Part shown: in pieces, positions 1 to 64,000 of the stretch
Numbering within the stretch: the stretch's first letter is position 1
Layout of the letters: each line of letters begins with the position of its first letter
From: Fuerstiella marisgermanici
GTDB taxonomy: Bacteria; Planctomycetota; Planctomycetia; Planctomycetales; Planctomycetaceae
NCBI RefSeq assembly: GCF_001983935.1
Contig: NZ_CP017641.1
Location: 5,923,001-5,987,000, forward strand
Direction of reading: 5' to 3'
Length of the DNA: 64,000 bases
Program-made: the position numbers and the translations under genes
The notes under the pieces: generated by a model
Told to the model about the DNA's origin: nothing
The model's input: the letters and a program-made list of their open reading frames with translations, nothing else
Databases searched by the model: none

Positions 1-702
1 GTAACGTGGCTGTCAAATATCGCGAAGGACGGTCACCCGATCGGCAATCACACCTATGACCATGTCAACATCCTCGCAGAAAAATCAGGCGCCATTCAGT
101 TCAAGTTCAAGAGAGCCCCGTGGCTCATCAGCGGGAAGAAGCCCGGTGATGTCATTCGAGAAAACATTCAGCTAACAACGAAGGCTCTAAAGCAACGGAT
201 CGGCGTCGACAACCGAGGCTTCCGCACGCCGGGCGGCTTCCACAATGGTCTTGCTGAACGTGAAGACTTGCAGAAAATGTTACTGGAATGCGGCTTCAGG
301 TGGTGCAGCGCAAAGTATCCTCAACACGCCAACACAAAGCCCGGTCAACAACCGACTGAAGACGTGTACCGCAGGATCGTGGAAGCTCACGCGAGTGCTC
401 AACCGTTCGTTTATCCATCGGGGTTGATCGAAGTCCCCATGAGTCCAATCAGCGACATCGGTGCGTTTCGTAGCGGCCGTTGGAAACTGGACTGGTTTCT
501 GGAATCCATCCGCCGCGTGTTTGCGTGGACCGTCGAACACAAGGCTGTGTTCGATTTTCTGGCTCACCCGTCCTGCCTTGTGGCCATCGATCCAAAGTTT
601 CGCGCAATCGATCTGCTATGTGAACTGGTCGCGGAATCCAAAGGTCGAGCCCGAATTGCAGACCTTGACATGATCGCGGCGACAGTCGCCAAATTTCAAT
701 AA
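1..702 (+). CDS. Polysaccharide deacetylase (NodB-like), 5' end missing
   Basis: The reading frame is open from base 1, so the N-terminus lies outside the window; 233 residues are visible. Near the start it has GNHTYDH, the HxxxH metal-binding motif of carbohydrate esterase family 4 (NodB fold). FRTPGGF follows at about residues 71-77 and matches the next family motif, whose Arg and Pro line the active site. Members remove acetyl or related groups from glycans or cyclic amides with a metal ion. The catalytic Asp of motif 1 would be upstream and cannot be checked. The stop overlaps the convergent aldolase gene by 7 bases. The substrate cannot be told from sequence; no sugar genes lie next to it. 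Family assignment is fairly sure, exact function is not. Confidence 0.8.
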
Positions 703-1490
703 CGTGCAAGATCGCTGGTCTTTGCCAAGCCAAGAGCTTCGACGTGTTCCTGAGCCTTGGTGACCATCATCTTGAGCTCACTTTGCAACGCCAGAAACTG
801 CCAACCTTCGGCGATGCGTTGTTCGACCTCCGCGACTGACTGCGTGTGCAGGCCAACCGGAGTTCCCGTCTTCTTACCAGCGGCCAGAATTCGTTGCAGC
901 ATCGCTTCGAATTCTTCCGGTGAAGGATCACTGCCGTCTTCCGGTTTCATCTGCCAGAACAAATCGTTTGGACCAACAAAGATCGCGTCGACGCCGGGCA
1001 GGCTGTAGATTTCTTCTGCGTTGCCGACACCTTCCGGCGATTCCGTTTGCAGAATCACCAGCACGTTGTCGTTGGCCCGCTGATAGTATTCTCCCGCTGT
1101 GGTGTCGAAGTTAAGAGCCGGAATGCTGCCGCCAATTGAGCGGTTTCCGGTGGGCGGATACTTCGCCGCGGCGATTGCCGTCTTCGCTTCTTCAACCGTA
1201 TTCACCATCGGCACGACAATGCCCATGGCACCGCCGTCGAGGACTCGTTTGATCAAATCGTGATCGCCACGCGGCACACGAGCCAGCGGGACGCAGCCGG
1301 AATCGGCGATTGTTGCGAACATCAACGACGCTGTTTGCCAGTCGATCGGGGAATGTTCCAGATCCACAGTCAGCCACGGATATCCGACTCGCGCCATCAG
1401 CCGAGCGGTAAAAACATCACCAAAAGACAGCCATGTGCCAACCTGCGGCTCGCCGGCAGCCAATGCGGCTTTGACAGGATTCGTTTTCAT
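696..1490 (-). CDS. HpcH/HpaI-type aldolase/citrate lyase family protein
   Basis: A 264-residue class II pyruvate aldolase of the HpcH/HpaI family, which splits or joins 2-keto-acid compounds with a divalent metal. Typical segments are [10 protein letters not shown] near the start, [10 protein letters not shown] (metal-binding and active-site region), [20 protein letters not shown] and [11 protein letters not shown] (family signature). Start: the frame extends to a TTG at 1514, but the ATG at 1490 gives the usual [10 protein letters not shown] start and length, so it is preferred. It is alone on this strand, ends tail to tail with the deacetylase, and has no clear operon partner. Substrates vary in this family (2,4-dihydroxyheptenedioate, 2-keto-3-deoxy sugar acids), so the physiological substrate is unknown. 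Confidence 0.88.
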
Positions 1491-1690
1491 TTTAGTACTC
1501 ACGGTTGATTCCAAATTAGCGTCGACGTGGTCACGTTTGGCCAGACACGTCGGTCAGCGGCAAGTTTCGCGACCGGACCGCGCGAACGCAAGTGGCAAAA
1601 TTTGGCGGCGTTTTCCGTGTTTCCACGACACCAGCCAACCCGAATGGTGTTAAATCGGGTGTACCACAGTCTTCGCACGGAATTTCCGCT

Positions 1691-2392
1691 ATGAATGTCG
1701 CCGTTCTTTTTACCGCACTCTTGCTTCCAACCGCCGCCACAGACGCAACGGACAGCTTGTTCGCGGCGCTGGATACGAATGGCGACGGCAAGGTGGCCGC
1801 GTCAGAGATCTCCGAAACACAGCGGCCCTGGTTCCAGCGGGCATTGCGAGTCGCCGATCGCAACGATGATGGCGTGCTTTCGTCGCCAGAACTGTCGATT
1901 GCGGTTTCCGACCCCAAGCCTGTTGATATCGCTGAATCAAACCGCCGTCCCGGTCGCCGCGCAAATTTCGATATCACGCGATTCGACCGCAACAACGACG
2001 GAAACCTTTCGAAGGACGAAGTGCCGGGGCCACTGCGTGAAAGATTTGAACAAGCCTTCGACCGCTACGGCAAAGATACAATTCCAATCGAGGAACTTAA
2101 GAAATTTTCAGCACGCCGCATGCCCGCCGCTGCGTCACCAAACAAGAAAGCCGACTCAAAGACAGAGAAGCTTTCGCCTCGCCCGAATTCAACAATGCGA
2201 CGGCCCAGCGGCGACAACGCGGCCGCATTCTTTGAACGCATGGATCGGAACAACGATGGCAAGCTGACTGCCACAGAAATGCCCGAGCGTATGCGTGACA
2301 ACGCCAGGCGAATGAATCGCAACGGCGATAAGGCGATTAGCAAGGCTGAGTTCATTCGCGCGGTGGAAATGCGTGAAAAAAGAGAACGATAG
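1691..2392 (+). CDS. Secreted EF-hand calcium-binding protein
   Basis: A 233-residue protein with a predicted signal peptide (MNVAVLFTALLLPTAATDA) and at least five EF-hand or calcium-loop motifs: DTNGDGKVAASE, DRNDDGVLSSPE, DRNNDGNLSKDE, DRNNDGKLTATE and NRNGDKAISKAE. The last loop lacks the usual Asp at position 1. The frame continues upstream to 1592, but the ATG at 1691 places the signal peptide correctly, so it is the chosen start. Proteins of this kind are common in planctomycetes and are probably exported calcium-binding scaffolds; no enzyme domain is visible. A basic Lys/Arg/Pro-rich stretch separates loops 3 and 4. It ends 43 bases from the convergent PfkB gene. Confidence 0.85.
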   Translation: MNVAVLFTALLLPTAATDATDSLFAALDTNGDGKVAASEISETQRPWFQRALRVADRNDDGVLSSPELSIAVSDPKPVDIAESNRRPGRRANFDITRFDRNNDGNLSKDEVPGPLRERFEQAFDRYGKDTIPIEELKKFSARRMPAAASPNKKADSKTEKLSPRPNSTMRRPSGDNAAAFFERMDRNNDGKLTATEMPERMRDNARRMNRNGDKAISKAEFIRAVEMREKRER

Positions 2393-2434
2393 CGGCTCAG
2401 ACTTGCAGCCAGTGACTGCACGGCCGGTGGTTTC

Positions 2435-3328
2435 TTACACGAATTTCAGGCGATCTGGAAACTCAGGAGTCGCTCCGTCCTGAGAGCACACAAAGGCAGC
2501 CACTTCGCAGGCTCGCTCAATCACGTGCTGCGGATCACAGCCACTCAGCAACCCAACGGCCAACGTGGCGGTGAACGAATCGCCCGCACCAACCGTGTCC
2601 CTGACGGTCGTTTCAACGCCGTCAGCCTTGAACAACGTTCCGTCGTGCCACAGCGCCGCGCCGCTGGCTCCCAGCGTGAGTGCAATCGTATTTAGCTTCC
2701 AGCGGTCTGCGATTTTAGGAAGCAGTTCGTAGTCACTGCCGGATGCATCGCTGAGTTTCGCGACCAGCGGTAGTTCCTCGTCGTTTAGCTTTAAAGCGGT
2801 GCAGATTCTGAGCGACTGCTGGATGACGTCGTCATCGTAAAATGGCGGTCGCAGGTTGATGTCGAAGATCTTTAACGCAGAATCCGGAGTGCTCTGAACA
2901 AACCGCTGAATCGTTTCGCGCGAAGTCTGATTGCGTTGTCCCAGAGTCCCGAAGCACAAGGCCTGCGTTCTCGCAGCCAGTTCTTCCAGACCGTCATTCC
3001 AGGACAGAAAATCCCACGCTGTGTTTTCAGCAAACTGATAGCTGGCATGCCCCGTTTCGTTTAGAGACACATGAACGGTACCGGTGGGTTCCGAACGGAC
3101 CGCGACAGCCGACGTGCCGACTCCTCGCCGCTTTAATTCCTGCAGCGCATTCTGACCGAGTTCGTCATCACCCACCGCGCTTGCCATGGCGACGTCAAAT
3201 TTGTTTGACAGCGCCGCTGTCGAGCAGGCAAAGTTGGCCGGAGCTCCACCAAAGCGAGGTCCATCGGGAAAGATGTCCCAAAGTAATTCGCCCAGGCCCA
3301 CGACGCTCACACTTCCATCGACATTCAT
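2435..3328 (-). CDS. PfkB-family carbohydrate kinase (fructokinase-like)
   Basis: A 297-residue sugar kinase of the ribokinase/PfkB family, which phosphorylates a sugar with ATP. It starts with VVGLGELLWDIFPDGPRFGG, and GGAPANFA is the N-terminal PfkB signature. The C-terminal signature DTVGAGDSFTA contains the catalytic base Asp and the anion hole. Start: the ATG at 3328 has GGAAG a few bases upstream; the frame could begin at 3367, which would overlap the permease gene by 28 bases. It is last in a four-gene minus-strand operon after a sugar binding protein, ATPase and permease, so it most likely phosphorylates the imported sugar. The sequence resembles fructokinases, but substrate is inferred from context only. 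Confidence 0.88.
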   Translation of the reverse strand: MNVDGSVSVVGLGELLWDIFPDGPRFGGAPANFACSTAALSNKFDVAMASAVGDDELGQNALQELKRRGVGTSAVAVRSEPTGTVHVSLNETGHASYQFAENTAWDFLSWNDGLEELAARTQALCFGTLGQRNQTSRETIQRFVQSTPDSALKIFDINLRPPFYDDDVIQQSLRICTALKLNDEELPLVAKLSDASGSDYELLPKIADRWKLNTIALTLGASGAALWHDGTLFKADGVETTVRDTVGAGDSFTATLAVGLLSGCDPQHVIERACEVAAFVCSQDGATPEFPDRLKFV

Positions 3329-3339
3329 CTTCGCTTCCG

Positions 3340-4674
3340 TCACGACGCTGTTCCTCCCCGTTTCCATGTATCTACCAGTACGGCAATCAACACAACAGCC
3401 CCCAGCACGATCTGTTGTTCGTAGGATCCGACGTTCATCAAATTCATTCCGTTTTTGATGACGGCGATGATGAATGCTCCGATCAGAGTGCCAAAGATTT
3501 TTCCCTCACCACCCATCAACGATGTTCCGCCGACTACGACGGCCGCGATGACTTCCAGTTCGTACATTAAGCCCAATTTAGGATCACCTGTTCCCAGCTT
3601 CGACGACTGCACAATGCCGCCAAGCCCGGCCAATGCTCCGCAAAGCGTATACACGACCAGCGTCACAGGTTTGACGGCGACGCCTGACAACCGAGCCGCT
3701 TCTGCATTGCCGCCGACCGCATACACGTAGCGACCAAAAACGGTCATCGACATCATCATATGAGCGACGCCGTACAGAACCAGCATCAAAATCACCGGGT
3801 GAGGTATGCCGAAAGTCGTGCCGCCACCGATCCATCGGAAAGAATCCGGCACGGCAGAAATCGATTCGCCAGCTGATAACCTCAACGCCAGCCCCTTGGC
3901 CATCATCATCATGGCCAGCGTCGCAATGAACGGAGGGATCCGGAACCGCGTGATCATCGTTCCGTTAAACAGTCCCGCCAAAGCGCAAACGCCCGTCCCA
4001 ATCAGGCAACCGACCAGCATCATACCCACGCCGGCATCTCGACCACCGCCGAAGTCACGAATGCTGATGGCGGCCGCCACCGATGCCAGAGCAACCAGCG
4101 ATCCGACGCTTAGATCGATTCCTGCGGTGATAATCACCATCGTCATGCCGATCGCAATAATCGCATAGATCGCCGTCTGATTGGCCACGCTAAGCAGATT
4201 GTCCAGTCTGGCAAACGTTGGCCACGTGTACGGAACGGGGCTCACGATATTGTCCGCGTTGATGCTTTCGAATCGATCATAGATCGTCCATTCGGCCGTA
4301 TCACCAGTCGCCGCGATTGCGTCGATTTCATGACCGTCAGCCAACGCGGCTTCGATCGCTTGCCGAGCATCTCGCGGTTTACCAGAGATACGGACGACAA
4401 CAGTGGCGCCACCTTCATCCAACGCCTTCGTCGCCCCTTCCACGAAAGCGGTGTCCACCGATGTGGATTCAGCGATGATCGCGACACTGACGTCTGCACC
4501 TTGCTTTGCCAGAATTTCATTCGCAACGATCCGCCCCGCTTCTGCGCCGGTTGGGTTCTGTTCCTGAAGCGTCAGAGCACTCAGTACAACGACCAGCAGC
4601 AACAGTACAAATACCATTCCGTAATCGTTGGCGACGGTCTTCCAGAGTTGCGAATTATGTTTTGAGGAAGTCAA
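3340..4674 (-). CDS. Sugar ABC transporter permease (RbsC-like) with large periplasmic insert
   Basis: A 444-residue inner-membrane permease of the ribose/xylose/galactose class. The core from about residue 155 is typical: IIAIGMTMVIITAGIDLSVG, then repeated membrane spans and GGTSLMGGEGKIFGT near the end. Unlike most family members (about 320-340 residues) it carries roughly 110 extra residues between the first membrane span and the core. That insert (for example DVSVAIIAESTSVDTAFVEG) has alternating beta and alpha character and resembles half of a periplasmic binding protein lobe. Its start ATGA overlaps the stop of the upstream ATPase gene, which indicates translational coupling. It forms the channel of the importer encoded with 4671-6176 and 6184-7203. 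Confidence 0.88.
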   Translation of the reverse strand: MTSSKHNSQLWKTVANDYGMVFVLLLLVVVLSALTLQEQNPTGAEAGRIVANEILAKQGADVSVAIIAESTSVDTAFVEGATKALDEGGATVVVRISGKPRDARQAIEAALADGHEIDAIAATGDTAEWTIYDRFESINADNIVSPVPYTWPTFARLDNLLSVANQTAIYAIIAIGMTMVIITAGIDLSVGSLVALASVAAAISIRDFGGGRDAGVGMMLVGCLIGTGVCALAGLFNGTMITRFRIPPFIATLAMMMMAKGLALRLSAGESISAVPDSFRWIGGGTTFGIPHPVILMLVLYGVAHMMMSMTVFGRYVYAVGGNAEAARLSGVAVKPVTLVVYTLCGALAGLGGIVQSSKLGTGDPKLGLMYELEVIAAVVVGGTSLMGGEGKIFGTLIGAFIIAVIKNGMNLMNVGSYEQQIVLGAVVLIAVLVDTWKRGGTAS

Positions 4675-6176
4675 TTGATCGCCAACTCCATAATTTGTTC
4701 CTGAGTTACCTGGGTGACGTCGGTCACTTCGCCGGTCAAGCGGCCTTCGTGCATCACCAGAATTCGGTCGCTCATACCAATCACTTCGGGCAGTTCCGAG
4801 CTGATCATGATGATCGCTTTTCCAGCTGACGCCAGACGATTCATCAACTGATAAATTTCATGCTTGGCGCCAACGTCGATGCCTCGGGTCGGTTCGTCGA
4901 AAATCAGAATCTCTGCGTTCTGCTGAAGCCATTTGGCCAGCACAACCTTCTGTTGGTTACCGCCCGACAGATTCTTAGCGAGCTGTTCGTCGTGTGAGAT
5001 TCGGATGCTGAGTGAATCGACGTAACCTGTCAATGCGTCGCGTTCGTTCCGGCGCGACACCATGCCGAATTGCGAGAACTCGGACAGGTTCGGCAGCCCG
5101 AAGTTTTCGCGCACGCTAAGTCCCAGCACAAGCCCCTGCGATTTTCGATCTTCCGTCAGCAGGCAAATCCCAGCCTTGATCGCATCGCGTGGAGAACCGA
5201 TGCGCAGCGGCTTTCCGTCGAGCGTCAGTTCGCCCGCTTCGGCTTTGTCGGCTCCAAAGATCAACCGCACCAGTTCTGTGCGGCCCGCTCCCACGAGCCC
5301 CGTCAGCCCCAGCACTTCGCCGCGGCGCACCCCAAAGCTAATATCGCGGACGGCGGTGCCTCGAGACAGATGGCTGACTTCCAGTCTCACATCGCCGATC
5401 GTCGCCGGTCGCTTGGGGAACTCGTTTTCGATCGACCGTCCGACCATCATTTCGATCATCTGTTGGCGAGTCATCTCTGCTGACGGCGCGTGACCGACAT
5501 ACTGGCCGTCTCGCAACACCGTGATTGAGTCGGCGATGTCAAAGATTTCGTCCAGCCGATGACTGATGTAGATGATGCCGATGCCCTGAGCCTTCAGGTC
5601 GCGGATGATGGCGAACAGCTTCTGCACTTCCTGAGGCAGCAGTGCGGCCGACGGTTCGTCCATCACCAGAATCCGTGCGTTCTGCGACAGAGCCTTCGCA
5701 ATTTCGACGAGTTGCTGTTGAGCGACCGACAACTGGCGAGCGGGCACGTCCAGCGGAATGTCCACACCCAGCCGCTGGAACAACTCGGCCGCTCGGCGAC
5801 GTTCGTCAGTCTTCGCAACAAAGAAGCCGGAACGTTCGCGGCCCAGAAAAATGTTCTCCCACGCATTCAAAGCGGGAATCAGGTTGAACTCCTGATAGAT
5901 GACGCCAATTCCGGCCTGCATGGCGGCCGCCGGATCCGACAGGCTAACCGGCGTGCCTTCAATTGAAATTTCACCTGCGTCCGGCTGATGAGCACCGCCC
6001 AGCATCTTGATCAGAGTGCTCTTGCCCGCACCGTTTTCGCCCATCAGAGCCAGCACTTCACCACGCTGCAGCGTGAGGTCCACACCGGAAAGCGCGCGGA
6101 CACCCGGGAACGATTTTTCAATCGCCGTCATTTGCAGCAGAGGAGTTGTGTGGGTTTCGGGCACGGTGAATTCCAT
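4671..6176 (-). CDS. Sugar ABC transporter ATP-binding protein, duplicated (RbsA/MglA type)
   Basis: A 501-residue ATPase with two fused nucleotide-binding domains. In the first half are Walker A GENGAGKSTL, the signature region QLSVAQQQLVEIAKAL and Walker B ILVMDEPSAAL. In the second half the Walker A is degenerate (GLVGAGRTEL), as is normal for this family, followed by LSGGNQQKVVLAKWL and ILIFDEPTRGIDVGAKHEIY. Such proteins energise uptake of ribose, galactose, xylose or similar sugars. It lies 7 bases after the binding-protein gene and overlaps the permease by 4 bases, so all are one transcript. The alternative start at MTAIEKSF (codon 16) is possible. Confidence 0.93.
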   Translation of the reverse strand: MEFTVPETHTTPLLQMTAIEKSFPGVRALSGVDLTLQRGEVLALMGENGAGKSTLIKMLGGAHQPDAGEISIEGTPVSLSDPAAAMQAGIGVIYQEFNLIPALNAWENIFLGRERSGFFVAKTDERRRAAELFQRLGVDIPLDVPARQLSVAQQQLVEIAKALSQNARILVMDEPSAALLPQEVQKLFAIIRDLKAQGIGIIYISHRLDEIFDIADSITVLRDGQYVGHAPSAEMTRQQMIEMMVGRSIENEFPKRPATIGDVRLEVSHLSRGTAVRDISFGVRRGEVLGLTGLVGAGRTELVRLIFGADKAEAGELTLDGKPLRIGSPRDAIKAGICLLTEDRKSQGLVLGLSVRENFGLPNLSEFSQFGMVSRRNERDALTGYVDSLSIRISHDEQLAKNLSGGNQQKVVLAKWLQQNAEILIFDEPTRGIDVGAKHEIYQLMNRLASAGKAIIMISSELPEVIGMSDRILVMHEGRLTGEVTDVTQVTQEQIMELAIN

Positions 6177-6183
6177 CCGGTTG

Positions 6184-7203
6184 TCACTTCAGTTCCGGAT
6201 CCTTCTCCGCGTCCTCTTTGTAGTACAGCTTCGACGGAATCAGCACTTCTTCCGGAACGTCATCGCCGGCGAAATACTTCAGAATCATTTCGATCGTGGT
6301 CCGGCCCATTTTGTCAGGAAACTGAATCGGGTCGCACAGAATCTTACCTTCCAGAATCGCTTCCTTCCCCGCTTTCGCTCCGTCAAAACCGATGATCGTG
6401 ACCTGGTCCTGCTTGCCCGCTTCTTCAAGAGCCGTGCGAGCTCCCAGCGCGGATGGATCGTTGATGGCAAAGATTGCAGACAGATCGGGGTGCGCGACGA
6501 TTGCATCCTTTGCCACAGAATAGCCCACATCGCGAGCCCCCTTGCCATTCAGCGTGGCGACGACTTCGATCTTGGCTGCTCCGTCTTTGGCGTTGTGAGC
6601 ACCCAGCACTTCATGAAAACCTTTCGTGCGAAGTTGGCAGGATTCCACGTCCGGGTAATCCACGATCAGCACCTTACCACCAGCTTCGCCCAGCAGCTTA
6701 ACCATGGCTTCGCCCGCCAGTTTTCCACCCTGATGATTGTCAGTCGCCACATGGCATTCGACGTCGCCGTCATTCCCATCAAACTTGATGTCGTTTGTGA
6801 ACACAGGAATGCCTGCGGCGTTGGCTTTCTTAATCGCCTGACCGATCGACTTCGAATCGCAGGGGTTCAGCACGATGGCCGACACGCCCTTCACGATGAA
6901 GTCATCGATCTGGTCCGACTGTTTTTTCACGTCCTGATCGCCGGACACGACGACGACCTCGTAACCATGCTTCGCCGCTTCTTCAGTCATGCTATCGGCG
7001 ATGACCTTAAAAAACGGATTGCTCAGAGTCAGTGCGCTAAAGCCAATGGTGCCTTTGGATTCCTCGGACCCAGCCCCCGCTGCAGAACCATTATCGCCGC
7101 CTGAAGCACTCGAAGAATCGTTATTGGCGTCGCCGCAGCCGACCACAACGATGGCACCCACCAGCAACAAACCGAATAAATATCGGTGAACTTTAATCAT
7201 CAT
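6184..7203 (-). CDS. Sugar ABC transporter substrate-binding lipoprotein (RbsB-like)
   Basis: A 339-residue periplasmic binding protein of the ribose/LacI-like class (peripla_BP_4). The N-terminus has a hydrophobic signal followed by lipobox VVGC (Cys at about 23), so the mature protein is probably lipid-anchored. A Gly/Ser/Ala/Asn-rich linker leads to the core GTIGFSALTLSNPFF. The typical ligand-site elements GVSAIVLNPCDS, ATDNHQGGKLAGEAM and IFAINDPSALGA follow. It is the first gene of the sugar-import operon running to 2435; AAGGA sits just before the start. The ligand is probably a monosaccharide, but which one cannot be told. The 258 bases upstream to jetA form a divergent promoter region with no other gene seen. 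Confidence 0.92.
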   Translation of the reverse strand: MMIKVHRYLFGLLLVGAIVVVGCGDANNDSSSASGGDNGSAAGAGSEESKGTIGFSALTLSNPFFKVIADSMTEEAAKHGYEVVVVSGDQDVKKQSDQIDDFIVKGVSAIVLNPCDSKSIGQAIKKANAAGIPVFTNDIKFDGNDGDVECHVATDNHQGGKLAGEAMVKLLGEAGGKVLIVDYPDVESCQLRTKGFHEVLGAHNAKDGAAKIEVVATLNGKGARDVGYSVAKDAIVAHPDLSAIFAINDPSALGARTALEEAGKQDQVTIIGFDGAKAGKEAILEGKILCDPIQFPDKMGRTTIEMILKYFAGDDVPEEVLIPSKLYYKEDAEKDPELK

Positions 7204-7461
7204 ATTTCCTTGGCCTCAGTTCAGAATGTGCATATCCAATCGATGTCCGTCAACATTTTCAAAATGTCATCGCATCAAAGTGGCGCTACGCGGACAGCGG
7301 CGCAATTTCCACCATTTTTCCGTCGAGTCCTGCAAAAACCAACCCAAGCGGCGCGGCAAAGCGTTCCGATTGCGAAACCTGTACTGTCCGGCCCGCCGAA
7401 GTCTCCGCAAACCCATCATTTCGCGCGTGAGACCGGGTAAAACGCTGCGTATAGTGCCTGC

Positions 7462-8943
7462 ATGGACGTGTCTACGCTATTGCTGCACTTCGATTCCTCA
7501 CCGGCCATCCGCCTGCTGAAGGCTGGCAATGCGCCGTACGTGATCGCGTTTCTGCACCAACAATTCAAGCAGTCCGGTACCATTACGATTCCTCAGTCTG
7601 AACTGCTGCCCGCATTGGGCTCTTTTCAGGAAGAGCTACAGATATCGTGGCCGGATGCGCTGCGCGACAAGGCCGAAACTTACCTGACCGATTGGTGTTC
7701 GCGCGACAAGCTGTGGCTGCATCGCTTTCTGGAAGCGGGCCGAGACGAGCCGATCTACCAGCTGACACCGCACAGCGAAGAGGTCATCGAATTCGTCCAT
7801 CAGTCGCTGCACAAGGATATCGGTTTCGTCGGTACAGGATCGCGTCTACGGCTGGTGATTGAAACGTTGCAGCAGCTTGTAGTTGGAGCGTCCGACGATC
7901 CGACCGTGCATCTGGAAGAACTTCGCAAACAGCAGACAGCCATCGAAGAACAGATTGCAAGAATCGAAAGTGGCGAAGCTGTACCAGCCTTCCATCCGAC
8001 TCGCATCCGCGAACAGTTCAACCTGGCCGTCACCATGTTGCAGGAACTGGAGCGCGACTTCCGAGCCGTCGAAGAACGCTTCAAAGAGATCACACAGGAC
8101 GTCCAGCAAAAACAGATTAAGGGTATGGACACTCGTGGCGGAATCCTGGGCGCTGCAATGGACGCCGAAGACGCCTTACGAACCGACGATCAGGGAGTCA
8201 GCTTTTATGAATTCTTCCGCCTGATCCAATCCACCGAACAACAGCGACAACTACGATCTGTGATCCAGCAACTGAACGACATTCAGGAACTGGCCGACCA
8301 AAAAGATGGCTTGCAGGCCGTGCGCCGCATGATGCCGCTGCTGCTAAGCGAAGCTGCCAAGGTGACTCAAACAGAACGCCGCCTGTCGTCGACGTTGCGG
8401 CGTTTGCTGGATGCACAAGCGCATCAGGAGCGATTACGAGTCGCCGAATTGCTGCGCGAAATCCGAGGTCTGGCGGCCGCGATGTCCAGCGATCCGCCGC
8501 GCGACGAAGTGGCGATTGAAGTCGACGACATCGTGGAACTGTCGTCGCCCGTCAGCCGTCAGTTTTGGATCGAGCCGTCAGAATTTGAACAGATCGACCT
8601 GACCGAAAGCACGAAGGATTCAGAGCAGCGCGACCAAATGTTTCGTGAATTTGCGAACCTGCACCGCCTTGATTTTCGAGCCATGAAGTCTCGTATTCAA
8701 GCCGCCGCCGCAAAACGCGGCACGATCACGCTCAGCGAATTGCTGCACGCATCGCCGCCTCAATCCGGCGTCATGGACGTACTCGGATATCTGCAAATCG
8801 CCAGCGACGATGACCACATTATCGACCACGACCTCCCCGAAGATCTTTCCATTCCCAGCGCTATGAATCACGACCGCACAATTGTGGTGACAGTTCCCCG
8901 AGTCACATTCGTGGCGAAGGAAGTCACGCGATCCGAAATGTGA
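7462..8943 (+). CDS. jetA: Wadjet defence protein JetA (DUF3375)
   Basis: A 493-residue protein of the DUF3375 family, the kleisin-like subunit of the Wadjet anti-plasmid system. It is rich in charged helices. The N-terminal part (VSTLLLHFDSSPAIRLLKAG) and the central coiled coil around residues 140-300 fit the family, which is usually about 480-500 residues long. Wadjet JetA joins the SMC heads of JetC and, with JetB, forms a loop-extruding complex that recognises small circular DNA. It is the first gene of the four-gene set 7462-14419, 28 bases before jetB. No strong ribosome site is visible. Identification rests mainly on the whole syntenic set. Confidence 0.9.
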   Translation: MDVSTLLLHFDSSPAIRLLKAGNAPYVIAFLHQQFKQSGTITIPQSELLPALGSFQEELQISWPDALRDKAETYLTDWCSRDKLWLHRFLEAGRDEPIYQLTPHSEEVIEFVHQSLHKDIGFVGTGSRLRLVIETLQQLVVGASDDPTVHLEELRKQQTAIEEQIARIESGEAVPAFHPTRIREQFNLAVTMLQELERDFRAVEERFKEITQDVQQKQIKGMDTRGGILGAAMDAEDALRTDDQGVSFYEFFRLIQSTEQQRQLRSVIQQLNDIQELADQKDGLQAVRRMMPLLLSEAAKVTQTERRLSSTLRRLLDAQAHQERLRVAELLREIRGLAAAMSSDPPRDEVAIEVDDIVELSSPVSRQFWIEPSEFEQIDLTESTKDSEQRDQMFREFANLHRLDFRAMKSRIQAAAAKRGTITLSELLHASPPQSGVMDVLGYLQIASDDDHIIDHDLPEDLSIPSAMNHDRTIVVTVPRVTFVAKEVTRSEM

Positions 8944-8971
8944 ATCGCAGAATTTTCAATCGAAATTACTG

Positions 8972-9610
8972 ATGGATACGCCCACCGAAAACATCCCTGA
9001 ATACCGCGAATGGAGCGACGCTGCCGTGCGTCTGCTGCAGGGCGTTGTCTATCTGGAAGACGGCAAACCGTGGGACTTGCTGCTCCGCAATGTCACACCG
9101 CTGGAAAACTACTTCAGCCTGATCGGGCTGCAGTTGATTATTGACGAATCCGAAGGTTTCGCTTTCCTGCGGCAACGTTCCAGCGAAGAATTGCCCGAGG
9201 GCTACGACGCTCTTCCGAAACTCTTCCGCCGCAGTCGCCTAAGTTACGACGCCACACTGCTGACAATTTTGCTGCGCGAAGAACTACGGCGTTTTGAAGA
9301 GGAAGAAGTTCACGACCAGAGGTGCGTCGTCTCTGGTGACGAACTCTTTGAACAGTGGAAAGCATTCTATCCACGCGACCACGACGAAGTGAAGTTACGC
9401 AAAGCACTCAGCGCAGCAATTCGTACTCTGAACGGCTTGAAATTCGTCCGCCGATTCGGGCAAGGCACGGACGACTGGGAAATTCGGCGCATCCTGAAAG
9501 CCAAACTAATCGCGGCCGACCTGGAAGCCGTGAAGAACCAGTTTGAAGCCGCGTTCAAACGCCGGAGTGGCAACAGCGGGAAAGCGGAAGAAGGAGAACG
9601 GGGCGACTGA
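8972..9610 (+). CDS. jetB: Wadjet defence protein JetB (DUF4194)
   Basis: A 212-residue protein of the DUF4194 family, the small winged-helix (kite/MukE-like) subunit of Wadjet. It contains AAVRLLQGVVYLEDGKPWDL and the region YDATLLTILLREELRRFEEE, both typical of JetB. Its tail is basic and low in complexity. In the complex it binds the JetA kleisin. The spacing to jetA (28 bases) and to jetC (60 bases) supports one transcript. The spacer before jetC is AT-richer than the genes and carries short repeats of GAAAA/ACTGA. Confidence is high because jetA, jetC and jetD are all present in canonical order. Confidence 0.88.
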   Translation: MDTPTENIPEYREWSDAAVRLLQGVVYLEDGKPWDLLLRNVTPLENYFSLIGLQLIIDESEGFAFLRQRSSEELPEGYDALPKLFRRSRLSYDATLLTILLREELRRFEEEEVHDQRCVVSGDELFEQWKAFYPRDHDEVKLRKALSAAIRTLNGLKFVRRFGQGTDDWEIRRILKAKLIAADLEAVKNQFEAAFKRRSGNSGKAEEGERGD

Positions 9611-9670
9611 CGCCTTCGAAATCCACAACACTTTGAAGACTGAAAAACGAACACTGAAAACTGATTCACC

Positions 9671-12600
9671 ATGTCTCAACTTCTCGAACCCACAACCCAA
9701 ACCAAACCCGGCTTTCGCCTGCAACGGTTGGAAGTCTACAACTGGGGTACATTCGACAGCACCAGTGATGGCAATCGTGGTGAGGTCTACTGCATCGAAC
9801 CCAACGGCGATACCACGCTGCTGATCGGTCGCAACGGGTCCGGTAAGTCGACACTGGTGGATGCCGTTTTGACGCTGCTGGTTCGCCCTGCTGTGCGAAA
9901 CTACAACGTGGCGGCCGGGGCGAAGAAGCGTGAACGCGACGAACGCACGTATATCCGAGGTGCTTATGATCGCCGCAGTGGCGATCAGGACTCGGGTGCT
10001 CAGGTGCAGTATCTGCGTCCAGGAAACGCAAACTACTCGGTGCTGTTGGCGTGTTTTCACAACGCCACGTCGGGCAAGACGTTCACGATTGCGCAAGTGC
10101 TGTACATCACTGCGGACGGCAAAGCTGATCGAGTCTACTGCTTCGATGTCGCTCAAAGATCCATCGCGAAAGACTGCCCCGGGCTGAATAAGGGCGACCT
10201 GCTGCAGCAGTTGAAAAAGCGAGGATTCAAGGCGACCAGGACGTTTACCGAATACCACGAGTGGTTTCGCAAGGCGACGGGTGTCCAGAAAAAAGCGATG
10301 GACATGTTGAACCAGACCGTCGCCGTTAAAGACATCCAGCGTCTGAACGAATTTATCCGCGACCACATGTTGGAGGCTCGGTCCTGGGGCAAGACGGTCG
10401 ATAGCTTGCTGACTCACTTTCGGCAGTTGAGCGAAGCTCATGCCGCGTTGGTGAAAGTGCGCGATCAGCGGAACCTACTGCAGCCGATCGAAACATCGGG
10501 CCTCAAGTGGCGCAGTCAAACCGATCGTTTGGAAGCAGCCGAAGCTCTTCTGGCGGCGACCGAAGCCTTCTTTCGACAGAGGGCCGTTGAACTGTTTGAG
10601 CCGGAATGCGAAGCTCGGGAAACGGAACTGCAGCGCATCCGCATTCGCAAGGACGAATTGGCGTCCAGGATCGCCGACGTGCAGGTTGTCATTCGAAGGC
10701 TGGAAAACGAGATCGACAACGCTGGCGGCGACCGGTTGAAAGAGATTCCTCGACTGATCGAACTGCAGCGCAAGGATGCCGACAACAAGCGACACCATAG
10801 CAAACGCTTTCACCAGTCGCTGCATATCGCTGGCATGCAAAACACCGTGGGCGAAGCCGAATCGTTACTGGAAATTCTGGCCGAACTGCCGGAGCGAAAA
10901 TCCGCCATTGAGCAACAGTTAGTGGGCGTTCGCGAGCAAACGGACCTCGACATTTTTACGGCCGGCGGACTGAAGCGTCGGCTGCACGAAACACAGGAGG
11001 AACTCACGGCTCTGGAGAAACGCAAATCAAATCTTCCACAAAGGTTTGTCGAAGTGCGGCACCGACTATGCGACACATTGGGACTGAATGTTCGTGACTT
11101 GCCGTTCGTGGCCGAGCTGGTTTCCGTATTGCCTGACGAACAGCGGTGGGAACCGTCCATCGAAATGGTTCTGCACAGTTTTGGTCTCAGCCTGCTGGTG
11201 CCGGACAAGCACTATCGAATTGTCGGTGGTTACATGAATGAGCATCGCCTGGAAGATGCTCGCGGTTTTGGCCAGAAAATCGTGTACCTGCGAGTTCGCG
11301 AGCGGCAGCAGCAACCGGACGGTTCGGTCGCTGACCCTGATTCGCTGGTCCGCAAGCTCAAGCTGCGTGATGGCCATGCGCTGCTGCCGTGGGTGCGAGC
11401 CGAACTGGAAGCCCGATTCGACTATCGCTGCTGCGAAACCGTCGAAGAGTTCCAGGCAGTCCACGGTCCCGCGATCACGCCGGAACGCCACGTTCGCAAC
11501 CGCGATCATCACATCAAGGACGACCGTGACCGAATCGCCGATCCGGCCAACTTTATTTTGGGCTGGGACAACCGCGAAAAGAAACGTCGGCTCTCAGAAA
11601 CAATTTCAAAACTGCAAACGGATTTGGCCGTGATCGAAGACCGAATCCGCCAGCAACGATCCGACGAACAGGTGCTGACGACCAGGCTGAACGCGATTGC
11701 CGATGCTCTGCAGGTTCGTGAGTTCACCGAAATCGACTTCATGTCGCACGATGCAGCCATCATGCAACTGGAAGAAGAACGTCGACAACTGGAACAGGAC
11801 AACGACGAAGTTCGGGTGCTGAAACGAACACTGGCCGAGCACACGGCCGCCGAAAAACTTCTGGCGATCGAACGCGATGAAGTCATGACTCAGGAAGGCG
11901 CGATCGGAACGCAGCTCGGACAGGCTCAACAGGGTCTGGCCAGCGCGAAACGTAGGCTGGCCGAGTTGTCGGACGCGGGCGAACTGGAAGTCTTTGCCGA
12001 ATCATTCGATCAATTGGCAGAGATGCTGGGTGATACACTGCTGGAAGTCTTCAACATCGATCAGCGCGAACGGGAATTCCGCAGAATTCGCGAACAGGAA
12101 CGCGACAAGCTGCGAGAAAAAGCCAAGCCGCTGCAGGAACGTTTGCTGAAGGAAATGAGCCGCTTTCTGTCGAAGTTCCCTGAAGAGAAATCGGATTTGG
12201 ATCCGTCCACAGATTATTTGGACAGCTTTCTGGGTCTGCTGGAAGCCATCCGCGAAGAAGACCTGCCTCGCCACGAACAGCGATTCAAAGAACGGCTGAA
12301 CGACAAGGTGACGCGCGAAATCGGGTTACTGAACAGTGACCTGGAACGCGAGTGCTACGCGATTGAAGACAAAATCGACCTGTTAAACGAAGCGCTTGGT
12401 CAACTGGAATACAATCCCGGCACGCACATGAAGCTGGAAGCTCGGCGAGTCACCGACCGCGAAATCAACGACTTCCGCACTGAGCTGCATGCATGTCTGG
12501 ACGACATGTTTGCTGCGTCATTTGAAGCAGATGAAGCCCGCTTCCTGCGAATCCAGAACCTGATTCACCGTTTACGTGACGAAGAGCGGTGGCGCAACAA

Positions 12601-13078
12601 AGTGATCGACGTCCGTCGCTGGTTCGACTTCGCGGCTCGCGAAATTGACGATGCAACCGGCGAAGAACACAGCTACTACGAAGACAGCACCGGCCAATCC
12701 GGGGGAGAAAAAGCCAAGCTGGCGTTCACAATCCTGGTGGCCGCGATTGCATATCAATACGACATCGATCCGACGGACGACAACAGCGATCGCTTTCATT
12801 TTGTGGTTGTCGATGAAATGTTCAGCAAGATCGATGACCAGTATTCGGAATACGCATTGGAACTCTTCCGCAAATTCGGCCTGCAGCTATTGATTGTCGC
12901 CCCGTTGGACGCGAAAGCTCGAGTGACGGAACGCTACGTCGGTTGCTATCTTTTGGTGGCCAAGGACGAACACAGTCATTCGCAAGTGCATTCAATGACA
13001 GCGCGGGAGTTCGAAGATCAGGTGGTTGGGGACGAACCGCCACCGCCGCGCACGTTGAAGAAGGTGAAACCGCGGTAA
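9671..13078 (+). CDS. jetC: Wadjet SMC-like ATPase JetC
   Basis: A 1135-residue SMC/MukB-like ATPase. Walker A GRNGSGKST lies at about residues 53-61, the ABC signature GQSGGEKAKL at about 1008-1017 and Walker B FVVVDEMFSKID at about 1044-1055. Between the two head halves are long coiled coils (residues ~270-420 and ~590-930) and a hinge-like globular part near 450-560. JetC uses ATP to extrude DNA loops; on small circles extrusion brings the complex to the stalled state that activates cutting by JetD. The length matches known Wadjet JetC proteins. No truncation or missing key motif is seen, so the system looks functional. Confidence 0.95.
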   Translation: MSQLLEPTTQTKPGFRLQRLEVYNWGTFDSTSDGNRGEVYCIEPNGDTTLLIGRNGSGKSTLVDAVLTLLVRPAVRNYNVAAGAKKRERDERTYIRGAYDRRSGDQDSGAQVQYLRPGNANYSVLLACFHNATSGKTFTIAQVLYITADGKADRVYCFDVAQRSIAKDCPGLNKGDLLQQLKKRGFKATRTFTEYHEWFRKATGVQKKAMDMLNQTVAVKDIQRLNEFIRDHMLEARSWGKTVDSLLTHFRQLSEAHAALVKVRDQRNLLQPIETSGLKWRSQTDRLEAAEALLAATEAFFRQRAVELFEPECEARETELQRIRIRKDELASRIADVQVVIRRLENEIDNAGGDRLKEIPRLIELQRKDADNKRHHSKRFHQSLHIAGMQNTVGEAESLLEILAELPERKSAIEQQLVGVREQTDLDIFTAGGLKRRLHETQEELTALEKRKSNLPQRFVEVRHRLCDTLGLNVRDLPFVAELVSVLPDEQRWEPSIEMVLHSFGLSLLVPDKHYRIVGGYMNEHRLEDARGFGQKIVYLRVRERQQQPDGSVADPDSLVRKLKLRDGHALLPWVRAELEARFDYRCCETVEEFQAVHGPAITPERHVRNRDHHIKDDRDRIADPANFILGWDNREKKRRLSETISKLQTDLAVIEDRIRQQRSDEQVLTTRLNAIADALQVREFTEIDFMSHDAAIMQLEEERRQLEQDNDEVRVLKRTLAEHTAAEKLLAIERDEVMTQEGAIGTQLGQAQQGLASAKRRLAELSDAGELEVFAESFDQLAEMLGDTLLEVFNIDQREREFRRIREQERDKLREKAKPLQERLLKEMSRFLSKFPEEKSDLDPSTDYLDSFLGLLEAIREEDLPRHEQRFKERLNDKVTREIGLLNSDLERECYAIEDKIDLLNEALGQLEYNPGTHMKLEARRVTDREINDFRTELHACLDDMFAASFEADEARFLRIQNLIHRLRDEERWRNKVIDVRRWFDFAAREIDDATGEEHSYYEDSTGQSGGEKAKLAFTILVAAIAYQYDIDPTDDNSDRFHFVVVDEMFSKIDDQYSEYALELFRKFGLQLLIVAPLDAKARVTERYVGCYLLVAKDEHSHSQVHSMTAREFEDQVVGDEPPPPRTLKKVKPR

Positions 13079-13252
13079 CCGGGCTCGGTCTCTCCCAGTC
13101 GAGCACATTCTGCGTAGATGCGCGTTCGACGTTGCAACGCTCTTGATCGCCATTCCGTGCTCTTGGAAGAGCGTCGATGCGGGAAGCCTCAGAATCGAAT
13201 GTACGCGACTGAGAGAAACAACGGACCATGTTCCGATGAGAGCTGGGCTGAC

Positions 13253-14419
13253 ATGATCACACCGGACGAAATCACAGCCAAAGCGCTACGTTTGTATCCG
13301 AAGGTGATACAGGCGTGGCTGGATGACCGTGAGCTGTTTCCGCACGTGCTGCGTTCGTCGAAAACGCTCGGCGACGACATCGTGGAAAGCATCTCTGCTG
13401 TTCAGGAACTGCGGAACCGAAGCAAGGAACGACTGGGTTACGGCTATTCGGTTGAGTGGGTTCGACGAAAACCAAGATCCTCCGGCAGCAACGAATTTCC
13501 CAATCGGATTCTGTTCGAAACGCGCGACGACCTGCTGCGGTTAGTCGCCAAGCAGGACGAATTCTGTGCGTTGCAATCGTCAGTCGCAAAGATTCGCCGA
13601 CATGTTCCTGAACTGGAAGCGTGGTTACGTTCTCATACGATGCAATTGGCTGGAGTGGCTGGCGCTGTTGACAATCTGATTTCGGTCGTGCAGTGGTTCC
13701 GTAAGAATCCGCGGCCCAACCGCTTTGCTCGTGAAATACCGCTGGCTGTTCACGGGAAGTTCATTGAACAGCGTCAGAGAATTCTGCAGCAGTGGTTTGA
13801 CGTAGAGGGAGTTCTTTCGCCAGATGCCATTCGAGCCGACGAATCCAACTTCTTCCGGCGATACTGGCTGCGCGACTGGGAACCTTTGATCACTTTGCGG
13901 TGCCTGGACGAGGCAACTCAGGCACGCTTCGGTCTGCCTTGTTCTGAAGCATCGATTCCGATCGACCATTTTAACAGTGTGCCTCTCGACGGCGTTCGGA
14001 TATTCGTGGTCGAGAACCTGACGAATCTGCGAACGTTTCCGCAAGCGTCAAATTCGATTGTGATTTTCGGAATGGGCAACGCAGCGGTGCATCTACGAAC
14101 GCTGGATTGTCTGCAGAGTAACGAAGTCGTCTACTGGGGCGATCTCGACGTCTTTGGCCTTCGGATTCTGTCCCAATTCCGACAACTGGTCGGCGAGGCT
14201 CGCAGCCTTTTCATGGACAGTCATACCATGCGTGAGTTCCCCGACTTGGTGCATTCACCGAAGAAGGACTATAAAATTCAGAAACTGCCTGCCTTGCTTC
14301 TGCCCGATGAGGAAGAAGCGTTTCACGCATGCAACGAACCCAAACTCCAGCTTGAGCAGGAGTGGATCCCTCACCACGCTGTATTGGCTGCTCTCGCTTC
14401 TCTTGGCGATGTGCCGTGA
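13253..14419 (+). CDS. jetD: Wadjet nuclease JetD (DUF3322 plus DUF2220, Toprim)
   Basis: A 388-residue protein with an N-terminal DUF3322 part and a C-terminal Toprim nuclease part (DUF2220). Toprim motifs visible are FVVENLTNL (catalytic Glu, about residue 253) and YWGDLDVFGL (DxD, about residues 295-297). JetD is related to the Spo11/topoisomerase VI A subunit and cuts the plasmid DNA gathered by JetABC. The frame is open back to 13118, but the first 45 residues are unlike the family, and MITPDEI at 13253 fits its usual start. This leaves a 174-base gap after jetC. All catalytic residues I can check are intact. Confidence 0.9.
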   Translation: MITPDEITAKALRLYPKVIQAWLDDRELFPHVLRSSKTLGDDIVESISAVQELRNRSKERLGYGYSVEWVRRKPRSSGSNEFPNRILFETRDDLLRLVAKQDEFCALQSSVAKIRRHVPELEAWLRSHTMQLAGVAGAVDNLISVVQWFRKNPRPNRFAREIPLAVHGKFIEQRQRILQQWFDVEGVLSPDAIRADESNFFRRYWLRDWEPLITLRCLDEATQARFGLPCSEASIPIDHFNSVPLDGVRIFVVENLTNLRTFPQASNSIVIFGMGNAAVHLRTLDCLQSNEVVYWGDLDVFGLRILSQFRQLVGEARSLFMDSHTMREFPDLVHSPKKDYKIQKLPALLLPDEEEAFHACNEPKLQLEQEWIPHHAVLAALASLGDVP

Positions 14420-14507
14420 GTTACAGCAGAGGACACTGGACGACCTCATCCGGCAGGGAAGGATAAGTGAGACGCGTGCTTAAATTCCGTCCATAGCCAG
14501 AAACCGG

Positions 14508-15650
14508 TCAGTTTCGGATCACGACAGGCGAACCTTCGCCCAGTAGTTGAAAGACTTCGGCGATGTCCCCGTCGGCAAGGTGGATGCAGCCTCGTGACGC
14601 TGCCTTGCCGATGGAATCCGGATCAATCGTTCCGTGGATACCAATGTGGTCGCCGAGCCCCAGCCAGTATTCCCCCAAAGGGTTGGAAGGATCATCTGCA
14701 GAGACCGTGCCACCATCCGGATTATACCACTTTGGGTTTTCCAGCTTATCCTGCACGGTGAATTCGCCCACCGGTGTGCCTTTGTCGGCACCAATCCCGA
14801 TGCGGTAACGACGAACGAACCACCCGTGAGCGTGGACCGTCATTTCGAATTTGTCCAGATCAATCACCGCTCCAAACGGCCCGGTTAACACTTTTAGCTT
14901 CTGGCCAGCCTGCAATGACTTTTCGTTGGTTCGGTTCAGGCGAGCCAGATACTGCCACGGCACATTGTATTTGTTGGCGATCCCTTGCAGCGTGTCACCA
15001 AATTCGACCATGTATGGTTCAGCAAAATGAGTTGACGGACTGGCGTAGATTTCTGCGGCAGTGCGTTCAATGCGTTGCTGAATGTGCGCACGAACTTCCG
15101 GCTGCTTCCAATAGATGCGGGACAGAGCAGCGTGAGCTTCCAGCGTTTCACCAGTTTCGATCCACCGATCGACTTCTTTCAGTTGCTCAGCGACTTCCGG
15201 TGAAAGTACCGTCGGCATGGCTGCGATGTTGGCGACAGGTGGTTCCGACAACTCAAACGATGCTGGTTGAATACCGGTCGCCGCGGACTGTGACTCACCG
15301 CTTGATTCCGCGAATGCTGGTATGACGCCATCCATTGGTTCTGTCTGCTCAGCCAGCGCGGCGATGAGCGGATCCTGATCCAGCGGTGGCAGATGCGGTT
15401 CGTTTTCGTTGATGGTCAAATCGAGGCCCGAATCGGTATCTGTCGCCGGCGTCGCCTCCAGCATCGCGATGAAGTCGGCTTCGTTGAGTCCGTTGTCGGT
15501 TCCCACCGAATCAAGGCTGCCGGTCGGTACGGACCCGAGTTCTGGAATCAGGTCGAAATGCCAAATTGAGAATGAGGCGGCTGCGAGCCCCAACAGGGCG
15601 AGCTTGCGTTTGTTGGGCGATTTCGTTTTCTTGTGCGCGAAGGGGTCCAT
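14508..15650 (-). CDS. LysM plus L,D-transpeptidase (YkuD) membrane-anchored protein
   Basis: A 380-residue protein. A short basic N-terminus (KKTKSPNKRK) and one hydrophobic span (LALLGLAAASFSIW) suggest an anchor or uncleaved signal. A low-complexity acidic linker follows, then a LysM domain (VEFGDTLQGIANKYNVPW, about residues 215-260). The C-terminal YkuD domain has IGIHGT and SRGCIHL, holding the catalytic His and Cys. Such enzymes make 3-3 cross-links in peptidoglycan or attach proteins to it; this agrees with planctomycetes having peptidoglycan. Start: the ATG at 15650 is 8 bases after GGGAG; an ATG two codons earlier (15656) is too close. It is convergent with jetD and probably its own transcript. 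Confidence 0.9.
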   Translation of the reverse strand: MDPFAHKKTKSPNKRKLALLGLAAASFSIWHFDLIPELGSVPTGSLDSVGTDNGLNEADFIAMLEATPATDTDSGLDLTINENEPHLPPLDQDPLIAALAEQTEPMDGVIPAFAESSGESQSAATGIQPASFELSEPPVANIAAMPTVLSPEVAEQLKEVDRWIETGETLEAHAALSRIYWKQPEVRAHIQQRIERTAAEIYASPSTHFAEPYMVEFGDTLQGIANKYNVPWQYLARLNRTNEKSLQAGQKLKVLTGPFGAVIDLDKFEMTVHAHGWFVRRYRIGIGADKGTPVGEFTVQDKLENPKWYNPDGGTVSADDPSNPLGEYWLGLGDHIGIHGTIDPDSIGKAASRGCIHLADGDIAEVFQLLGEGSPVVIRN

Positions 15651-15907
15651 ACCCATTACTCCCGTTTCATCCGTGACGGCGATCTTAGCTTGCTGGTTGT
15701 TTTGGGGTCATGATTCCATGGCCGTTGCCGGATTCTGACAGAGAATCGAAATCCAGGCTACGCGAATCGTGCGGGGACACCGCCGATCCTGTTTGATCGT
15801 CTTTATTTTGGCGTATACTGTTTCCTGAAAGAGACTTACGAACACAGCGAAGTTCACTCCGATGGCGTTCACCACAGATCGTTCGGCAGGACTATCGAGG
15901 GAAGAAA

Positions 15908-16375
15908 ATGGCAAATCGAGACATTCCGGTGTCGGACCCCGTACGACAATCGGTGGCAAAGAAAATTCTGGACGGGATCGAAAAACTGGCTGAGGAGGCT
16001 CAGGCAGCCACGAAGCCGCTGGAAGTCGATCCCTACCGTGCACGGCTGTTCGAATTCTTCGTAACCGCCGACGGCGCGGGACTGGTTGGCGACGAACGAT
16101 CCTCATCGCTGGGCGATTCAGAAGCACGACCAGACGACGAAACGGATCTGTCGGCCGATGGTCTGTGCCGTTCGATCGCGCGACGCTGGGGGCTGGACAT
16201 GGCGGCTCGCGATTCTGCCGCTCAACAAACGAAGCTTGCCAGCGATCAACTGGAACGCATGCGAGTGCTGTGGTCCGTCATGCGAATGTGGATGGAATGG
16301 AACTACGCCTGGTGCCGCTGGCAGGAATTCCACGCCGGGCCGCCCCGGCAGGCGGATGGCATGGTGGGCGGATGA
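15908..16375 (+). CDS. Hypothetical protein, 155 residues
   Basis: Not recognised. The ATG is preceded by GAGGGAAGAAA, a good ribosome site. The protein is mostly helical and acidic in the middle (DDETDLSADG), with RARLFEFFVTADGAGL and a Trp/Met-rich C-terminal helix (VMRMWMEWNYAWCRW). No signal peptide or membrane span is clear. The C-terminal coding end runs into GC-rich sequence that continues as a dispersed repeat (16386-16422), so the last residues may be a read-through addition. It stands between the divergently oriented L,D-transpeptidase and the convergent glycosyltransferase. Confidence 0.6.
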   Translation: MANRDIPVSDPVRQSVAKKILDGIEKLAEEAQAATKPLEVDPYRARLFEFFVTADGAGLVGDERSSSLGDSEARPDDETDLSADGLCRSIARRWGLDMAARDSAAQQTKLASDQLERMRVLWSVMRMWMEWNYAWCRWQEFHAGPPRQADGMVGG

Positions 16376-16385
16376 CGTTTGGGGG

Positions 16386-16422
16386 GCTGAAGCGCCGGCG
16401 TTGCTCCCGTTGGTCGCTGGGG
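16386..16422. repeat. Dispersed 37-bp intergenic repeat, copy 1
   Basis: This segment matches 37062-37098 with 35 of 37 bases identical; the shared core includes CGCCGGCGTTGCTCCCG. Both copies lie just after a plus-strand gene and both are preceded by a G/C-rich stretch with CGGGC/GGCGG runs. Two copies 20 kb apart in unrelated intergenic places suggest a genome-wide repeat. No mobile gene is linked to it. Confidence 0.75.
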
Positions 16423-16429
16423 CTGATTG

Positions 16430-17569
16430 CTAAACAGCGGGCTGCTTGCGGGCAAGCCAGAATCTGGCGAGGTTCGCGGCTGCGGTTTCAACGTTGAAGT
16501 TGTCGACGATCCTTTGCCGGGCGGAGGCTGCTCGCGATTTCGCCAGTGAGCGATTTGTGAGCTGCTGCAAAATAGCGTCCGCTATCGCTTTCACGTTGTT
16601 GGGTTCGACAAGTAGTGCGTGCCGGTTGTGTTGCAGCATTTCAGGTGTACCGCCGACATTGGTCACGATGATCGGTAGCTGACACGCTGCCGCCTCTAAG
16701 AGCGTGCGGCCGAAGGGTTCCTGATGGGCTGCATGGACCAGCACGTCGGCCGCGTTCATCAAAGCGGCGATGTCACCGCGGTAGCCCAGGGTAAGCAGAT
16801 GGTCCGCTTTGCCGCCAGTTTCGAATTCTTCGCGGATCGCTGCTTCGTAGGCGACGCTTTCGGCTTTGCTGGAGTGTCTTTCCCCCGCGATGGCCAAAAA
16901 GATGTCGTCTCGATGGGCCAGCAGTTGGCGAACCGCTTTGGCGATGTTGAGCTGTCCTTTGCGGAGACAGATTTGTCCGACCGTCAACAGAACATGTGCG
17001 TCGGGCGGGACATTAGGGAATAGCTGGCTTCGTTCTGTACTGCTTTTGTGCGACCTGAAGGCATTCACATCAACACCATTGTAGATGACGCAGCCACGGT
17101 CTTTGTTCAGGCCTTGAGCAACATGGAAATCCAACGTCGCCTGTGAAACAGCGATCAAAGCGTCGTTGGAATTTAAGTCGGCAACGACTGTTTTATTCAG
17201 TTTGATGATGTCTCGCAGATGGCCGGTGCGGCGGCAGGCAGCAGGTTCAGACGCATTCAACTGGCCGCTAAGGCGACTCATCGACAGGCTGTTGCTGTGC
17301 AAAACGTCCGGCTGCAGTTCAGCAACAACATTCGTCAGCCTGCGTTGGAGTTCCTGCGCTGGCAGCTTGCTATCGTTCTGATCGCGAGTCGAAAACGGAA
17401 TAAGCGGAATCGCAAGTTGCGCCAACCGCTGAGAAAGCGGGCCGACGGGCGGAGCGATCGCCGTGAAGGTGAACTGATCGTCCTGTCGAAGCCGGGACAG
17501 CACTGACAGCATCGAATGTTCGCCACCGTTCAGGGTCGGGTATTCGAACAGAACCGCGATATGCGGCAT
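16430..17569 (-). CDS. Glycosyltransferase family 4 protein
   Basis: A 379-residue GT-B glycosyltransferase. The N-terminal domain begins IAVLFEYPTLNGGEHSML, with the usual glycine-containing loop. The C-terminal nucleotide-sugar domain (GT1/GT4 family) has VLLTVGQICLRKGQ, ADVLVHAAHQEPFGRTLLEA and PIIVTNVGGTPEML. The last two contain the EPFGxxxxEA motif that binds the sugar donor. It probably adds a sugar to a surface glycan or lipid in the cytoplasm. The upstream hydrolase gene ends 2 bases before its start region, so the two are likely cotranscribed. Donor and acceptor are unknown. Confidence 0.88.
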   Translation of the reverse strand: MPHIAVLFEYPTLNGGEHSMLSVLSRLRQDDQFTFTAIAPPVGPLSQRLAQLAIPLIPFSTRDQNDSKLPAQELQRRLTNVVAELQPDVLHSNSLSMSRLSGQLNASEPAACRRTGHLRDIIKLNKTVVADLNSNDALIAVSQATLDFHVAQGLNKDRGCVIYNGVDVNAFRSHKSSTERSQLFPNVPPDAHVLLTVGQICLRKGQLNIAKAVRQLLAHRDDIFLAIAGERHSSKAESVAYEAAIREEFETGGKADHLLTLGYRGDIAALMNAADVLVHAAHQEPFGRTLLEAAACQLPIIVTNVGGTPEMLQHNRHALLVEPNNVKAIADAILQQLTNRSLAKSRAASARQRIVDNFNVETAAANLARFWLARKQPAV

Positions 17570-17571
17570 GA

Positions 17572-18480
17572 CTATTCCGCCGCAGACTGGTTCTGTTTGA
17601 CCAATGGCTCCGAACCGGCAGGTGACTTGACGTCAGCCAGCGTCGGTTCGCCTTTCAACCAGCCGAGTTTGGTAAGAAACCGATCTGCAGCTCGCACAGT
17701 TTTCACATACGGTACGTTGTCATACTTGCCGTGATTGAAGAAGCCATGCGGCATGCCGGGAAAGACGAGCGTGTCACATCGGACTCCGGCTTTTGTCATC
17801 TTCGCCTGAAAGGACTCCAGTGTCTCAACGGGAATCAGCTTGTCAGCTGAGCCCAGAAAGACGATCGCAGGTGGGGTGCTTTTAGTGATGTTGTGAGCGG
17901 GCGAAAAATCCTGATAGCGATCGCCCACTCTTGCTGTCCCCCAGCCACCCGGGCCATTGTCAAATACGGGGTTGAATAACAGCATGGCGTTGGCCATTGT
18001 CGGGACGGATGTATCTTCACCGGGTTCGTCGTGAAGGTTGATGGTTCCCAGCGTCGCAGCGAGATGCCCACCAGCAGAGCCACCTGCCGACGCAATCCGA
18101 TTGGGGTCGATGCCGAATTCAGCCGCTTTTCCACGCACCCATCTCATCGCAGACCGTGCATCGCGGATGCAAACCGTCGGCGGATCTTTCTTCTTTTTGT
18201 CCAACAGGCGGTATTGAGCCTGAAAGCACACGAGGCCTCGGGAGGCGAAGTATTCGGCGTGGTTAGTGAACTGTCCGGGAGCTCCGCCGACCCAGCCGCC
18301 GCCGTGGAAAAACAAGATGGCGGGACGTTTGTCGTCCTCCTTCCAATCGCCAGGCTTGGTCACGTAGATGGCGAGATCATTGCCGTCGACCGTTTTGTAG
18401 ATGTGTTTGTCCCCGGTCGGCGGGGCAGCGGTGGCCGTTGATATGGCGGCAACAGCGAGAACGATCAGGAGCGCGCGCAT
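17572..18480 (-). CDS. Secreted alpha/beta hydrolase (esterase/lipase family)
   Basis: A 302-residue protein with a cleavable signal peptide (RALLIVLAVAAISTATAAPP). The oxyanion-hole motif HGGGW is at about residues 59-63 and the nucleophile elbow GGSAGGHLAA at about 123-132. Candidates for the acid and base are Asp in ADKLIPV and His in GMPHGFFNH. It belongs with hormone-sensitive-lipase-like or BD-FAE esterases that deacylate small esters or carbohydrate acetates outside the cytoplasm. Such genes are very numerous in planctomycetes and are often linked to polysaccharide use. It directly precedes the glycosyltransferase gene. Confidence 0.87.
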   Translation of the reverse strand: MRALLIVLAVAAISTATAAPPTGDKHIYKTVDGNDLAIYVTKPGDWKEDDKRPAILFFHGGGWVGGAPGQFTNHAEYFASRGLVCFQAQYRLLDKKKKDPPTVCIRDARSAMRWVRGKAAEFGIDPNRIASAGGSAGGHLAATLGTINLHDEPGEDTSVPTMANAMLLFNPVFDNGPGGWGTARVGDRYQDFSPAHNITKSTPPAIVFLGSADKLIPVETLESFQAKMTKAGVRCDTLVFPGMPHGFFNHGKYDNVPYVKTVRAADRFLTKLGWLKGEPTLADVKSPAGSEPLVKQNQSAAE

Positions 18481-18545
18481 GGCTGGTTTCGTGGGGTGAG
18501 AGCGTGGAATGTGGCAAAACCGCGGCGCTGTGTGCCCGGTACCGT

Positions 18546-19619
18546 CTAATTTAGCAGCCAGTCAACAACTCGCCAGTCCATCCAGCGGTTATCGGACTCG
18601 ATTCCTTTGCGACTGATGAACCCCAGGTGCCCGCCGTGTTTGGTCATGCACATGGTGATATTGGTCGGCAACGTCAGCGACAGCCACGGCTCGGAACTGA
18701 CAAGAGGGTCATCTTCAGCCACCAGAATCGACGTGTGGACTCGGATGTCGCTCACGAAGTCACGAGCCGACGCTTCGGCGTAGTAGTGTTCGGCCGAACG
18801 GTAGCCGGACGCGGGAGCTGTATAGAATTCGTCGAACTCCACGATTCGTCGCGGAGCGCGGTTGGTCATCGCCAACGGAAGGTCTTCGCGCCAAAGCGGT
18901 GTGTTGACGATGTTGCTGACCAGTTGCCGAGCAAAATACCAGTCGTAGCGTTGGCCCATCCGAGTGGAACTCAGCTTTTCCACACAGTGCTGCAAATCCA
19001 CCGGCGGACAAACGGCGACGGCTCGGAACAGACTTAACGGTAACGATTGGGGATCTTCGCCAAGGTACCTCAACAGCAAATTGCCGCTAAGAGAAAAGCC
19101 GGCGACCGACACTGGAGACCCGGGACACAGTCGCTCCAGCATGCGGATTGCGGCTTCGACGTCACGAATGCGTCCTGCGTGGTACGGATTTTGAGCGAGC
19201 ATTGTCGCCGCCCCGCAGCCTCGATGATCCATCCGAAACACGCGGACGTTTCGGTCCATCAGCTTCGCTGCTGTCCGCACCATGTAGCCGCTTTGATGGC
19301 AACCAGCCATCCCGTGCATCAACAGCGCGACGTGATCGCCTCGCTTCCATGTCGCTGGCTGATCATCGTGCAGTACCGCAAAATCGCCATCAGCAAAACG
19401 AAGTCGTCGTTGAACCGTGTTTGCAACTCTGGGCCGGGCCGGTCGTAAGGTGCCGTAAATCGTTTGAGCGTGCGCGTTGCGAAGTCCGATCGCCGGCTCA
19501 AATTTGGGCGTCCCGGACGGTGCTTCCAGCAGCGACACAACAGGCGCGGAATCTGCCAACGCGAGTTTCTCGCGTTCCGCAGCGGATTGAACCGAATGAT
19601 TGCCGTGCTTTTCGGGCAT
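18546..19619 (-). CDS. YheT-family alpha/beta hydrolase
   Basis: A 357-residue cytoplasmic hydrolase of the YheT/ABHD type. Visible elements are AQTIYGTLRP near residue 50 (family hallmark), ALLMHGMAGCHQSGY (oxyanion region), VAGFSLSGNLLLRYL (nucleophile Ser), VAEDDPLV (acid) and TKHGGHLGFI (base). The reading frame extends to 19760, but that extra part is Arg/Cys-rich and unlike the family, so the ATG at 19619 is preferred. The reaction is not established for most members; some act as esterases. It is followed after 65 bases by the secreted hydrolase gene on the same strand. Confidence 0.88.
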   Translation of the reverse strand: MPEKHGNHSVQSAAEREKLALADSAPVVSLLEAPSGTPKFEPAIGLRNAHAQTIYGTLRPARPRVANTVQRRLRFADGDFAVLHDDQPATWKRGDHVALLMHGMAGCHQSGYMVRTAAKLMDRNVRVFRMDHRGCGAATMLAQNPYHAGRIRDVEAAIRMLERLCPGSPVSVAGFSLSGNLLLRYLGEDPQSLPLSLFRAVAVCPPVDLQHCVEKLSSTRMGQRYDWYFARQLVSNIVNTPLWREDLPLAMTNRAPRRIVEFDEFYTAPASGYRSAEHYYAEASARDFVSDIRVHTSILVAEDDPLVSSEPWLSLTLPTNITMCMTKHGGHLGFISRKGIESDNRWMDWRVVDWLLN

Positions 19620-19781
19620 GCCAGGATGGTGTCGTGAGAGTAGTCGGGCAGGGCAGGCGCAACAATGGGTGGACATTCTGTCGGGAATCAACCGTCTGTC
19701 CACCCCGAAACGACAACGACTGTGTACTAAACGGATTTCCGCAGACTCACTAGGCTCCACATTTGCCTGGCTTACCAGATT

Positions 19782-20855
19782 TTAGGGGAGCTCAGGCATC
19801 GCAGCTTGCGTGGCGGGTTGGTGGGCAGATGCGCGTTCACCCTCAGGCAATGGAGGAATTCCCGGTGCGTCGTCCGCGTACCAATCGACTAACACCTGTG
19901 ACCACATTTCGGCATTTCTGGATTGAATGAATGCATCACGCACGCGTTCACGTTGCGGGTGCCATTCGGCGTAGCGCATGCCAAACTTTCGCAGCAGCTT
20001 CGCAGCTCGCTGAACGGAATACACCGATTCTGCCAGCTGAAAATGCTCAGCCAAAACTTCTCGCTGTTCAAAAACGGACGGCGGAGGAGGCAACGGCTGC
20101 CCGGCCAGAAGCGCGCGGGCCTGTGAAAAGATCCACGGATTCCCGATGGCGCCGCGAGCAGCGGTGACTCCGGAAACTCCCGTCTCCCGAATCATCCGCA
20201 CGCAATCTTCCGCAGTGAACAGGTCGCCGCTGCCGAGGATGGTTCGGTTTGGGAATTCGTCGCAGAGTTCCTTCAGGAAATTCCAGTTGCTGGGGCCGAT
20301 GTATCTTTGCTGAACGGTTCGCCCGTGGACTGTGGCTGCCGCGATGCCTTCTGCAAAGCCGTGTTCCAGAATTTCATAGAATTGGGCGCGGCTTTGCGCT
20401 GAGTCGTCGATACCTCGCCGCATCTTCACGGTCACGGGCACGTCATCAGGCACGGCATCGCGAACGCGGCGAATGATCTCAATGGCAATTTCCGGCTGGC
20501 TTAAATGGAAGCCACCGCGGCACCGGCCAAGAACCTTCTTTACCGGGCAGCCGAAGTTGATGTCGATGACATCGAAACCTGCTTCCACCAACCGCTTAGC
20601 GGCCGATGGAAACTGGTCCGGATCGGCTCCCATTAGCTGGCCTCCGACCGGGTGATCGTCATCGGTAACCATCAGGAAGTGCTTTGTGCGTTCGCGATTC
20701 TTCAGCGAATTCACAAAGTTGTCGATCATGACCTCCGCAATTGTGTAGGGAGCTCCCATGCGTTTCGCCACTGCGCGCATGGGCCAGTCGCTGTATCCGC
20801 TGAGTGCCGCCTGAACGACGGGAAGATCAAGCTTGAGTGGGCCAATGCTGAGCAT
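19782..20855 (-). CDS. dus: tRNA-dihydrouridine synthase (Dus family)
   Basis: A 357-residue FMN-dependent enzyme that reduces uridines in the tRNA D-loop with NADPH. Family motifs are VVQAALSGYSDWPMR near the start (FMN site), FDVIDINFGCPVKKV with the catalytic Cys, VTVKMRRGID, ATVHGRT and ILGSGDLFTAEDC. The internal segment GRCRGGFHLSQ replaces the more usual GSALL-like loop. The frame extends to 20900, but the ATG at 20855 gives the standard start. It lies between a terminator of the giant surface gene and the YheT-type hydrolase. A general housekeeping role is likely; the exact site modified is unknown. Confidence 0.92.
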   Translation of the reverse strand: MLSIGPLKLDLPVVQAALSGYSDWPMRAVAKRMGAPYTIAEVMIDNFVNSLKNRERTKHFLMVTDDDHPVGGQLMGADPDQFPSAAKRLVEAGFDVIDINFGCPVKKVLGRCRGGFHLSQPEIAIEIIRRVRDAVPDDVPVTVKMRRGIDDSAQSRAQFYEILEHGFAEGIAAATVHGRTVQQRYIGPSNWNFLKELCDEFPNRTILGSGDLFTAEDCVRMIRETGVSGVTAARGAIGNPWIFSQARALLAGQPLPPPPSVFEQREVLAEHFQLAESVYSVQRAAKLLRKFGMRYAEWHPQRERVRDAFIQSRNAEMWSQVLVDWYADDAPGIPPLPEGERASAHQPATQAAMPELP

Positions 20856-20928
20856 CGCCACACGATAGCGAGTGATTGGCGGGAATTCAGGCTTCAACAC
20901 AAAATGATGTGCGAAGTATCAACGCAGA

Positions 20929-20957
20929 AAGCCCGGCTTTCGTAAAAAGCCGGGCTT
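20929..20957 (-). terminator. Hairpin terminator after the giant surface-protein gene
   Basis: Perfect 12-bp inverted repeat (AAGCCCGGCTTT / AAAGCCGGGCTT) with a 5-base loop. It lies 33 bases past the stop of the 20990-31132 gene, and the stem ends in a short T-run on the minus strand. Confidence 0.85.
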
Positions 20958-20989
20958 CTGGTTCGTTGAAATTCCTTAACGCTGAGGCG

Positions 20990-23900
20990 TTATTCCTCTT
21001 CGCGTTTTGGCTTTCGCTGACGATGTCCGGTCGTTGCCAGGGCAATGCCCAGCACAGCCGCTCCCTGAGCCTGATTGGCTTGCTGAGGGCTGGACGCAAC
21101 AACGACGGCCGATTCTCCATCGACGAGCTGTTCTGCAACTTCGGCGAAGATGTCTTCGGAAATCGCTTCGTCAGATTCGCCCATCCACCAGTCGGCGGTG
21201 GCCAATTCTTCCATCACGGAGTCTACGTCGCCAGTCGCTTCCGCTTCCTCCGTCAACGTCTGCTCGGCACTCACTTGCTCTGTTTGGTCGACCGTTAATG
21301 TCGCCACGACGGCGGCAGGATGCACTGTGATGATGCGAAGATCGTCGCGGTACAGTTCGTCTGCCTGAATCGAGGCGAACAGCACCTCAGGTTCTGGCAC
21401 ATCTTCAAGTTCGCGTGGGATTGCCATGTCCGACGAAGCGACACGGAAGTCCAGTGGCTGCGCCCATGGGCCTGGATTGCCATCGGCATTCAAGCCGCGA
21501 ATCCACCAGCGGTAGGTTCCCGACGCCAGATTGGTGGTTGCGGTGAATATTGGGTTCCCGGAAAACGGGTCCAGCTCCAATGGCACGACTTGATTGAGAA
21601 CAGTTGGCTGGCCAGTCAGCAGCATGTTCTTGACCAGAATTTCGTACTGAGTGACGTTTGGTAGTGCGGTCCATTCGAACGTCGGTGTGTTGTCAGTTGA
21701 GAAATTCGTTGGGGCAAGCAGTTGCGGTGCGTTGCCAACCGTCGCGTCAAGAATGAAGTTATTCGGATTACTCCACTGCGAGGCGTTCCCGACATCGTCG
21801 AAGGCGCGAACCCATGCTCGGAACGTGCCGTTTTCAAGCGGCAAGTCCGGTGTGAAAGAATTGGTCGTAAGGTTCGGTTCGTAGATAACACGTGATGCAC
21901 CGGTATCGACGTTGTTGACCCATAGTTCGAAGCGAACGTATTCGGGAACAGTCGTCCATGAGAACGTCGGCAAGTTCGTGTCGCTGATCGTAACGATCGG
22001 CGCGTTCGGGTTAGGGTCGCCCGGACCGGTCATGGACGGAGTCGGAACGAAGAACTGAGAAGGCTGTGACCATGCACCGGCCTGACCATCTTCGTTGAAC
22101 GCTCGCACCCACCAGCGATAGCTGGCATTTCGCAGGACGGCGACCGGATCGGTATACGTAATTTCAGTCGCACCAGCCACATGTTCCACATTGGTGTTGT
22201 GAATCTGACGCACCTGACCGGTGGTGATGTTGTTAACCCAGATTTCGTAGTGCGTGGCTCCGTCCTGAGCCTGCCAGACGAATTCCGGTGTGCGGTCCGT
22301 CACCGTTTCGCCGCCGATGGGGAAAATCAGAGTCGGGCCAGCATTCAGATTTTTGGTAAAGTTGTACTGAGGACTCCACAGGCCTGGTTCACCGTCATCG
22401 TCGAGGGCGCGCACCCAGACTCGGAAGTCGCCATCGCCGATAGCATTCGGTGGCGTGTAGGACGTCCCCTGGATGCCGCGAACATTTGCGACCACAAGCG
22501 GCGACGTGACTACGTTGCCGTTGGCGTCCGTACCATTAAGTTGGCTGATCCAGATTTCGTACTGATTGGCACCGATGTCTGTCCACGTGAAGGTCGGTGT
22601 GCTGTCGATGGTCGCTCCGCCGTTCGCAATCGGTCCAGTGATGGCCGGACGGACAATCTGGAATTGATTAGCGGTACTCCAGTCGCCTGCATTGCCGTTG
22701 GATTCGATGGCTCGCACCCAAACTCGGTAGTAGCCTTCGCCCAACGATGTCTGTGATTCGTACATCGCATTGCTGGTGCCGGCGATCAAAGCACCGCTGG
22801 CATCAACGAAGCTATCATTGATTGGAATAGCGATGGTCGTACGGCGATCGGCTGGATCCTGCTGCGACACCCAAACCTGATAGCGTTCTGCGTTTGGAAT
22901 CGCCGTAAAGATGAATTCCGGAGTGGTATCGAATTGAATGGACTGATGAGCCGGTTCCAGCACTGACAGCTGAACGACCTGGAACGTGTGCGGATCGCTG
23001 GCGGCGGTACCACTGGCATTAGACGCCGTCACAACCGCTGTGTACGTACCGGGCGGCAGAGACGTGGTCGGGGTATACGAATTTTCGGTGACTCCCGTCT
23101 GGGTGAACACGACTTGTCCGTCCGCATCGGTAACTGTCACCGTGAACGCACCAGTACCGGCTGACCATGCAATCGTCGGCGTAGAATCGCTGGTTCCACC
23201 TGTGAACGGTGCCGTGATGACTGGTTTCGATGGAACGTTGACGTTGATGACAACCGTCTCAAGGTCTTGCTGATTCGTATCGTCTGTGACTCGCAAAGCC
23301 ACCACGAACTGGCCAATGGCGGGATACGATGTCGTGGCTGTGACCCCGGTTGCCTGCGGATCGAAGGTGCCGTCGTAGTTGAAGTCCCACTCGTACATCG
23401 TGATTTTTGAACTGCCGGGAACCAGCGTATGAGTCGACAGTGCGGCGCTGAGGTTCACCGTTTCGTTCACACCAGCCGGGTTAGGAGTGGCCGTGATGAT
23501 CGCGACTGGTTGGCTCACGAAGAATTCGGTGGCTCCGATATCGATGCTGAATGCACCGTCATTGTTGCCTTCAACCTGACGTGGCCGTTTGACCTGATCG
23601 AATTCGTTGATCAGGCTTCCGACAGCGACGCCGGTTTCGTCGGCGTAAAGAGTATTGCTGCCCGCATCAATGACATACGCGCCAGCGTTCAACGCGTGGT
23701 GCCATGTGCCGTTCGGACCGTTGGACGAAAGTGGTGCCAGTCCGGCTTCAGTGACGCCAGCTGTGGCTTCGGCCACAATGTCCGAGTTTTGCAGCAGGGC
23801 ATCGGCAGGGGTGCCGTCAAGGTCTCCGATAAAGTTGAAGCCCATCGAATTGACGGTGCCTTGCAGGTCGGGCGATGAAGACGCCGTATTCTTTTCCATG

Positions 23901-26900
23901 ATGGTGTTGCCGATTTCGAACGTGGCAGTGCCTTCCTGATACAAACCGCCACCTTCCGCACCGGCGGAGTTGAAGGCGATCGTCGAGTTCAGAGCATACA
24001 GCGAACCGACCGTTTGAATCGGGCGAATCGTAGGGTTGACTGCACTATCCTGACGTTCGTTAAACAGTCCGCCCCCACGTGAGACGGCCATGTTGGACGA
24101 AAGCGTTGAGTTGACAAGTTCGACCTTGCCGTGATTGAACACGCCACCGCCGCGAGATCCCGCTTCGTTGCGAGAAATTGAGCTGCGCGAGGCATTGACG
24201 GTGCCGAGGTTGTAGATGCCGCCGCCCTGGTTGTACGCTTCGTTGTCGATGATATTGACGTCAACGATGTTCAACATGCCTCCGGTGCTGGAGACGACGC
24301 CGTCTGGTGTCGCTGTGCCTTCAATAAAGAAGCCACCGCCGTCATAAGCCTCACCGCCGCGGACTGTGAGATTTTCCAGTGTCAGATTAACGCCCGGATA
24401 GATGTGGAACACGCGGTCGATCTGTGATGCATCAATGACTGTCTCCGTGGCATCAGCACCGGTACCTCGGATCGTCAGGTTTTCGAGAACGTCAAGGTCT
24501 CCCTTGAATCCTTCGTCTTCAGAACGGCCGGCAATATCCAGAAGGTATGTGCCTGGGGCCAGATGAATGATGTCGGCACCAGGGTTTGCATTCGCTTCGT
24601 TGATGGCGGCTCGCAAAGTCCGGTTGCCGTTTGCGTCTGCAATCTGGCCGTCGCCCGGAATGTTGTCGCGGGCGTCGTAGGTGGCACTCACCAGGTTATC
24701 CAACGTCCACGATTCCGAATCGTTACCACCCGCCACAAGAGCCACACCGTCTGTGTCGATGATGGCGGACGTGTCAATTTTCACGCTGAAGACGTAGTCA
24801 CCCGCAATGTTTGTCAGCGGAGCGAGGTTGGTGATCTCATAGTGTTCCAGATCGATCGGATTGAAGATCGCTCCCGCCAGAGCCACGACATTGCCGTCTC
24901 GGGTAAGCTCAAAATCGCTCAGATCAACGCCTGTCACATCTTCACTGAATTGAACGGTGATGGTGTTGACGGCGACATTGATCGGTTGACCCGCATTCGG
25001 CTGGACGTCCGTAATGTCGCTTACCGTCGGTGCTTCATCAGGAATAGAGACAGCCGCAGTTTGGCCAGCGTTGCCACCTGTGACGAATGTCGAAAACGAC
25101 CCCGTCGCGGATCCGGAACCCGTTGCCGCACCGGCAAGAACGGGAGTTGTTCCAATCGGGGCATCGAGGCTCAGCGTATAGCCACGGGTAGTACCGTAGA
25201 CAAAGTTTGTGCCGCCGGTGCCACCACCGGAAACACCGAGGTTGGATTCTTCAGCACTCAGGATTTCGATAATGTATTCTGTATTGGGCTTCGCTGTGAC
25301 CTGGATAAATCCGGTTCCGCCATTGGTCACACTTGTGTACTGAGGAATACCGCTTTGCTGAATCAACGGAACTTCTTCCGTGTCAGTCAGCGGTTGAACC
25401 TCATAAATCATAAACCTCAGCGAATCGCCATCGGGGTCAATGGGGTTGCCAGTACCGTCGTCGGTGCCCACGTTGATATTAATCAGGTTGGCCGCAGGAT
25501 TCGCAAATGTGGCGTGCGTCTTAAAGCGGTAGTAGTCGCGGTCGCCCTTGTGATCGATATTCAACACACCAGGCTGCAGCGAATTGTTCGTGAAGGCATT
25601 CACAGAGATGCTGTTGCCGCCCAGAACTCCCAGTTGCGAGGCTCCTTGGAAACTGTCGTTTTCTTCCATCCCGTCCGGTTGAATCGGATCTTCGTTGTCG
25701 TCGACGTTGAAGATATCACCGCGACTGAGTGAATACGGCGTCAGGCCGGTAAAGGTGGTTGTATTACGGCCCGTGTCCCACTGAAACGAGTACCTTGGGT
25801 CAACACTCAGGATGCTGTTGTTGCTGTTAAATTCGAAAGTGTCGTCAGTGTTGACCAGCTCTACTGTGTCTTCAAAAGTTGAAAACCCTTGCACTGTGCT
25901 GGTCTGATTGAAGTTGTTGAAGTCATAGTCCGACTCCACTCGCCAGGTCGATGTCCCGTGCCCCTCGAAGCTGAATTCAAGCGAACCGAAAGCAGTGTTT
26001 GGATCAAGATTAACCTGGTAGACCGATGACGGTACTTCGCCAATGCTGTTGAACCAGCCCAAAGTGCGGGTTGCATTCCGTGAACGCGTTACATTGCTGA
26101 AATATCCATTCGGGGACAAAACCGGGCCATGGGCATGGTCCTGTGGCGGCGAGGATGACGGACCGCGACGGCGTGATTTGAAATAGTTCTCATCATTGTC
26201 GATAAATGCAAAGCCGTTGGTCACGTCCAGCGAATTTCCTGAGTTTCCGCGAAAAACCATGTCCAGCCGGGCCAGCGGGTCACGGTATCCCTGTCTCCAG
26301 TTGGCTCCCCGTAGATGGGGAACGTCAGCCGTGTAATTGAACCAGCCTTGAGACTGGGGCGGAATGATGCTGACAAACGAGTCCAAAAAGACGCTCGCTC
26401 CAAAGTTACCGTTGAAGGTATTGTTGACAACTTCCGCATCAATGCCCGACAGGCCAAGCTCCACTTCAGTGTTGGCCGCGTTGTAGAATGGATCGCCCAA
26501 CCCAAGAGCGTACCCCAACGTGTCCGCTGTGCCCACGCGAACCACCAGGCCACCTAATGTTCCGGTGACCTGACGGAAGTCGTGGGTCCAGTCCGAACTT
26601 CGGACACCAGTTGAGTCATTCACCTGGCCGGATTGCGGTATCGGCACTGTTGATGATGTCTGCTGGTTTCCGTTGTCCAAAATATTGTTGGACTGGACCC
26701 GCAATTCGATGTTTGGCGTTTTCGCATTCCATCCAATGACTGGATGGTTGTTCAGCTCGCTGAAAATATCGGTTGTCGTCGACGCAAACAGCGGGTCATT
26801 GGGACCAAACTGCACTTGCTCATGAGCCAGCGTGTTCATGACATACACGCCGGACAGGTTGTTCGTCAGAACCTCGTTATTCACCAGCACAATGCGGGAG

Positions 26901-29900
26901 TCTTCGTTGACGCGGTTTAAGATGTCGATGCCGCGGCCTTCGTTACTCTCAATGCGAGAATCGGATACGTACAGGGAACTCACGTCCGTTGGGTTACTTA
27001 TGTACTGACCGCCCCCCGCCACTGATGGAACTCGCAACGTGCCGTCGGCCAGATATTCAATTCCGTCACCGTCGTTCGAACTGATCACTGCGTTATTGAT
27101 GATGATATCTGTGTCACTGACAACCTCGTAACCGTGTTCGACATTACCGCCTTCCAGACTGACGTCGTGGCCAATATCGATGCCATGCCCGCCGTTGTTG
27201 CGGAAGTAATTGGACTGCGTTTGAATAACACGGCGACGCCCGAGAGACAATGTGTTATTGGATTGTGAAGTCTGCGCGACACTTCCGAGACTGTGCAAGT
27301 ACGGTCCAGCGTCCTGCACAATCTTTAGACCATCGCCACCGGTATTAACGCGAGCTGTGCCTGTGATGGCTGGATCCGTGTACCCGTTTCCGTCAAAGAC
27401 ATTTGCGAATTCAGCGGTTGTTGTGCCGTTACCCATGACGGCGGAAACACCCTGGCCCAAAACAGCTCCATTCAGCCAGTTGCCGACGAACTGATTGCCG
27501 ATCGCTGTCACCGTAATATCGGACCCTCCGACTCGCGTTTCGAACGTCGAATTCTTGTCCTCAACCGCCACAATTCGAAGACCGTCTTCCCGGTTGTGAT
27601 TCAGCAGGCTGCTAACGAAGTTGATTGTGCCGAATGCGATCCCGTTGCTACGGACACCGGTCAGCGTGTTGCCAATGAACTCCATGTCAGTGAAGTTGGC
27701 ATTCACTCGCAGCGTGTCACGTTCGTCCAAAGCGTCCACGCTGAAGCCGTCGCCGACGTTCTGTGAGATCCGCGAGTCGGTGGCGTTGAAGACGACTTCG
27801 ACTTCTTCAAAGCCAAAAATGCCCACACCACCGGCCGCTCCAGCGTTGCCCAGGAAGTTCGTTCCCGTGGGATTGCCCGTAAAGTTGGACGCAGCGTCGT
27901 TCGGGTGGAAACCGTTCCCGTTGGCACTGTGGCCGTTGCCGATCACGTCGTTCGTGTGGAAGTCGACTTCAATTCGAGCAGCCGCCTGCACATTAATTCG
28001 CAGCCCATATTCGGCGTTATTGTTGATGTCGTTCCGCTGAATCTTGAAGTCTAAGCGGTCGTCAACCGAGTTCTGTGCGTACAGATCGAAGCCGTCACCC
28101 AGGTTGTTGGTAACGTCGTTGTCATCCAGCACAACGGCATTCAGTGAGCCGTTTTCGGTTCGTTCGAAGTGGAAACCATCGGCGCCGTTGTTGCCAAAGA
28201 AGTTTTTGACAACTTCCAGATCCTGGATCTTAGTGCGTTCCGTCAACAGAAAATTCAGACCGTTGCCGTCGTTACCCTGAGCATCAACACCGATGATATT
28301 GTTTTCGATGACAGATTCGGCAAGCAGCGAATTCGCATCGACGTCAAACTCATCACTTTCCAATGCGACATAGATGCCGTCGCCCGCCCAACCCGTGTTG
28401 GCGTCGTTGTCATCCACGCTGCTGGTGATCTTATTGCCTTTGATTTCGAACGACCCAGTCGCGAGGTCCAGCACTTCAACCACAATTCCGGCGTGGCCGT
28501 TATTGTCGATCACGTTGCCGTCCAGTGGGATCCCGTTGGGGCCGCCGGTCGTGCTGACATCGGATCCGATATTGACGTTAAAACTGATATCCTGTGGTCC
28601 AGGAAGTGCAAGAGGATCAGACGGATCCAACGGCAGGGTCGCGCCCACACCATAGCTGTGAGATTCAATGTGAATCCCCTTGGCCGCATTACTGGAGATA
28701 TTGTTTTGCACAATATCTCCATCAAAACTGGTGCCTGTTTTCAGGTCGATGTTGATTCCCGCCAGATTATTGCTGGTGATGGCGTTTCCAGAAATCAACT
28801 GGGGAAGTGTATCGCCGGTGAAGGTGGTTTCTGCGATCGGCGTCCAGTAACCCGTGTTGGAGGTGTAGCCGCCGCTGCCGGTTGTGCCCTGCAGCAAGAA
28901 CGTATCGGCCGTCAGCACCGTGATTCGATGAGTGCCATTAGCGGCCGTGTTGCCGCCCACATTGGCGACTCGAATCTGATCGCCGGTTTGAAGTCCGTGC
29001 CCCACAGATGTGATTACGATGCCACCCGTCAGCGGGTTAGTGGCACCAGTGATCAGATTGCTCGTCCATCGCGCCAGTCCGCCACTCTTGTCGTAAGCCC
29101 CCGACGCTCGCACGCCGTCCAGCGAGAACGTATTGGCGCTGAGCACTGTGATTTTGTAATCGCCCGTGATTAATGTACCAGTAGCACCTGACACGCGGAT
29201 GCGATCACCGGACGACAAGCCGTGCCCCACTGAAGTGAAGATCACGTCACCGGCACCTGCTGGATTCACGATATCCGTGATGCGGCCTTCCGGCTGAGTT
29301 CCCTGAACATCAATTTTGACCAGACCGTTCGCCGTTCCGCCCTGGAAATCCGGTACGTACCAGGCTCCACCGGCGTTGTAGTTGACTCCCGAAACAAGCC
29401 CGTTGGTACCGTTCAACGTGAATGTATTGTTGCCGGTCCGCGTAATTGTGTGAGTGCCGTTTCCGGGGTGGTTGATGTTCGGATTGGCATTGGTCATCCC
29501 CTGAATCACGATCACATCGCCGGTTTGGAGACCGTGATTTGTGGACGTGATCTGGATCGGTGTGCCGTCGAAAGCTTCTTCCACAAATCCGCTGCGGGAC
29601 ACGCTGGGCAGGAAGTTAATTCCGTGGCCGCTATTCTGACCGATCGTGTTGTCGCGCAAAGCTCCGGTGAAGTTACTGTCTTCCAGTTCGAAGCGAATTC
29701 CGTCCTGGCCGCTGGATGTGATCGTGTTGCGATCCATGATCCCGGTGATGTCACTAACGTCGTGAGCGCCCACCAGAATCCCATGGCCAGCCACACCAGT
29801 AATTACGTTGTCGACGACTTCGGTATTTGTTAGCGGCGAATTGGTCAGGTTCAGGTTAATACCGTGAACATTGGCCGCTGCTCCGGCCCCCCGTGCGAAC

Positions 29901-31132
29901 ACGGCCGAATTGAAGATGTCTGCGTCACCGATCAGCACCCCGGCAACGGTCTTGGCGACGGTGCCTGAATTACCCGCGTCGAAGTTGAACACGACGTCCG
30001 CACCAATCAGATCGTTACCGAAAATCGGTGCGGCGATCGGTGTGCCGGGCAATACTGCGGGAGCACGGTCAATGTCGATGACGAATTGAAAGACATCGCC
30101 CGGCAGAAAGTTTGTGAAATCGACGGTAAGGATCTGGTCGTTGGAACTAAGAGTCGCAGTTGCACCGATTCCCGTGTTCCCGACAACTGTGAACGGCTTG
30201 CCGTCAAGGCCTTCGTCAAACACCAACCCGAGATCTGACAGGTCAAGCGTAAACTGCTGCAGCATCTCGCCGTCGATGGCGTTGTTCCGGATCTCAAACG
30301 GCTGCACAAAAGTATCGCCGGCCGCGCGGAAGAAGACGTCCGCGCCGGGCTCATTGCCGATCACGTTATTGGCGATGCGCAGTCCGTCGGTCGGAGCGTC
30401 AGACAGGTTGACCTGAATCGCATCTTTGTTCAGTGCCTGCACGCCGAGGTTGTCGACGATCTGAAAATCATTCGCGCTGGAAAAGTCGCCCGCTGTCGAG
30501 CCGCTGACTGTCAGCATTACGCCTTCCAGATCGGCTGGCGCACTGATTTCGTTTTGAGTGACAATCCCGTGGGTAATGTCAGAACCATTCAGTGCATTAA
30601 TACTGACAGACGGCGTGATTGAGTCCTCAATCGTGACGGCATGGCTGTCTGTGTTGTTCAGCGTAATGTTGATGCCGGCACCCACATTCGCGATCGTGAT
30701 GTCTTCCAACGAAATCGTGCGGTTGCCCGTCACGTTCGTCAGATTGACATCGATCCCCGTCCCGCTAAAGGCCGTGACGTTGACGGTCTCGATGGCTAAT
30801 CGGTTTAGCGTGACACCGGAAAGATCGATTGAGATCCCTTCGGTCGTCGAAGCCAGATCGATCCGTTCGATCACGATTTCATCGTGCGCGCCCAGGTCGG
30901 CGTTGGTGATAGACAGGTTGCCCGTGCCGATGTCAACGAAGTTGTCAACGTTCGAATTGTTGATCACCAGCGCCGTCAGCAGCGTGCGGCTTTCCAACTG
31001 TTCGCCGCCCGCGCAGTCGCGCCTTCGACTGGTGGATCGACGATTCGCCGCGCCAGCGCCCTGTGCCGCGCCGTAGAAATTCGCGCTGAACAAGTGTCGT
31101 TTTGCTGCTGCAAGCCATGTGTTGAGAAGCAT
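20990..31132 (-). CDS. Giant multidomain surface protein (LEPR-XLL-like, beta-helix, PKD, Fn3-like repeats)
   Basis: About 3380 residues. The chosen start at 31132 (MLLNTWLAAAKRHLF) leads within 60 residues to EQLESRTLLTA, a planctomycete N-terminal motif (LEPR-XLL-like) thought to serve surface export; the frame is open 100 codons further, but that part looks non-coding. Residues ~60-1700 are mostly right-handed beta-helix repeats rich in Asn/Asp/Gly. They are interrupted near 550-780 by three FCCH-like repeats (HGLQTGD, HGLSSGD, HGLQTGD). Then come a pre-peptidase-like domain (EENDSFQGASQLG), an SbsA-like/Ig segment, a second beta-helix (LENLTVRGGEAYDGGG) and a PKD domain (MYEWDFNYDG). Six or seven Fn3-like repeats with FRVWVRALDDDG-type cores precede an acidic region and a basic tail. 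Probably adhesive or structural; ligand unknown. Confidence 0.9.
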   Translation of the reverse strand: MLLNTWLAAAKRHLFSANFYGAAQGAGAANRRSTSRRRDCAGGEQLESRTLLTALVINNSNVDNFVDIGTGNLSITNADLGAHDEIVIERIDLASTTEGISIDLSGVTLNRLAIETVNVTAFSGTGIDVNLTNVTGNRTISLEDITIANVGAGINITLNNTDSHAVTIEDSITPSVSINALNGSDITHGIVTQNEISAPADLEGVMLTVSGSTAGDFSSANDFQIVDNLGVQALNKDAIQVNLSDAPTDGLRIANNVIGNEPGADVFFRAAGDTFVQPFEIRNNAIDGEMLQQFTLDLSDLGLVFDEGLDGKPFTVVGNTGIGATATLSSNDQILTVDFTNFLPGDVFQFVIDIDRAPAVLPGTPIAAPIFGNDLIGADVVFNFDAGNSGTVAKTVAGVLIGDADIFNSAVFARGAGAAANVHGINLNLTNSPLTNTEVVDNVITGVAGHGILVGAHDVSDITGIMDRNTITSSGQDGIRFELEDSNFTGALRDNTIGQNSGHGINFLPSVSRSGFVEEAFDGTPIQITSTNHGLQTGDVIVIQGMTNANPNINHPGNGTHTITRTGNNTFTLNGTNGLVSGVNYNAGGAWYVPDFQGGTANGLVKIDVQGTQPEGRITDIVNPAGAGDVIFTSVGHGLSSGDRIRVSGATGTLITGDYKITVLSANTFSLDGVRASGAYDKSGGLARWTSNLITGATNPLTGGIVITSVGHGLQTGDQIRVANVGGNTAANGTHRITVLTADTFLLQGTTGSGGYTSNTGYWTPIAETTFTGDTLPQLISGNAITSNNLAGINIDLKTGTSFDGDIVQNNISSNAAKGIHIESHSYGVGATLPLDPSDPLALPGPQDISFNVNIGSDVSTTGGPNGIPLDGNVIDNNGHAGIVVEVLDLATGSFEIKGNKITSSVDDNDANTGWAGDGIYVALESDEFDVDANSLLAESVIENNIIGVDAQGNDGNGLNFLLTERTKIQDLEVVKNFFGNNGADGFHFERTENGSLNAVVLDDNDVTNNLGDGFDLYAQNSVDDRLDFKIQRNDINNNAEYGLRINVQAAARIEVDFHTNDVIGNGHSANGNGFHPNDAASNFTGNPTGTNFLGNAGAAGGVGIFGFEEVEVVFNATDSRISQNVGDGFSVDALDERDTLRVNANFTDMEFIGNTLTGVRSNGIAFGTINFVSSLLNHNREDGLRIVAVEDKNSTFETRVGGSDITVTAIGNQFVGNWLNGAVLGQGVSAVMGNGTTTAEFANVFDGNGYTDPAITGTARVNTGGDGLKIVQDAGPYLHSLGSVAQTSQSNNTLSLGRRRVIQTQSNYFRNNGGHGIDIGHDVSLEGGNVEHGYEVVSDTDIIINNAVISSNDGDGIEYLADGTLRVPSVAGGGQYISNPTDVSSLYVSDSRIESNEGRGIDILNRVNEDSRIVLVNNEVLTNNLSGVYVMNTLAHEQVQFGPNDPLFASTTTDIFSELNNHPVIGWNAKTPNIELRVQSNNILDNGNQQTSSTVPIPQSGQVNDSTGVRSSDWTHDFRQVTGTLGGLVVRVGTADTLGYALGLGDPFYNAANTEVELGLSGIDAEVVNNTFNGNFGASVFLDSFVSIIPPQSQGWFNYTADVPHLRGANWRQGYRDPLARLDMVFRGNSGNSLDVTNGFAFIDNDENYFKSRRRGPSSSPPQDHAHGPVLSPNGYFSNVTRSRNATRTLGWFNSIGEVPSSVYQVNLDPNTAFGSLEFSFEGHGTSTWRVESDYDFNNFNQTSTVQGFSTFEDTVELVNTDDTFEFNSNNSILSVDPRYSFQWDTGRNTTTFTGLTPYSLSRGDIFNVDDNEDPIQPDGMEENDSFQGASQLGVLGGNSISVNAFTNNSLQPGVLNIDHKGDRDYYRFKTHATFANPAANLININVGTDDGTGNPIDPDGDSLRFMIYEVQPLTDTEEVPLIQQSGIPQYTSVTNGGTGFIQVTAKPNTEYIIEILSAEESNLGVSGGGTGGTNFVYGTTRGYTLSLDAPIGTTPVLAGAATGSGSATGSFSTFVTGGNAGQTAAVSIPDEAPTVSDITDVQPNAGQPINVAVNTITVQFSEDVTGVDLSDFELTRDGNVVALAGAIFNPIDLEHYEITNLAPLTNIAGDYVFSVKIDTSAIIDTDGVALVAGGNDSESWTLDNLVSATYDARDNIPGDGQIADANGNRTLRAAINEANANPGADIIHLAPGTYLLDIAGRSEDEGFKGDLDVLENLTIRGTGADATETVIDASQIDRVFHIYPGVNLTLENLTVRGGEAYDGGGFFIEGTATPDGVVSSTGGMLNIVDVNIIDNEAYNQGGGIYNLGTVNASRSSISRNEAGSRGGGVFNHGKVELVNSTLSSNMAVSRGGGLFNERQDSAVNPTIRPIQTVGSLYALNSTIAFNSAGAEGGGLYQEGTATFEIGNTIMEKNTASSSPDLQGTVNSMGFNFIGDLDGTPADALLQNSDIVAEATAGVTEAGLAPLSSNGPNGTWHHALNAGAYVIDAGSNTLYADETGVAVGSLINEFDQVKRPRQVEGNNDGAFSIDIGATEFFVSQPVAIITATPNPAGVNETVNLSAALSTHTLVPGSSKITMYEWDFNYDGTFDPQATGVTATTSYPAIGQFVVALRVTDDTNQQDLETVVINVNVPSKPVITAPFTGGTSDSTPTIAWSAGTGAFTVTVTDADGQVVFTQTGVTENSYTPTTSLPPGTYTAVVTASNASGTAASDPHTFQVVQLSVLEPAHQSIQFDTTPEFIFTAIPNAERYQVWVSQQDPADRRTTIAIPINDSFVDASGALIAGTSNAMYESQTSLGEGYYRVWVRAIESNGNAGDWSTANQFQIVRPAITGPIANGGATIDSTPTFTWTDIGANQYEIWISQLNGTDANGNVVTSPLVVANVRGIQGTSYTPPNAIGDGDFRVWVRALDDDGEPGLWSPQYNFTKNLNAGPTLIFPIGGETVTDRTPEFVWQAQDGATHYEIWVNNITTGQVRQIHNTNVEHVAGATEITYTDPVAVLRNASYRWWVRAFNEDGQAGAWSQPSQFFVPTPSMTGPGDPNPNAPIVTISDTNLPTFSWTTVPEYVRFELWVNNVDTGASRVIYEPNLTTNSFTPDLPLENGTFRAWVRAFDDVGNASQWSNPNNFILDATVGNAPQLLAPTNFSTDNTPTFEWTALPNVTQYEILVKNMLLTGQPTVLNQVVPLELDPFSGNPIFTATTNLASGTYRWWIRGLNADGNPGPWAQPLDFRVASSDMAIPRELEDVPEPEVLFASIQADELYRDDLRIITVHPAAVVATLTVDQTEQVSAEQTLTEEAEATGDVDSVMEELATADWWMGESDEAISEDIFAEVAEQLVDGESAVVVASSPQQANQAQGAAVLGIALATTGHRQRKPKREEE

Positions 31133-31968
31133 GCTCAATACCCAACAAGGTGTTTTAATAGAGATGTGAATCTGCCTTGGAGCCCGCAAAACGGAGCATC
31201 CTTCAATGAACGGACGTACCTCGACCGTACAAACAGACATCACGCCATTGATAAGATTCGGTTTATGCAGGGTTTTCTGTTTAGGAAAACCCTGATGCCG
31301 ACCGCGCATTGGCTGGAAAGGCAAATAGACAGACGCCGGGAAATCGCCTTTCCAACAGTTCAGCCGCAGAATCGCGGCTCTACAACGTCGCAGACGGAGT
31401 TTGATTCGATTCGCATTTTTCTGCGACCCCAAACACCGGATTGGTCATCTGCGACACTTAGGTGCCGCAGGAAGCCACGGCAGACAAGGGCAACCAACAC
31501 CTCCAACGGACACCGCGAGAACTCGAACAGGGGTGACTTTGTGATTTTCTTAGAAAACCTGCGAAATCTACGTCCGCAAAATCGACTGGATGCGATTGGC
31601 CCCTTAGTCGGCTTGTTGTCCAACATGGCAAGGATCGCGGGCACCTATTTACATCCGAGGCCGGCTGGTGCGGCATGGAGTCGGGTTTGCTGAAGGTCTG
31701 GAGAACAGCACCCAAGGGAAATCAGCATCACGTTCAGTGAGCTCAACTCTGCCGCATCGTATTTTTCCCGGTCGATGCGCCGCTGCCGCCGAAAGACCTC
31801 CTGCTATCACGACGCATTTGCCTGCAAAGTGGATCGCAGCGGCCGCTCAAGGTTGGAATTGTCTCTTTCCGCAACGCGAATTTGGCCGAACGAGCGATTC
31901 CCCTTTCCGAATTTGCCGATATTTGCTAAACCACCGGCTCGCCTACAGACCGATAGGGAAGCGGTGGA
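31133..31968. promoter_or_regulatory. 836-bp divergent intergenic region with a hairpin
   Basis: No convincing gene lies here; short frames on both strands lack family features. It must hold the promoters of the giant surface gene (minus) and the DUF11-type gene (plus). At 31268-31294 there is a perfect 10-bp inverted repeat (CAGGGTTTTC / GAAAACCCTG) with a 7-base loop, about 140 bases before the giant gene's start. It could be a 5'-leader structure of that messenger. Precise promoters cannot be assigned by eye. Confidence 0.5.
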
Positions 31969-33657
31969 ATGGACCTTGCTCTTGGATTTGTCTTCATCAT
32001 CAGCCTGATGTTTCTGGCCATGATTTTTGGCGAGAGGCTAAGTCTGTTCGGAATTGCCGATGGGCAATGGCTAACGGCACCATTCGATTGGGCCGCCAGA
32101 TTCTGGGATATGCTTTGCGAAGCCGCAGACCGAGTGAGCGGATTCGTCTTTGATCATTTCTGGTGGGTTGCCGCTACCGTTTCCGGCGGCGTAGGCATTC
32201 TGCTGATCGCACTGGTGATGGTCACAGGGCTATCCGACAAAGCGGAGGCCAACCGCAGCGACGAAGAATCGCTGATGCTTGTCGGCAGCGTACTTGACCA
32301 CACAACGATTCTGACACCCGACAACGTGCTGCAACTGAAAGTGGCAGACGGCCCCAACCCCCTTGCGACCGGGCCCGAGCTTGTCCATCAGGTGCCGTCA
32401 AAAGATCGCTGGCGTATTCCACCATCCATCCGCCAGGAGATCGTTGACAGCATGCCTCCCGCTCCGCCGGAGCCGGACGTGTTGTGGAATCCAGGCCGAC
32501 CAGAATATCCTCGCGAACCCGACTATTCGCGCAGTCTGCTGAATATCACGATTGAACCATTTGTGGAACGTCGAGGCCGCCAGGTTCGGTCGCCTTTGGT
32601 GGATCGGATGATTCGCGACAGCCTGATGGCACTTCGAAACGGTGACTGGAGGACATTCAGCGATGCTCAGGCGAGAGAACGCGGTACCGGCAGCGGGCCC
32701 GTGCTGCGTGAAGACTCGCAGTTTGCAGAAGACGATCTGTATGCACGCGTTCGAGTCATCCCGGGGGAATCAGTCGCGACCAACGATTTGAAGGTCGAGA
32801 AATTCCTGCCGGAACAGCCACCTGCTGGCGAGTTCGAGATTGAAATCCGACTGACTAATCTGTCGCCAGACACATTGGATGGCTTGGTAGTGCGAGAACT
32901 ACTGCCATCCGCATGGCGACCAGTGGCTGTCCAGCCGCAAGCCGTTTATCGGGAATCAACCATAACGTGGCTTCTGAACGACATTCGCCCGTTCGATGAA
33001 AAAATCCTGAAGGTAAAAGTGACGTCGTCTGAGTTCGGCCAGTTTCAGTCGTATACTGAGGTCTCGGCCACGACTGCCGTCGCTGCATCAACCGGTGTGT
33101 CTGAACCTCTGCCCGCCGTCCCGGATCGCCGTGAACCAATCGACCGGCGCCCGATTGAGCGAGAACCTTTTGAGCCTGTGCCTTTCGAACCCGAGCCATA
33201 TGTCCCGGAACCGTTCGACCGACGCGAGCCAGAACCGCGACCGCAGGAACGCCGCCTTCCGCCCGTTGAAGATCTTCCCGATGTGCAGCTAACACTGCTT
33301 GAGCCACCGCAGACGGTTCCCGTCAATGAATGGATTGAGGTGCTGTTTGAAATCCGAAATGTCGGAACCGCTCCTGCAGAAGGCGTGTCGTTGCGTGTCG
33401 ACGTGCCGCTGGGGCTTAGCCACCATGCTCTGAACGATGACGATTTGGATCGCAAGATCGAAGTTCGGATCGCCACGCTGAAGCCGAAGGAACGCAGAAA
33501 GTTCCCGCTGAAGGTGCGTGCGACCACTCCAGGCTCGCACTATGCCATTGCAGAACTCACGCTGCAGAAAAATCAGCTGGACGTGCGTCCCTTCGAAGTC
33601 ATCGCACGCCGCACGACGCCGGACAATTCCCGCCTGGTCCCGCGCCCCGACTTTTAA
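31969..33657 (+). CDS. Membrane protein with DUF11-type repeat domains
   Basis: A 562-residue protein. Two hydrophobic spans lie near the N-terminus (LALGFVFIISLMFLAMIFG and VAATVSGGVGILLIALVMV). The outside part has a DUF11-like Ig domain (residues ~270-365, FEIEIRLTNLSPDTLDGLVV), a Pro/Glu/Arg-rich spacer made of imperfect repeats such as PFEPVPFEPEPYVPEPF, and a second DUF11-like domain (~440-545, VLFEIRNVGTAPAEGVSLRV). Planctomycetes carry many such proteins; they are thought to be cell-envelope structural proteins. No enzyme motif is seen. It is transcribed away from the giant surface gene and precedes the DUF1549 gene by 132 bases. Confidence 0.75.
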   Translation: MDLALGFVFIISLMFLAMIFGERLSLFGIADGQWLTAPFDWAARFWDMLCEAADRVSGFVFDHFWWVAATVSGGVGILLIALVMVTGLSDKAEANRSDEESLMLVGSVLDHTTILTPDNVLQLKVADGPNPLATGPELVHQVPSKDRWRIPPSIRQEIVDSMPPAPPEPDVLWNPGRPEYPREPDYSRSLLNITIEPFVERRGRQVRSPLVDRMIRDSLMALRNGDWRTFSDAQARERGTGSGPVLREDSQFAEDDLYARVRVIPGESVATNDLKVEKFLPEQPPAGEFEIEIRLTNLSPDTLDGLVVRELLPSAWRPVAVQPQAVYRESTITWLLNDIRPFDEKILKVKVTSSEFGQFQSYTEVSATTAVAASTGVSEPLPAVPDRREPIDRRPIEREPFEPVPFEPEPYVPEPFDRREPEPRPQERRLPPVEDLPDVQLTLLEPPQTVPVNEWIEVLFEIRNVGTAPAEGVSLRVDVPLGLSHHALNDDDLDRKIEVRIATLKPKERRKFPLKVRATTPGSHYAIAELTLQKNQLDVRPFEVIARRTTPDNSRLVPRPDF

Positions 33658-33789
33658 AAGTCCACCGATGCGCCCGTATTCGGCGGGTCACCAGAAAACC
33701 GGCCGATTTTCGCGACACTCCCCCGCCTGCAAGTGGTTCACGCCTATATCCAGCGTGGACTTTCACTTATGCAGCAGACGGGCGACATC

Positions 33790-35571
<1,782 letters not shown>

Positions 35572-35592
35572 AACTACAGAAACGGCTTAACT

Positions 35593-35689
35593 GCGAATGC
35601 AGGCTGGTCGGGGTTGAGTGGAATCGGACTTCCGTTTTTTTGCAGGCTCGGTCGTTCGCCCCGCTCAACCCCAGCCAGCACGCATTCGC
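35593..35689. repeat. Large imperfect inverted repeat between the DUF1549 and DUF1501 genes
   Basis: Arms at 35593-35618 and 35664-35689 pair at 22 of 26 positions: 8 perfect outer pairs (GCGAATGC / GCATTCGC), 2 unpaired, then 14 of 16 inner pairs. The 45-base loop contains a run of seven T. It occupies nearly the whole gap between two likely cotranscribed genes, so it may be a messenger stem-loop tuning expression of the second gene, or a small dispersed element. Confidence 0.7.
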
Positions 35690-35706
35690 TTCTGAAGGCA
35701 ATCGCC

Positions 35707-37008
35707 ATGTCGACCAGCCATATTATTGAAAACATCCGCCTAAGTCGCCGGGGATTTTCCCGACGCAGATTTCTTCAGACGGTTTCCGCAAGCGCCGCCG
35801 CTACAGGTGGACTCGGCTTTCGCGACTTGATGGCGGTGGAAGCGGAAAAGCTGCGGCGACGTGGGAAGTCCATGATTCTGTTGTGGATGCAGGGCGGCCC
35901 CAGCCAGTTTGAAACCTTCGACCCCAAGCCAGGCACATCCAACGGCGGCCCGACAGAAGCCATCCAAACCAGCGTGCCCGGCATTCAAATCGCCGACAAC
36001 TTCCCCAGAGTCGCGCGTATGATGGACGACATCGCTCTGGTGCGTTCGATGACCAACAAGGAAGGCAGTCATCCGCGAGCCTCGTACCAAATGCACACGG
36101 GCTACATCCCGTCGGGCAGCGTCAAGCATCCGTCGATCGGTTCCTGCATTGCACAACAAATCGGCGACGCCAACAACGAGCTGCCATCTTTCGTGTCCAT
36201 CGGCGGAAATCCGGGGGCAGGCGGGATGCAGGGAGCCGGATTTCTGGGCATGGACTACGAACCGTTTGTTGTGAACAACCCGGGTCAGTTGCCGTCCAAT
36301 GTCGCGATTCCCGTTGCCACGCGACGCTTCGATCGCCGCCTGGGATTGCTCGGTCAACTGGAAGAAGAATTCAGCGCCGCCGGAGCGTCACAGCTTGTCG
36401 AAACTCATCAATCGCTGTACGGCAAGAGTTCGCGACTGGTCAAGAGTGACGACGTATCCGCATTTGATGTATCGGACGAACCCGCAAAGCTGCGTGATCA
36501 GTACGGCGATTCGAGCTTCGGCAAAGGTTGTCTGTTGGCTCGACGGCTGGTGGAACGCGGCGTCACGTTTGTGGAAGTGCGGTCCGGCAACTGGGACTCG
36601 CATCAAAACAATTTCGAACAGTGTGCCAACAACGCGGCGGACGTCGACCCGGCAACGGCTGCGTTGATCGCGGATCTCAAGGATCGAGGCATGCTGAAAG
36701 ACACGCTGATTGTCTGGATGGGCGAATTCGGCCGCACCCCAAAAATCAACGCTCGCACCGGCCGCGATCACTATCCGCGAGTCTTCAGCATGGCGATGGC
36801 GGGCAGCGGAATCATCGGCGGCCAGGTCTACGGAGCATCCACCGACGATGGTTCCGCCGTCGAAGACTCCCCAGTCACGGTACAGGACTTATTCCAAACC
36901 GTGTGCCAGTCACTCGACGTGAAAGCCGACCACGAAAACCTCAGCCCCCTCGGCCGCCCCATGAAAATCGTCGACGGCGGCCAACCAATCCCCGGCTTCC
37001 TCGCCTGA
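35707..37008 (+). CDS. DUF1501 family protein with Tat signal
   Basis: A 433-residue protein. Start at 35707 gives a twin-arginine signal (SRRGFSRRRFLQTVSASAAA). Family motifs are SMILLWMQGGPSQFETFDPK, VRSMTNKEGSHPRASYQMHTG (near 110-130), GNWDSHQNNF and LIVWMGEFGRTPKIN. The fold belongs to the alkaline-phosphatase/sulfatase-like superfamily, and several His and Asp residues at expected metal positions are present (DSH, GRDHYPR). The reaction is not known. It follows the DUF1549/DUF1553 gene, the usual planctomycete pairing. A dispersed repeat copy starts about 50 bases after its stop. Confidence 0.92.
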   Translation: MSTSHIIENIRLSRRGFSRRRFLQTVSASAAATGGLGFRDLMAVEAEKLRRRGKSMILLWMQGGPSQFETFDPKPGTSNGGPTEAIQTSVPGIQIADNFPRVARMMDDIALVRSMTNKEGSHPRASYQMHTGYIPSGSVKHPSIGSCIAQQIGDANNELPSFVSIGGNPGAGGMQGAGFLGMDYEPFVVNNPGQLPSNVAIPVATRRFDRRLGLLGQLEEEFSAAGASQLVETHQSLYGKSSRLVKSDDVSAFDVSDEPAKLRDQYGDSSFGKGCLLARRLVERGVTFVEVRSGNWDSHQNNFEQCANNAADVDPATAALIADLKDRGMLKDTLIVWMGEFGRTPKINARTGRDHYPRVFSMAMAGSGIIGGQVYGASTDDGSAVEDSPVTVQDLFQTVCQSLDVKADHENLSPLGRPMKIVDGGQPIPGFLA

Positions 37009-37061
37009 TGCCGGTACGCACCGGCGGGCGGTTGGCGTGGCTGGCGAGTCGCGATTTGTTA

Positions 37062-37098
37062 GCTGAAACGCCGGCGTTGCTCCCGCTGGTCGCTGGGG
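37062..37098. repeat. Dispersed 37-bp intergenic repeat, copy 2
   Basis: Matches 16386-16422 at 35 of 37 bases, same orientation relative to the preceding plus-strand gene. It sits between the DUF1501 gene and the frameshifted small membrane protein gene. Confidence 0.75.
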
Positions 37099-37141
37099 TG
37101 ACGCAGCCAACCGCATCGGCGATTTCGCAATGGCCGAGCCC

Positions 37142-37400
37142 ATGAATCCGTATGATCCTCCCAATACTGATTCGAGGCCGGATGCAGCGAGCGAAGTTAA
37201 ACCCCCCGCCAAAAACGAATTTAGTCTCTCTGCTGATTTCAACCTTCATCGGAGCCGTGACTGGGGCGGTCGTGCTTGCCCCATTCACGCGCAGCTTCGG
37301 TGCCCCGACTGGGCGAGGCGTTGGATTCGGACTTGGCGGGATGATATCGATGATTGGTGCGCTGATCGTTCGCGGTCTAGGGCGACGGCTTACCTTATGA
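37142..37400 (+). pseudogene. Small membrane protein gene with apparent frameshift
   Basis: The N-terminus MNPYDPPNTDS is a common start of small planctomycete membrane proteins, but this frame soon becomes an Arg/Cys-rich non-membrane sequence. In a different frame (the one ending at 37400) the downstream part reads VSLLISTFIGAVTGAVVLAP and GVGFGLGGMISMIGALIV, two clear membrane spans. The switch point lies near 37200-37218, where C6 and A5 runs occur. Joining the two frames gives a sensible protein of about 85 residues. It is either a decayed gene, a programmed slip, or a base error in a run. The 3' end overlaps the end of ribD by 6 bases. Confidence 0.6.
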
Positions 37401-38531
37401 CGCGGAAGATCGCAGCCGTCCTTCGATCAGCAGATCGTTTCCGAACTGTTGAACCAACATACTGTTGATCGACGCATCTTCAGAAACTTGTGCCATGCCC
37501 TGACCACCGATCGGTGATAGCGCTCCTGTGCCGCCGACGATTTTCGGAGCGACGAATACGTGGACTTCGTCGACGTGGCGGCCATCGAAGAATGAGCCAA
37601 GCAGACCGGAGCCAGCTTCGACCAGAACGTTCGTAATGTTGCGTCGGCCAAGTTCGGCCAGAAGTTGCGCCAAGGCGGCGGACCGATCTGTTTTGCTCGT
37701 CGTGAAGACTTCTACGCCAAGGCCGGCCAACATCTTCACATGATCGGAAGTTGCGGATGCCTCCGCCGCACAAAGCAGCAGCGGAGCTTCGTTGATCGTC
37801 TTTAGAAGGTTGCCGTCCGACACGATGGACCCACCATCTGTATCGACGACGACTCGCATAGCCTTCCGCGGGCCGGCAGGTCGAGCCGTCAGCGTGGGGT
37901 TGTCGGCTCGAACAGTTCCCGCCCCCGTGATGATGGCGTCCATGTGACCGCGCAACCGGTGAACTTCAGCTCGTGACTGCTCGTTGGAAATCCATTTCGA
38001 ATGTCCCGTCCGCGTGGCGATGCGGCCGTCCAGTGTCATGGCCCATTTTGCGTGGACCCACGGCTGTTTCTGCAGCATCAACTTGCGAAACGGTGCGATC
38101 AGGTCTATTGCCTCGTCTTCGCACACGCCAACAGCAACATCAATTCCCGCCTCCTGAATTCTGGCGATCCCATTCCCCGCCACATGCGGCGCTGGATCCT
38201 GACAACCAATGACGACCCTTCGGAATCCTGCCGCAATGACCGCGTCCGCGCAAGGCGGCGTTTTGCCGTGATGGCTGCAGGGTTCCAGCGTCACGAATAA
38301 TTCCGCCCCCCGCGTTCTTTCACCAGCCGCAGCGATCGCATCAATCTCAGCATGAGGCCCACCGAACTTCTGGTGGAAACCGTCGGCAATCCAGTTCAGA
38401 TTTTCGTCCACGATCACGGCACCGACGGCCGGGTTCGGCTCAACGTGACCCAATCCCTGTCGAGCAACCTGCAGCGCGTGCTGCATCACACTGCTATCAT
38501 CGAAAAATGGGCGGCTGCTATGAGGTTGCAT
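37395..38531 (-). CDS. ribD: Bifunctional riboflavin biosynthesis protein RibD
   Basis: A 378-residue bifunctional enzyme. The N-terminal deaminase domain has GGPHAEIDAI (zinc His and catalytic Glu) and LEPCSHHGKTPPCADAVI (zinc Cys pair), acting on 2,5-diamino-6-ribosylamino-pyrimidinone phosphate. The C-terminal reductase domain begins VHAKWAMTLDGRIATRTGHS and has ITGAGTVRADNPTL and NVLVEAGSGLLGSF, using NADPH to reduce the ribosyl side chain. Together they do the second and third steps of riboflavin synthesis in the cytoplasm. Length is normal. It stands alone; upstream is the terminator of the SEC-C gene, so it probably has its own promoter. Confidence 0.95.
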   Translation of the reverse strand: MQPHSSRPFFDDSSVMQHALQVARQGLGHVEPNPAVGAVIVDENLNWIADGFHQKFGGPHAEIDAIAAAGERTRGAELFVTLEPCSHHGKTPPCADAVIAAGFRRVVIGCQDPAPHVAGNGIARIQEAGIDVAVGVCEDEAIDLIAPFRKLMLQKQPWVHAKWAMTLDGRIATRTGHSKWISNEQSRAEVHRLRGHMDAIITGAGTVRADNPTLTARPAGPRKAMRVVVDTDGGSIVSDGNLLKTINEAPLLLCAAEASATSDHVKMLAGLGVEVFTTSKTDRSAALAQLLAELGRRNITNVLVEAGSGLLGSFFDGRHVDEVHVFVAPKIVGGTGALSPIGGQGMAQVSEDASINSMLVQQFGNDLLIEGRLRSSAS

Positions 38532-38561
38532 GTAAGAAGCAAACGTTGCGACGGAATAAAA

Positions 38562-38592
38562 GAAGCTCGACTTTGAAAAAAAGCCGAGCTTC
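38562..38592 (-). terminator. Hairpin terminator after the SEC-C/TPR gene
   Basis: A 13-base inverted repeat with one mismatch (GAAGCTCGACTTT / AAAGCCGAGCTTC), short A-rich loop, 33 bases past the stop of 38625-40748. On the minus strand it lies between that gene and ribD. Confidence 0.75.
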
Positions 38593-38624
38593 GCGTGCGA
38601 TCGATGCGTGAAGGACAGCCCCGG

Positions 38625-40748
38625 CTAATCCTGCCCTGGCACCCACAATTTGGATGCTTCGCCCGCTGGCTTTTCGGCACCGGGCGTCCAGACTCCCCCT
38701 TCGCCAGCCCCAGCCGGTGCGGCTTCGAGTTCGTCGAGCAAATGGCTGCAACCACTGTTCGCCAGTTCTTCGCGAATCACATCCTCAATCTCCGGGATCT
38801 TCAAGAAGTAACGATCGCGAAGGGCGCCCAGCAATTTCGAAAGTTCCGGATCTGAAGGATCATCCAGGCGACAACTGAGTTCCCGAATATCCAGCTCCAG
38901 TTTTGTACGGAAAGCGTCCGGGGCATCCTCGACGGCCTCGCGTGCATCCGCAAAACACTGGGACGCCAAGGCCAGATCGTTGTTCTCCCTCGCCACCGAC
39001 GCACGCAGCAGGTGAGCTCGCATCGCGGGAAATTTATCCAGGGCTTCGGGACGGCCGATCAACTCTTCAATCGCCTGCTCCAACAGCAACTGGTGGCGCA
39101 ACAACGTGACTCGGTTTACGAAATCGATCACCTGTTCGTCCGTTAATTCGGACATCGTCACTCGGCCAAACTGAATTGGCGGCAGCGATGTGATGGACTG
39201 CTGTTCGTCGATTTCCAAAGGCTTGGGAGAAGGAATGCCCAGGCGACTGCGAACGTCACTTAAATCCGGGTCGTAGCCCATCCGGTTACAGATCACTTCC
39301 AGACTTAGTACCGCCGCACCGATCTGGACAAGGTTGTTCGCATCCTTCGCGGCCTCAGCCGGGCTTTCGTCGTTCAACGCCTTCATCGGCTGGTCCAGCC
39401 AATCGCTAAGCGCCGTCGTCAGGCGGTTCTTGTTGAGCGTGCGGTATTGGCTGGCTCCGATTTCATCGGCGTGATGAATCTTCCAGTCAAACGCACGGCA
39501 GATTTGCGGCATTTGCGACAATTTGACGGGCTTGTCGTCGTCGTCCGACGCAAGAGCGAGCTCGCCGCAGACATCCCGAAAGGCGGCCAACGCCGCGTCG
39601 ATATCGGTGTCCAATGCGACAATCAAAGCGCCCGGCTCTCCGCCGTCCGCACCTTCCGGTTCGACGATCGTAATGTCAGCAACGACATCGGGAATCGAAT
39701 CCAGGTCTCCGTCTTCCGGGATGTCATGAGTCAGCAGCTCATACTCAGCCACGACTCGACCATCGTCCCGGGCCGCTTCGTCATCACTCGACTGCACTCG
39801 TGCAAATCGCGAGTCGGCGTCGAGTACCGTTAGCAGTTGTGACAACGACGTCACTTTGATGGTTTGCTGAACAACTCCGTAGCTGTCATCTCCAGCGATA
39901 TCGAAGTCCAGCAGTTGAGCCAGAGTTTCGGTTTCGACGGCCGTGTCGTAGTCTTCGATCAGGTCTGCGGCCTTGTGCAAAGCTTTCGCTGCTTCTTCGA
40001 TCCGCCCGTCCCATGCCTGGCACAGGCCAAGGTTGTGCCACAAAGCTCCGTTGTTTGGCTGCTGTTCGATCAGCCGCGTGTACAAAATTGCGGCGGGTTC
40101 CCAGCAACCAAGCTGACTGACTCGACGAGCACGAAGCTCTTCCTTCTGTTGTTCTTCACCCAGTTCTGCTTTCAAAAGAGCCAGCCGACCTCGAAACGGA
40201 AACGGTATCGTGCGTTGTGATTCGAAGTTTGCCAGTTGCATCAGCAGCGAGTTACGACGTTCTCCTTCCGACATCCGCACGGCCAGCGCGAGGTGTTCAC
40301 GCACGGCCATGGCGCAACCACGTTGCGCCATCTGGCCAGCAATGCGAGTCGCCAGCATAGAAACGCTGTTGGGATATTGCCGAGCACCCAACTGAAACGC
40401 CCGATGCACGATTCGCTTGGAGGCCGCAAAGCCTTCCGTGGCCAGGCAAACATCTGCCAGCGCCAGCAATGCTCGAGGTTCGTCGGGGTGTCGACGAAGG
40501 AACTCAACAAGCTGTTCCCGAGCTTCCGTGTAGTTGCCCTTGCGCATCAGAATAGCGGACAATTGCGTGACCACAATTTCCTTGTCCTGATGCTTGGTCA
40601 TGAGCGATCGGAGCAGCTTTTCTGCGGCGTCCGGCTGTGATTCAACCAGCTTTTCCACTCGAATCATCTCGGACAGAATGTCCTGACAACAGAATTTTAG
40701 TTTCTTCCCGCTGCCGCAAACACAGGGGGAATAGGGATCGTGCGACAT
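38625..40748 (-). CDS. SEC-C motif protein with TPR-like repeats
   Basis: A 707-residue protein beginning SPCVCGSGKKLKFCC, a SEC-C zinc motif (CxC...CC) like the one at the end of SecA that binds zinc and helps contact SecB or ribosomes. The rest is largely helical, with tetratricopeptide-like repeats at ~55-130 and ~210-260 (ALWHNLGLCQAWDGRIEEAA). An acidic central part and a further helical C-terminal half follow, ending in a Pro/Gly/Glu-rich tail. No catalytic motif is seen. It may act in protein targeting or as a scaffold, but this is inference. It is transcribed divergently from the methyltransferase gene, with 323 bases between them. Confidence 0.8.
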   Translation of the reverse strand: MSHDPYSPCVCGSGKKLKFCCQDILSEMIRVEKLVESQPDAAEKLLRSLMTKHQDKEIVVTQLSAILMRKGNYTEAREQLVEFLRRHPDEPRALLALADVCLATEGFAASKRIVHRAFQLGARQYPNSVSMLATRIAGQMAQRGCAMAVREHLALAVRMSEGERRNSLLMQLANFESQRTIPFPFRGRLALLKAELGEEQQKEELRARRVSQLGCWEPAAILYTRLIEQQPNNGALWHNLGLCQAWDGRIEEAAKALHKAADLIEDYDTAVETETLAQLLDFDIAGDDSYGVVQQTIKVTSLSQLLTVLDADSRFARVQSSDDEAARDDGRVVAEYELLTHDIPEDGDLDSIPDVVADITIVEPEGADGGEPGALIVALDTDIDAALAAFRDVCGELALASDDDDKPVKLSQMPQICRAFDWKIHHADEIGASQYRTLNKNRLTTALSDWLDQPMKALNDESPAEAAKDANNLVQIGAAVLSLEVICNRMGYDPDLSDVRSRLGIPSPKPLEIDEQQSITSLPPIQFGRVTMSELTDEQVIDFVNRVTLLRHQLLLEQAIEELIGRPEALDKFPAMRAHLLRASVARENNDLALASQCFADAREAVEDAPDAFRTKLELDIRELSCRLDDPSDPELSKLLGALRDRYFLKIPEIEDVIREELANSGCSHLLDELEAAPAGAGEGGVWTPGAEKPAGEASKLWVPGQD

Positions 40749-41071
40749 GGTGTCTCAGCCTGTTTCAAAATGGCGCTGGTGGTAAATGAATCTAGGGTCG
40801 GCACATGTAGACTCATGGGCTAATCGGCTGTTAAGCGCGTAATCGCTGCTAAAAACAGGTATCGATGTTGCTGCAGAATCTGCCGGAGAACCTGGAATGT
40901 GGTTTTTCGAAGGGAGTTTCCGTTGCGGACCGCAGAATCTGTGGTCGAGCGGAGGCACACAAAATAGTATCATCTTCGTCGTAAGACTGCACTGGAACAG
41001 CGTTTCTGTCGGCAAACTGGAAACATTCGCCGTTTGATCGGAATGTGATTGGCCGGATTTAAGGAGAAATC
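40749..41071. promoter_or_regulatory. 323-bp divergent intergenic region
   Basis: Holds the start regions of the SEC-C gene (minus) and the methyltransferase gene (plus). Just before the latter is AAGGAGAAATC, a strong ribosome site. No gene, RNA or repeat was seen here. Confidence 0.45.
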
Positions 41072-42001
41072 ATGGAACAGGCGACCGTCGTCACACCGGT
41101 GAAGGACACGAAGCCAGAGCATCCTGCGATGCCAGAATGCTGCTGCCCGGCCTGCGGACAGCGTAACCTGAAACCGAAGCGATTCGAGTTCAATTCTGGT
41201 CGAGGAGCCACCGGCTGGTCACGCTGCCAAAGCTGCAATACGTACTTTATGGCGGAAGGTTACGACACCGAACAGGAGACCGACCACACGCGCAACATGG
41301 CCTGGGGCAACCAGCACGAAGGCGTGGCTCTGAACCAGCGAAAACGCAACGGCTTTGTCGCGGCACTCGACCAAATCGAAACGCTCGGCTACGGCAGTGG
41401 GTCGAAAATTTTGGATGTTGGCTGTTCGTTTGGGGGCATCCTTGTGGAAGCTCGCAAACGCGGCTTCGAATGCGCTGGAGTCGACATCGTTCCCGAAGCG
41501 ATCGCATGGATGAAGTCGGAAGGCTTTCGAGCCGAAGAGTGTTCGTCGCTAAGAGATTGCACGCTGTTTTCGAAGCAGCAGCCCGCCGACGTTGTGACGG
41601 TTTTGGATGCTCACATTTACTGGCCCGACCAGCCTGCCGAACTACGCGCCGCATGGGACTTGCTCCGCGACGACGGACTGTTGCTGATCCGAGCGGTCAC
41701 GAAGTCTTCGTACATTACGACCGGCCGCATGGTGGGCAGTGTGTCGACTGGCTTGTCCAGAAAGTTGATTCGACGAGCCATCGCCGATCACCGTTTTTCG
41801 ATGCCGCTAAAAAGTTTGCTGCGTACAGTCGAAGGAGCTGGCTTTGAAGTCCTGTCGGCGTCACCAAAGGGAGCTCAGCACACAAACGACATGCCACTGA
41901 CTGCACGAGCAGCGTTCGCAATGGGCACTTTGTTGTGGCACGGGTTAGGCGTGTCAATTGCACCAACGACGCTGGTGTTTGCTCGAAAGAAGCCCGCATG
42001 A
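41072..42001 (+). CDS. SAM-dependent methyltransferase with N-terminal zinc ribbon
   Basis: A 309-residue protein. Residues ~23-60 contain CCCPACGQ and CQSCNTYF, a four-Cys zinc ribbon. The class I methyltransferase fold follows: motif I ILDVGCSFGGILVEA (SAM-binding), acidic end of strand 2 in CAGVDIVPEA, then VTVLDAHIYWPDQPAEL and LRDDGLLLIRAV. This layout is like methyltransferases that act in glycan or small-molecule tailoring (methyltransf_23). AAGGAG precedes the ATG by a good distance. Its stop overlaps the next start (ATGA), so it is translationally coupled to the DegT-like aminotransferase; both likely modify the same compound. Confidence 0.85.
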   Translation: MEQATVVTPVKDTKPEHPAMPECCCPACGQRNLKPKRFEFNSGRGATGWSRCQSCNTYFMAEGYDTEQETDHTRNMAWGNQHEGVALNQRKRNGFVAALDQIETLGYGSGSKILDVGCSFGGILVEARKRGFECAGVDIVPEAIAWMKSEGFRAEECSSLRDCTLFSKQQPADVVTVLDAHIYWPDQPAELRAAWDLLRDDGLLLIRAVTKSSYITTGRMVGSVSTGLSRKLIRRAIADHRFSMPLKSLLRTVEGAGFEVLSASPKGAQHTNDMPLTARAAFAMGTLLWHGLGVSIAPTTLVFARKKPA

Positions 42002-43197
42002 TTCCGCGGCATCGGCCTCCGTCCGGCACGTTGTCGTTGCTGACGACGGCAGCGAAGAGCGCCTTTCGTCGTAGCAATGTGCCCGAACTTGAATTAGCCT
42101 GGCAGCGATCACTAGACGTTCAGCATGCGGTCTGGATTCCGTCCGCGCGGTGGGCGATTGCTCGCACGATTCAGTCGCACACGACCACTGCAGCGGAAGT
42201 TGTATGTCCGGTGTTCAACTGCGGCGCGGTTCATCACGCTGTGAGTGAAAGTGGGCGGAACGTCGACTACCGAGACTGCGCAGCAGACAGTTTTCTGATG
42301 AACTGTTCCGGTGCTGCGAGTGGTAGTCAAGCAATCGTGCTTTCGGAAATTTTCGGGCATCGATTCTCGCCGTCCGAGCTTTCACAACCGCTTATCCACG
42401 AAGCCGCCGTCCGCATTTTTGACCTCGCAATGGGCATCCCTACAACCAACGATATGCAGCGCATGCAATCCGGTGACGTGACCGTGTTGAGCTTCGGACT
42501 TGGCAAGTCGCTATATGCCGGCTGGGGTGGCATGGCACTGACAAACTGCAACGACACAGCCGACATGCTACGCCGCCGGCGCGACGATGAATTGCAGAGT
42601 CGCGGCGCTGTTCAAAGAACTCGCTGGAACGCTTCCGTTGTGCTACGAACAGTCGCTCACGAACCGTGGATATACCGCCGCGTCAGAGCGAAAACAGATA
42701 GGCCGAACGAATCGGCGGCCAACCCGCAGAACTCGTTTTCAGCGGCATCGCACGAATGGAACCGGCCACCCACGGCGTTTCACGTTGCTCATTCACTTCG
42801 AAACTTACGCATGGCCGGCGAGTGGGCCGAGCAACGTCTGCGATTGTTGGATGAATACCGCATTCGATTGCAGCGCATTTCACCAATGGTGCAGTTACCG
42901 CTCAACGATGCGGCGGCATTCAGCCATTTCAGCATCCGCGTACCTGGATCAATTCGGGAGAGCCTGCGGAAGCGGTTGTGGGACAACGGAGTCGACGTGG
43001 CGAGCCTGTTTCCGTTTCCAGCGGGATGGTGCGCTGCGGAACAGTTCCCGCTGGCCGCGCGAGCAGCAACGGAAGTGCTGAACCTGCCACTGTCGAATCA
43101 GTTGCAACAACGCGACGTGGTTCGTGTGTGCGATGCGCTCAAGCGTGCCGTCGACGAATTGAGTGCCTTGCCGAGTACTCAAAAAGCTGCCGCCTGA
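41998..43197 (+). CDS. Divergent DegT/DnrJ/EryC1-like PLP aminotransferase
   Basis: A 399-residue protein of fold type I PLP enzymes. The start MIPRHRPPSG and VWIPSARWAIARTI resemble the DegT/StrS N-terminal part. HEAAVRIFDLA stands where family members have an EDxAxxxG motif, and VTVLSFGLGKSLYAGWGG matches the SFxxxK(x)nGG region with the PLP-binding Lys. The match is clear in pattern but weak in sequence, and the usual Asp/Glu of the EDxA motif is changed. Members move amino groups onto keto-sugars for surface glycans or antibiotics. Start: ATG at 41998 overlapping the methyltransferase stop. A terminator lies about 270 bases downstream. Confidence 0.7.
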   Translation: MIPRHRPPSGTLSLLTTAAKSAFRRSNVPELELAWQRSLDVQHAVWIPSARWAIARTIQSHTTTAAEVVCPVFNCGAVHHAVSESGRNVDYRDCAADSFLMNCSGAASGSQAIVLSEIFGHRFSPSELSQPLIHEAAVRIFDLAMGIPTTNDMQRMQSGDVTVLSFGLGKSLYAGWGGMALTNCNDTADMLRRRRDDELQSRGAVQRTRWNASVVLRTVAHEPWIYRRVRAKTDRPNESAANPQNSFSAASHEWNRPPTAFHVAHSLRNLRMAGEWAEQRLRLLDEYRIRLQRISPMVQLPLNDAAAFSHFSIRVPGSIRESLRKRLWDNGVDVASLFPFPAGWCAAEQFPLAARAATEVLNLPLSNQLQQRDVVRVCDALKRAVDELSALPSTQKAAA

Positions 43198-43564
43198 CTT
43201 GGTGTTCCAGAAAAATTGCAATTCTCGCGAACTTCCGCGGTGCGACAGCGTCTTACTTTCCGTGAACGCGATGCGGCCAACGCCCGGCAGCAATTTCTTC
43301 CAACTCGAAACACGGTCAACAGCAGCGAAGCCATGGCTACTCTGAATTCAGTTCTCATTAGTAAACAGTCCAAATGCAATAGCGATTCCGATCAACTCGG
43401 AAGCGGCTCGTTGCAAAAGCTGCGCTGCTGACACCTTAAGGTTTTTCTGCGACTACAAACGCAAAGCCCGGTGTCACGAAAGCGACACCGGGCTTTTTTA
43501 GTGCCGTCACAACGGCAAACGACACCCAGCTGCCCGTCGATCATTTACTCGCTGCCGCCACCAC
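43198..43564. other. Intergenic region between the aminotransferase gene and the tRNA array
   Basis: 367 bases. No gene seen except the terminator at 43463-43499. The promoter of the tRNA array should lie after the terminator, in 43500-43564, but no clear -35/-10 pair was picked out. Confidence 0.45.
43463..43499 (+). terminator. Strong intrinsic terminator before the tRNA array
   Basis: 13-bp perfect stem (AAAGCCCGGTGTC / GACACCGGGCTTT), 8-base loop and a T-run. It closes the methyltransferase/aminotransferase unit and insulates the tRNA array. Confidence 0.9.
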
Positions 43565-43637
43565 AGTCCGGTCGTCCAACGGTTGAAGACGCTGCTCTGA
43601 TAAGGCGGAAACGAAGGTTCGACTCCTTCCCGGACTA
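43565..43637 (+). tRNA. tRNA-Ile (GAT)
   Basis: 73 bases. Acceptor AGTCCGG pairs with CCGGACT; T-arm GAAGG TTCGACT CCTTC; anticodon loop CTGATAA gives GAT. A1-U72 and discriminator A fit isoleucine. The anticodon stem has two G-U pairs and the D-stem is short, so it is somewhat degenerate. No CCA is encoded. First gene of the tRNA array. Confidence 0.82.
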
Positions 43638-43720
43638 TTCCATCAACAACAACTGCATGCAGGATCCAGCACCATGTCGCGTCAACATCGAGTCAAACAC
43701 AAACCCACAACTCAACTCTT

Positions 43721-43792
43721 GAGGCTGTGGTGTAACGGCGGCACATCGGTCTTTTAAACCGAACGGTGAGGGTTCGAATCCCTCCGGCCTCA
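43721..43792 (+). tRNA. tRNA-Lys (TTT)
   Basis: 72 bases. Acceptor GAGGCTG with CGGCCTC (one G-U), anticodon stem TCGGT/ACCGA, loop CTTTTAA (anticodon TTT), T-arm GAGGG TTCGAAT CCCTC, discriminator A. CCA is not encoded. All arms pair well. Confidence 0.92.
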
Positions 43793-43821
43793 TTCGATAG
43801 TGAATTTCAAATCAGCAAACT

Positions 43822-43892
43822 GCGTCCATGATGTAGCGGTAGCCTACTGCCTTGCCATGGCGGAAGTGTGGGTTCGACTCCCACTGGACGCT
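43822..43892 (+). tRNA. tRNA-Gly (GCC)
   Basis: 71 bases. Acceptor GCGTCCA/TGGACGC perfect, anticodon loop TTGCCAT (GCC), T-arm GTGGG TTCGACT CCCAC, discriminator T as expected for glycine. Two bases after it begins a spacer repeat also found after tRNA-Asn. Confidence 0.92.
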
Positions 43893-43894
43893 TT

Positions 43895-43920
43895 GGCAAA
43901 CCATGCGTTTGCATCGGGTG
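43895..43920 (+). repeat. Array spacer repeat, copy 1
   Basis: 26 bases matching 44081-44106 at 23 positions (shared core GCGTTTGCA, then CGGGTG). Each copy starts 2-3 bases after the end of a tRNA gene (Gly and Asn), suggesting that tRNA plus spacer was duplicated. Confidence 0.7.
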
Positions 43921-43959
43921 GCGTTGGTGGCACGGGAGAGTTCCGGTGCCACCAACGCC
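43920..43959. repeat. 14-bp perfect inverted repeat in a tRNA spacer
   Basis: GGCGTTGGTGGCAC pairs perfectly with GTGCCACCAACGCC around a 12-base loop, between tRNA-Gly and tRNA-Asn. There is no T-run after it, so it is not an ordinary terminator; it may be a processing structure or decayed insert. Confidence 0.75.
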
Positions 43960-44002
43960 GAGATCATCGATCTGCCGCTGCTGGTACATATTCATAAACG
44001 AT

Positions 44003-44077
44003 TGCGGTGGTGTCCGTGTTGGTACGGGCAGGCGGCTGTTAACCGTCGTGACGCAGGTTCGATTCCTGCCAACGCAG
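44003..44077 (+). tRNA. tRNA-Asn (GTT)
   Basis: 75 bases. Anticodon stem GGCGG/CCGTC, loop CTGTTAA (GTT), T-arm GCAGG TTCGATT CCTGC, U1-A72 and discriminator G fit asparagine. The acceptor stem has one mismatch (G5 against A68). Confidence 0.85.
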
Positions 44078-44080
44078 CTC

Positions 44081-44106
44081 GGCATACCAGGCGTTTGCAC
44101 CGGGTG
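44081..44106 (+). repeat. Array spacer repeat, copy 2
   Basis: Second copy of the 26-base spacer at 43895-43920 (23 of 26 identical), starting 3 bases after tRNA-Asn. Confidence 0.7.
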
Positions 44107-44253
44107 CCGATTAAGTCTCGGGCACGTTCCGTTGAAGTTTTCATCAGTGAGTTGATCGAATGGGCTTCAGTTTTTTGTATTCGAAGTCACGAGAACATCG
44201 GCCACTACTGTGCATTACTTTGCAAGCGTCGCTTCTGGAAGAACCACACATAC

Positions 44254-44344
44254 GGAAGGACAAGCCAATGGGTGATGGCAACTGTTTCGAAAACAGCCGA
44301 GCGTCCGCAAGGATGCCTTGAGGGTTCGACTCCCTTTCTTTCCG
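44254..44344 (+). tRNA. tRNA-Ser (CGA)
   Basis: 91 bases with a long variable arm. Acceptor GGAAGGA/TCTTTCC (one G-U), anticodon loop TTCGAAA (CGA), discriminator G, T-arm GAGGG TTCGACT CCCTT. The anticodon stem has a weak outer pair. Confidence 0.88.
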
Positions 44345-44356
44345 CTTCCAAAAAAT

Positions 44357-44427
44357 GTGTCTCTGACCGAGCGGTGAGGTACCGGGTTTCCATTCTGGCC
44401 AGGCGGGTTCGACTCCCGCGAGACACT
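44357..44427 (+). tRNA. tRNA-Gly (TCC)
   Basis: 71 bases. Acceptor GTGTCTC/GAGACAC perfect; loop TTTCCAT (TCC); T-arm GCGGG TTCGACT CCCGC; discriminator T. Two G-U pairs in the anticodon stem. Only 12 bases after tRNA-Ser. Confidence 0.9.
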
Positions 44428-44438
44428 TTGAACATCAA

Positions 44439-44513
44439 TGCGGGGTAGTTTCTGTTGGTAGAAATGCGTGGCCTTGAACCACGCGTCCGCAGGTTCGATT
44501 CCTGCCCCCGTAG
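44439..44513 (+). tRNA. tRNA-Gln (TTG) with C at position 33
   Basis: 75 bases. Acceptor TGCGGGG/CCCCGTA, U1-A72 and discriminator G are glutamine features. Anticodon stem CGTGG/CCACG and loop CCTTGAA give anticodon TTG. Position 33, almost always U, is C here. All other arms are sound. Confidence 0.85.
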
Positions 44514-44517
44514 CTTT

Positions 44518-44602
44518 GGAAGTCATCCGGCCGGATCAGGGGCCTGTCTTGAAAACAGGTGCGAGGTCGTCCCCGTTGTGGGTTCGAGTCCCACGGCTTC
44601 CG
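44518..44602 (+). tRNA. tRNA-Ser (TGA)
   Basis: 85 bases with a long variable arm. Acceptor GGAAGTC/GGCTTCC, anticodon stem CCTGT/ACAGG, loop CTTGAAA (TGA), T-arm GTGGG TTCGAGT CCCAC, discriminator G. Starts 4 bases after tRNA-Gln. Confidence 0.93.
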
Positions 44603-44622
44603 CTCGACAAGAAAAACAATTC

Positions 44623-44697
44623 GCCCTCGCAGAGCAGCCCGGAGTGCTCGCCACCCTGTCACGGTGGAGATCGTCGGTTCAAATCCGACCGGGGGTG
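44623..44697 (+). tRNA. tRNA-Asp (GTC)
   Basis: 75 bases. Acceptor GCCCTCG/CGGGGGT (two G-U pairs), D-stem GAGC/GCTC, anticodon stem CCACC/GGTGG, loop CTGTCAC (GTC), T-arm GTCGG TTCAAAT CCGAC, discriminator G. Confidence 0.9.
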
Positions 44698-44779
44698 CTA
44701 CTTCAAAAGCGGACACGGCAACGCGGAAAGACGACGACCGCTCATATCAGCTTCCGCTTCCCCTCTGCTTTACTGACGC

Positions 44780-44853
44780 GGCACCGTAGCCCAACTGGAA
44801 GAGGCACTCGGCTTAGGACCGAGGCGTTGAGAGTTCGAATCTCTCCGGTGCTA
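44780..44853 (+). tRNA. tRNA-Leu (TAG), class I variable loop; integration target
   Basis: 74 bases. Acceptor GGCACCG/CGGTGCT, anticodon stem CTCGG/CCGAG, loop CTTAGGA (TAG, reading CUA), T-arm GAGAG TTCGAAT CTCTC, discriminator A. The variable loop has only 5 bases, whereas bacterial tRNA-Leu normally has a long arm. Its 3' end is the attachment core of the integrative element, and the integrase gene ends inside it on the other strand. Confidence 0.85.
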
Positions 44854-46126
44854 TTTCCTGCCTCCGACCAGAAGCGAATTCAGGCGAATGACCGCGAAAA
44901 ACCTTGGGTTTTGCGTGATCGTCCGTTTTGGCGGTTTCGCCAGTTCTCCCTGATTCGCTGGGGTACTGCACCACCTGGCGCACCACCTTGGACGCCTTCA
45001 GCCCGACAGCTTGTTCAAAGTGGTGGTCTGCCACTTGAGCGTAGTTGGCGTTCTGAACCTTCACGCTGTGACCAATCCAGGCGGCGACGACGTGCGGCGG
45101 AAATCCGGCGTCCAGCAATTCCGTTTCTCGACTGGCCCGGCAGTTCTGAAACAACTTCGGCCACTTCAGCAAACCAGCCCGTTTGATGATCCGGAAAAAC
45201 TGAGTTCGCAGGTTGCTGTTCGTGTCGCGGTAGCGGGTCACCAGAAACTGCTGAGCGTCTTCTGATCGGTCTTTGGCCAGTTCGTACGACTGATCAAGGA
45301 ACGGGCGCAGTTCAGGCCACAGCGGAATCACGCGGGCTTCTTTGCCTTCATGGTGTTCAGTCTTGGGGCTTTTGATGTGAATTCTGTCTTGGTCCCACAA
45401 AACATCGTCCCACGTCAGTTGAAGCACTTCCGACGGACAACGCAGGCCACCAAAACGACACAGAGCAATGATCAGTTGCCACTGAGAATCCGGACAAGCG
45501 TCCAGACACTTCTGAATCTCGCCCTGCGTCACGAAGTAGTCACGCTGTCGATTGGGCATGGTGGTCGATTTCTGATCCTGAAACGGGTTCTCGTCAATCA
45601 GCCGACGGCGTTTCGCGGCCGTGAAGAACAGCTTCACAATCTGAATGTGCTTCCTAACAGTGTTCTCCGCGTTGCCTTTGGATTCTGCCAGCCAGCGGCG
45701 GAAGTCATCGGCTTTGCCCAGGCTGACCGAATCCAGCAGGCAATCACCGAAGAACTCATTCAGATAGCCCGCTGTTGTCTGCCACTTTCGAATCGTCAAC
45801 GGTTTGGCAACACGCCCGGATGCCGTTCTTCCGGCTGCGATGTAATCGGCAACGAACTGTTTCAGGTTGCTCGATTCGCGAGCTTCAACAAGCCCGACAG
45901 AAACCAACTTATCCCGTAACGTCTTGCCGATGTCGGACAACCACAACGCAGTTTGTCGATCGATCGACTGAGCGGATGTCTTGGCGTTCACAAGTTCAGC
46001 AACGTGGCGGCTGACTTGTTGGGCTTTGGCTTTGTTCAATCCCGAAATGCGAATCGATCGGCGGCGGCCGTCCGGGGCGAGAAAGAAAATTCGGTAGCCT
46101 TTGGCGTCTTTGCTGACTGAAGCCAT
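44813..46126 (-). CDS. int: Tyrosine recombinase/integrase (integrated form)
   Basis: A 437-residue integrase. An N-terminal arm-binding/SAM-like region leads to the catalytic domain: FGGLRCPSE (first Arg), KSPKTEHH (Lys), FQNCRASRETEL (second Arg; the usual His three residues before it is Gln), WIGHSVKVQNANY (second His/Gly and catalytic Tyr). It integrates and excises the element at the tRNA-Leu end. Its last residues, APERFELSTPRS, are the attachment core plus antisense tRNA-Leu sequence, and the stop lies inside the tRNA gene. In the circular form the frame would run from the core into 52060-51881 instead. Start is the ATG at 46126. Confidence 0.93.
   Translation of the reverse strand: MASVSKDAKGYRIFFLAPDGRRRSIRISGLNKAKAQQVSRHVAELVNAKTSAQSIDRQTALWLSDIGKTLRDKLVSVGLVEARESSNLKQFVADYIAAGRTASGRVAKPLTIRKWQTTAGYLNEFFGDCLLDSVSLGKADDFRRWLAESKGNAENTVRKHIQIVKLFFTAAKRRRLIDENPFQDQKSTTMPNRQRDYFVTQGEIQKCLDACPDSQWQLIIALCRFGGLRCPSEVLQLTWDDVLWDQDRIHIKSPKTEHHEGKEARVIPLWPELRPFLDQSYELAKDRSEDAQQFLVTRYRDTNSNLRTQFFRIIKRAGLLKWPKLFQNCRASRETELLDAGFPPHVVAAWIGHSVKVQNANYAQVADHHFEQAVGLKASKVVRQVVQYPSESGRTGETAKTDDHAKPKVFRGHSPEFASGRRQEIAPERFELSTPRS
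44840..44856. repeat. attL core, direct repeat
   Basis: TCTCTCCGGTGCTATTT, 17 bases covering the 3' half of the T-arm, acceptor stem, discriminator and 3 bases beyond of tRNA-Leu. An identical copy lies at 52061-52077. Confidence 0.92.
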
Positions 46127-46256
46127 TGTTCACTTTCCATCAGAAGTGATTCCATCGAAAAAAGGAAGTGCGGGAAGCCGGCGATGGAAGCCGGTTTTCA
46201 GGAGCGACCCTATCCCGCACGGACGATCGTACGCGGTTTGTCATGAACTGCCAACG

Positions 46257-46523
46257 CTAATGCGCGGCAGATTGCATTGCCTGCCACGTGTCGAATCGTT
46301 CTGCGTCAACAACCAGACAGCCTGATTCAATCCATTCCAGCAACACGCGACGTTGCCAACGTGGACTGCGGCCCAAATAGACGGGCGGCGGCATTCGTCC
46401 CGATCGAACAAGGTTCTCAACGTGCTTGGGTGTTACGTTGTCCAGCAATTCACAAACGCTGGCCTTGCTTAGCAGTTCCGGAAGAACGGTGGCCGGTTCA
46501 TCGGTGGCGGGCACGGTGAGCAT
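46257..46523 (-). CDS. HTH protein, excisionase/AlpA-like
   Basis: 88 residues. The middle reads SVCELLDNVTPKHVENLVRSG followed by RMPPPVYLGRSPRWQRRVLLEWI, the layout of MerR-like excisionase DNA-binding domains (helix-turn-helix, then a wing with R-x-P-x-x-V and a final helix). It lies 130 bases upstream of the integrase on the same strand, the usual place of an excisionase (directionality factor). Its start overlaps the end of csrA by 26 bases. Confidence 0.75.
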   Translation of the reverse strand: MLTVPATDEPATVLPELLSKASVCELLDNVTPKHVENLVRSGRMPPPVYLGRSPRWQRRVLLEWIESGCLVVDAERFDTWQAMQSAAH

Positions 46524-46686
46524 GGCGGCTTCCTTTCTTTGGTTTGCGATTCGTGCGCCGGATCGGTTGTTCCTGAGGCGCAGTGATGCCCAGGCGAACG
46601 CGGTTTCCGCTCGAACTCAGAATCGATACAGTGACGTTGTCGGCAATCTGAACAGACTGTCCCGGCTTTCTTGTGAGTACCAGCAT
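46498..46686 (-). CDS. csrA: CsrA-family RNA-binding regulator on the element
   Basis: 62 residues starting MLVLTRKPGQSVQIADNVTV, then GNRVRLGITAPQEQPIRR: the CsrA fold (five short strands, one helix) with the conserved L4/R6-like region and the RLGI-AP core. The C-terminal tail is unusually basic (RKPKKGSRHAHRARHR). CsrA dimers bind GGA sites near ribosome sites and control translation. The ATG at 46686 is used because the frame upstream is not CsrA-like. A csrA inside a small integrative element suggests it retunes host or element messages; the target is unknown. Confidence 0.88.
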   Translation of the reverse strand: MLVLTRKPGQSVQIADNVTVSILSSSGNRVRLGITAPQEQPIRRTNRKPKKGSRHAHRARHR

Positions 46687-46793
46687 TGTTGGCTTTCTCT
46701 GTCTTGAATGGTGAAAGTGAATGATGTGAACCGACCACCGACGGGCGACTTTTGCACGGCTGCCCGTCGGCTGGTCTTTCCGTTTTGAAGTGT

Positions 46794-47144
46794 TCAACCC
46801 GCGTCACGCAAACGCAGCGGCTTGCTGGTTGTGACCCACACGGTAGAACGGTCCCGCACTTCGGGCGGAATGCCTTTCGTTGTGACGAACCCGTGCTTCT
46901 GCAACCACACGCGCCGCGGCCGTTGCGAATTGCCATCGAGTTCCAGCCCGTGCTGAATCTCTCGATCCGTCGCGCCGTAGTTGCCATGCGAATCGATGAA
47001 GTCGAACACGCGAGCCACCTGAGAACTCACGGACGGCCGAACCAACTTTGCAGCGGCCTGGCTCGTTCGTGATCTTTGAACGTACGGTTCCGGCGATGGC
47101 GGCCGGGGATTGGAATCGTCGGGAAACAGAGTTGCTTTTTTCAT
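46794..47144 (-). CDS. Hypothetical winged-helix-like protein
   Basis: 116 residues. After a Pro/Ser-rich N-terminus comes VARVFDFIDSHGNYGATDRE and RPRRVWLQKHGFVTTKG, which has the pattern of a winged helix (helix, turn, recognition helix, hairpin). It may be a DNA-binding regulator or a replication helper of the element. No family is assigned. It lies in the same minus-strand run as csrA, 107 bases upstream of it. Confidence 0.6.
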   Translation of the reverse strand: MKKATLFPDDSNPRPPSPEPYVQRSRTSQAAAKLVRPSVSSQVARVFDFIDSHGNYGATDREIQHGLELDGNSQRPRRVWLQKHGFVTTKGIPPEVRDRSTVWVTTSKPLRLRDAG

Positions 47145-47218
47145 CGTCTTGAACCTTTCTGCAATGAGAATCGTTTCGGTCGAAATGTGAGGACTGGCAA
47201 CGTGCGATGTCCCCTTGG

Positions 47219-47617
47219 TCAGATGTCGAGTTGCAGGCGTTCGGCGAATGCTTTGACTTCCTGCCTGGTCAGCTTGTCGCCATCCTGTCCGGTTCCGTGC
47301 GGGGAATACGGACGGTTGGGCGGTTCAATGCGTCGGCAGCGTTGCAGCAAGTCCGACACTTCCGGAAAGCGTTCCTGAGATGCCGACAACTCAATCACAG
47401 CGCGGTTGATCGTCTGCGGCCGGTATCCGCTGAGCACGGCGAACCACGCTTTCAGTTGTGCCGGCGTGAACGATGCCGTTCGTTTCAGGCAACACAATGC
47501 CGTTATGGCTTTGGCAAATTCCGGCTTCGTGGTCTGAGGTGCCAACAAACCCGCTGATCGCGTCGGCGTTCGCTTGTTCGGTTCGTTCGGCGGTGGACAG
47601 TCTGTTGCGGTTAGCAT
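47219..47617 (-). CDS. Helicase-loader-like protein of the element (tentative)
   Basis: 132 residues from the ATG at 47617. The central part (FTPAQLKAWFAVLSGYRPQT, then ERFPEVSDLLQRCR) resembles the pattern of small phage helicase loaders/replisome organisers, where a helical domain picks up the host DnaB. The assignment is by pattern only. The gene overlaps the 3' part of the upstream replication-like gene by 227 bases in another frame; codon-by-codon this frame looks the more protein-like in the shared stretch. Confidence 0.5.
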   Translation of the reverse strand: MLTATDCPPPNEPNKRTPTRSAGLLAPQTTKPEFAKAITALCCLKRTASFTPAQLKAWFAVLSGYRPQTINRAVIELSASQERFPEVSDLLQRCRRIEPPNRPYSPHGTGQDGDKLTRQEVKAFAERLQLDI

Positions 47618-48512
47618 TAGGATTTCTTTCGTGTGAATGTTGGTGGCTCGCCTGGTCCGCGAATCCACCTTCGAGAAGTTTGGTAAGAATGAACGTTCCT
47701 TCTTTGTTGGTTCCGGCAATGAGTTTCTCCAGGCGGAACCACCCGGCGGCATGGACGAAGGGAGAACCGCGGATCGCGGCTTCAATCGCGTCGATGTCGG
47801 CCAGTGCCGTTTGCAGCTCGAGAATGCGTTGAGCTTTGCCCCACGCTTTCAGAACAGCTTTGGCCGGCGGCTCGCTGTTGGCTTTGTGCGGAACGTGTCC
47901 GGAGTCTGCCAACACGTTCCAGCGGGCAATGAGATTCAGCAGCGGCGGCGGTTCGTCGCGTGCGGGCGGTGTTTCTCTCTCGTCACGTACCGTACCGTTA
48001 TCGTCTCGTTCCGTTACGTAGTCGTGATGCTGTCTTGCCGGTGTCATGACAGCGTCATGACGGCAGCTTGACGCCGTCCGATCGGCTTCCAGCCAGCCGA
48101 TTTGCAGAAACCAAACGACCGTCTGAACAATCAGTTCGCGGGGAATGCGAGTTCGGTTTTCGATGTACGGCAGCTTGAACGGTTCGCCGTCAGAATGAGC
48201 CAGCGCCCCGTATGGCGGGGAAAGCGTCGACAGCTTCACAAGGTTCAAAAACGTGCCGTACAACGCGGCGGCCGTTTGCCCGTCGAATTCATCAAACGTG
48301 GCGTGATATCCGCGTGAATCCAGGCTGGTGGGGTGAGCAATCCACGGCAGCGGCGTCTTCCGTTCCATCACTCGTTTCGAGTACGACAGCACGAACACTT
48401 CGTCGAACTTGGCAATTCGAATTGTGTTCACCGTGAACCAGTCGGCATCGATCGAATCAGCGTCGATCGGCGGCCGTGCTGTGCTATGATGCGAGTCATC
48501 AGGCGTTGTCAT
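47391..48512 (-). CDS. Probable replication protein of the element, 373 residues
   Basis: The N-terminal half contains VFVLSYSKRVMERKTPLPW and IPRELIVQTVVWFLQIGWLE, consistent with a winged-helix, DnaD/Rep-like domain. The second half includes ILELQTALADIDAIEAAIRG and SPFVHAAGWFRLEKLIAGTN. The final ~75 residues are His/Asn/Arg-rich and look like a shadow of the overlapping 47219-47617 gene, so the real product may end sooner through a small frameshift, or the overlap may be genuine. No origin repeats were recognised. It probably starts replication of the circular form. Confidence 0.55.
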   Translation of the reverse strand: MTTPDDSHHSTARPPIDADSIDADWFTVNTIRIAKFDEVFVLSYSKRVMERKTPLPWIAHPTSLDSRGYHATFDEFDGQTAAALYGTFLNLVKLSTLSPPYGALAHSDGEPFKLPYIENRTRIPRELIVQTVVWFLQIGWLEADRTASSCRHDAVMTPARQHHDYVTERDDNGTVRDERETPPARDEPPPLLNLIARWNVLADSGHVPHKANSEPPAKAVLKAWGKAQRILELQTALADIDAIEAAIRGSPFVHAAGWFRLEKLIAGTNKEGTFILTKLLEGGFADQASHQHSHERNPNANRNRLSTAERTEQANADAISGFVGTSDHEAGICQSHNGIVLPETNGIVHAGTTESVVRRAQRIPAADDQPRCD

Positions 48513-48646
48513 AATTCGGCAGTTCCTGAGCGTTCGAAAGGAATCGGGCGGCGTTCAAACGAACGACAACCCATGGACGGGCTTTGCAAACGAATGGCGG
48601 CAAACACGATGTGAGAGTCAGGCGTGCCAGCCAGAGCGAAAACGAA

Positions 48647-48685
48647 AACAGCCGTCGGGACTCAACGCGAGTCCCGACGGCTGTT
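48647..48685 (-). terminator. 17-bp perfect hairpin terminator inside the element
   Basis: AACAGCCGTCGGGACTC pairs perfectly with its partner at 48669-48685 around a 5-base loop. On the minus strand it is followed by a T-rich stretch. The stem overlaps the stop codon of 48662-48865, supporting that small gene and separating it from the replication genes. Confidence 0.88.
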
Positions 48686-48865
48686 GGCTTTGGTGGGGTT
48701 GGCTTTTTCAGCGTCTACTGCGAGTTTCAGCAGACGGCGAAGAAACAATCGTTCCTGGCGGTTTGCGTCCAGTCGCATCCGTACGGTCGCTGCCGACGGG
48801 ACGGACGCCGTGAGTTCCTTCAGAGATTGTGGAACGTCTGTCGGTGAGGTTGTTTTGGTGGTCAT
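48662..48865 (-). CDS. Small hypothetical protein, 67 residues
   Basis: Not recognised. It starts MTTKTTSPTDVPQSLKELTA and continues with a helical basic part (MRLDANRQERLFLRRLLKLA). GGGGGA lies a good distance before the ATG, and a strong terminator overlaps its stop, so it is probably translated. It follows the 574-residue gene by about 60 bases and may be in the same transcript. Confidence 0.6.
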   Translation of the reverse strand: MTTKTTSPTDVPQSLKELTASVPSAATVRMRLDANRQERLFLRRLLKLAVDAEKANPTKANSRRDSR

Positions 48866-48925
48866 CGGTTTTCCCCCGTTGCAGTGAATTCCGCAACGGG
48901 AGGACGATAGACCGCCACCGTCGAT

Positions 48926-50650
48926 TTACTGTCGACGCATCGTCGATTCTCCGTCGATCGAAAGAAAACGTTCGATCAGTTTCACGTCGAGTTTCCAGCC
49001 ATGCCCCGCCGTGTTGGGCAGCGGGTCATTCTGTCGTCCCGCCGGTATGTCAAACTCGTTCCGAATCGCGGCGCGAACTTTTGCAATGTGGTCATTGATC
49101 CGCAGCGCGTCAAAGTCTTCCGGCAGAGCACCGGAAAGGGCAGTCGCCGAAAAGAACCTGTTCGGTGACTTCGCAAATGTACTCAGTATCAATGCCGGAA
49201 ACTGACCGGGGACAATGAGCTGACTGATTCGAGTTAGGATTTCAGCTTCGTTTGATTGAGGTGTTGTTTGTTCCGGCGGCGCAGCTGCAGAACTAATTGA
49301 ATTATCCGCACGCTCAGTTGGCATCGGCTGATCTGCTGTGACGCATGAACTCGGCGGGGCCGTGCTGGCAAGCTCTGTTCCCATCGCAGCCACGTCCGCC
49401 GTGATGTGATTAATGAGCTTTAAGGCTTCAGCCGGCGAGTCGAACGGTGGCACCGATTCAAAAAGCTGTCGCCCGAACCGTTTGGCCTCGTTTATGACAT
49501 TAGACAACAAGCGATAGCACACCGTCTTGACTGTGTATTCAATGTCTACTTCGCGTGGCGCGAAACCGAGTGAACCTTCGTCGCACCATGAAGATCCGTA
49601 GAATGTAGTCCGATCTGCTTTGAAGTCGTCGAACGACTCAAAGACTTCGTCATCTTTGCACCGCTCCCATTCTTCGAGAAGCTGCTCATGTGGAATGCTG
49701 TCCTCCGCGAGTTCAATATGAAACAAAGGAAAGGAGAGACGCAGGACATCACGTTCGTCGAACCCAAGCAGGCAACTTGGTGCCTCATCAGAAAACCCGA
49801 TTGGTAGCTGCCCGACGACTAGCTTCGCGATTGAATTCACGTGCTGAAAATCGTCTCTATGCCTGCATGGAACCGGCAAGTGTGAGATTCTTTGACACCA
49901 AAGTCGTATCCCGGCAAGCGTTGCCTCCCTCGTAATATTCGCAAAGCCCATCGGTTCGATGATCCAACGGAAGGCGAGCCTAAAAGGCGTTTCTCGCCAT
50001 CGCCTAGCGCACGTGGCAGTAACGTGGTATCTCCAGTCTGATTGCGATAGGCCATCCGCCGCCAAATTCGACGGGATGTTGCCGATAATGTCATCAATTG
50101 TAGGGCAGTAATCTTTATTGTTTGAGGATTCGTTGGTTCGCGGCGGTGGAAATTTGCCGGGCCAGGACGGCTCCCACTCGGCAGTGTGATCACACTGAAA
50201 GTCTTCGGAGATTCGTACAATCAACTCTTCAAGTGGCGTACCTATTTGCTGCCAACGTAGGAAATCTTGGGACTGCGGCGATCCTAAATCGGACTGCCAG
50301 AAATCCCACTGCTCCAGCCGCATCGAAACCCAGTCAATCCCCGAATCCTCCCCAAAAAACTCAGCCTGTTGGATATAGCGCGGCGGCTTTTCTCTCAGGT
50401 AATACAGCGGCCAGTCTTCATATTTGAGGATCATTCTCAAAGCGGCAAGATAGTCCTGGTCGTGCCACCACTGAATGCCTTGCGTGGCAATGCGACCGTA
50501 TTGCTCGATGGATTCAAAGTCACCCGCCTGTGGAACGTCGATGCAGCGTCCGAACGGGTGCGAATAGATTCGGTCCCACGGTTCTGGCCCCTCGTGTTTT
50601 ACCCACCATTCGTATCGGGTCTGAGGATTCGTCGCCACATCTGACATCAT
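48926..50650 (-). CDS. Unrecognised 574-residue cargo protein with C-terminal winged-helix-like region
   Basis: No family recognised. AAAGGA precedes the start. Residues 1-400 are Trp/Asp/Glu-rich (YEWWVKHEGPEPWDRIY, QGIQWWHDQDYLAALRMILK) with no membrane span. A variable Pro/Ser/Thr linker (~430-470) leads to a C-terminal domain with ALSGALPEDFDALRINDHIA and VRAAIRNEFDIP...GWKLD, the pattern of OmpR-type winged helices (trans_reg_C). It is the largest gene of the element after no conserved module, oriented with the replication genes and divergent from the XRE gene. By position it is the likely cargo; a role in phage or plasmid interference is possible but only inferred. Confidence 0.75.
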   Translation of the reverse strand: MMSDVATNPQTRYEWWVKHEGPEPWDRIYSHPFGRCIDVPQAGDFESIEQYGRIATQGIQWWHDQDYLAALRMILKYEDWPLYYLREKPPRYIQQAEFFGEDSGIDWVSMRLEQWDFWQSDLGSPQSQDFLRWQQIGTPLEELIVRISEDFQCDHTAEWEPSWPGKFPPPRTNESSNNKDYCPTIDDIIGNIPSNLAADGLSQSDWRYHVTATCARRWRETPFRLAFRWIIEPMGFANITREATLAGIRLWCQRISHLPVPCRHRDDFQHVNSIAKLVVGQLPIGFSDEAPSCLLGFDERDVLRLSFPLFHIELAEDSIPHEQLLEEWERCKDDEVFESFDDFKADRTTFYGSSWCDEGSLGFAPREVDIEYTVKTVCYRLLSNVINEAKRFGRQLFESVPPFDSPAEALKLINHITADVAAMGTELASTAPPSSCVTADQPMPTERADNSISSAAAPPEQTTPQSNEAEILTRISQLIVPGQFPALILSTFAKSPNRFFSATALSGALPEDFDALRINDHIAKVRAAIRNEFDIPAGRQNDPLPNTAGHGWKLDVKLIERFLSIDGESTMRRQ

Positions 50651-50889
50651 TCATTCCTTTCAAACGGGCCGGGCCGGGGGAGTCTAATGAAAGGAATGGA
50701 ACGCCAGACTCCTACCCCGGCTCGCTTGATTGCGAAGTGTCGACTCAACGCAATCGTCCCGCGTCAAAGTTTATCGCGGTTGTGCTAATGGACAACCCTT
50801 CAACCGATGTTAGGATCATCCGACAAAAGGGAAGCATGGCGTGGTTGAGTGTGAATTGAAACGACCGCATTCGATGTTCCGGAACCTGC

Positions 50890-51225
50890 ATGATGAGCAA
50901 ACTGAATCGCGTGAAACGAAACCTGACCAAAGCTCAGCAGAACCGCGTTGATCAGGCAAGACCGGCCGCTGAAGGGGCGGACCGCGAAGACGTCATTCGC
51001 CAGGGGCAGGAAGTTCAAAGGCTGTCCGAACTGCGAGACGTAATGAAGCTGCTGAAGGAAGCGCGGGAAGCGTCGGGAATGTCGTTGCGTGAACTGGAAA
51101 CCAACACCGGGATTTCTCGCGGCAATTTATCTCGACTCGAGAACGGAGACAGCAATCCCACCATCGCAACTCTCAGACGCTACGCGGCTGCCATCGGCCG
51201 GACTGTGAAAATCACAGTTGAGTGA
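50890..51225 (+). CDS. XRE-family HTH regulator
   Basis: 111 residues. The C-terminal two thirds are a Cro/C1-type helix-turn-helix: MKLLKEAREASGMSLRELET, TGISRGNLSRLENGDSNPTI and TLRRYAAAIGR. An N-terminal basic helical arm (KRNLTKAQQNRVDQARP) precedes it. It is the only plus-strand gene of the element and divergent from the 574-residue gene, so it probably controls the 50651-50889 promoter region. It may switch between integrated and active states, or act as an antitoxin-like repressor. Confidence 0.9.
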   Translation: MMSKLNRVKRNLTKAQQNRVDQARPAAEGADREDVIRQGQEVQRLSELRDVMKLLKEAREASGMSLRELETNTGISRGNLSRLENGDSNPTIATLRRYAAAIGRTVKITVE

Positions 51226-51880
51226 TTCCAGAAACGTTCCGACAGCAGCGTCGGTTCGGTTCACTTGGGAAACAACGCCACCGATTAGAAGTGGCCACTT
51301 CTAATTCCGCCAAGCCGACCGGGTAGGGGTGAAAATTCTGAGCATCTGCAAACGCGGAGTACGCTCTTCAGCCGCGCATTTGTTGTGGCGAAAACAGGTA
51401 GGGGGGGGATCAACTGCGAACCGCAGAAGTTCCAGCCGACGTGACTTCCATTTTCGTCACGGGTCCTTCGTCCGCCCCGACGGTCCACGCGGTTTATCTT
51501 TCGCGGTTTTTGGGCGCTTCCACAGTTCTGAAATCCGCTCTTCCTCCCTTCCGCTTGTGGCTTCGGCAGCGTCCCAACAATGACGAAAGAAAGTGTGTCT
51601 GGAACCTCCCCTGTTCCCGATGAGGGCCATATTTTAAAAGTCGCCAGAAGGACCCGCGATACCCCCCCCCCTCTCGAAATAGGCAGAGTTTCACGCGCGC
51701 CTTCCTACGTGGTTTCCGGCCAATCCGCCCACAGAAAAATGGCCCCTCCCCCCGACTGTGAACCGGCCGGCGGCAATCCGGACAAAAGGGCAACGTTTTC
51801 CGGGTGACCCCCTCCCCCGAATTCCCCGGAAATTCACAGCAGCCGGACGTGGTTTCCTGCCCGTTCATGGCGTCAGAAAA
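51226..51880. other. Right-end non-coding stretch of the element
   Basis: About 655 bases without a convincing gene. It contains a 22-bp perfect palindrome (51284-51305), a run of eight G near 51403-51410 and a run of ten C near 51664-51673. Short frames on both strands lack protein-like composition. An origin of replication or regulatory RNA could be here, but nothing specific is visible. Confidence 0.4.
51284..51305. promoter_or_regulatory. 22-bp perfect palindrome downstream of the XRE gene
   Basis: Each half is ATTAGAAGTGG and its exact complement CCACTTCTAAT, with no central spacer. It lies 59 bases after the XRE stop. It could be an operator for a dimeric regulator, a recombination or origin site. 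No T-run follows, so a terminator is unlikely. Confidence 0.65.
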
Positions 51881-52060
51881 TCACCCCTTTACCCCTTCGA
51901 GCTCAACCCCAGCTTCAGCCAGGATCCGGCACCGCTGACTGTCCGACAGCCCCTCCCATCGATCAATCAGGGCGAGCAGTGACGCATCAACTGCACCACT
52001 GGGCGCACCACCAATTTCAGAAACAGCCGTTTCCCCAAGGTCTGAAGCCGATGTCCCGAG
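51881..52060 (-). pseudogene. Detached integrase C-terminal segment (59 codons)
   Basis: An open, protein-like frame running from the attR core towards the left, ending with TGA at 51881-51883. It reads ETAVSEIGGAPSGAVDASLL then DRWEGLSDSQRCRILAEAG. The codon boundaries continue exactly from the core codons ATA-GCA-CCG-GAG-AGA, the same frame the integrase uses through the identical core at attL. When the element is circular, the integrase gene would therefore continue into this segment. In the integrated form it has no start and is presumably silent. Confidence 0.8.
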
Positions 52061-52077
52061 TCTCTCCGGTGCTATTT
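52061..52077. repeat. attR core, direct repeat
   Basis: Identical to 44840-44856. Followed after 9 bases by tRNA-Ser(GCT), which was the next gene of the array before insertion. Confidence 0.92.
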
Positions 52078-52086
52078 GGTGAATTC

Positions 52087-52173
52087 GGAAGGTAGCCAGA
52101 TACTGGTTGGCCGGACCGCATTGCTAACGCGTGTGCCTGAACAGGCGTGAGGGTTCGAATCCCATGCCTTCCG
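52087..52173 (+). tRNA. tRNA-Ser (GCT), partly degenerate
   Basis: 87 bases with a long variable arm (GCCTG AAC AGGC). Acceptor GGAAGGT/GCCTTCC, anticodon loop TTGCTAA (GCT), discriminator G. The anticodon stem pairs at only three positions and the T-stem has an A-A mismatch, so function is doubtful. Confidence 0.75.
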
Positions 52174-52300
52174 CTTTGCTCACAGCGAATCTCGCTGACT
52201 TGTGGCCGCGGAGCAAGCTTTTCGAACGATGGAGGCTGTTTTCCACGAGCCCTAACTGTCCACAACAAAATGGAAACTGCTCTAACCATCACGACTACAC

Positions 52301-52370
52301 AGCGGTGTGCTCATGGGAGAGCCGACAGTCTCCAAAGCTGTCTCACGAGGTTCGAATCCTCGCACCGTTG
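52301..52370 (+). tRNA. tRNA-Trp (CCA)
   Basis: 70 bases. Acceptor AGCGGTG/CACCGTT (one G-U), D-stem GCTC/GAGC, anticodon stem ACAGT/GCTGT, loop CTCCAAA (CCA), T-arm CGAGG TTCGAAT CCTCG, discriminator G. Last gene of the array. Confidence 0.85.
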
Positions 52371-52466
52371 CCTGCCGTTAAGACAATTTTACTCGCACGG
52401 TTTCACGGCGCGTTGCAGTTCGCTGTGGGAAGTCCGGGAGTTCCGCCTTAGAACAACCTTCATGTT

Positions 52467-53279
52467 CTATGCTGGCTGCCAGACTAAAATCTCACCCTTG
52501 CCGGGCACGGACAGGTCACCGGCGTACCGCTGATACGAACCTTCGCTGGCGGCGAAGGGCAGGGCGATGCCGTGCTGCTGTAGCTGTTTGGAATACACGT
52601 TTAGGAACGTGGGATTGAATTCGTTGGATTCGGCGAACGTGGGCATCAGTTGCAGCGGTTTCATGGAAATGATGGTGCCGCGATTCATCCATGCTCCGGT
52701 GCGAATTTCGGCGCCGTCCTGCAGGATGATCGTGCCGCCTTTCATTTGCAGGCCGCAAAAATCGCGAGCGATTCCGCCGAGTACGATCGTGCCGCGCCGC
52801 ATTCTCATGCCGACTTCCAGACCGGCCGAACCGTCGACGATAATCAGGCCATTCTTCATGCCCGCCAAAGAACCACGGTAAGCGGCCCCAATTTGCCCGC
52901 CGACGTTACCGTGCACGTGGATGAAGCCGTTCTTCATTTCGGCACCGATCCAGTCACTCGCATCACCGTGCACTTCAATGCGGCCACCTCTCATGTAGGC
53001 TCCCAGATGCATCCCTACCTTACCGTGAACGGTAATACTGCCGCGACTCATCGCTCGACCAATCCAGCGAACCTTGTTCAGGTCACCGTGCAGGACAAGG
53101 TCTTCACTGCGTTCGCCGTCGACGTCAAAAAATTCGTCCAACGGAACCTGACGTTTGCCATGGTATACGGTGAGTGCTCGAATTTCCGCGTTGGACAATT
53201 CGCAAAGTGCGTCTGGTGACAGCACTTCAGATTCCAAAGGAACGGCGGGCGGTTGTTTAAGAGTGAGGATGATGGTCAT
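52467..53279 (-). CDS. fwdC: Formylmethanofuran dehydrogenase subunit C (FwdC/FhcC)
   Basis: A 270-residue protein with a C-terminal right-handed beta-helix of GxxxGxMxxG-type repeats, also seen in the glutamate synthase GXGXG domain: WIGAEMKNGFIHVHGNVG, GLEVGMRMRRGTIVLGG, FCGLQMKGGTIIL. The N-terminal part (LSPDALCELSNAEIRALTVY) is typical of FwdC. In the complex it sits beside FwdA and helps form the tunnel for formate between the two active sites. The gene is the last of the methanofuran set on this strand, 98 bases after fwdA; that gap holds a 15-bp inverted repeat. Confidence 0.93.
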   Translation of the reverse strand: MTIILTLKQPPAVPLESEVLSPDALCELSNAEIRALTVYHGKRQVPLDEFFDVDGERSEDLVLHGDLNKVRWIGRAMSRGSITVHGKVGMHLGAYMRGGRIEVHGDASDWIGAEMKNGFIHVHGNVGGQIGAAYRGSLAGMKNGLIIVDGSAGLEVGMRMRRGTIVLGGIARDFCGLQMKGGTIILQDGAEIRTGAWMNRGTIISMKPLQLMPTFAESNEFNPTFLNVYSKQLQQHGIALPFAASEGSYQRYAGDLSVPGKGEILVWQPA

Positions 53280-53298
53280 TGCGGGAACGCGGAAAATT

Positions 53299-53352
53299 GA
53301 AAGCGGAAAGCCGGAGAAAGCAATGTTCGCATGGGAACGGCTTTCCGCTTTC
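53299..53352. repeat. 15-bp perfect inverted repeat between fwdA and fwdC
   Basis: GAAAGCGGAAAGCCG pairs exactly with CGGCTTTCCGCTTTC (24-base loop), followed by CGCCCTCCGCGTT. Parts of the same motif (GAAAGCGGAAAGC and CGCCCTCCGC) recur between fwdB and the small gene at 59448-59515, so it is probably a dispersed intergenic element. Confidence 0.75.
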
Positions 53353-53376
53353 CGCCCTCCGCGTTGGTTCGTTTGG

Positions 53377-55011
53377 CTATTGGGTTTTGAGTTCCGTCAT
53401 GTCCGGATTTTCAATTCGTTCCAATTCGACCGGGTAGTTTTCAAACTGCATTGTGTAGCAGTCTTCAAACAGCGGACGCATGAAGTCGTCAGTCTCCGGC
53501 GCGTAGTCCGGCTTTACCAGAAACTCGCGACCATGAGGCGTCTCGCGGATGTCTCCGTCTTCGATCACAACTTCACCCGCTTTGATCACATAGCGAGGAT
53601 GGCTGAACATTCGAGCTACGTCGTCTTCCTCTTCGTAGATCACAATGTCCGCGTCACAGCCGACGCCAAGGTTCCCCTTCTTTGTTAAGCCGAGGGCTCG
53701 TGCCGGTCCCGCAGACATCGACGTGGCAACTTCGTACAGCGTGTATTCACGATCGATTTCGGGCAGCGTAATTTTGCCTTTGATTTTGTCCGGCAGTTTG
53801 GCGATGCATTCCTGGCGGAAGTCGGCACACATAAGTAGCTGGATAATTTCCGGATAGCGCCAGAAGCAACCGCCGTTGGGATGATCAGTCGACAGGAACA
53901 CCTGCCACGGATTTTTAATCAGCAGCATTAATTCCAGCCCACTGGCCCACTGCACGGCATTCACCAGATTGCTGGGACGATAGGTGTAGGGCACGATGCC
54001 GCAGCCGGTTTCGTTTTCGACATCCAGGTTACCCCACTTCCGGCCCGTTAGCTTGTACAGCAAATGCTGCCACGGCCCGTCGGCGGTGATGGTGACCGTG
54101 TCGCCAAACAACACAGCGCCGGCATCCGTGGTGATGTTGGGGTGAGTGTTAAAGTAATCGGCGAGCTGCGAAGTGGCGGAACACATGGTTTCCCAGCCGT
54201 CGCCGCCGTAAGCGTGGTACTGCGAATGAGCGATGTGGGCTCGATGCCCTTCCAGATGCTTGAGTGTATCCAGTGTGGTGGAAATGTTTCCGGGGGCCCC
54301 GAGGTTATTGCAGTGCAGGTGCATCGGATGAGGCAACTGTAGATCGTCGCAGATCGTTGCCAGCATCGTGACAATCTTGCCCGGCGTCAGGTTGTCGTAG
54401 CCAGCGATCGGATCGGTTAACTGGCTGGCATTCTGGCCCCACTTCCATGCAGTCACTCCGCCTGGATTGACGGCCTTCACACCGTACGACTTCGCTGCCC
54501 ACAGATACCATGCGACAACGTTGCGAGCTCGCTCCATTTCGCCCGCCTGCATCTGGTCGAGCATGATTTCGTTGTTGGCCATCAACGTCAGCGACGCCTT
54601 GTCCACGATCGGAATGTCGGCCAGTTCTTCGTGGGTATGCCTGGCAGACAACACAGGCACCGCTGCTTCGTTCACAGTCGTGAATCCCATACCAGCGTAA
54701 AGATAGCCGGTAGCGAACGTCGTGGGCGCCATGCCTCCCAAACCGCTGCGGCGACTTTGCGTGCGGATGAACGCTTGCGTGCGGCGATGGTCTTCCGGCG
54801 TCATGGCTCGTGCAAAGTTCATCGCTCCACCGGCCACGTGAGTGTGCACGTCGACACCACCGGGAAAGATGATCATTCCAGAGGCGTCGATCGTCCTGCC
54901 GCCGTCAACCGAATCCACAATTCGGCCGTGGTCGTCGATGCAGATATCTTTGATCTGGCCGTTGATTTCGTTTGCGGGGTCGTAGACTTTGCCGCCGGTA
55001 ATTTTCAGCAT
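53377..55011 (-). CDS. fwdA: Formylmethanofuran dehydrogenase subunit A (FwdA/FhcA), amidohydrolase
   Basis: A 544-residue amidohydrolase that makes or breaks N-formyl-methanofuran (or a relative) from formate. It begins LKITGGKVYDPANEINGQIK; the metal motif VDVHTHVAGG is near residue 55. MHLHCNNLG and HIAHSQYHAYGG give further His ligands, and FLSTDHPNGG holds the conserved catalytic Asp. YDNLTPGKIVTML is family-typical. The frame begins with a TTG three codons earlier; the ATG at 55011 is used. The enzyme works with FwdB/C/D in the cytoplasm. Between it and fwdB lie three unrelated genes, so the set is a loose cluster. Confidence 0.95.
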   Translation of the reverse strand: MLKITGGKVYDPANEINGQIKDICIDDHGRIVDSVDGGRTIDASGMIIFPGGVDVHTHVAGGAMNFARAMTPEDHRRTQAFIRTQSRRSGLGGMAPTTFATGYLYAGMGFTTVNEAAVPVLSARHTHEELADIPIVDKASLTLMANNEIMLDQMQAGEMERARNVVAWYLWAAKSYGVKAVNPGGVTAWKWGQNASQLTDPIAGYDNLTPGKIVTMLATICDDLQLPHPMHLHCNNLGAPGNISTTLDTLKHLEGHRAHIAHSQYHAYGGDGWETMCSATSQLADYFNTHPNITTDAGAVLFGDTVTITADGPWQHLLYKLTGRKWGNLDVENETGCGIVPYTYRPSNLVNAVQWASGLELMLLIKNPWQVFLSTDHPNGGCFWRYPEIIQLLMCADFRQECIAKLPDKIKGKITLPEIDREYTLYEVATSMSAGPARALGLTKKGNLGVGCDADIVIYEEEDDVARMFSHPRYVIKAGEVVIEDGDIRETPHGREFLVKPDYAPETDDFMRPLFEDCYTMQFENYPVELERIENPDMTELKTQ

Positions 55012-55329
55012 GAGAAACAAGTGACCAAAAGAGAATTAACGACGTTCCGAGGAAGTTTTTTCCCTGCGGAAGTGGAAAGAGTAGACTCTACAGCGAGAAC
55101 TTTCAAAGCCCTTTGCTGTGAGGTGAAGAAATGAGTGTTTCCGCATCAGCATAGCAGCCGCTGGCTTAAGACGTGGGGTTGGCCAATGTCTTTGTCGCAC
55201 TGGGCGCACAGCCAGAGGCGAGGCCGAATCCAGGGATGAAGACCACGGTCTGCCCCAATGAAATGCTCACACAAGCTGACTTGCCGTCGTCACATCGGTC
55301 CAGGGCGCGACGAGACCGTAAAGCAGTGA
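55012..55329. other. Intergenic region between the antiporter and fwdA
   Basis: About 318 bases without a supportable gene; it should carry the fwdA promoter. No clear hairpin or RNA was seen. Confidence 0.4.
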
Positions 55330-56358
55330 TTAAGACACCGGCAGAGAATTGCTTCTGGTCGCCATCAGCAGTAGCGCTGCCAGATAGGCTACGCCGGATC
55401 CCACAAACAAAGCGCCTTCCCAGCGATTGATGCGGTGACCAGTAAAAAACACCGGTAGACATGCCGCGGCAACAAGGACCATCACCGGGATATCAAACTG
55501 GAGCGACTGCTCGCCGACGGGAATTCCAATGGGCGACACGGCCGCCGATAGCCCCAAAACGACCAGCAGATTGAAGATATTGCTGCCGACAATGTTTCCG
55601 ACCGCGATGTCACGCTCGCCTCGATACGCGGCGACAATGGACGTCGCAAGTTCCGGCAGCGAGGTGCCACCCGCGACAATCGTCAACCCGATCACGAGTT
55701 CGCTGATGTTCATCCGTCGAGCAACCACGGTGGCCCCATCCACCAGCCAGCCAGCTCCCAGCACCAAAAACACCAGGCCGGTGGCAATCAGCGCGAGTTG
55801 CCGGAAAAAGCCTGCCCAACCAGAAGTTCGGCCGATCGTGGAATCGCCGATGGCTGCGCTGCCGAATGCGTTGTCATGTTCGTGCGGCCCATGTTCGCGC
55901 GGCACACGAATCGATTCTCGCCGCCCCACAACGATGCACCAGGTTGTGTGACAGAGGGCTCCCACAAACAGCCACGAACCTTCGACACGATCCACCGTCC
56001 CATCGACGGCCAACCACCACGTCAGCAGCGACGCACCAATCATGATGGGCACGTCGTAACGAATCAGCTTTGAATCCACCACCAATGGAATCACCAACGC
56101 CGACAGGCCAAGGATGAACAGCACATTGTAGATATTGCTGCCCACGATGTTGCCCACCGCAATATCAACTCGACCGGCAACGGCCGACTTTATGCTGACG
56201 GCTAGTTCCGGAGCACTCGTGCCAAACGCCACAACGGTCAGGCCGACAACCAAAGATGAAATTCCAAATTGAGAAGCAAGCTTTGAAGCTCCGCGCACCA
56301 GCACGTCGGCCCCAACGACCAATGTGATCAGCCCTGCGACGATTAACAGTAATTCCAT
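55330..56358 (-). CDS. Na+/Ca2+ exchanger family protein (CaCA, YrbG-like)
   Basis: A 342-residue inner-membrane protein with about ten spans in two repeats. Each repeat carries the ion-binding alpha motif: VAFGTSAPELAVSI and DIAVGNIVGSNIYN in the first, VAGGTSLPELATSI and DIAVGNIVGSNIFN in the second. The Glu residues in the APE/LPE positions are the calcium ligands. A hydrophilic His/Glu-rich loop (EHGPHEHDN) joins the halves and faces the cytoplasm. It probably exports calcium against sodium or protons. It is not functionally linked to the neighbouring fwd genes. Confidence 0.93.
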   Translation of the reverse strand: MELLLIVAGLITLVVGADVLVRGASKLASQFGISSLVVGLTVVAFGTSAPELAVSIKSAVAGRVDIAVGNIVGSNIYNVLFILGLSALVIPLVVDSKLIRYDVPIMIGASLLTWWLAVDGTVDRVEGSWLFVGALCHTTWCIVVGRRESIRVPREHGPHEHDNAFGSAAIGDSTIGRTSGWAGFFRQLALIATGLVFLVLGAGWLVDGATVVARRMNISELVIGLTIVAGGTSLPELATSIVAAYRGERDIAVGNIVGSNIFNLLVVLGLSAAVSPIGIPVGEQSLQFDIPVMVLVAAACLPVFFTGHRINRWEGALFVGSGVAYLAALLLMATRSNSLPVS

Positions 56359-56520
56359 ATCGGTTCATTCAAAATGAAAATTTAGCAATGACCGAATGAT
56401 CGCTGCCGCAGGGAAGGATTACCAGAAAGCCGAACGCTCAAGGACGGGCGTTCGGTCTCTGGCGATGAACACCGAAGACCTTGCCGATACTGCGCGACAA
56501 GGTCAGAACAGGTGATGCTC

Positions 56521-57090
56521 TCAGGCGACGTGCTGCTTTGCCTGCCTGGCTGAGGGCAGGGCCGTTGGAACTGCGGCGGGATTGAGTGCCATGGGGTCCA
56601 CGATGTCCCCAGGTGCGAACTCGAGCGGAACGGGACCGTCTGGAGCGACGCCTAACTTCCAGTTCAGCCGCTGCCACCACGGAAGTCGACGTTCCCAGCT
56701 ACGAATGGCTTCGCGCAATCGGAGCACCGACGGATGGTTCTTTTCTCGAATATCGGCCAGAACACTGGTCGCTCCCTGCGGGCGACCAAACAACAGCAAC
56801 GACGTTGCGTAGTTGGTCTGGTAATAGACAGGTGCCCCCGGTTTCAGCCAGGTGCAACCGGGAGCCAAAGCCAAAGTCCGCAGCAAACCTACTGCGGCTT
56901 CGATCTGACCGGTACGCATCATCAAGACGCCTCGCGCGTTGCGAATTTCATCTGACTGACGACTGGCGTCCGCCAGCAGTTGGCGAGCATCATCAAATTT
57001 TTCGAGATCCGCCAGCTGAGCCACTTTCAACAAAAGTGGAGCCGGAGTTGGAACCTGGGCCGTGGAGCTCAAGGAAGATTGTTGGTTCAT
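56521..57090 (-). CDS. Hypothetical TPR-like protein
   Basis: 189 residues from an ATG at 57090 preceded by AAAGGTGA. Residues ~20-120 form helical pairs (LLKVAQLADLEKFDDARQLL, GVLMMRTGQIEAAVGLLRTL) that look like tetratricopeptide repeats. The C-terminal half has WERRLPWWQRLNWKLG and a Pro/Ala-rich end. No signal or membrane span. Function unknown; such proteins usually mediate protein contacts. The frame is open to 57381, but that part lacks protein-like features. Confidence 0.65.
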   Translation of the reverse strand: MNQQSSLSSTAQVPTPAPLLLKVAQLADLEKFDDARQLLADASRQSDEIRNARGVLMMRTGQIEAAVGLLRTLALAPGCTWLKPGAPVYYQTNYATSLLLFGRPQGATSVLADIREKNHPSVLRLREAIRSWERRLPWWQRLNWKLGVAPDGPVPLEFAPGDIVDPMALNPAAVPTALPSARQAKQHVA

Positions 57091-57262
57091 GTGATCACCT
57101 TTATCGTTTGCCCGAAGACTGCTGAAGCGCAGACCGCGAGTCGCTGTGTGAATTGCCAAACTAGCGCGCAGACTGATGCCGCTAGTGTTGCCGAAGAAAA
57201 GCCAGACACGAGAGCGTGTCGGCTGGACAAGTGAACGCAGGATTGAAGCGGTTCCTGGGTTC

Positions 57263-57856
57263 TTACTGTCGAAGCAAAACGCCCAGAACGAGCAGATCCG
57301 GACTGGTCGAAACCGGCGTTGCGTGAGGCCCCCAGGCCTGAGCCATTCTTCGCAGCAGTGTTCGAGCAACCGCACTCGCATGACGATGGCGGTCCACGAG
57401 AATCTGGAATCCGGCGTGACAAGACACCAATTCAGGGCCGCCAGATCCTTGCCAGAAGGCGACTGGGGCGGAGGTCGGCAAGGTGACGCTTAGAACAGTT
57501 TCCCTGTTGTTGGGGACGGTTCGGGCTTGTGGGAAACAGCCTTCGTCGTCTGAAACGCCTGTTCCGCAGCCAGAGGTCAGCCAGACTCGCTGTAGCTGCG
57601 TGGCGGAAGACGAATCGACGTCAATCCCTGACGCTCCTACATCAGATCGCGAGCCGACAAGACTCACAGCGTCCACCGCCGTGACGTGATCAATCGTCGG
57701 CTGCTGACTCTGCCCTGGCGGGTAAACGCCAGCAACAACCAGCGACAAAGCAATCAGTAGCAAGCACGAAGCACCGCAAAGTGAATGGGCCAGAACGCGT
57801 TCCGACCAATTCCTGCTGTGCTGAGCCGACAGATCTGTATCGACAACGTGTGCCAA
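57263..57856 (-). CDS. Hypothetical single-span membrane protein (uncertain)
   Basis: A 197-residue frame with one membrane segment (CLLLIALSLVVAGVYPPG) at ~30-50 and a C-terminal part with SCHAGFQILVDRHRHASAVA. The only possible start nearby is TTG; no ATG or GTG is in frame upstream before a stop. Sequence after the span resembles an exported domain, and the end carries an Arg/His-rich stretch. It could be a real but poorly conserved gene or a remnant. It lies between fwdB and the TPR-like gene on the same strand. Confidence 0.4.
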   Translation of the reverse strand: MAHVVDTDLSAQHSRNWSERVLAHSLCGASCLLLIALSLVVAGVYPPGQSQQPTIDHVTAVDAVSLVGSRSDVGASGIDVDSSSATQLQRVWLTSGCGTGVSDDEGCFPQARTVPNNRETVLSVTLPTSAPVAFWQGSGGPELVSCHAGFQILVDRHRHASAVARTLLRRMAQAWGPHATPVSTSPDLLVLGVLLRQ

Positions 57857-58080
57857 AGTGCATTTCCATGCGGAAACAGTTGAGGTTCCATTTCATGAGA
57901 TGATGGAACATTTCTCGGCCGCAAAGCCTCGACGAATCCAATTATCGCACCGGAAGAAATCTCGGCAAGAGAGCCATTCCAGAATTTCCAGGGGCAGCAG
58001 TACGAGACTTCGACCAATGTCGGCAGCCAACCTGCCAGCCTGCTGAATCGGGACGGCCCAATTTAGCAAGTGCCCGAATC

Positions 58081-59421
58081 TCACACCTGACATTCAATCA
58101 TCTGCGGCTGGCTTCCGTCCGGCAACCAAAACGGTTTTTCGGAAATCGCCTGGTTGATGCGTCGCACGACTTCTTCATCCGACGGATATGGCGACTTCAA
58201 AGCCGGCTTCAATGGCAGCGGAAGTTCGTCCATGCGATAGGCCGTTCCTGGAGCCGCGATTCCCTGAGGCGCCGTGGTGATGTGGACTCGAGCCAGCTTG
58301 CTGGTGTGCGTAATGTGCGGATCGAGACAGATTGTGGGAATGCGTTTGAGGTGATCGATGGCCGGTTGAGGCATCGTCGCGCCGGGATCGGCTCCGATGA
58401 TGAATGCCGCATCGCAGTCGCCTCGAACAAGTACATCCACCGTTGAGAACTCGCCCGGATTGTAACGCGGGTAGCCTCTGTTGAAGGTAATGCCAAACGG
58501 ATAGCCCGTCTGCCAACGCATGATGACGTCGGCACCGGTCACGTTGCCGTGCCCACGCATCGGCATCGCAACGAACTTGGTGAAGGCGTTCATCTCCGCG
58601 GCCAACGTCAACAGCGCGGCGCTGTTCATGTGCTTTCCGCGAGTCATCGACAGGCCCATGCCAAAGAAGAAGCAACCAAATTTGGCCGACTTCATGCGAT
58701 GCACAAGATCGTTGAGCCCTTCGCGAGTCATGCCGGTTTCTTCGATCTGAGCGTCGCCAACCGGCTGATCCTTGATCAGCGCGCGCAGGATGGTGATCAG
58801 TTCGAAGTCTTTGCCTGGTCGCACCTGCAAAAAGATGTCGGCCGCCTTCGCGCTTTTGGTTTCGCGAATGTCCACGAGCACCATCGTGCGGTCCTTGCGC
58901 CCGCGCGGCAGAAACTTTGACTTCTGCATGATGGTGTACTTCGTGAAGTGGCGAGGATGGCATTCGGCCGGGTTGCCTCCCCAATACACGATGAAGTCGG
59001 CTCGTTGTTTCACTTCGCCGAGTGTGCAGGTAACTTTACCACCCAACTGGGCGGCGATTTCGGTGGGACCGTGTCACAATGAGGTATGGCTGTCCAACAG
59101 CCCTCCCAGTTGATCGGCCATCGCGACGCACTCTTTCTGAGCTTCACATGTGGTGTTGCTCATACCATACACAAGCGGCATGTCCGCTTCATGCAGCAGC
59201 GTGGCAGCCATCTGAATAGCTTCTTCGACGGTCGCTTCTTTGCCATCGATTAAAGCGTGCGGGTATTTTTCTTCCGCTGTGTGATTCAGAAACCACGCCG
59301 TGCCGAGCACACAGGCTTTTTTGGCCTCGTGGATGCGAACTTCATCGTGGTGCAGTTGAATGTCATCGCACACACAGCCACAGAACGTGCATGTGGCGTT
59401 GTCAATTATCTGAAGAGTCAT
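58081..59421 (-). CDS. fwdB: Formylmethanofuran dehydrogenase subunit B, candidate selenoprotein (in-frame TGA)
   Basis: Read through one TGA at 59074-59076 this gives 446 residues, the normal FwdB length. The N-terminus CTFCGCVCDDIQ is the [4Fe-4S]-binding segment. The TGA is codon 116 in SHTSL-(TGA)-HGPTEIAAQ, where homologues have Cys or, in some methanogens, selenocysteine as ligand of molybdenum or tungsten. Downstream the same frame continues with VTCTLGEVKQRADFIVYWGG and NPAECHPRHF, both classic FwdB. There is no break in frame, and a SECIS-like hairpin follows the TGA. If Sec is inserted, the enzyme would reduce CO2 or oxidise formate at a Mo/W-pterin site. The alternative is a nonsense mutation. 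The ATG at 59421 is preferred over a TTG two codons earlier. Confidence 0.88.
59038..59055 (-). promoter_or_regulatory. SECIS-like hairpin after the fwdB TGA
   Basis: On the minus strand GCCGCCC pairs with GGGTGGT (five Watson-Crick and two G-U pairs) around the loop AGTT. The loop starts 25 bases after the TGA and has G in its second position, in line with the usual rules for bacterial SECIS elements (loop 16-37 bases away, G early in the loop). The assignment is by eye. Confidence 0.6.
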
Positions 59422-59559
59422 ATTCAAGAGCCGAATCGAGAAAGCGGAAAGCTGACGAGTCAGACGCAGGTTGGTGCGACGGCGGATTTCCGCGTTCCAC
59501 CGCCCTCCGCTTTATTCTTCGCAAGTGCCGTCTGAACCAGACGACGGAACGGTAAACGT

Positions 59560-59724
59560 TCAGCCAAGCGCCCGGCCACGACCGCTGCCGCGAACTCGGC
59601 GAGGCATGAAGCGACCCTCTTCGATCTCAGTCCAACCCTGCACGTTTTCGGCCGAGTCGCCGTCGGTGCAGAAGTGCGGACTTTCCGGGCCGGTCAGTTT
59701 TTCTGGTGTGGGTTGTTCGGACAT
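59560..59724 (-). CDS. Small protein (54 residues) between fwdD and fwdB
   Basis: The frame reads MSEQPTPEKLTGPESPHFCT, then DGDSAENVQGWTEIEEGRFM and a basic end PRRVRGSGRGRALG. The composition is protein-like and well organised: an acidic middle and an Arg/Gly tail. It lies between fwdD (95 bases upstream) and fwdB, all in the same direction, which suggests a small accessory protein of the enzyme or its assembly. No family recognised; no strong ribosome site is visible (CAGAGAC precedes the ATG). Confidence 0.6.
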   Translation of the reverse strand: MSEQPTPEKLTGPESPHFCTDGDSAENVQGWTEIEEGRFMPRRVRGSGRGRALG

Positions 59725-59819
59725 TGTCTCTGAAATCTGAAATTCAAAATTTCTGTTTGCGACTGTGAAAGGTTCAAGAGCAGTCTAATCCGCTTCCGGC
59801 TTTCCGCCCTTGATTTTTC

Positions 59820-60152
59820 CTAAACCGGCACGACTTCCACTTCCCAGCCCTTCGACATTGGCATCCCCGTTCCTCCGGTATCGCCACCCATCAGTTTACA
59901 CGTTGGGGGGCCATAGGGAATGTAAATCATGCCTTTGGGTTCTTTTCCCGATTTGCACTTAAACTGAGCTTCGCCGAATTCCGTGCGAACGATCGCCATT
60001 TGCCCTTCGGCCAAACCGATTTCCGCCATATCGCCGGGTTCCATCGTCATGGAATTCGTCAGAGCGATATATTCTTCGGACTCCTTGCCGACATTGATGA
60101 GCGTTCCCTGTTTGGCGGAACGCGATGAGTTCAGGATAAATGTTCGCGACAT
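59820..60152 (-). CDS. fwdD: Formylmethanofuran dehydrogenase subunit D-like (molybdopterin dinucleotide-binding domain)
   Basis: 110 residues: LNSSRSAKQGTLINVGKESE near the start, then MEPGDMAEIGLAEGQMAIV, GMIYIPYGPPTCKLMG and GGTGMPMSKGWEVEVV. These are the features of the beta-barrel molybdopterin-dinucleotide-binding domain that in this complex is a separate subunit, FwdD. It completes the pterin site of FwdB. Its presence argues that the local FwdB binds a Mo/W-pterin cofactor and is redox-active. GACGGA lies before the ATG. It starts 27 bases after metB ends, so it may share the metB transcript. Confidence 0.85.
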   Translation of the reverse strand: MSRTFILNSSRSAKQGTLINVGKESEEYIALTNSMTMEPGDMAEIGLAEGQMAIVRTEFGEAQFKCKSGKEPKGMIYIPYGPPTCKLMGGDTGGTGMPMSKGWEVEVVPV

Positions 60153-60179
60153 AGTTTTCCGTCAGCAAGGTTTTAAACG

Positions 60180-61319
60180 CTACGAATCCAGAGCCTGCTT
60201 TAAATCTTCGATCAAATCATCAGCGTGTTCCAGTCCGACGGAGACCCGCACCGTTTTTTCCGTGATTCCCGCAGCCTGACGACCTTCAGGTGACATCGAT
60301 GCGTGACTCATGGTAACCGGAAACGAAATCAGGCTTTCCACGCCACCGAGAGATTCCGCCACATCGAACAGCTTTGAATTCATGCAAACCCGTTCGGCAA
60401 CCGGCCGTCCATCCTTCACGTCGAAACTCAACATCGCCCCAAACCCCTGTTGCTGCGACTTTGCCAGTTCATGCTGCGGATGAGATTCCAGGCCCGGATA
60501 GTACACTGTTTCAACCAATGGATGGCCGTCCAGAAAGCGAGCGATCTTCATGGCGTTTGCCTGTTGAGCATCCATGCGGCAGCCAAGCGTTTTGACACCA
60601 CGAAGCACCAGCCATGCATCGTAGGGCGAACACGCCAAACCCAAAGCGTTGCAGATCCACGCCATGCGGTCGCCAAGTTCTTTGTCTTTGGAAATCACCG
60701 CTCCGCCGACCACGTCTGAATGACCGTTGATGTACTTGGTCGTGGAGTGCATAACAACGTCCACACCAAATTCGAGAGGGCGCTGTAGATAAGGGGACAG
60801 AAACGTGTTGTCACATATCGTGACGGCTTTGTTCTGTTTGGCGATCTCAACAATCGCCGCAAGATCGATGACCTTCATCATCGGGTTGCTGGGAGTTTCG
60901 ATCCAGAAACCCTTGGTCGCGGGTTGGACGGCCGCTTTCACAGCGTCGATGTCCGTCATGTCGACAAACGTGAACGACAGTCCCTTTTCAGTCAGAAACT
61001 GGCTGAACAGCCTGAAAGTGCCGCCGTAAACATCCGCGGGCACGACGATGTGATCGCCCGGGTTAAAAATCGCCATCGCGCAATGAACGGCCGACATACC
61101 AGTGGACGTCGTCACGCAGCCAACGCCGCCTTCCAGTGCCGCCAGATTTTCGTTCAAGGCGTCTCGAGTCGGATTGCCGGACCGCGTGTAGTCGTAGCCC
61201 GAATTCGTTTCCAGGTCGTTCCAGTAGAACGTGGAACTCGGGTAAATGGGCGTAATAACGCTGTTGTATTGCTGATCTTTGTGGACGCCCGTGTGGACGA
61301 CCTTCGTTTCGAATCTCAT
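60180..61319 (-). CDS. metB: Cystathionine gamma-synthase-like PLP enzyme
   Basis: A 379-residue enzyme of the Cys/Met metabolism PLP family. It has YDYTRSGNPTRDALNENLAA (PLP phosphate contacts), TSTGMSAVHCAM, ICDNTFLSPYLQRPLEFG (Asp that binds the pyridine nitrogen) and MHSTTKYINGHSDVVGG with the Lys that binds PLP. The C-terminal part AESLGGVESLISFPVTMSHA is typical of gamma-synthases and gamma-lyases. It likely joins cysteine to activated homoserine in methionine synthesis; cystathionine gamma-lyase activity cannot be excluded. The ATG at 61319 (MRFETKVVHTG) is the standard start; the frame opens 22 codons earlier. Confidence 0.9.
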   Translation of the reverse strand: MRFETKVVHTGVHKDQQYNSVITPIYPSSTFYWNDLETNSGYDYTRSGNPTRDALNENLAALEGGVGCVTTSTGMSAVHCAMAIFNPGDHIVVPADVYGGTFRLFSQFLTEKGLSFTFVDMTDIDAVKAAVQPATKGFWIETPSNPMMKVIDLAAIVEIAKQNKAVTICDNTFLSPYLQRPLEFGVDVVMHSTTKYINGHSDVVGGAVISKDKELGDRMAWICNALGLACSPYDAWLVLRGVKTLGCRMDAQQANAMKIARFLDGHPLVETVYYPGLESHPQHELAKSQQQGFGAMLSFDVKDGRPVAERVCMNSKLFDVAESLGGVESLISFPVTMSHASMSPEGRQAAGITEKTVRVSVGLEHADDLIEDLKQALDS

Positions 61320-61458
61320 AGTCTGACTTTCGAGTATTTTTCCCGAACCGCAAGCCAAGCGTCGGTTTGGATGCGGCGCATACAAAAACGACGAGGTCCG
61401 GGCGGAACTCGCCGTCGTGCGTTTCGTGAGTTTTCGTGAGTTTTCGAAACCGCGAAAG

Positions 61459-61635
61459 CTACTCGGCTTTCGCAGGTTCCAGGTCCACGAAGGAACTCAT
61501 GCGGCGTGCTTTCGCCAGCAATTCAGCTTTTTCGGTTTCCGAAGTGGCTGCCGCATACTTAACGCGAAGTTTCTTCAGCTGGCCGCGACGCTTACGTCGT
61601 CGAGCAATCTCACGATCTCGTTCTACTCGTCCCAT
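61459..61635 (-). CDS. DUF6800-like small basic protein
   Basis: 58 residues beginning MGRVERDREIARRRKRRGQL and ending with a SSFVDLEPAK tail: one long basic helix, then an acidic turn. It matches a small protein family seen widely in planctomycetes (as I recall, DUF6800). An in-frame ATG four codons upstream is possible. The charge pattern suggests binding to nucleic acid or ribosomes, but the function is not known. Confidence 0.75.
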   Translation of the reverse strand: MGRVERDREIARRRKRRGQLKKLRVKYAAATSETEKAELLAKARRMSSFVDLEPAKAE

Positions 61636-61871
61636 TATTTCGTTCACTCTTCGGGCGGGGAAGCCCCCGCAGGCTATTCGAGCTGACGCTCAGAAAATTG
61701 TTGTCTGCTGTCTTTGTTTGCTGGTTAAAAGTCGGCGTAAAACGCTCACCAGCAGGCATATCGAACCGCGTAGGGTACTGTGAGCTGCGTTTAAGTCAAT
61801 GCGACCCTATTTCACACTGCGTAATTATCGACTGACCGCAAGTGAAACCGCAGCCCTTATTTGCCACAACT

Positions 61872-63410
61872 CTATTGCTGCCAGTAACTTCTGTCCAAAG
61901 TTCGATAATTGATCGCTTCCGACAAGTGGTGTTCTCGAATTTCGTCATCATCGGCGAGATCGGCCAGAGTGCGGCCAATTCGCAGGATCTTGTCGTGAGC
62001 ACGCGCTGAAAGCCCCATATCTTCCATCGCCCCGTGCAACAGTTGTTCGGCGGGCTTATCCAGCTTGCAGAACTTGCGAATCTCCGGTGGCTTCATCTTC
62101 CCATTCACGGTGGTCCGCACGTTCTTAAAACGCTTACGCTGCCGGTCGCGAGCCGCCACCACAGCTTCCCGCATGCTCGCGCTGGACGTGCCGTCCGTTT
62201 CGCCAGCCAATTCGCGAAACGGCACTGGCGGCACTTCGATATGAATATCGATCCGATCGAGCAGCGGGCCACTGATACGACTTAAGTACCGCTCAATCTG
62301 CATCGGCGTGCAGCTGCACTGACGTTTCGGGTCGCCGCGAAAACCGCAAGGGCAGGGGTTCATCGCCGCCACCAGCATAATGTTGGCCGGAAAAGTCACG
62401 CTGCCCATTGCTCGTGAAATTGTGACGCACAGATCTTCCAGCGGCTGCCGCAACACTTCCAAAGTGCGGCGGTTGAATTCGGGCAGTTCGTCCAGAAAAA
62501 GCATGCCGTGGTGCGAAAGGCTGATTTCACCTGGTTGAGGAATGCTGCCACCGCCGACAAGACCCGCTTCGGAAATCGTGTGGTGAGGCGACCGGAACGG
62601 TCGTTTCAGCATCAGCGGCTGGCCTGGCTCCAGCCGACCGACTGCGCTGTAGATCTGAGTCGTTTCCAAGCTCTCTTCGCGTTCAAGTTCGGGCAGAATG
62701 GTGCCCAATCGCTGGGAAAGCAGCGTTTTTCCAGTCCCTGGTGAACCGATCATCAAAATATGATGGTTTCCAGCGGCCGCGACCGTGAGAGCCCGCTTGG
62801 CCATTTCCTGACCTTTAACGTCGACGTAATCGACCTCATAGACGCCGAAGGCCGTGCGAGCGTTGTCCCAGCTGAATACGACCGGTTCCAGCGGCAGATT
62901 GCCGGTGAGGAACCCGACCGCCTCTGCCAGAATGCCCACGGAAATCACGTCGATCCCCTCAACCACCGCGGCTTCCATCGCGTTGGCGGCTGGTACCACG
63001 ATGTGCGACTTACCCGCGTCGCGAGCCGCAATTGCCATTGAGAGTGCTCCGCGAATAGGCCGCAGGCTACCGTCCAGAGCTAGTTCCCCGACGTAGACGG
63101 CATCGATTTCGGGATTCGCTTCGACCTGGCCGTCGGAAACCAGCAACCCAAGCGCAATTGGGAGATCCAGCGACGCCGCGTCTTTGGGTAAGTCGGCCGG
63201 GCTAAGATTGATGACGACTCGATCCATCGGCCGTCCATATCCGCTGTTCACGAGCGCTCGTTCGATACGGTGAGTGCTCTCTTTAACAGCGGCTTCGGCA
63301 AGCCCAACCAGAATGGTTTTCGGAACGGCCCCCGGCGAAATGTCGACTTCGACCTCGACCGGCATGGCTTCAATACCGAGAAGCGTGTAGGTCGCGAGGC
63401 GTGACAACAT
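61872..63410 (-). CDS. comM: YifB/ComM-family Mg-chelatase-like AAA+ ATPase
   Basis: A 512-residue AAA+ protein. The N-terminal Lon-protease-like domain has LVGLAEAAVKESTHRIERAL and GYGRPMDRVVINLSPADLPK. Then come Walker A IGSPGTGKTLLS, Walker B LFLDELPEF and the zinc-finger-like NPCPCGFRGDPKRQCSC, with LDRIDIHIEVPPV. ComM is a helicase that promotes branch migration during natural transformation; other members have unclear roles. The length is normal. It is divergent from the secreted protein gene at the window's end. Confidence 0.93.
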   Translation of the reverse strand: MLSRLATYTLLGIEAMPVEVEVDISPGAVPKTILVGLAEAAVKESTHRIERALVNSGYGRPMDRVVINLSPADLPKDAASLDLPIALGLLVSDGQVEANPEIDAVYVGELALDGSLRPIRGALSMAIAARDAGKSHIVVPAANAMEAAVVEGIDVISVGILAEAVGFLTGNLPLEPVVFSWDNARTAFGVYEVDYVDVKGQEMAKRALTVAAAGNHHILMIGSPGTGKTLLSQRLGTILPELEREESLETTQIYSAVGRLEPGQPLMLKRPFRSPHHTISEAGLVGGGSIPQPGEISLSHHGMLFLDELPEFNRRTLEVLRQPLEDLCVTISRAMGSVTFPANIMLVAAMNPCPCGFRGDPKRQCSCTPMQIERYLSRISGPLLDRIDIHIEVPPVPFRELAGETDGTSSASMREAVVAARDRQRKRFKNVRTTVNGKMKPPEIRKFCKLDKPAEQLLHGAMEDMGLSARAHDKILRIGRTLADLADDDEIREHHLSEAINYRTLDRSYWQQ

Positions 63411-63867
63411 TACCGATTTCTCCAGACGATTCAGCAGGGTGTGAGGTTAGTCTGACGCTGAAGACGGTTTCGTTCAAATCCGGAAGCTCAACCATTGGTG
63501 GCTTTTAGAAAGACGATTCGGCACCGATTGCCGCGAAACCAGCTTTTTGTAGACCGAAACCGACCAACTGACCAGTCAAGCAAATGATCGCGTGAAGGCG
63601 GCATGTGGCTTCGAACTCCGTCTTCGGAATATGAGAATCCCTGCCGATCATCCGTCGGAAACGCTTCGGCACACGTCGACTTTAATACCAAACAGGCGTA
63701 AGATTAACAGGTCGAAACCACGTTTCGTTTCCTCCCAATCCGAGCTACGACTTCACATTCGGAAAAGGCTTTGTGCAGGCAGTTCATGCCTGCTGCGGCC
63801 AGTCTTTCCGGACGTGGGCAGTGGCTTCGGGCGCAACTTCCCTTCCACTACACCTGAAAGCGACGTG
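63411..63867. promoter_or_regulatory. 457-bp divergent intergenic region
   Basis: Between the start of comM and the start of the secreted protein gene. No supportable gene; a short minus-strand frame (63488-63691) has no family features. Promoters of both genes must be here. Confidence 0.45.
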
Positions 63868-64000
63868 ATGAAGAAAATTGCTCAACTGTGTCTGTGTTCT
63901 CTGGTTCTCACCTCATCCACCTTTGCTGCGGACTGGGGGACGATTAAGGGAAAAATCGTTCTAAAAGACGCCGTTCCGAAGCCCGTTTTGCTGCACGCAA
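63868..64000 (+). CDS. Secreted protein, start only
   Basis: The first 44 residues are visible and the gene runs off the window. MKKIAQLCLCSLVLTSSTFA is a signal peptide, and the mature start DWGTIKGKIVLKDAVPKP looks like the opening of a beta-sandwich domain that occurs in planctomycete cupredoxin-like or carboxypeptidase-regulatory-like secreted proteins. The full domain cannot be checked here. Confidence 0.65.
   Translation, partial: MKKIAQLCLCSLVLTSSTFAADWGTIKGKIVLKDAVPKPVLLHA

Follow-up and report, generated by a model that had tools for sequence, protein, structure and literature searches.

The genome of Fuerstiella marisgermanici (8.92 Mb, one contig) carries a gene for subunit B of formylmethanofuran dehydrogenase, fwdB, whose reading frame is interrupted by a TGA. 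We asked whether this TGA is a stop or a selenocysteine (Sec) codon, and what kind of enzyme the gene would encode if the latter holds. Standard gene calling splits this gene in two. If the Sec reading is true, a core C1 enzyme would be selenium-dependent in a whole bacterial clade. Should the encoded complex be redox-active, CO2 and formyl-methanofuran would be directly linked in these bacteria, and such activity would bear on planctomycete C1 metabolism and on the relationship between Fwd and Fhc. We analysed a stretch of 64,000 nucleotides around the gene, referred to as the window, and all positions below are positions in it unless another source is named (Table 1).

Table 1 Positions of fwdB, its sequence elements and neighbouring genes in the window.
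Feature	Position	Strand	Basis
fwdB	58081..59421	minus	read through internal TGA; 446 residues from ATG 59421; natural stop TGA 58081-58083
In-frame TGA, very probably the Sec codon, at the Mo/W ligand position	59074..59076	minus	TGA in 91/91 relatives; structure alignment
Stretch with N-terminal cysteines (residues 13, 16, 18, 20, 39)	59311..59391	minus	all five kept in 132/132 homologs
Putative SECIS hairpin	59038..59055	minus	7-bp stem, apical loop AGUU; bSECIS rule, low synonymous variation
fwdD, molybdopterin dinucleotide-binding subunit	59820..60152	minus	PF01568 31.5 bits, cut-off 26.8
fwdA, amidohydrolase subunit	53377..55020	minus	TIGR03121 686.6 bits; PDB 8rja_A, 5t5i_A
fwdC	52467..53279	minus	TIGR03122 266.4 bits
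Na/Ca antiporter gene	55330-56358	minus	between fwdA and fwdB
ORF with weak TPR matches	56521-57381	minus	between fwdA and fwdB

The ligand codon of fwdB

A first-pass annotation of the window had reported two open segments that share one frame and are separated by a TGA. Translation with table 11 gave the same picture: the open reading frames 59427-59074 and 59046-58081 lie in one frame on the minus strand, split by the TGA and the stretch up to the next start, and the second opens with a TTG at 59046. The extent that had been assigned to fwdB was right as well, with the strand left out. Read through the TGA, the product has 448 residues when counted from the upstream TTG instead of the ATG, and against TIGR03129, the model of formylmethanofuran dehydrogenase subunit B, the whole frame reaches 492.1 bits where 327.8 is the cut-off, which upholds the proposed match to FwdB.

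Comparison with solved structures placed the TGA, in the context SHTSL-U-HGPT, at the metal-ligand site that the annotation had named. Five FwdB chains in the PDB match the window protein over nearly its whole length (E 6.5e-93 to 2.4e-110). The TGA aligns with Cys in four of them (8rja_B, 5t5i_B, 9sw6_J and 7bkb_H) and with an X in 9sfi_Q, which we take to be Sec. The shorter chain 6s6y_B, presumably the methylotroph FhcB, matched the window protein weakly (E 1.8e-9).

We followed this codon across relatives, a check that the first-pass annotation had proposed. The Sec-class set combined the 30 best FwdB loci from 148 genomes (the source genome included) with the best 80 of 408 relatives from a contig scan, and deduplication of these 110 loci left 91 distinct genes, each at least 70% identical to the window fwdB. 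The ligand codon stayed TGA in all 91, a uniformity far outside what chance would give. In a 31st genome with Sec-FwdB (G055), where the gene is partial, the same residue is again encoded by TGA and the same hairpin follows. Another class of planctomycete FwdB (L091-L117), 54-60% identical, has TGC or TGT in all 27 loci fetched. The in-frame TGA of the 91 genes therefore stands where sister-class homologs carry Cys, as in bacterial selenoproteins. More distant FhcB-like genes carry Cys, G, E, F, S or A at the ligand position, and in 8 of 14 the residue is one other than Cys.

The hairpin and the selenocysteine machinery

The hairpin with an AGTT loop that had been noted 25 bases past the TGA was recovered at 59055-59038 on the minus strand; its stem begins 18 nt past the TGA and its AGUU loop 25 nt past. 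The rule for bacterial SECIS elements (bSECIS) given in PMC13188914 specifies a loop of 3-9 nt, a stem of 4-16 bp, a G at loop base 1 or 2, a spacing of 16-37 nt and an MFE of -7.5 or lower. Scoring against a bacterial SECIS model had been suggested in advance, and under this rule the window hairpin passed. So did 87 of the 91 Sec genes, none of 33 Cys-codon genes (a set that excludes L073, the second FwdB gene of the source genome) and 2 of 8 genes with other codons; four Sec genes missed the rule as coded.

Over the 91 Sec genes, the 18-nt hairpin has an energy of -8.8 to -15.0 kcal/mol. The loop is AGTT in every gene, and the stem has seven pairs in 80 genes and six in 11. Sliding the stem partners by 1 to 3 columns lowered pairing from 98.6% to 28.6-56.7%. 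The loop codons CAG-TTG are invariant (91/91). Leu-128, one of these two codons, is always TTG, while the other 20 of the 21 conserved Leu columns vary synonymously, the most uniform of them using four codons. We scanned synonymous variation over 260 well-conserved degenerate codon columns in 216 windows of 7 codons, and the six windows with the lowest variation start at codons 122-127, at the hairpin.

Covariation in the stem was weak. One compensatory pair was observed, a C-G to U-A exchange in L045 that also changes Gly to Ser, and the covariation score was reached by 16 of 500 shuffles (30 sequences). We set covariation aside as proof of the hairpin and used synonymous constraint and the Cys-gene control instead. 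RNAalifold drew additional helices besides the SECIS hairpin. A search of the genome with the Rfam model SECIS_1 (RF00031) gave no match, a null that is uninformative because control genomes were equally silent.

The genes selA, selB, selC and selD, which the first-pass annotation had listed as worth looking for, are all present in the one-contig genome. selA (505.8 bits) and selD (263.2 bits) lie 1.3 kb apart; selB (336.2 bits) and the gene for tRNA-Sec (79.7 bits, anticodon TCA) are found at other places. The open frame that contains SelD, beside selA (G000:C1:1587774-1588730), is 772 aa long compared to 311 positions in the model; it is possibly a fusion. Formate dehydrogenase alpha homologs in the genome showed no internal stop among the listed matches except in the window FwdB, and thus no second selenoprotein was found among them.

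Next to the source genome, we assessed the machinery in the whole set of 148 genomes, counting selB as full when over its curated cut-off and tRNA-Sec when above 60 bits. Of the 31 genomes with Sec-FwdB, 29 had full selB, compared to 41 of the 117 without (Fisher p 1.7e-9, a value that is overstated because the genomes are related and not independent), and tRNA-Sec was found in 28 of 31 compared to 40 of 117. The 41 genomes with selB and no Sec-FwdB indicate that selB is not kept for fwdB alone. One genome with Sec-FwdB (G015) is without full selB and without tRNA-Sec above 60 bits, with a partial selB match present; G055 is without full selB, and G006 and G088 are without tRNA-Sec. Each of these four genomes is a draft assembly in 440 to 740 contigs. 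In the genera g43, g53 and g31, one member has Sec-FwdB and selB and the other has neither. In g1, g46, g56 and g60, some members have selB without Sec-FwdB, as does G001, a genome of the same genus as the source.

The TGA could still be a real stop, in a split gene or as a programmed truncation, and the second half would then be re-initiated or in decay; table 11 does give two open reading frames, the second with a TTG start of its own. Yet the internal codon is never TAA or TAG in the 91 genes, while the natural stops of Sec-class fwdB are mixed (TGA 36, TAA 28 and TAG 25 in 89 genes counted), so the internal TGA does not behave as an ordinary stop. There is no further in-frame stop in the aligned part of these genes. 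Decay of the downstream half, which the first-pass annotation had raised as a sign against Sec, was looked for and none was seen: in 89 comparisons with the window gene, median pN and pS were 0.136 and 0.763 upstream and 0.115 and 0.632 downstream, which makes the downstream half as strongly conserved as the upstream half, the pN/pS ratio being rough because synonymous distances are at saturation. The HGPT directly after the TGA is invariant in Sec genes although it lies outside both table-11 frames, and the SECIS hairpin is correctly spaced. We consider a real stop highly improbable. Still less probable is that the TGA is a sequencing error or is read by a near-cognate tRNA that inserts another amino acid: the TGA is only one base from TGC or TGT, but it recurs in 91 distinct genes from many assemblies, the sel machinery is complete, and the hairpin is present in none of the 33 Cys homologs.

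These sequence data suggest that the window TGA is very probably a selenocysteine codon. The UGA would be decoded by tRNA-Sec and SelB with guidance from the SECIS hairpin that closely follows it within the coding region, while SelA and SelD produce the Sec-tRNA.

Partner genes and the function of the complex

The annotation had also proposed a FwdD partner for FwdB, and a fwdD gene was found near it (Table 1). Its product is over the PF01568 cut-off and matches PDB 2ki8_A (E 6.5e-15) and 5t5i_D (E 5.3e-14), with NF042908 at 68.1 bits, under the cut-off of 175. fwdD, fwdA and fwdC lie on the same strand as fwdB, and the fwdA of the window is the sole FwdA over cut-off genome-wide. The antiporter gene and the TPR-like ORF (55330..57381) probably stand outside the Fwd system. 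At 3061 nt, the gap from fwdB to fwdA is the largest among loci with both genes detected. D-B-A-C was the commonest gene order, seen in 48 of 98 loci (window included; many loci are short). In the stretches fetched, FwdD was present at 89 of 97 Sec loci and at 20 of 27 in the Cys class, but at none of the 14 FhcB-like loci. For these counts, loci were not deduplicated, the single query could miss distant FwdD, and the FhcB-like set includes the second FwdB of the source genome. The formyltransferase Ftr was present in the fetched stretch of 33 of the 97 Sec loci; in the source genome it lies at 6.29 Mb, about 0.31 Mb from the fwdB locus.

Methanogen Fwd complexes include the iron-sulfur subunits FwdF/G. 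Among gene groups shared by at least 12 of the 98 loci (ORFs of at least 70 aa), we observed neither FwdF/FwdG nor a ferredoxin-like or electron-transfer gene near fwdB. The remaining groups of this frequency were frames overlapping known genes, together with what are presumably sulfatase-like proteins and a protein with a type-IV-pilin-like N-terminus.

The second FwdB of the source genome, L073 (G000:C1:405174-406445), has Cys at the ligand site. FwdD, FwdA, FwdC and Ftr gave no match in the 20 kb around it, and it was placed in the FhcB-like clade on a long branch. Elsewhere in the window, at 43565-46126, ten tRNA genes within 1.3 kb are followed by an ORF (44813-46126, minus strand) that looks to us like a tyrosine-type integrase, and a 3480-residue ORF at 20990-31432 is by its look a giant repetitive surface protein.

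Intact cluster cysteines had been put forward in the first-pass annotation as an argument for a redox-active complex. The five N-terminal cysteines, four of which we assume to be [4Fe-4S] cluster ligands, are indeed intact and are kept in every distinct homolog tested, ligand-less ones included. The argument itself did not hold. All 8 ligand-less planctomycete FhcB-like proteins keep the cluster cysteines, which are therefore non-discriminating, and we rejected them as proof of redox activity.

Sec might be inserted into a complex that is hydrolase-only and Fhc-like, in which FwdB is a scaffold that kept its ligand. The survival of cluster cysteines after ligand loss is compatible with this, as conserved parts need not mean activity, and so is the lack of a recurrent ferredoxin-like neighbour in the groups described above. 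Ftr accompanies Fhc gene sets, and its presence near about a third of the Sec loci (33/97) fits as well. However, Sec insertion is costly, and the codon has nevertheless been kept in 91 of 91 genes, while the ligand is replaced in 8 of 14 FhcB-like genes. FwdD, near most Sec loci (89/97), accompanies none of the 14 FhcB-like loci, and archaeal FwdB chains match the window protein at E 6.5e-93 or better compared to 1.8e-9 for 6s6y_B. We regard a scaffold role as unlikely.

The strict Sec codon, the FwdD gene and the closeness to archaeal FwdB instead point to FwdB as the likely catalytic Mo/W subunit. The protein combines the Cys or Sec ligand with the [4Fe-4S] cysteines, as FwdB does; a B subunit without a Mo/W ligand, the mark of Fhc, does not agree with a Sec codon in 91 of 91 genes. 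What can be read directly in the DNA is the signal for recoding, the genes of the machinery, the constraint on both halves, the ligand position and the gene neighbourhood. On these grounds we hold it highly probable that the locus encodes a Sec-FwdB, decoded via a SECIS element, and likely that this protein would ligate Mo or W in a redox-active D-B-A-C complex.

Selenium insertion in the cell, the metal, the activity, its direction and the electron partner are what we infer in the following mechanism. Sec-118 would most likely be the ligand of Mo or W, with the bis-pterin cofactor held by FwdB and FwdD. FwdA, the predicted formyl-methanofuran/formate amidohydrolase, would join FwdC in the D-B-A-C complex, which may interconvert formyl-methanofuran-type C1 units and CO2. 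The H4MPT C1 pathway would then be ended or started by a redox step; methylotroph Fhc, in contrast, does no more than release formate. C1 oxidation to CO2 would be the likelier direction in these bacteria.

Distribution and comparison with known systems

Sec-FwdB was found in planctomycetes of 19 of the 95 genera examined and in one MAG labelled Acidobacteria. A quick tree search was run on 122 proteins, of which 75 were Sec rows thinned from 89 (near-full coverage, near-copies removed). In this tree, which has long branches, all 75 Sec rows form one clade (SH-aLRT 98), and the sister of the clade is the Cys paralog that adjoins the Sec gene in L201. On that planctomycete contig the Sec FwdB (2011-3306) lies beside the Cys FwdB (from 3487), which has CTC instead of TTG at the loop Leu codon. 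The Sec-class FwdB on the contig labelled Acidobacteria (L210, gp6 MAG) has the same hairpin and would be there by transfer or misbinning. In G037, a second FwdB-like fragment with the N-terminal third missing lies 3' of the Sec gene (L086:13277-14149).

A broader picture can be drawn, for and against which we see about equal weight. A large planctomycete clade would end its H4MPT pathway with an obligately selenium-dependent Mo/W D-B-A-C enzyme without polyferredoxin subunits. Sec would have become fixed a single time, at the root of the clade, without any later reversion to Cys. The enzyme would serve as a redox counterpart, in bacteria, to the CO2-fixing enzyme of methanogens and as an alternative to Fhc.

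Whether bacteria have FwdB at all has been answered in different ways: it was said to be absent (PMC7331816, 2020) and was later found and ascribed to transfer from Archaea (PMC10100899, 2023). Two reviews of prokaryotic selenoproteins (PMC13188914, PMC9312934) list a single reference sequence for FwdB, one linked to Methanopyrus kandleri, and no word starting with "planctomyc" occurs in the main text of either. The selenium FwdB of M. kandleri (Vorholt 1997) is cited in both and in PMC4807772. Like methanogen selenium FwdB, the window protein has its predicted Sec at the UHGP site, and Sec and Cys isoforms may coexist. Archaeal SECIS elements lie mostly in the 3' UTR (PMC13188914), unlike the bacterial-type hairpin inside the fwdB coding region here.

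The Cys-type planctomycete FwdB belongs to the same family and has FwdD nearby in most loci, as counted above; it differs from the Sec type in its TGC or TGT codon and in having no SECIS hairpin. The methylotroph FhcB is without Mo/W-bisPGD (PMC10100899, 2023). It is a homologous subunit, in an A-B-C complex, whereas the window gene has a Sec codon for the ligand and lies near a FwdD gene, and its product matches 6s6y_B only weakly.

The closest known case is Rhodopirellula sp. P2, whose fmdB was described as a selenoprotein in an fmdD-fmdB-fmdA-fmdC operon, in a genome with full Sec-insertion genes (PMC4807772, 2016). That paper gives Sec fmdB for P2 and two unclassified bacteria and Gly forms for three other planctomycetes, and it is the one earlier report of bacterial Sec-FwdB that our search of the accessible open literature found. 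P2 and F. marisgermanici are alike in a planctomycete FwdB read as a selenoprotein, in their D, B, A and C genes and in their Sec genes; P2 has an additional Cys form of fmdB (PMC4807772). In F. marisgermanici, 3 kb separate B from A and Ftr is distant, in contrast to the P2 operon. The methods of the P2 paper name SECIS elements, but we found no SECIS analysis of fmdB there (PMC4807772). Bacterial Sec-FwdB is thus not wholly new, as PMC4807772 precedes this work. Unlike that report, the present data concern another genus and a broad clade and include synonymous constraint and Cys-gene controls; their novelty lies in how widely Sec-FwdB occurs, in the evidence for a SECIS element and in the contrast to FhcB.
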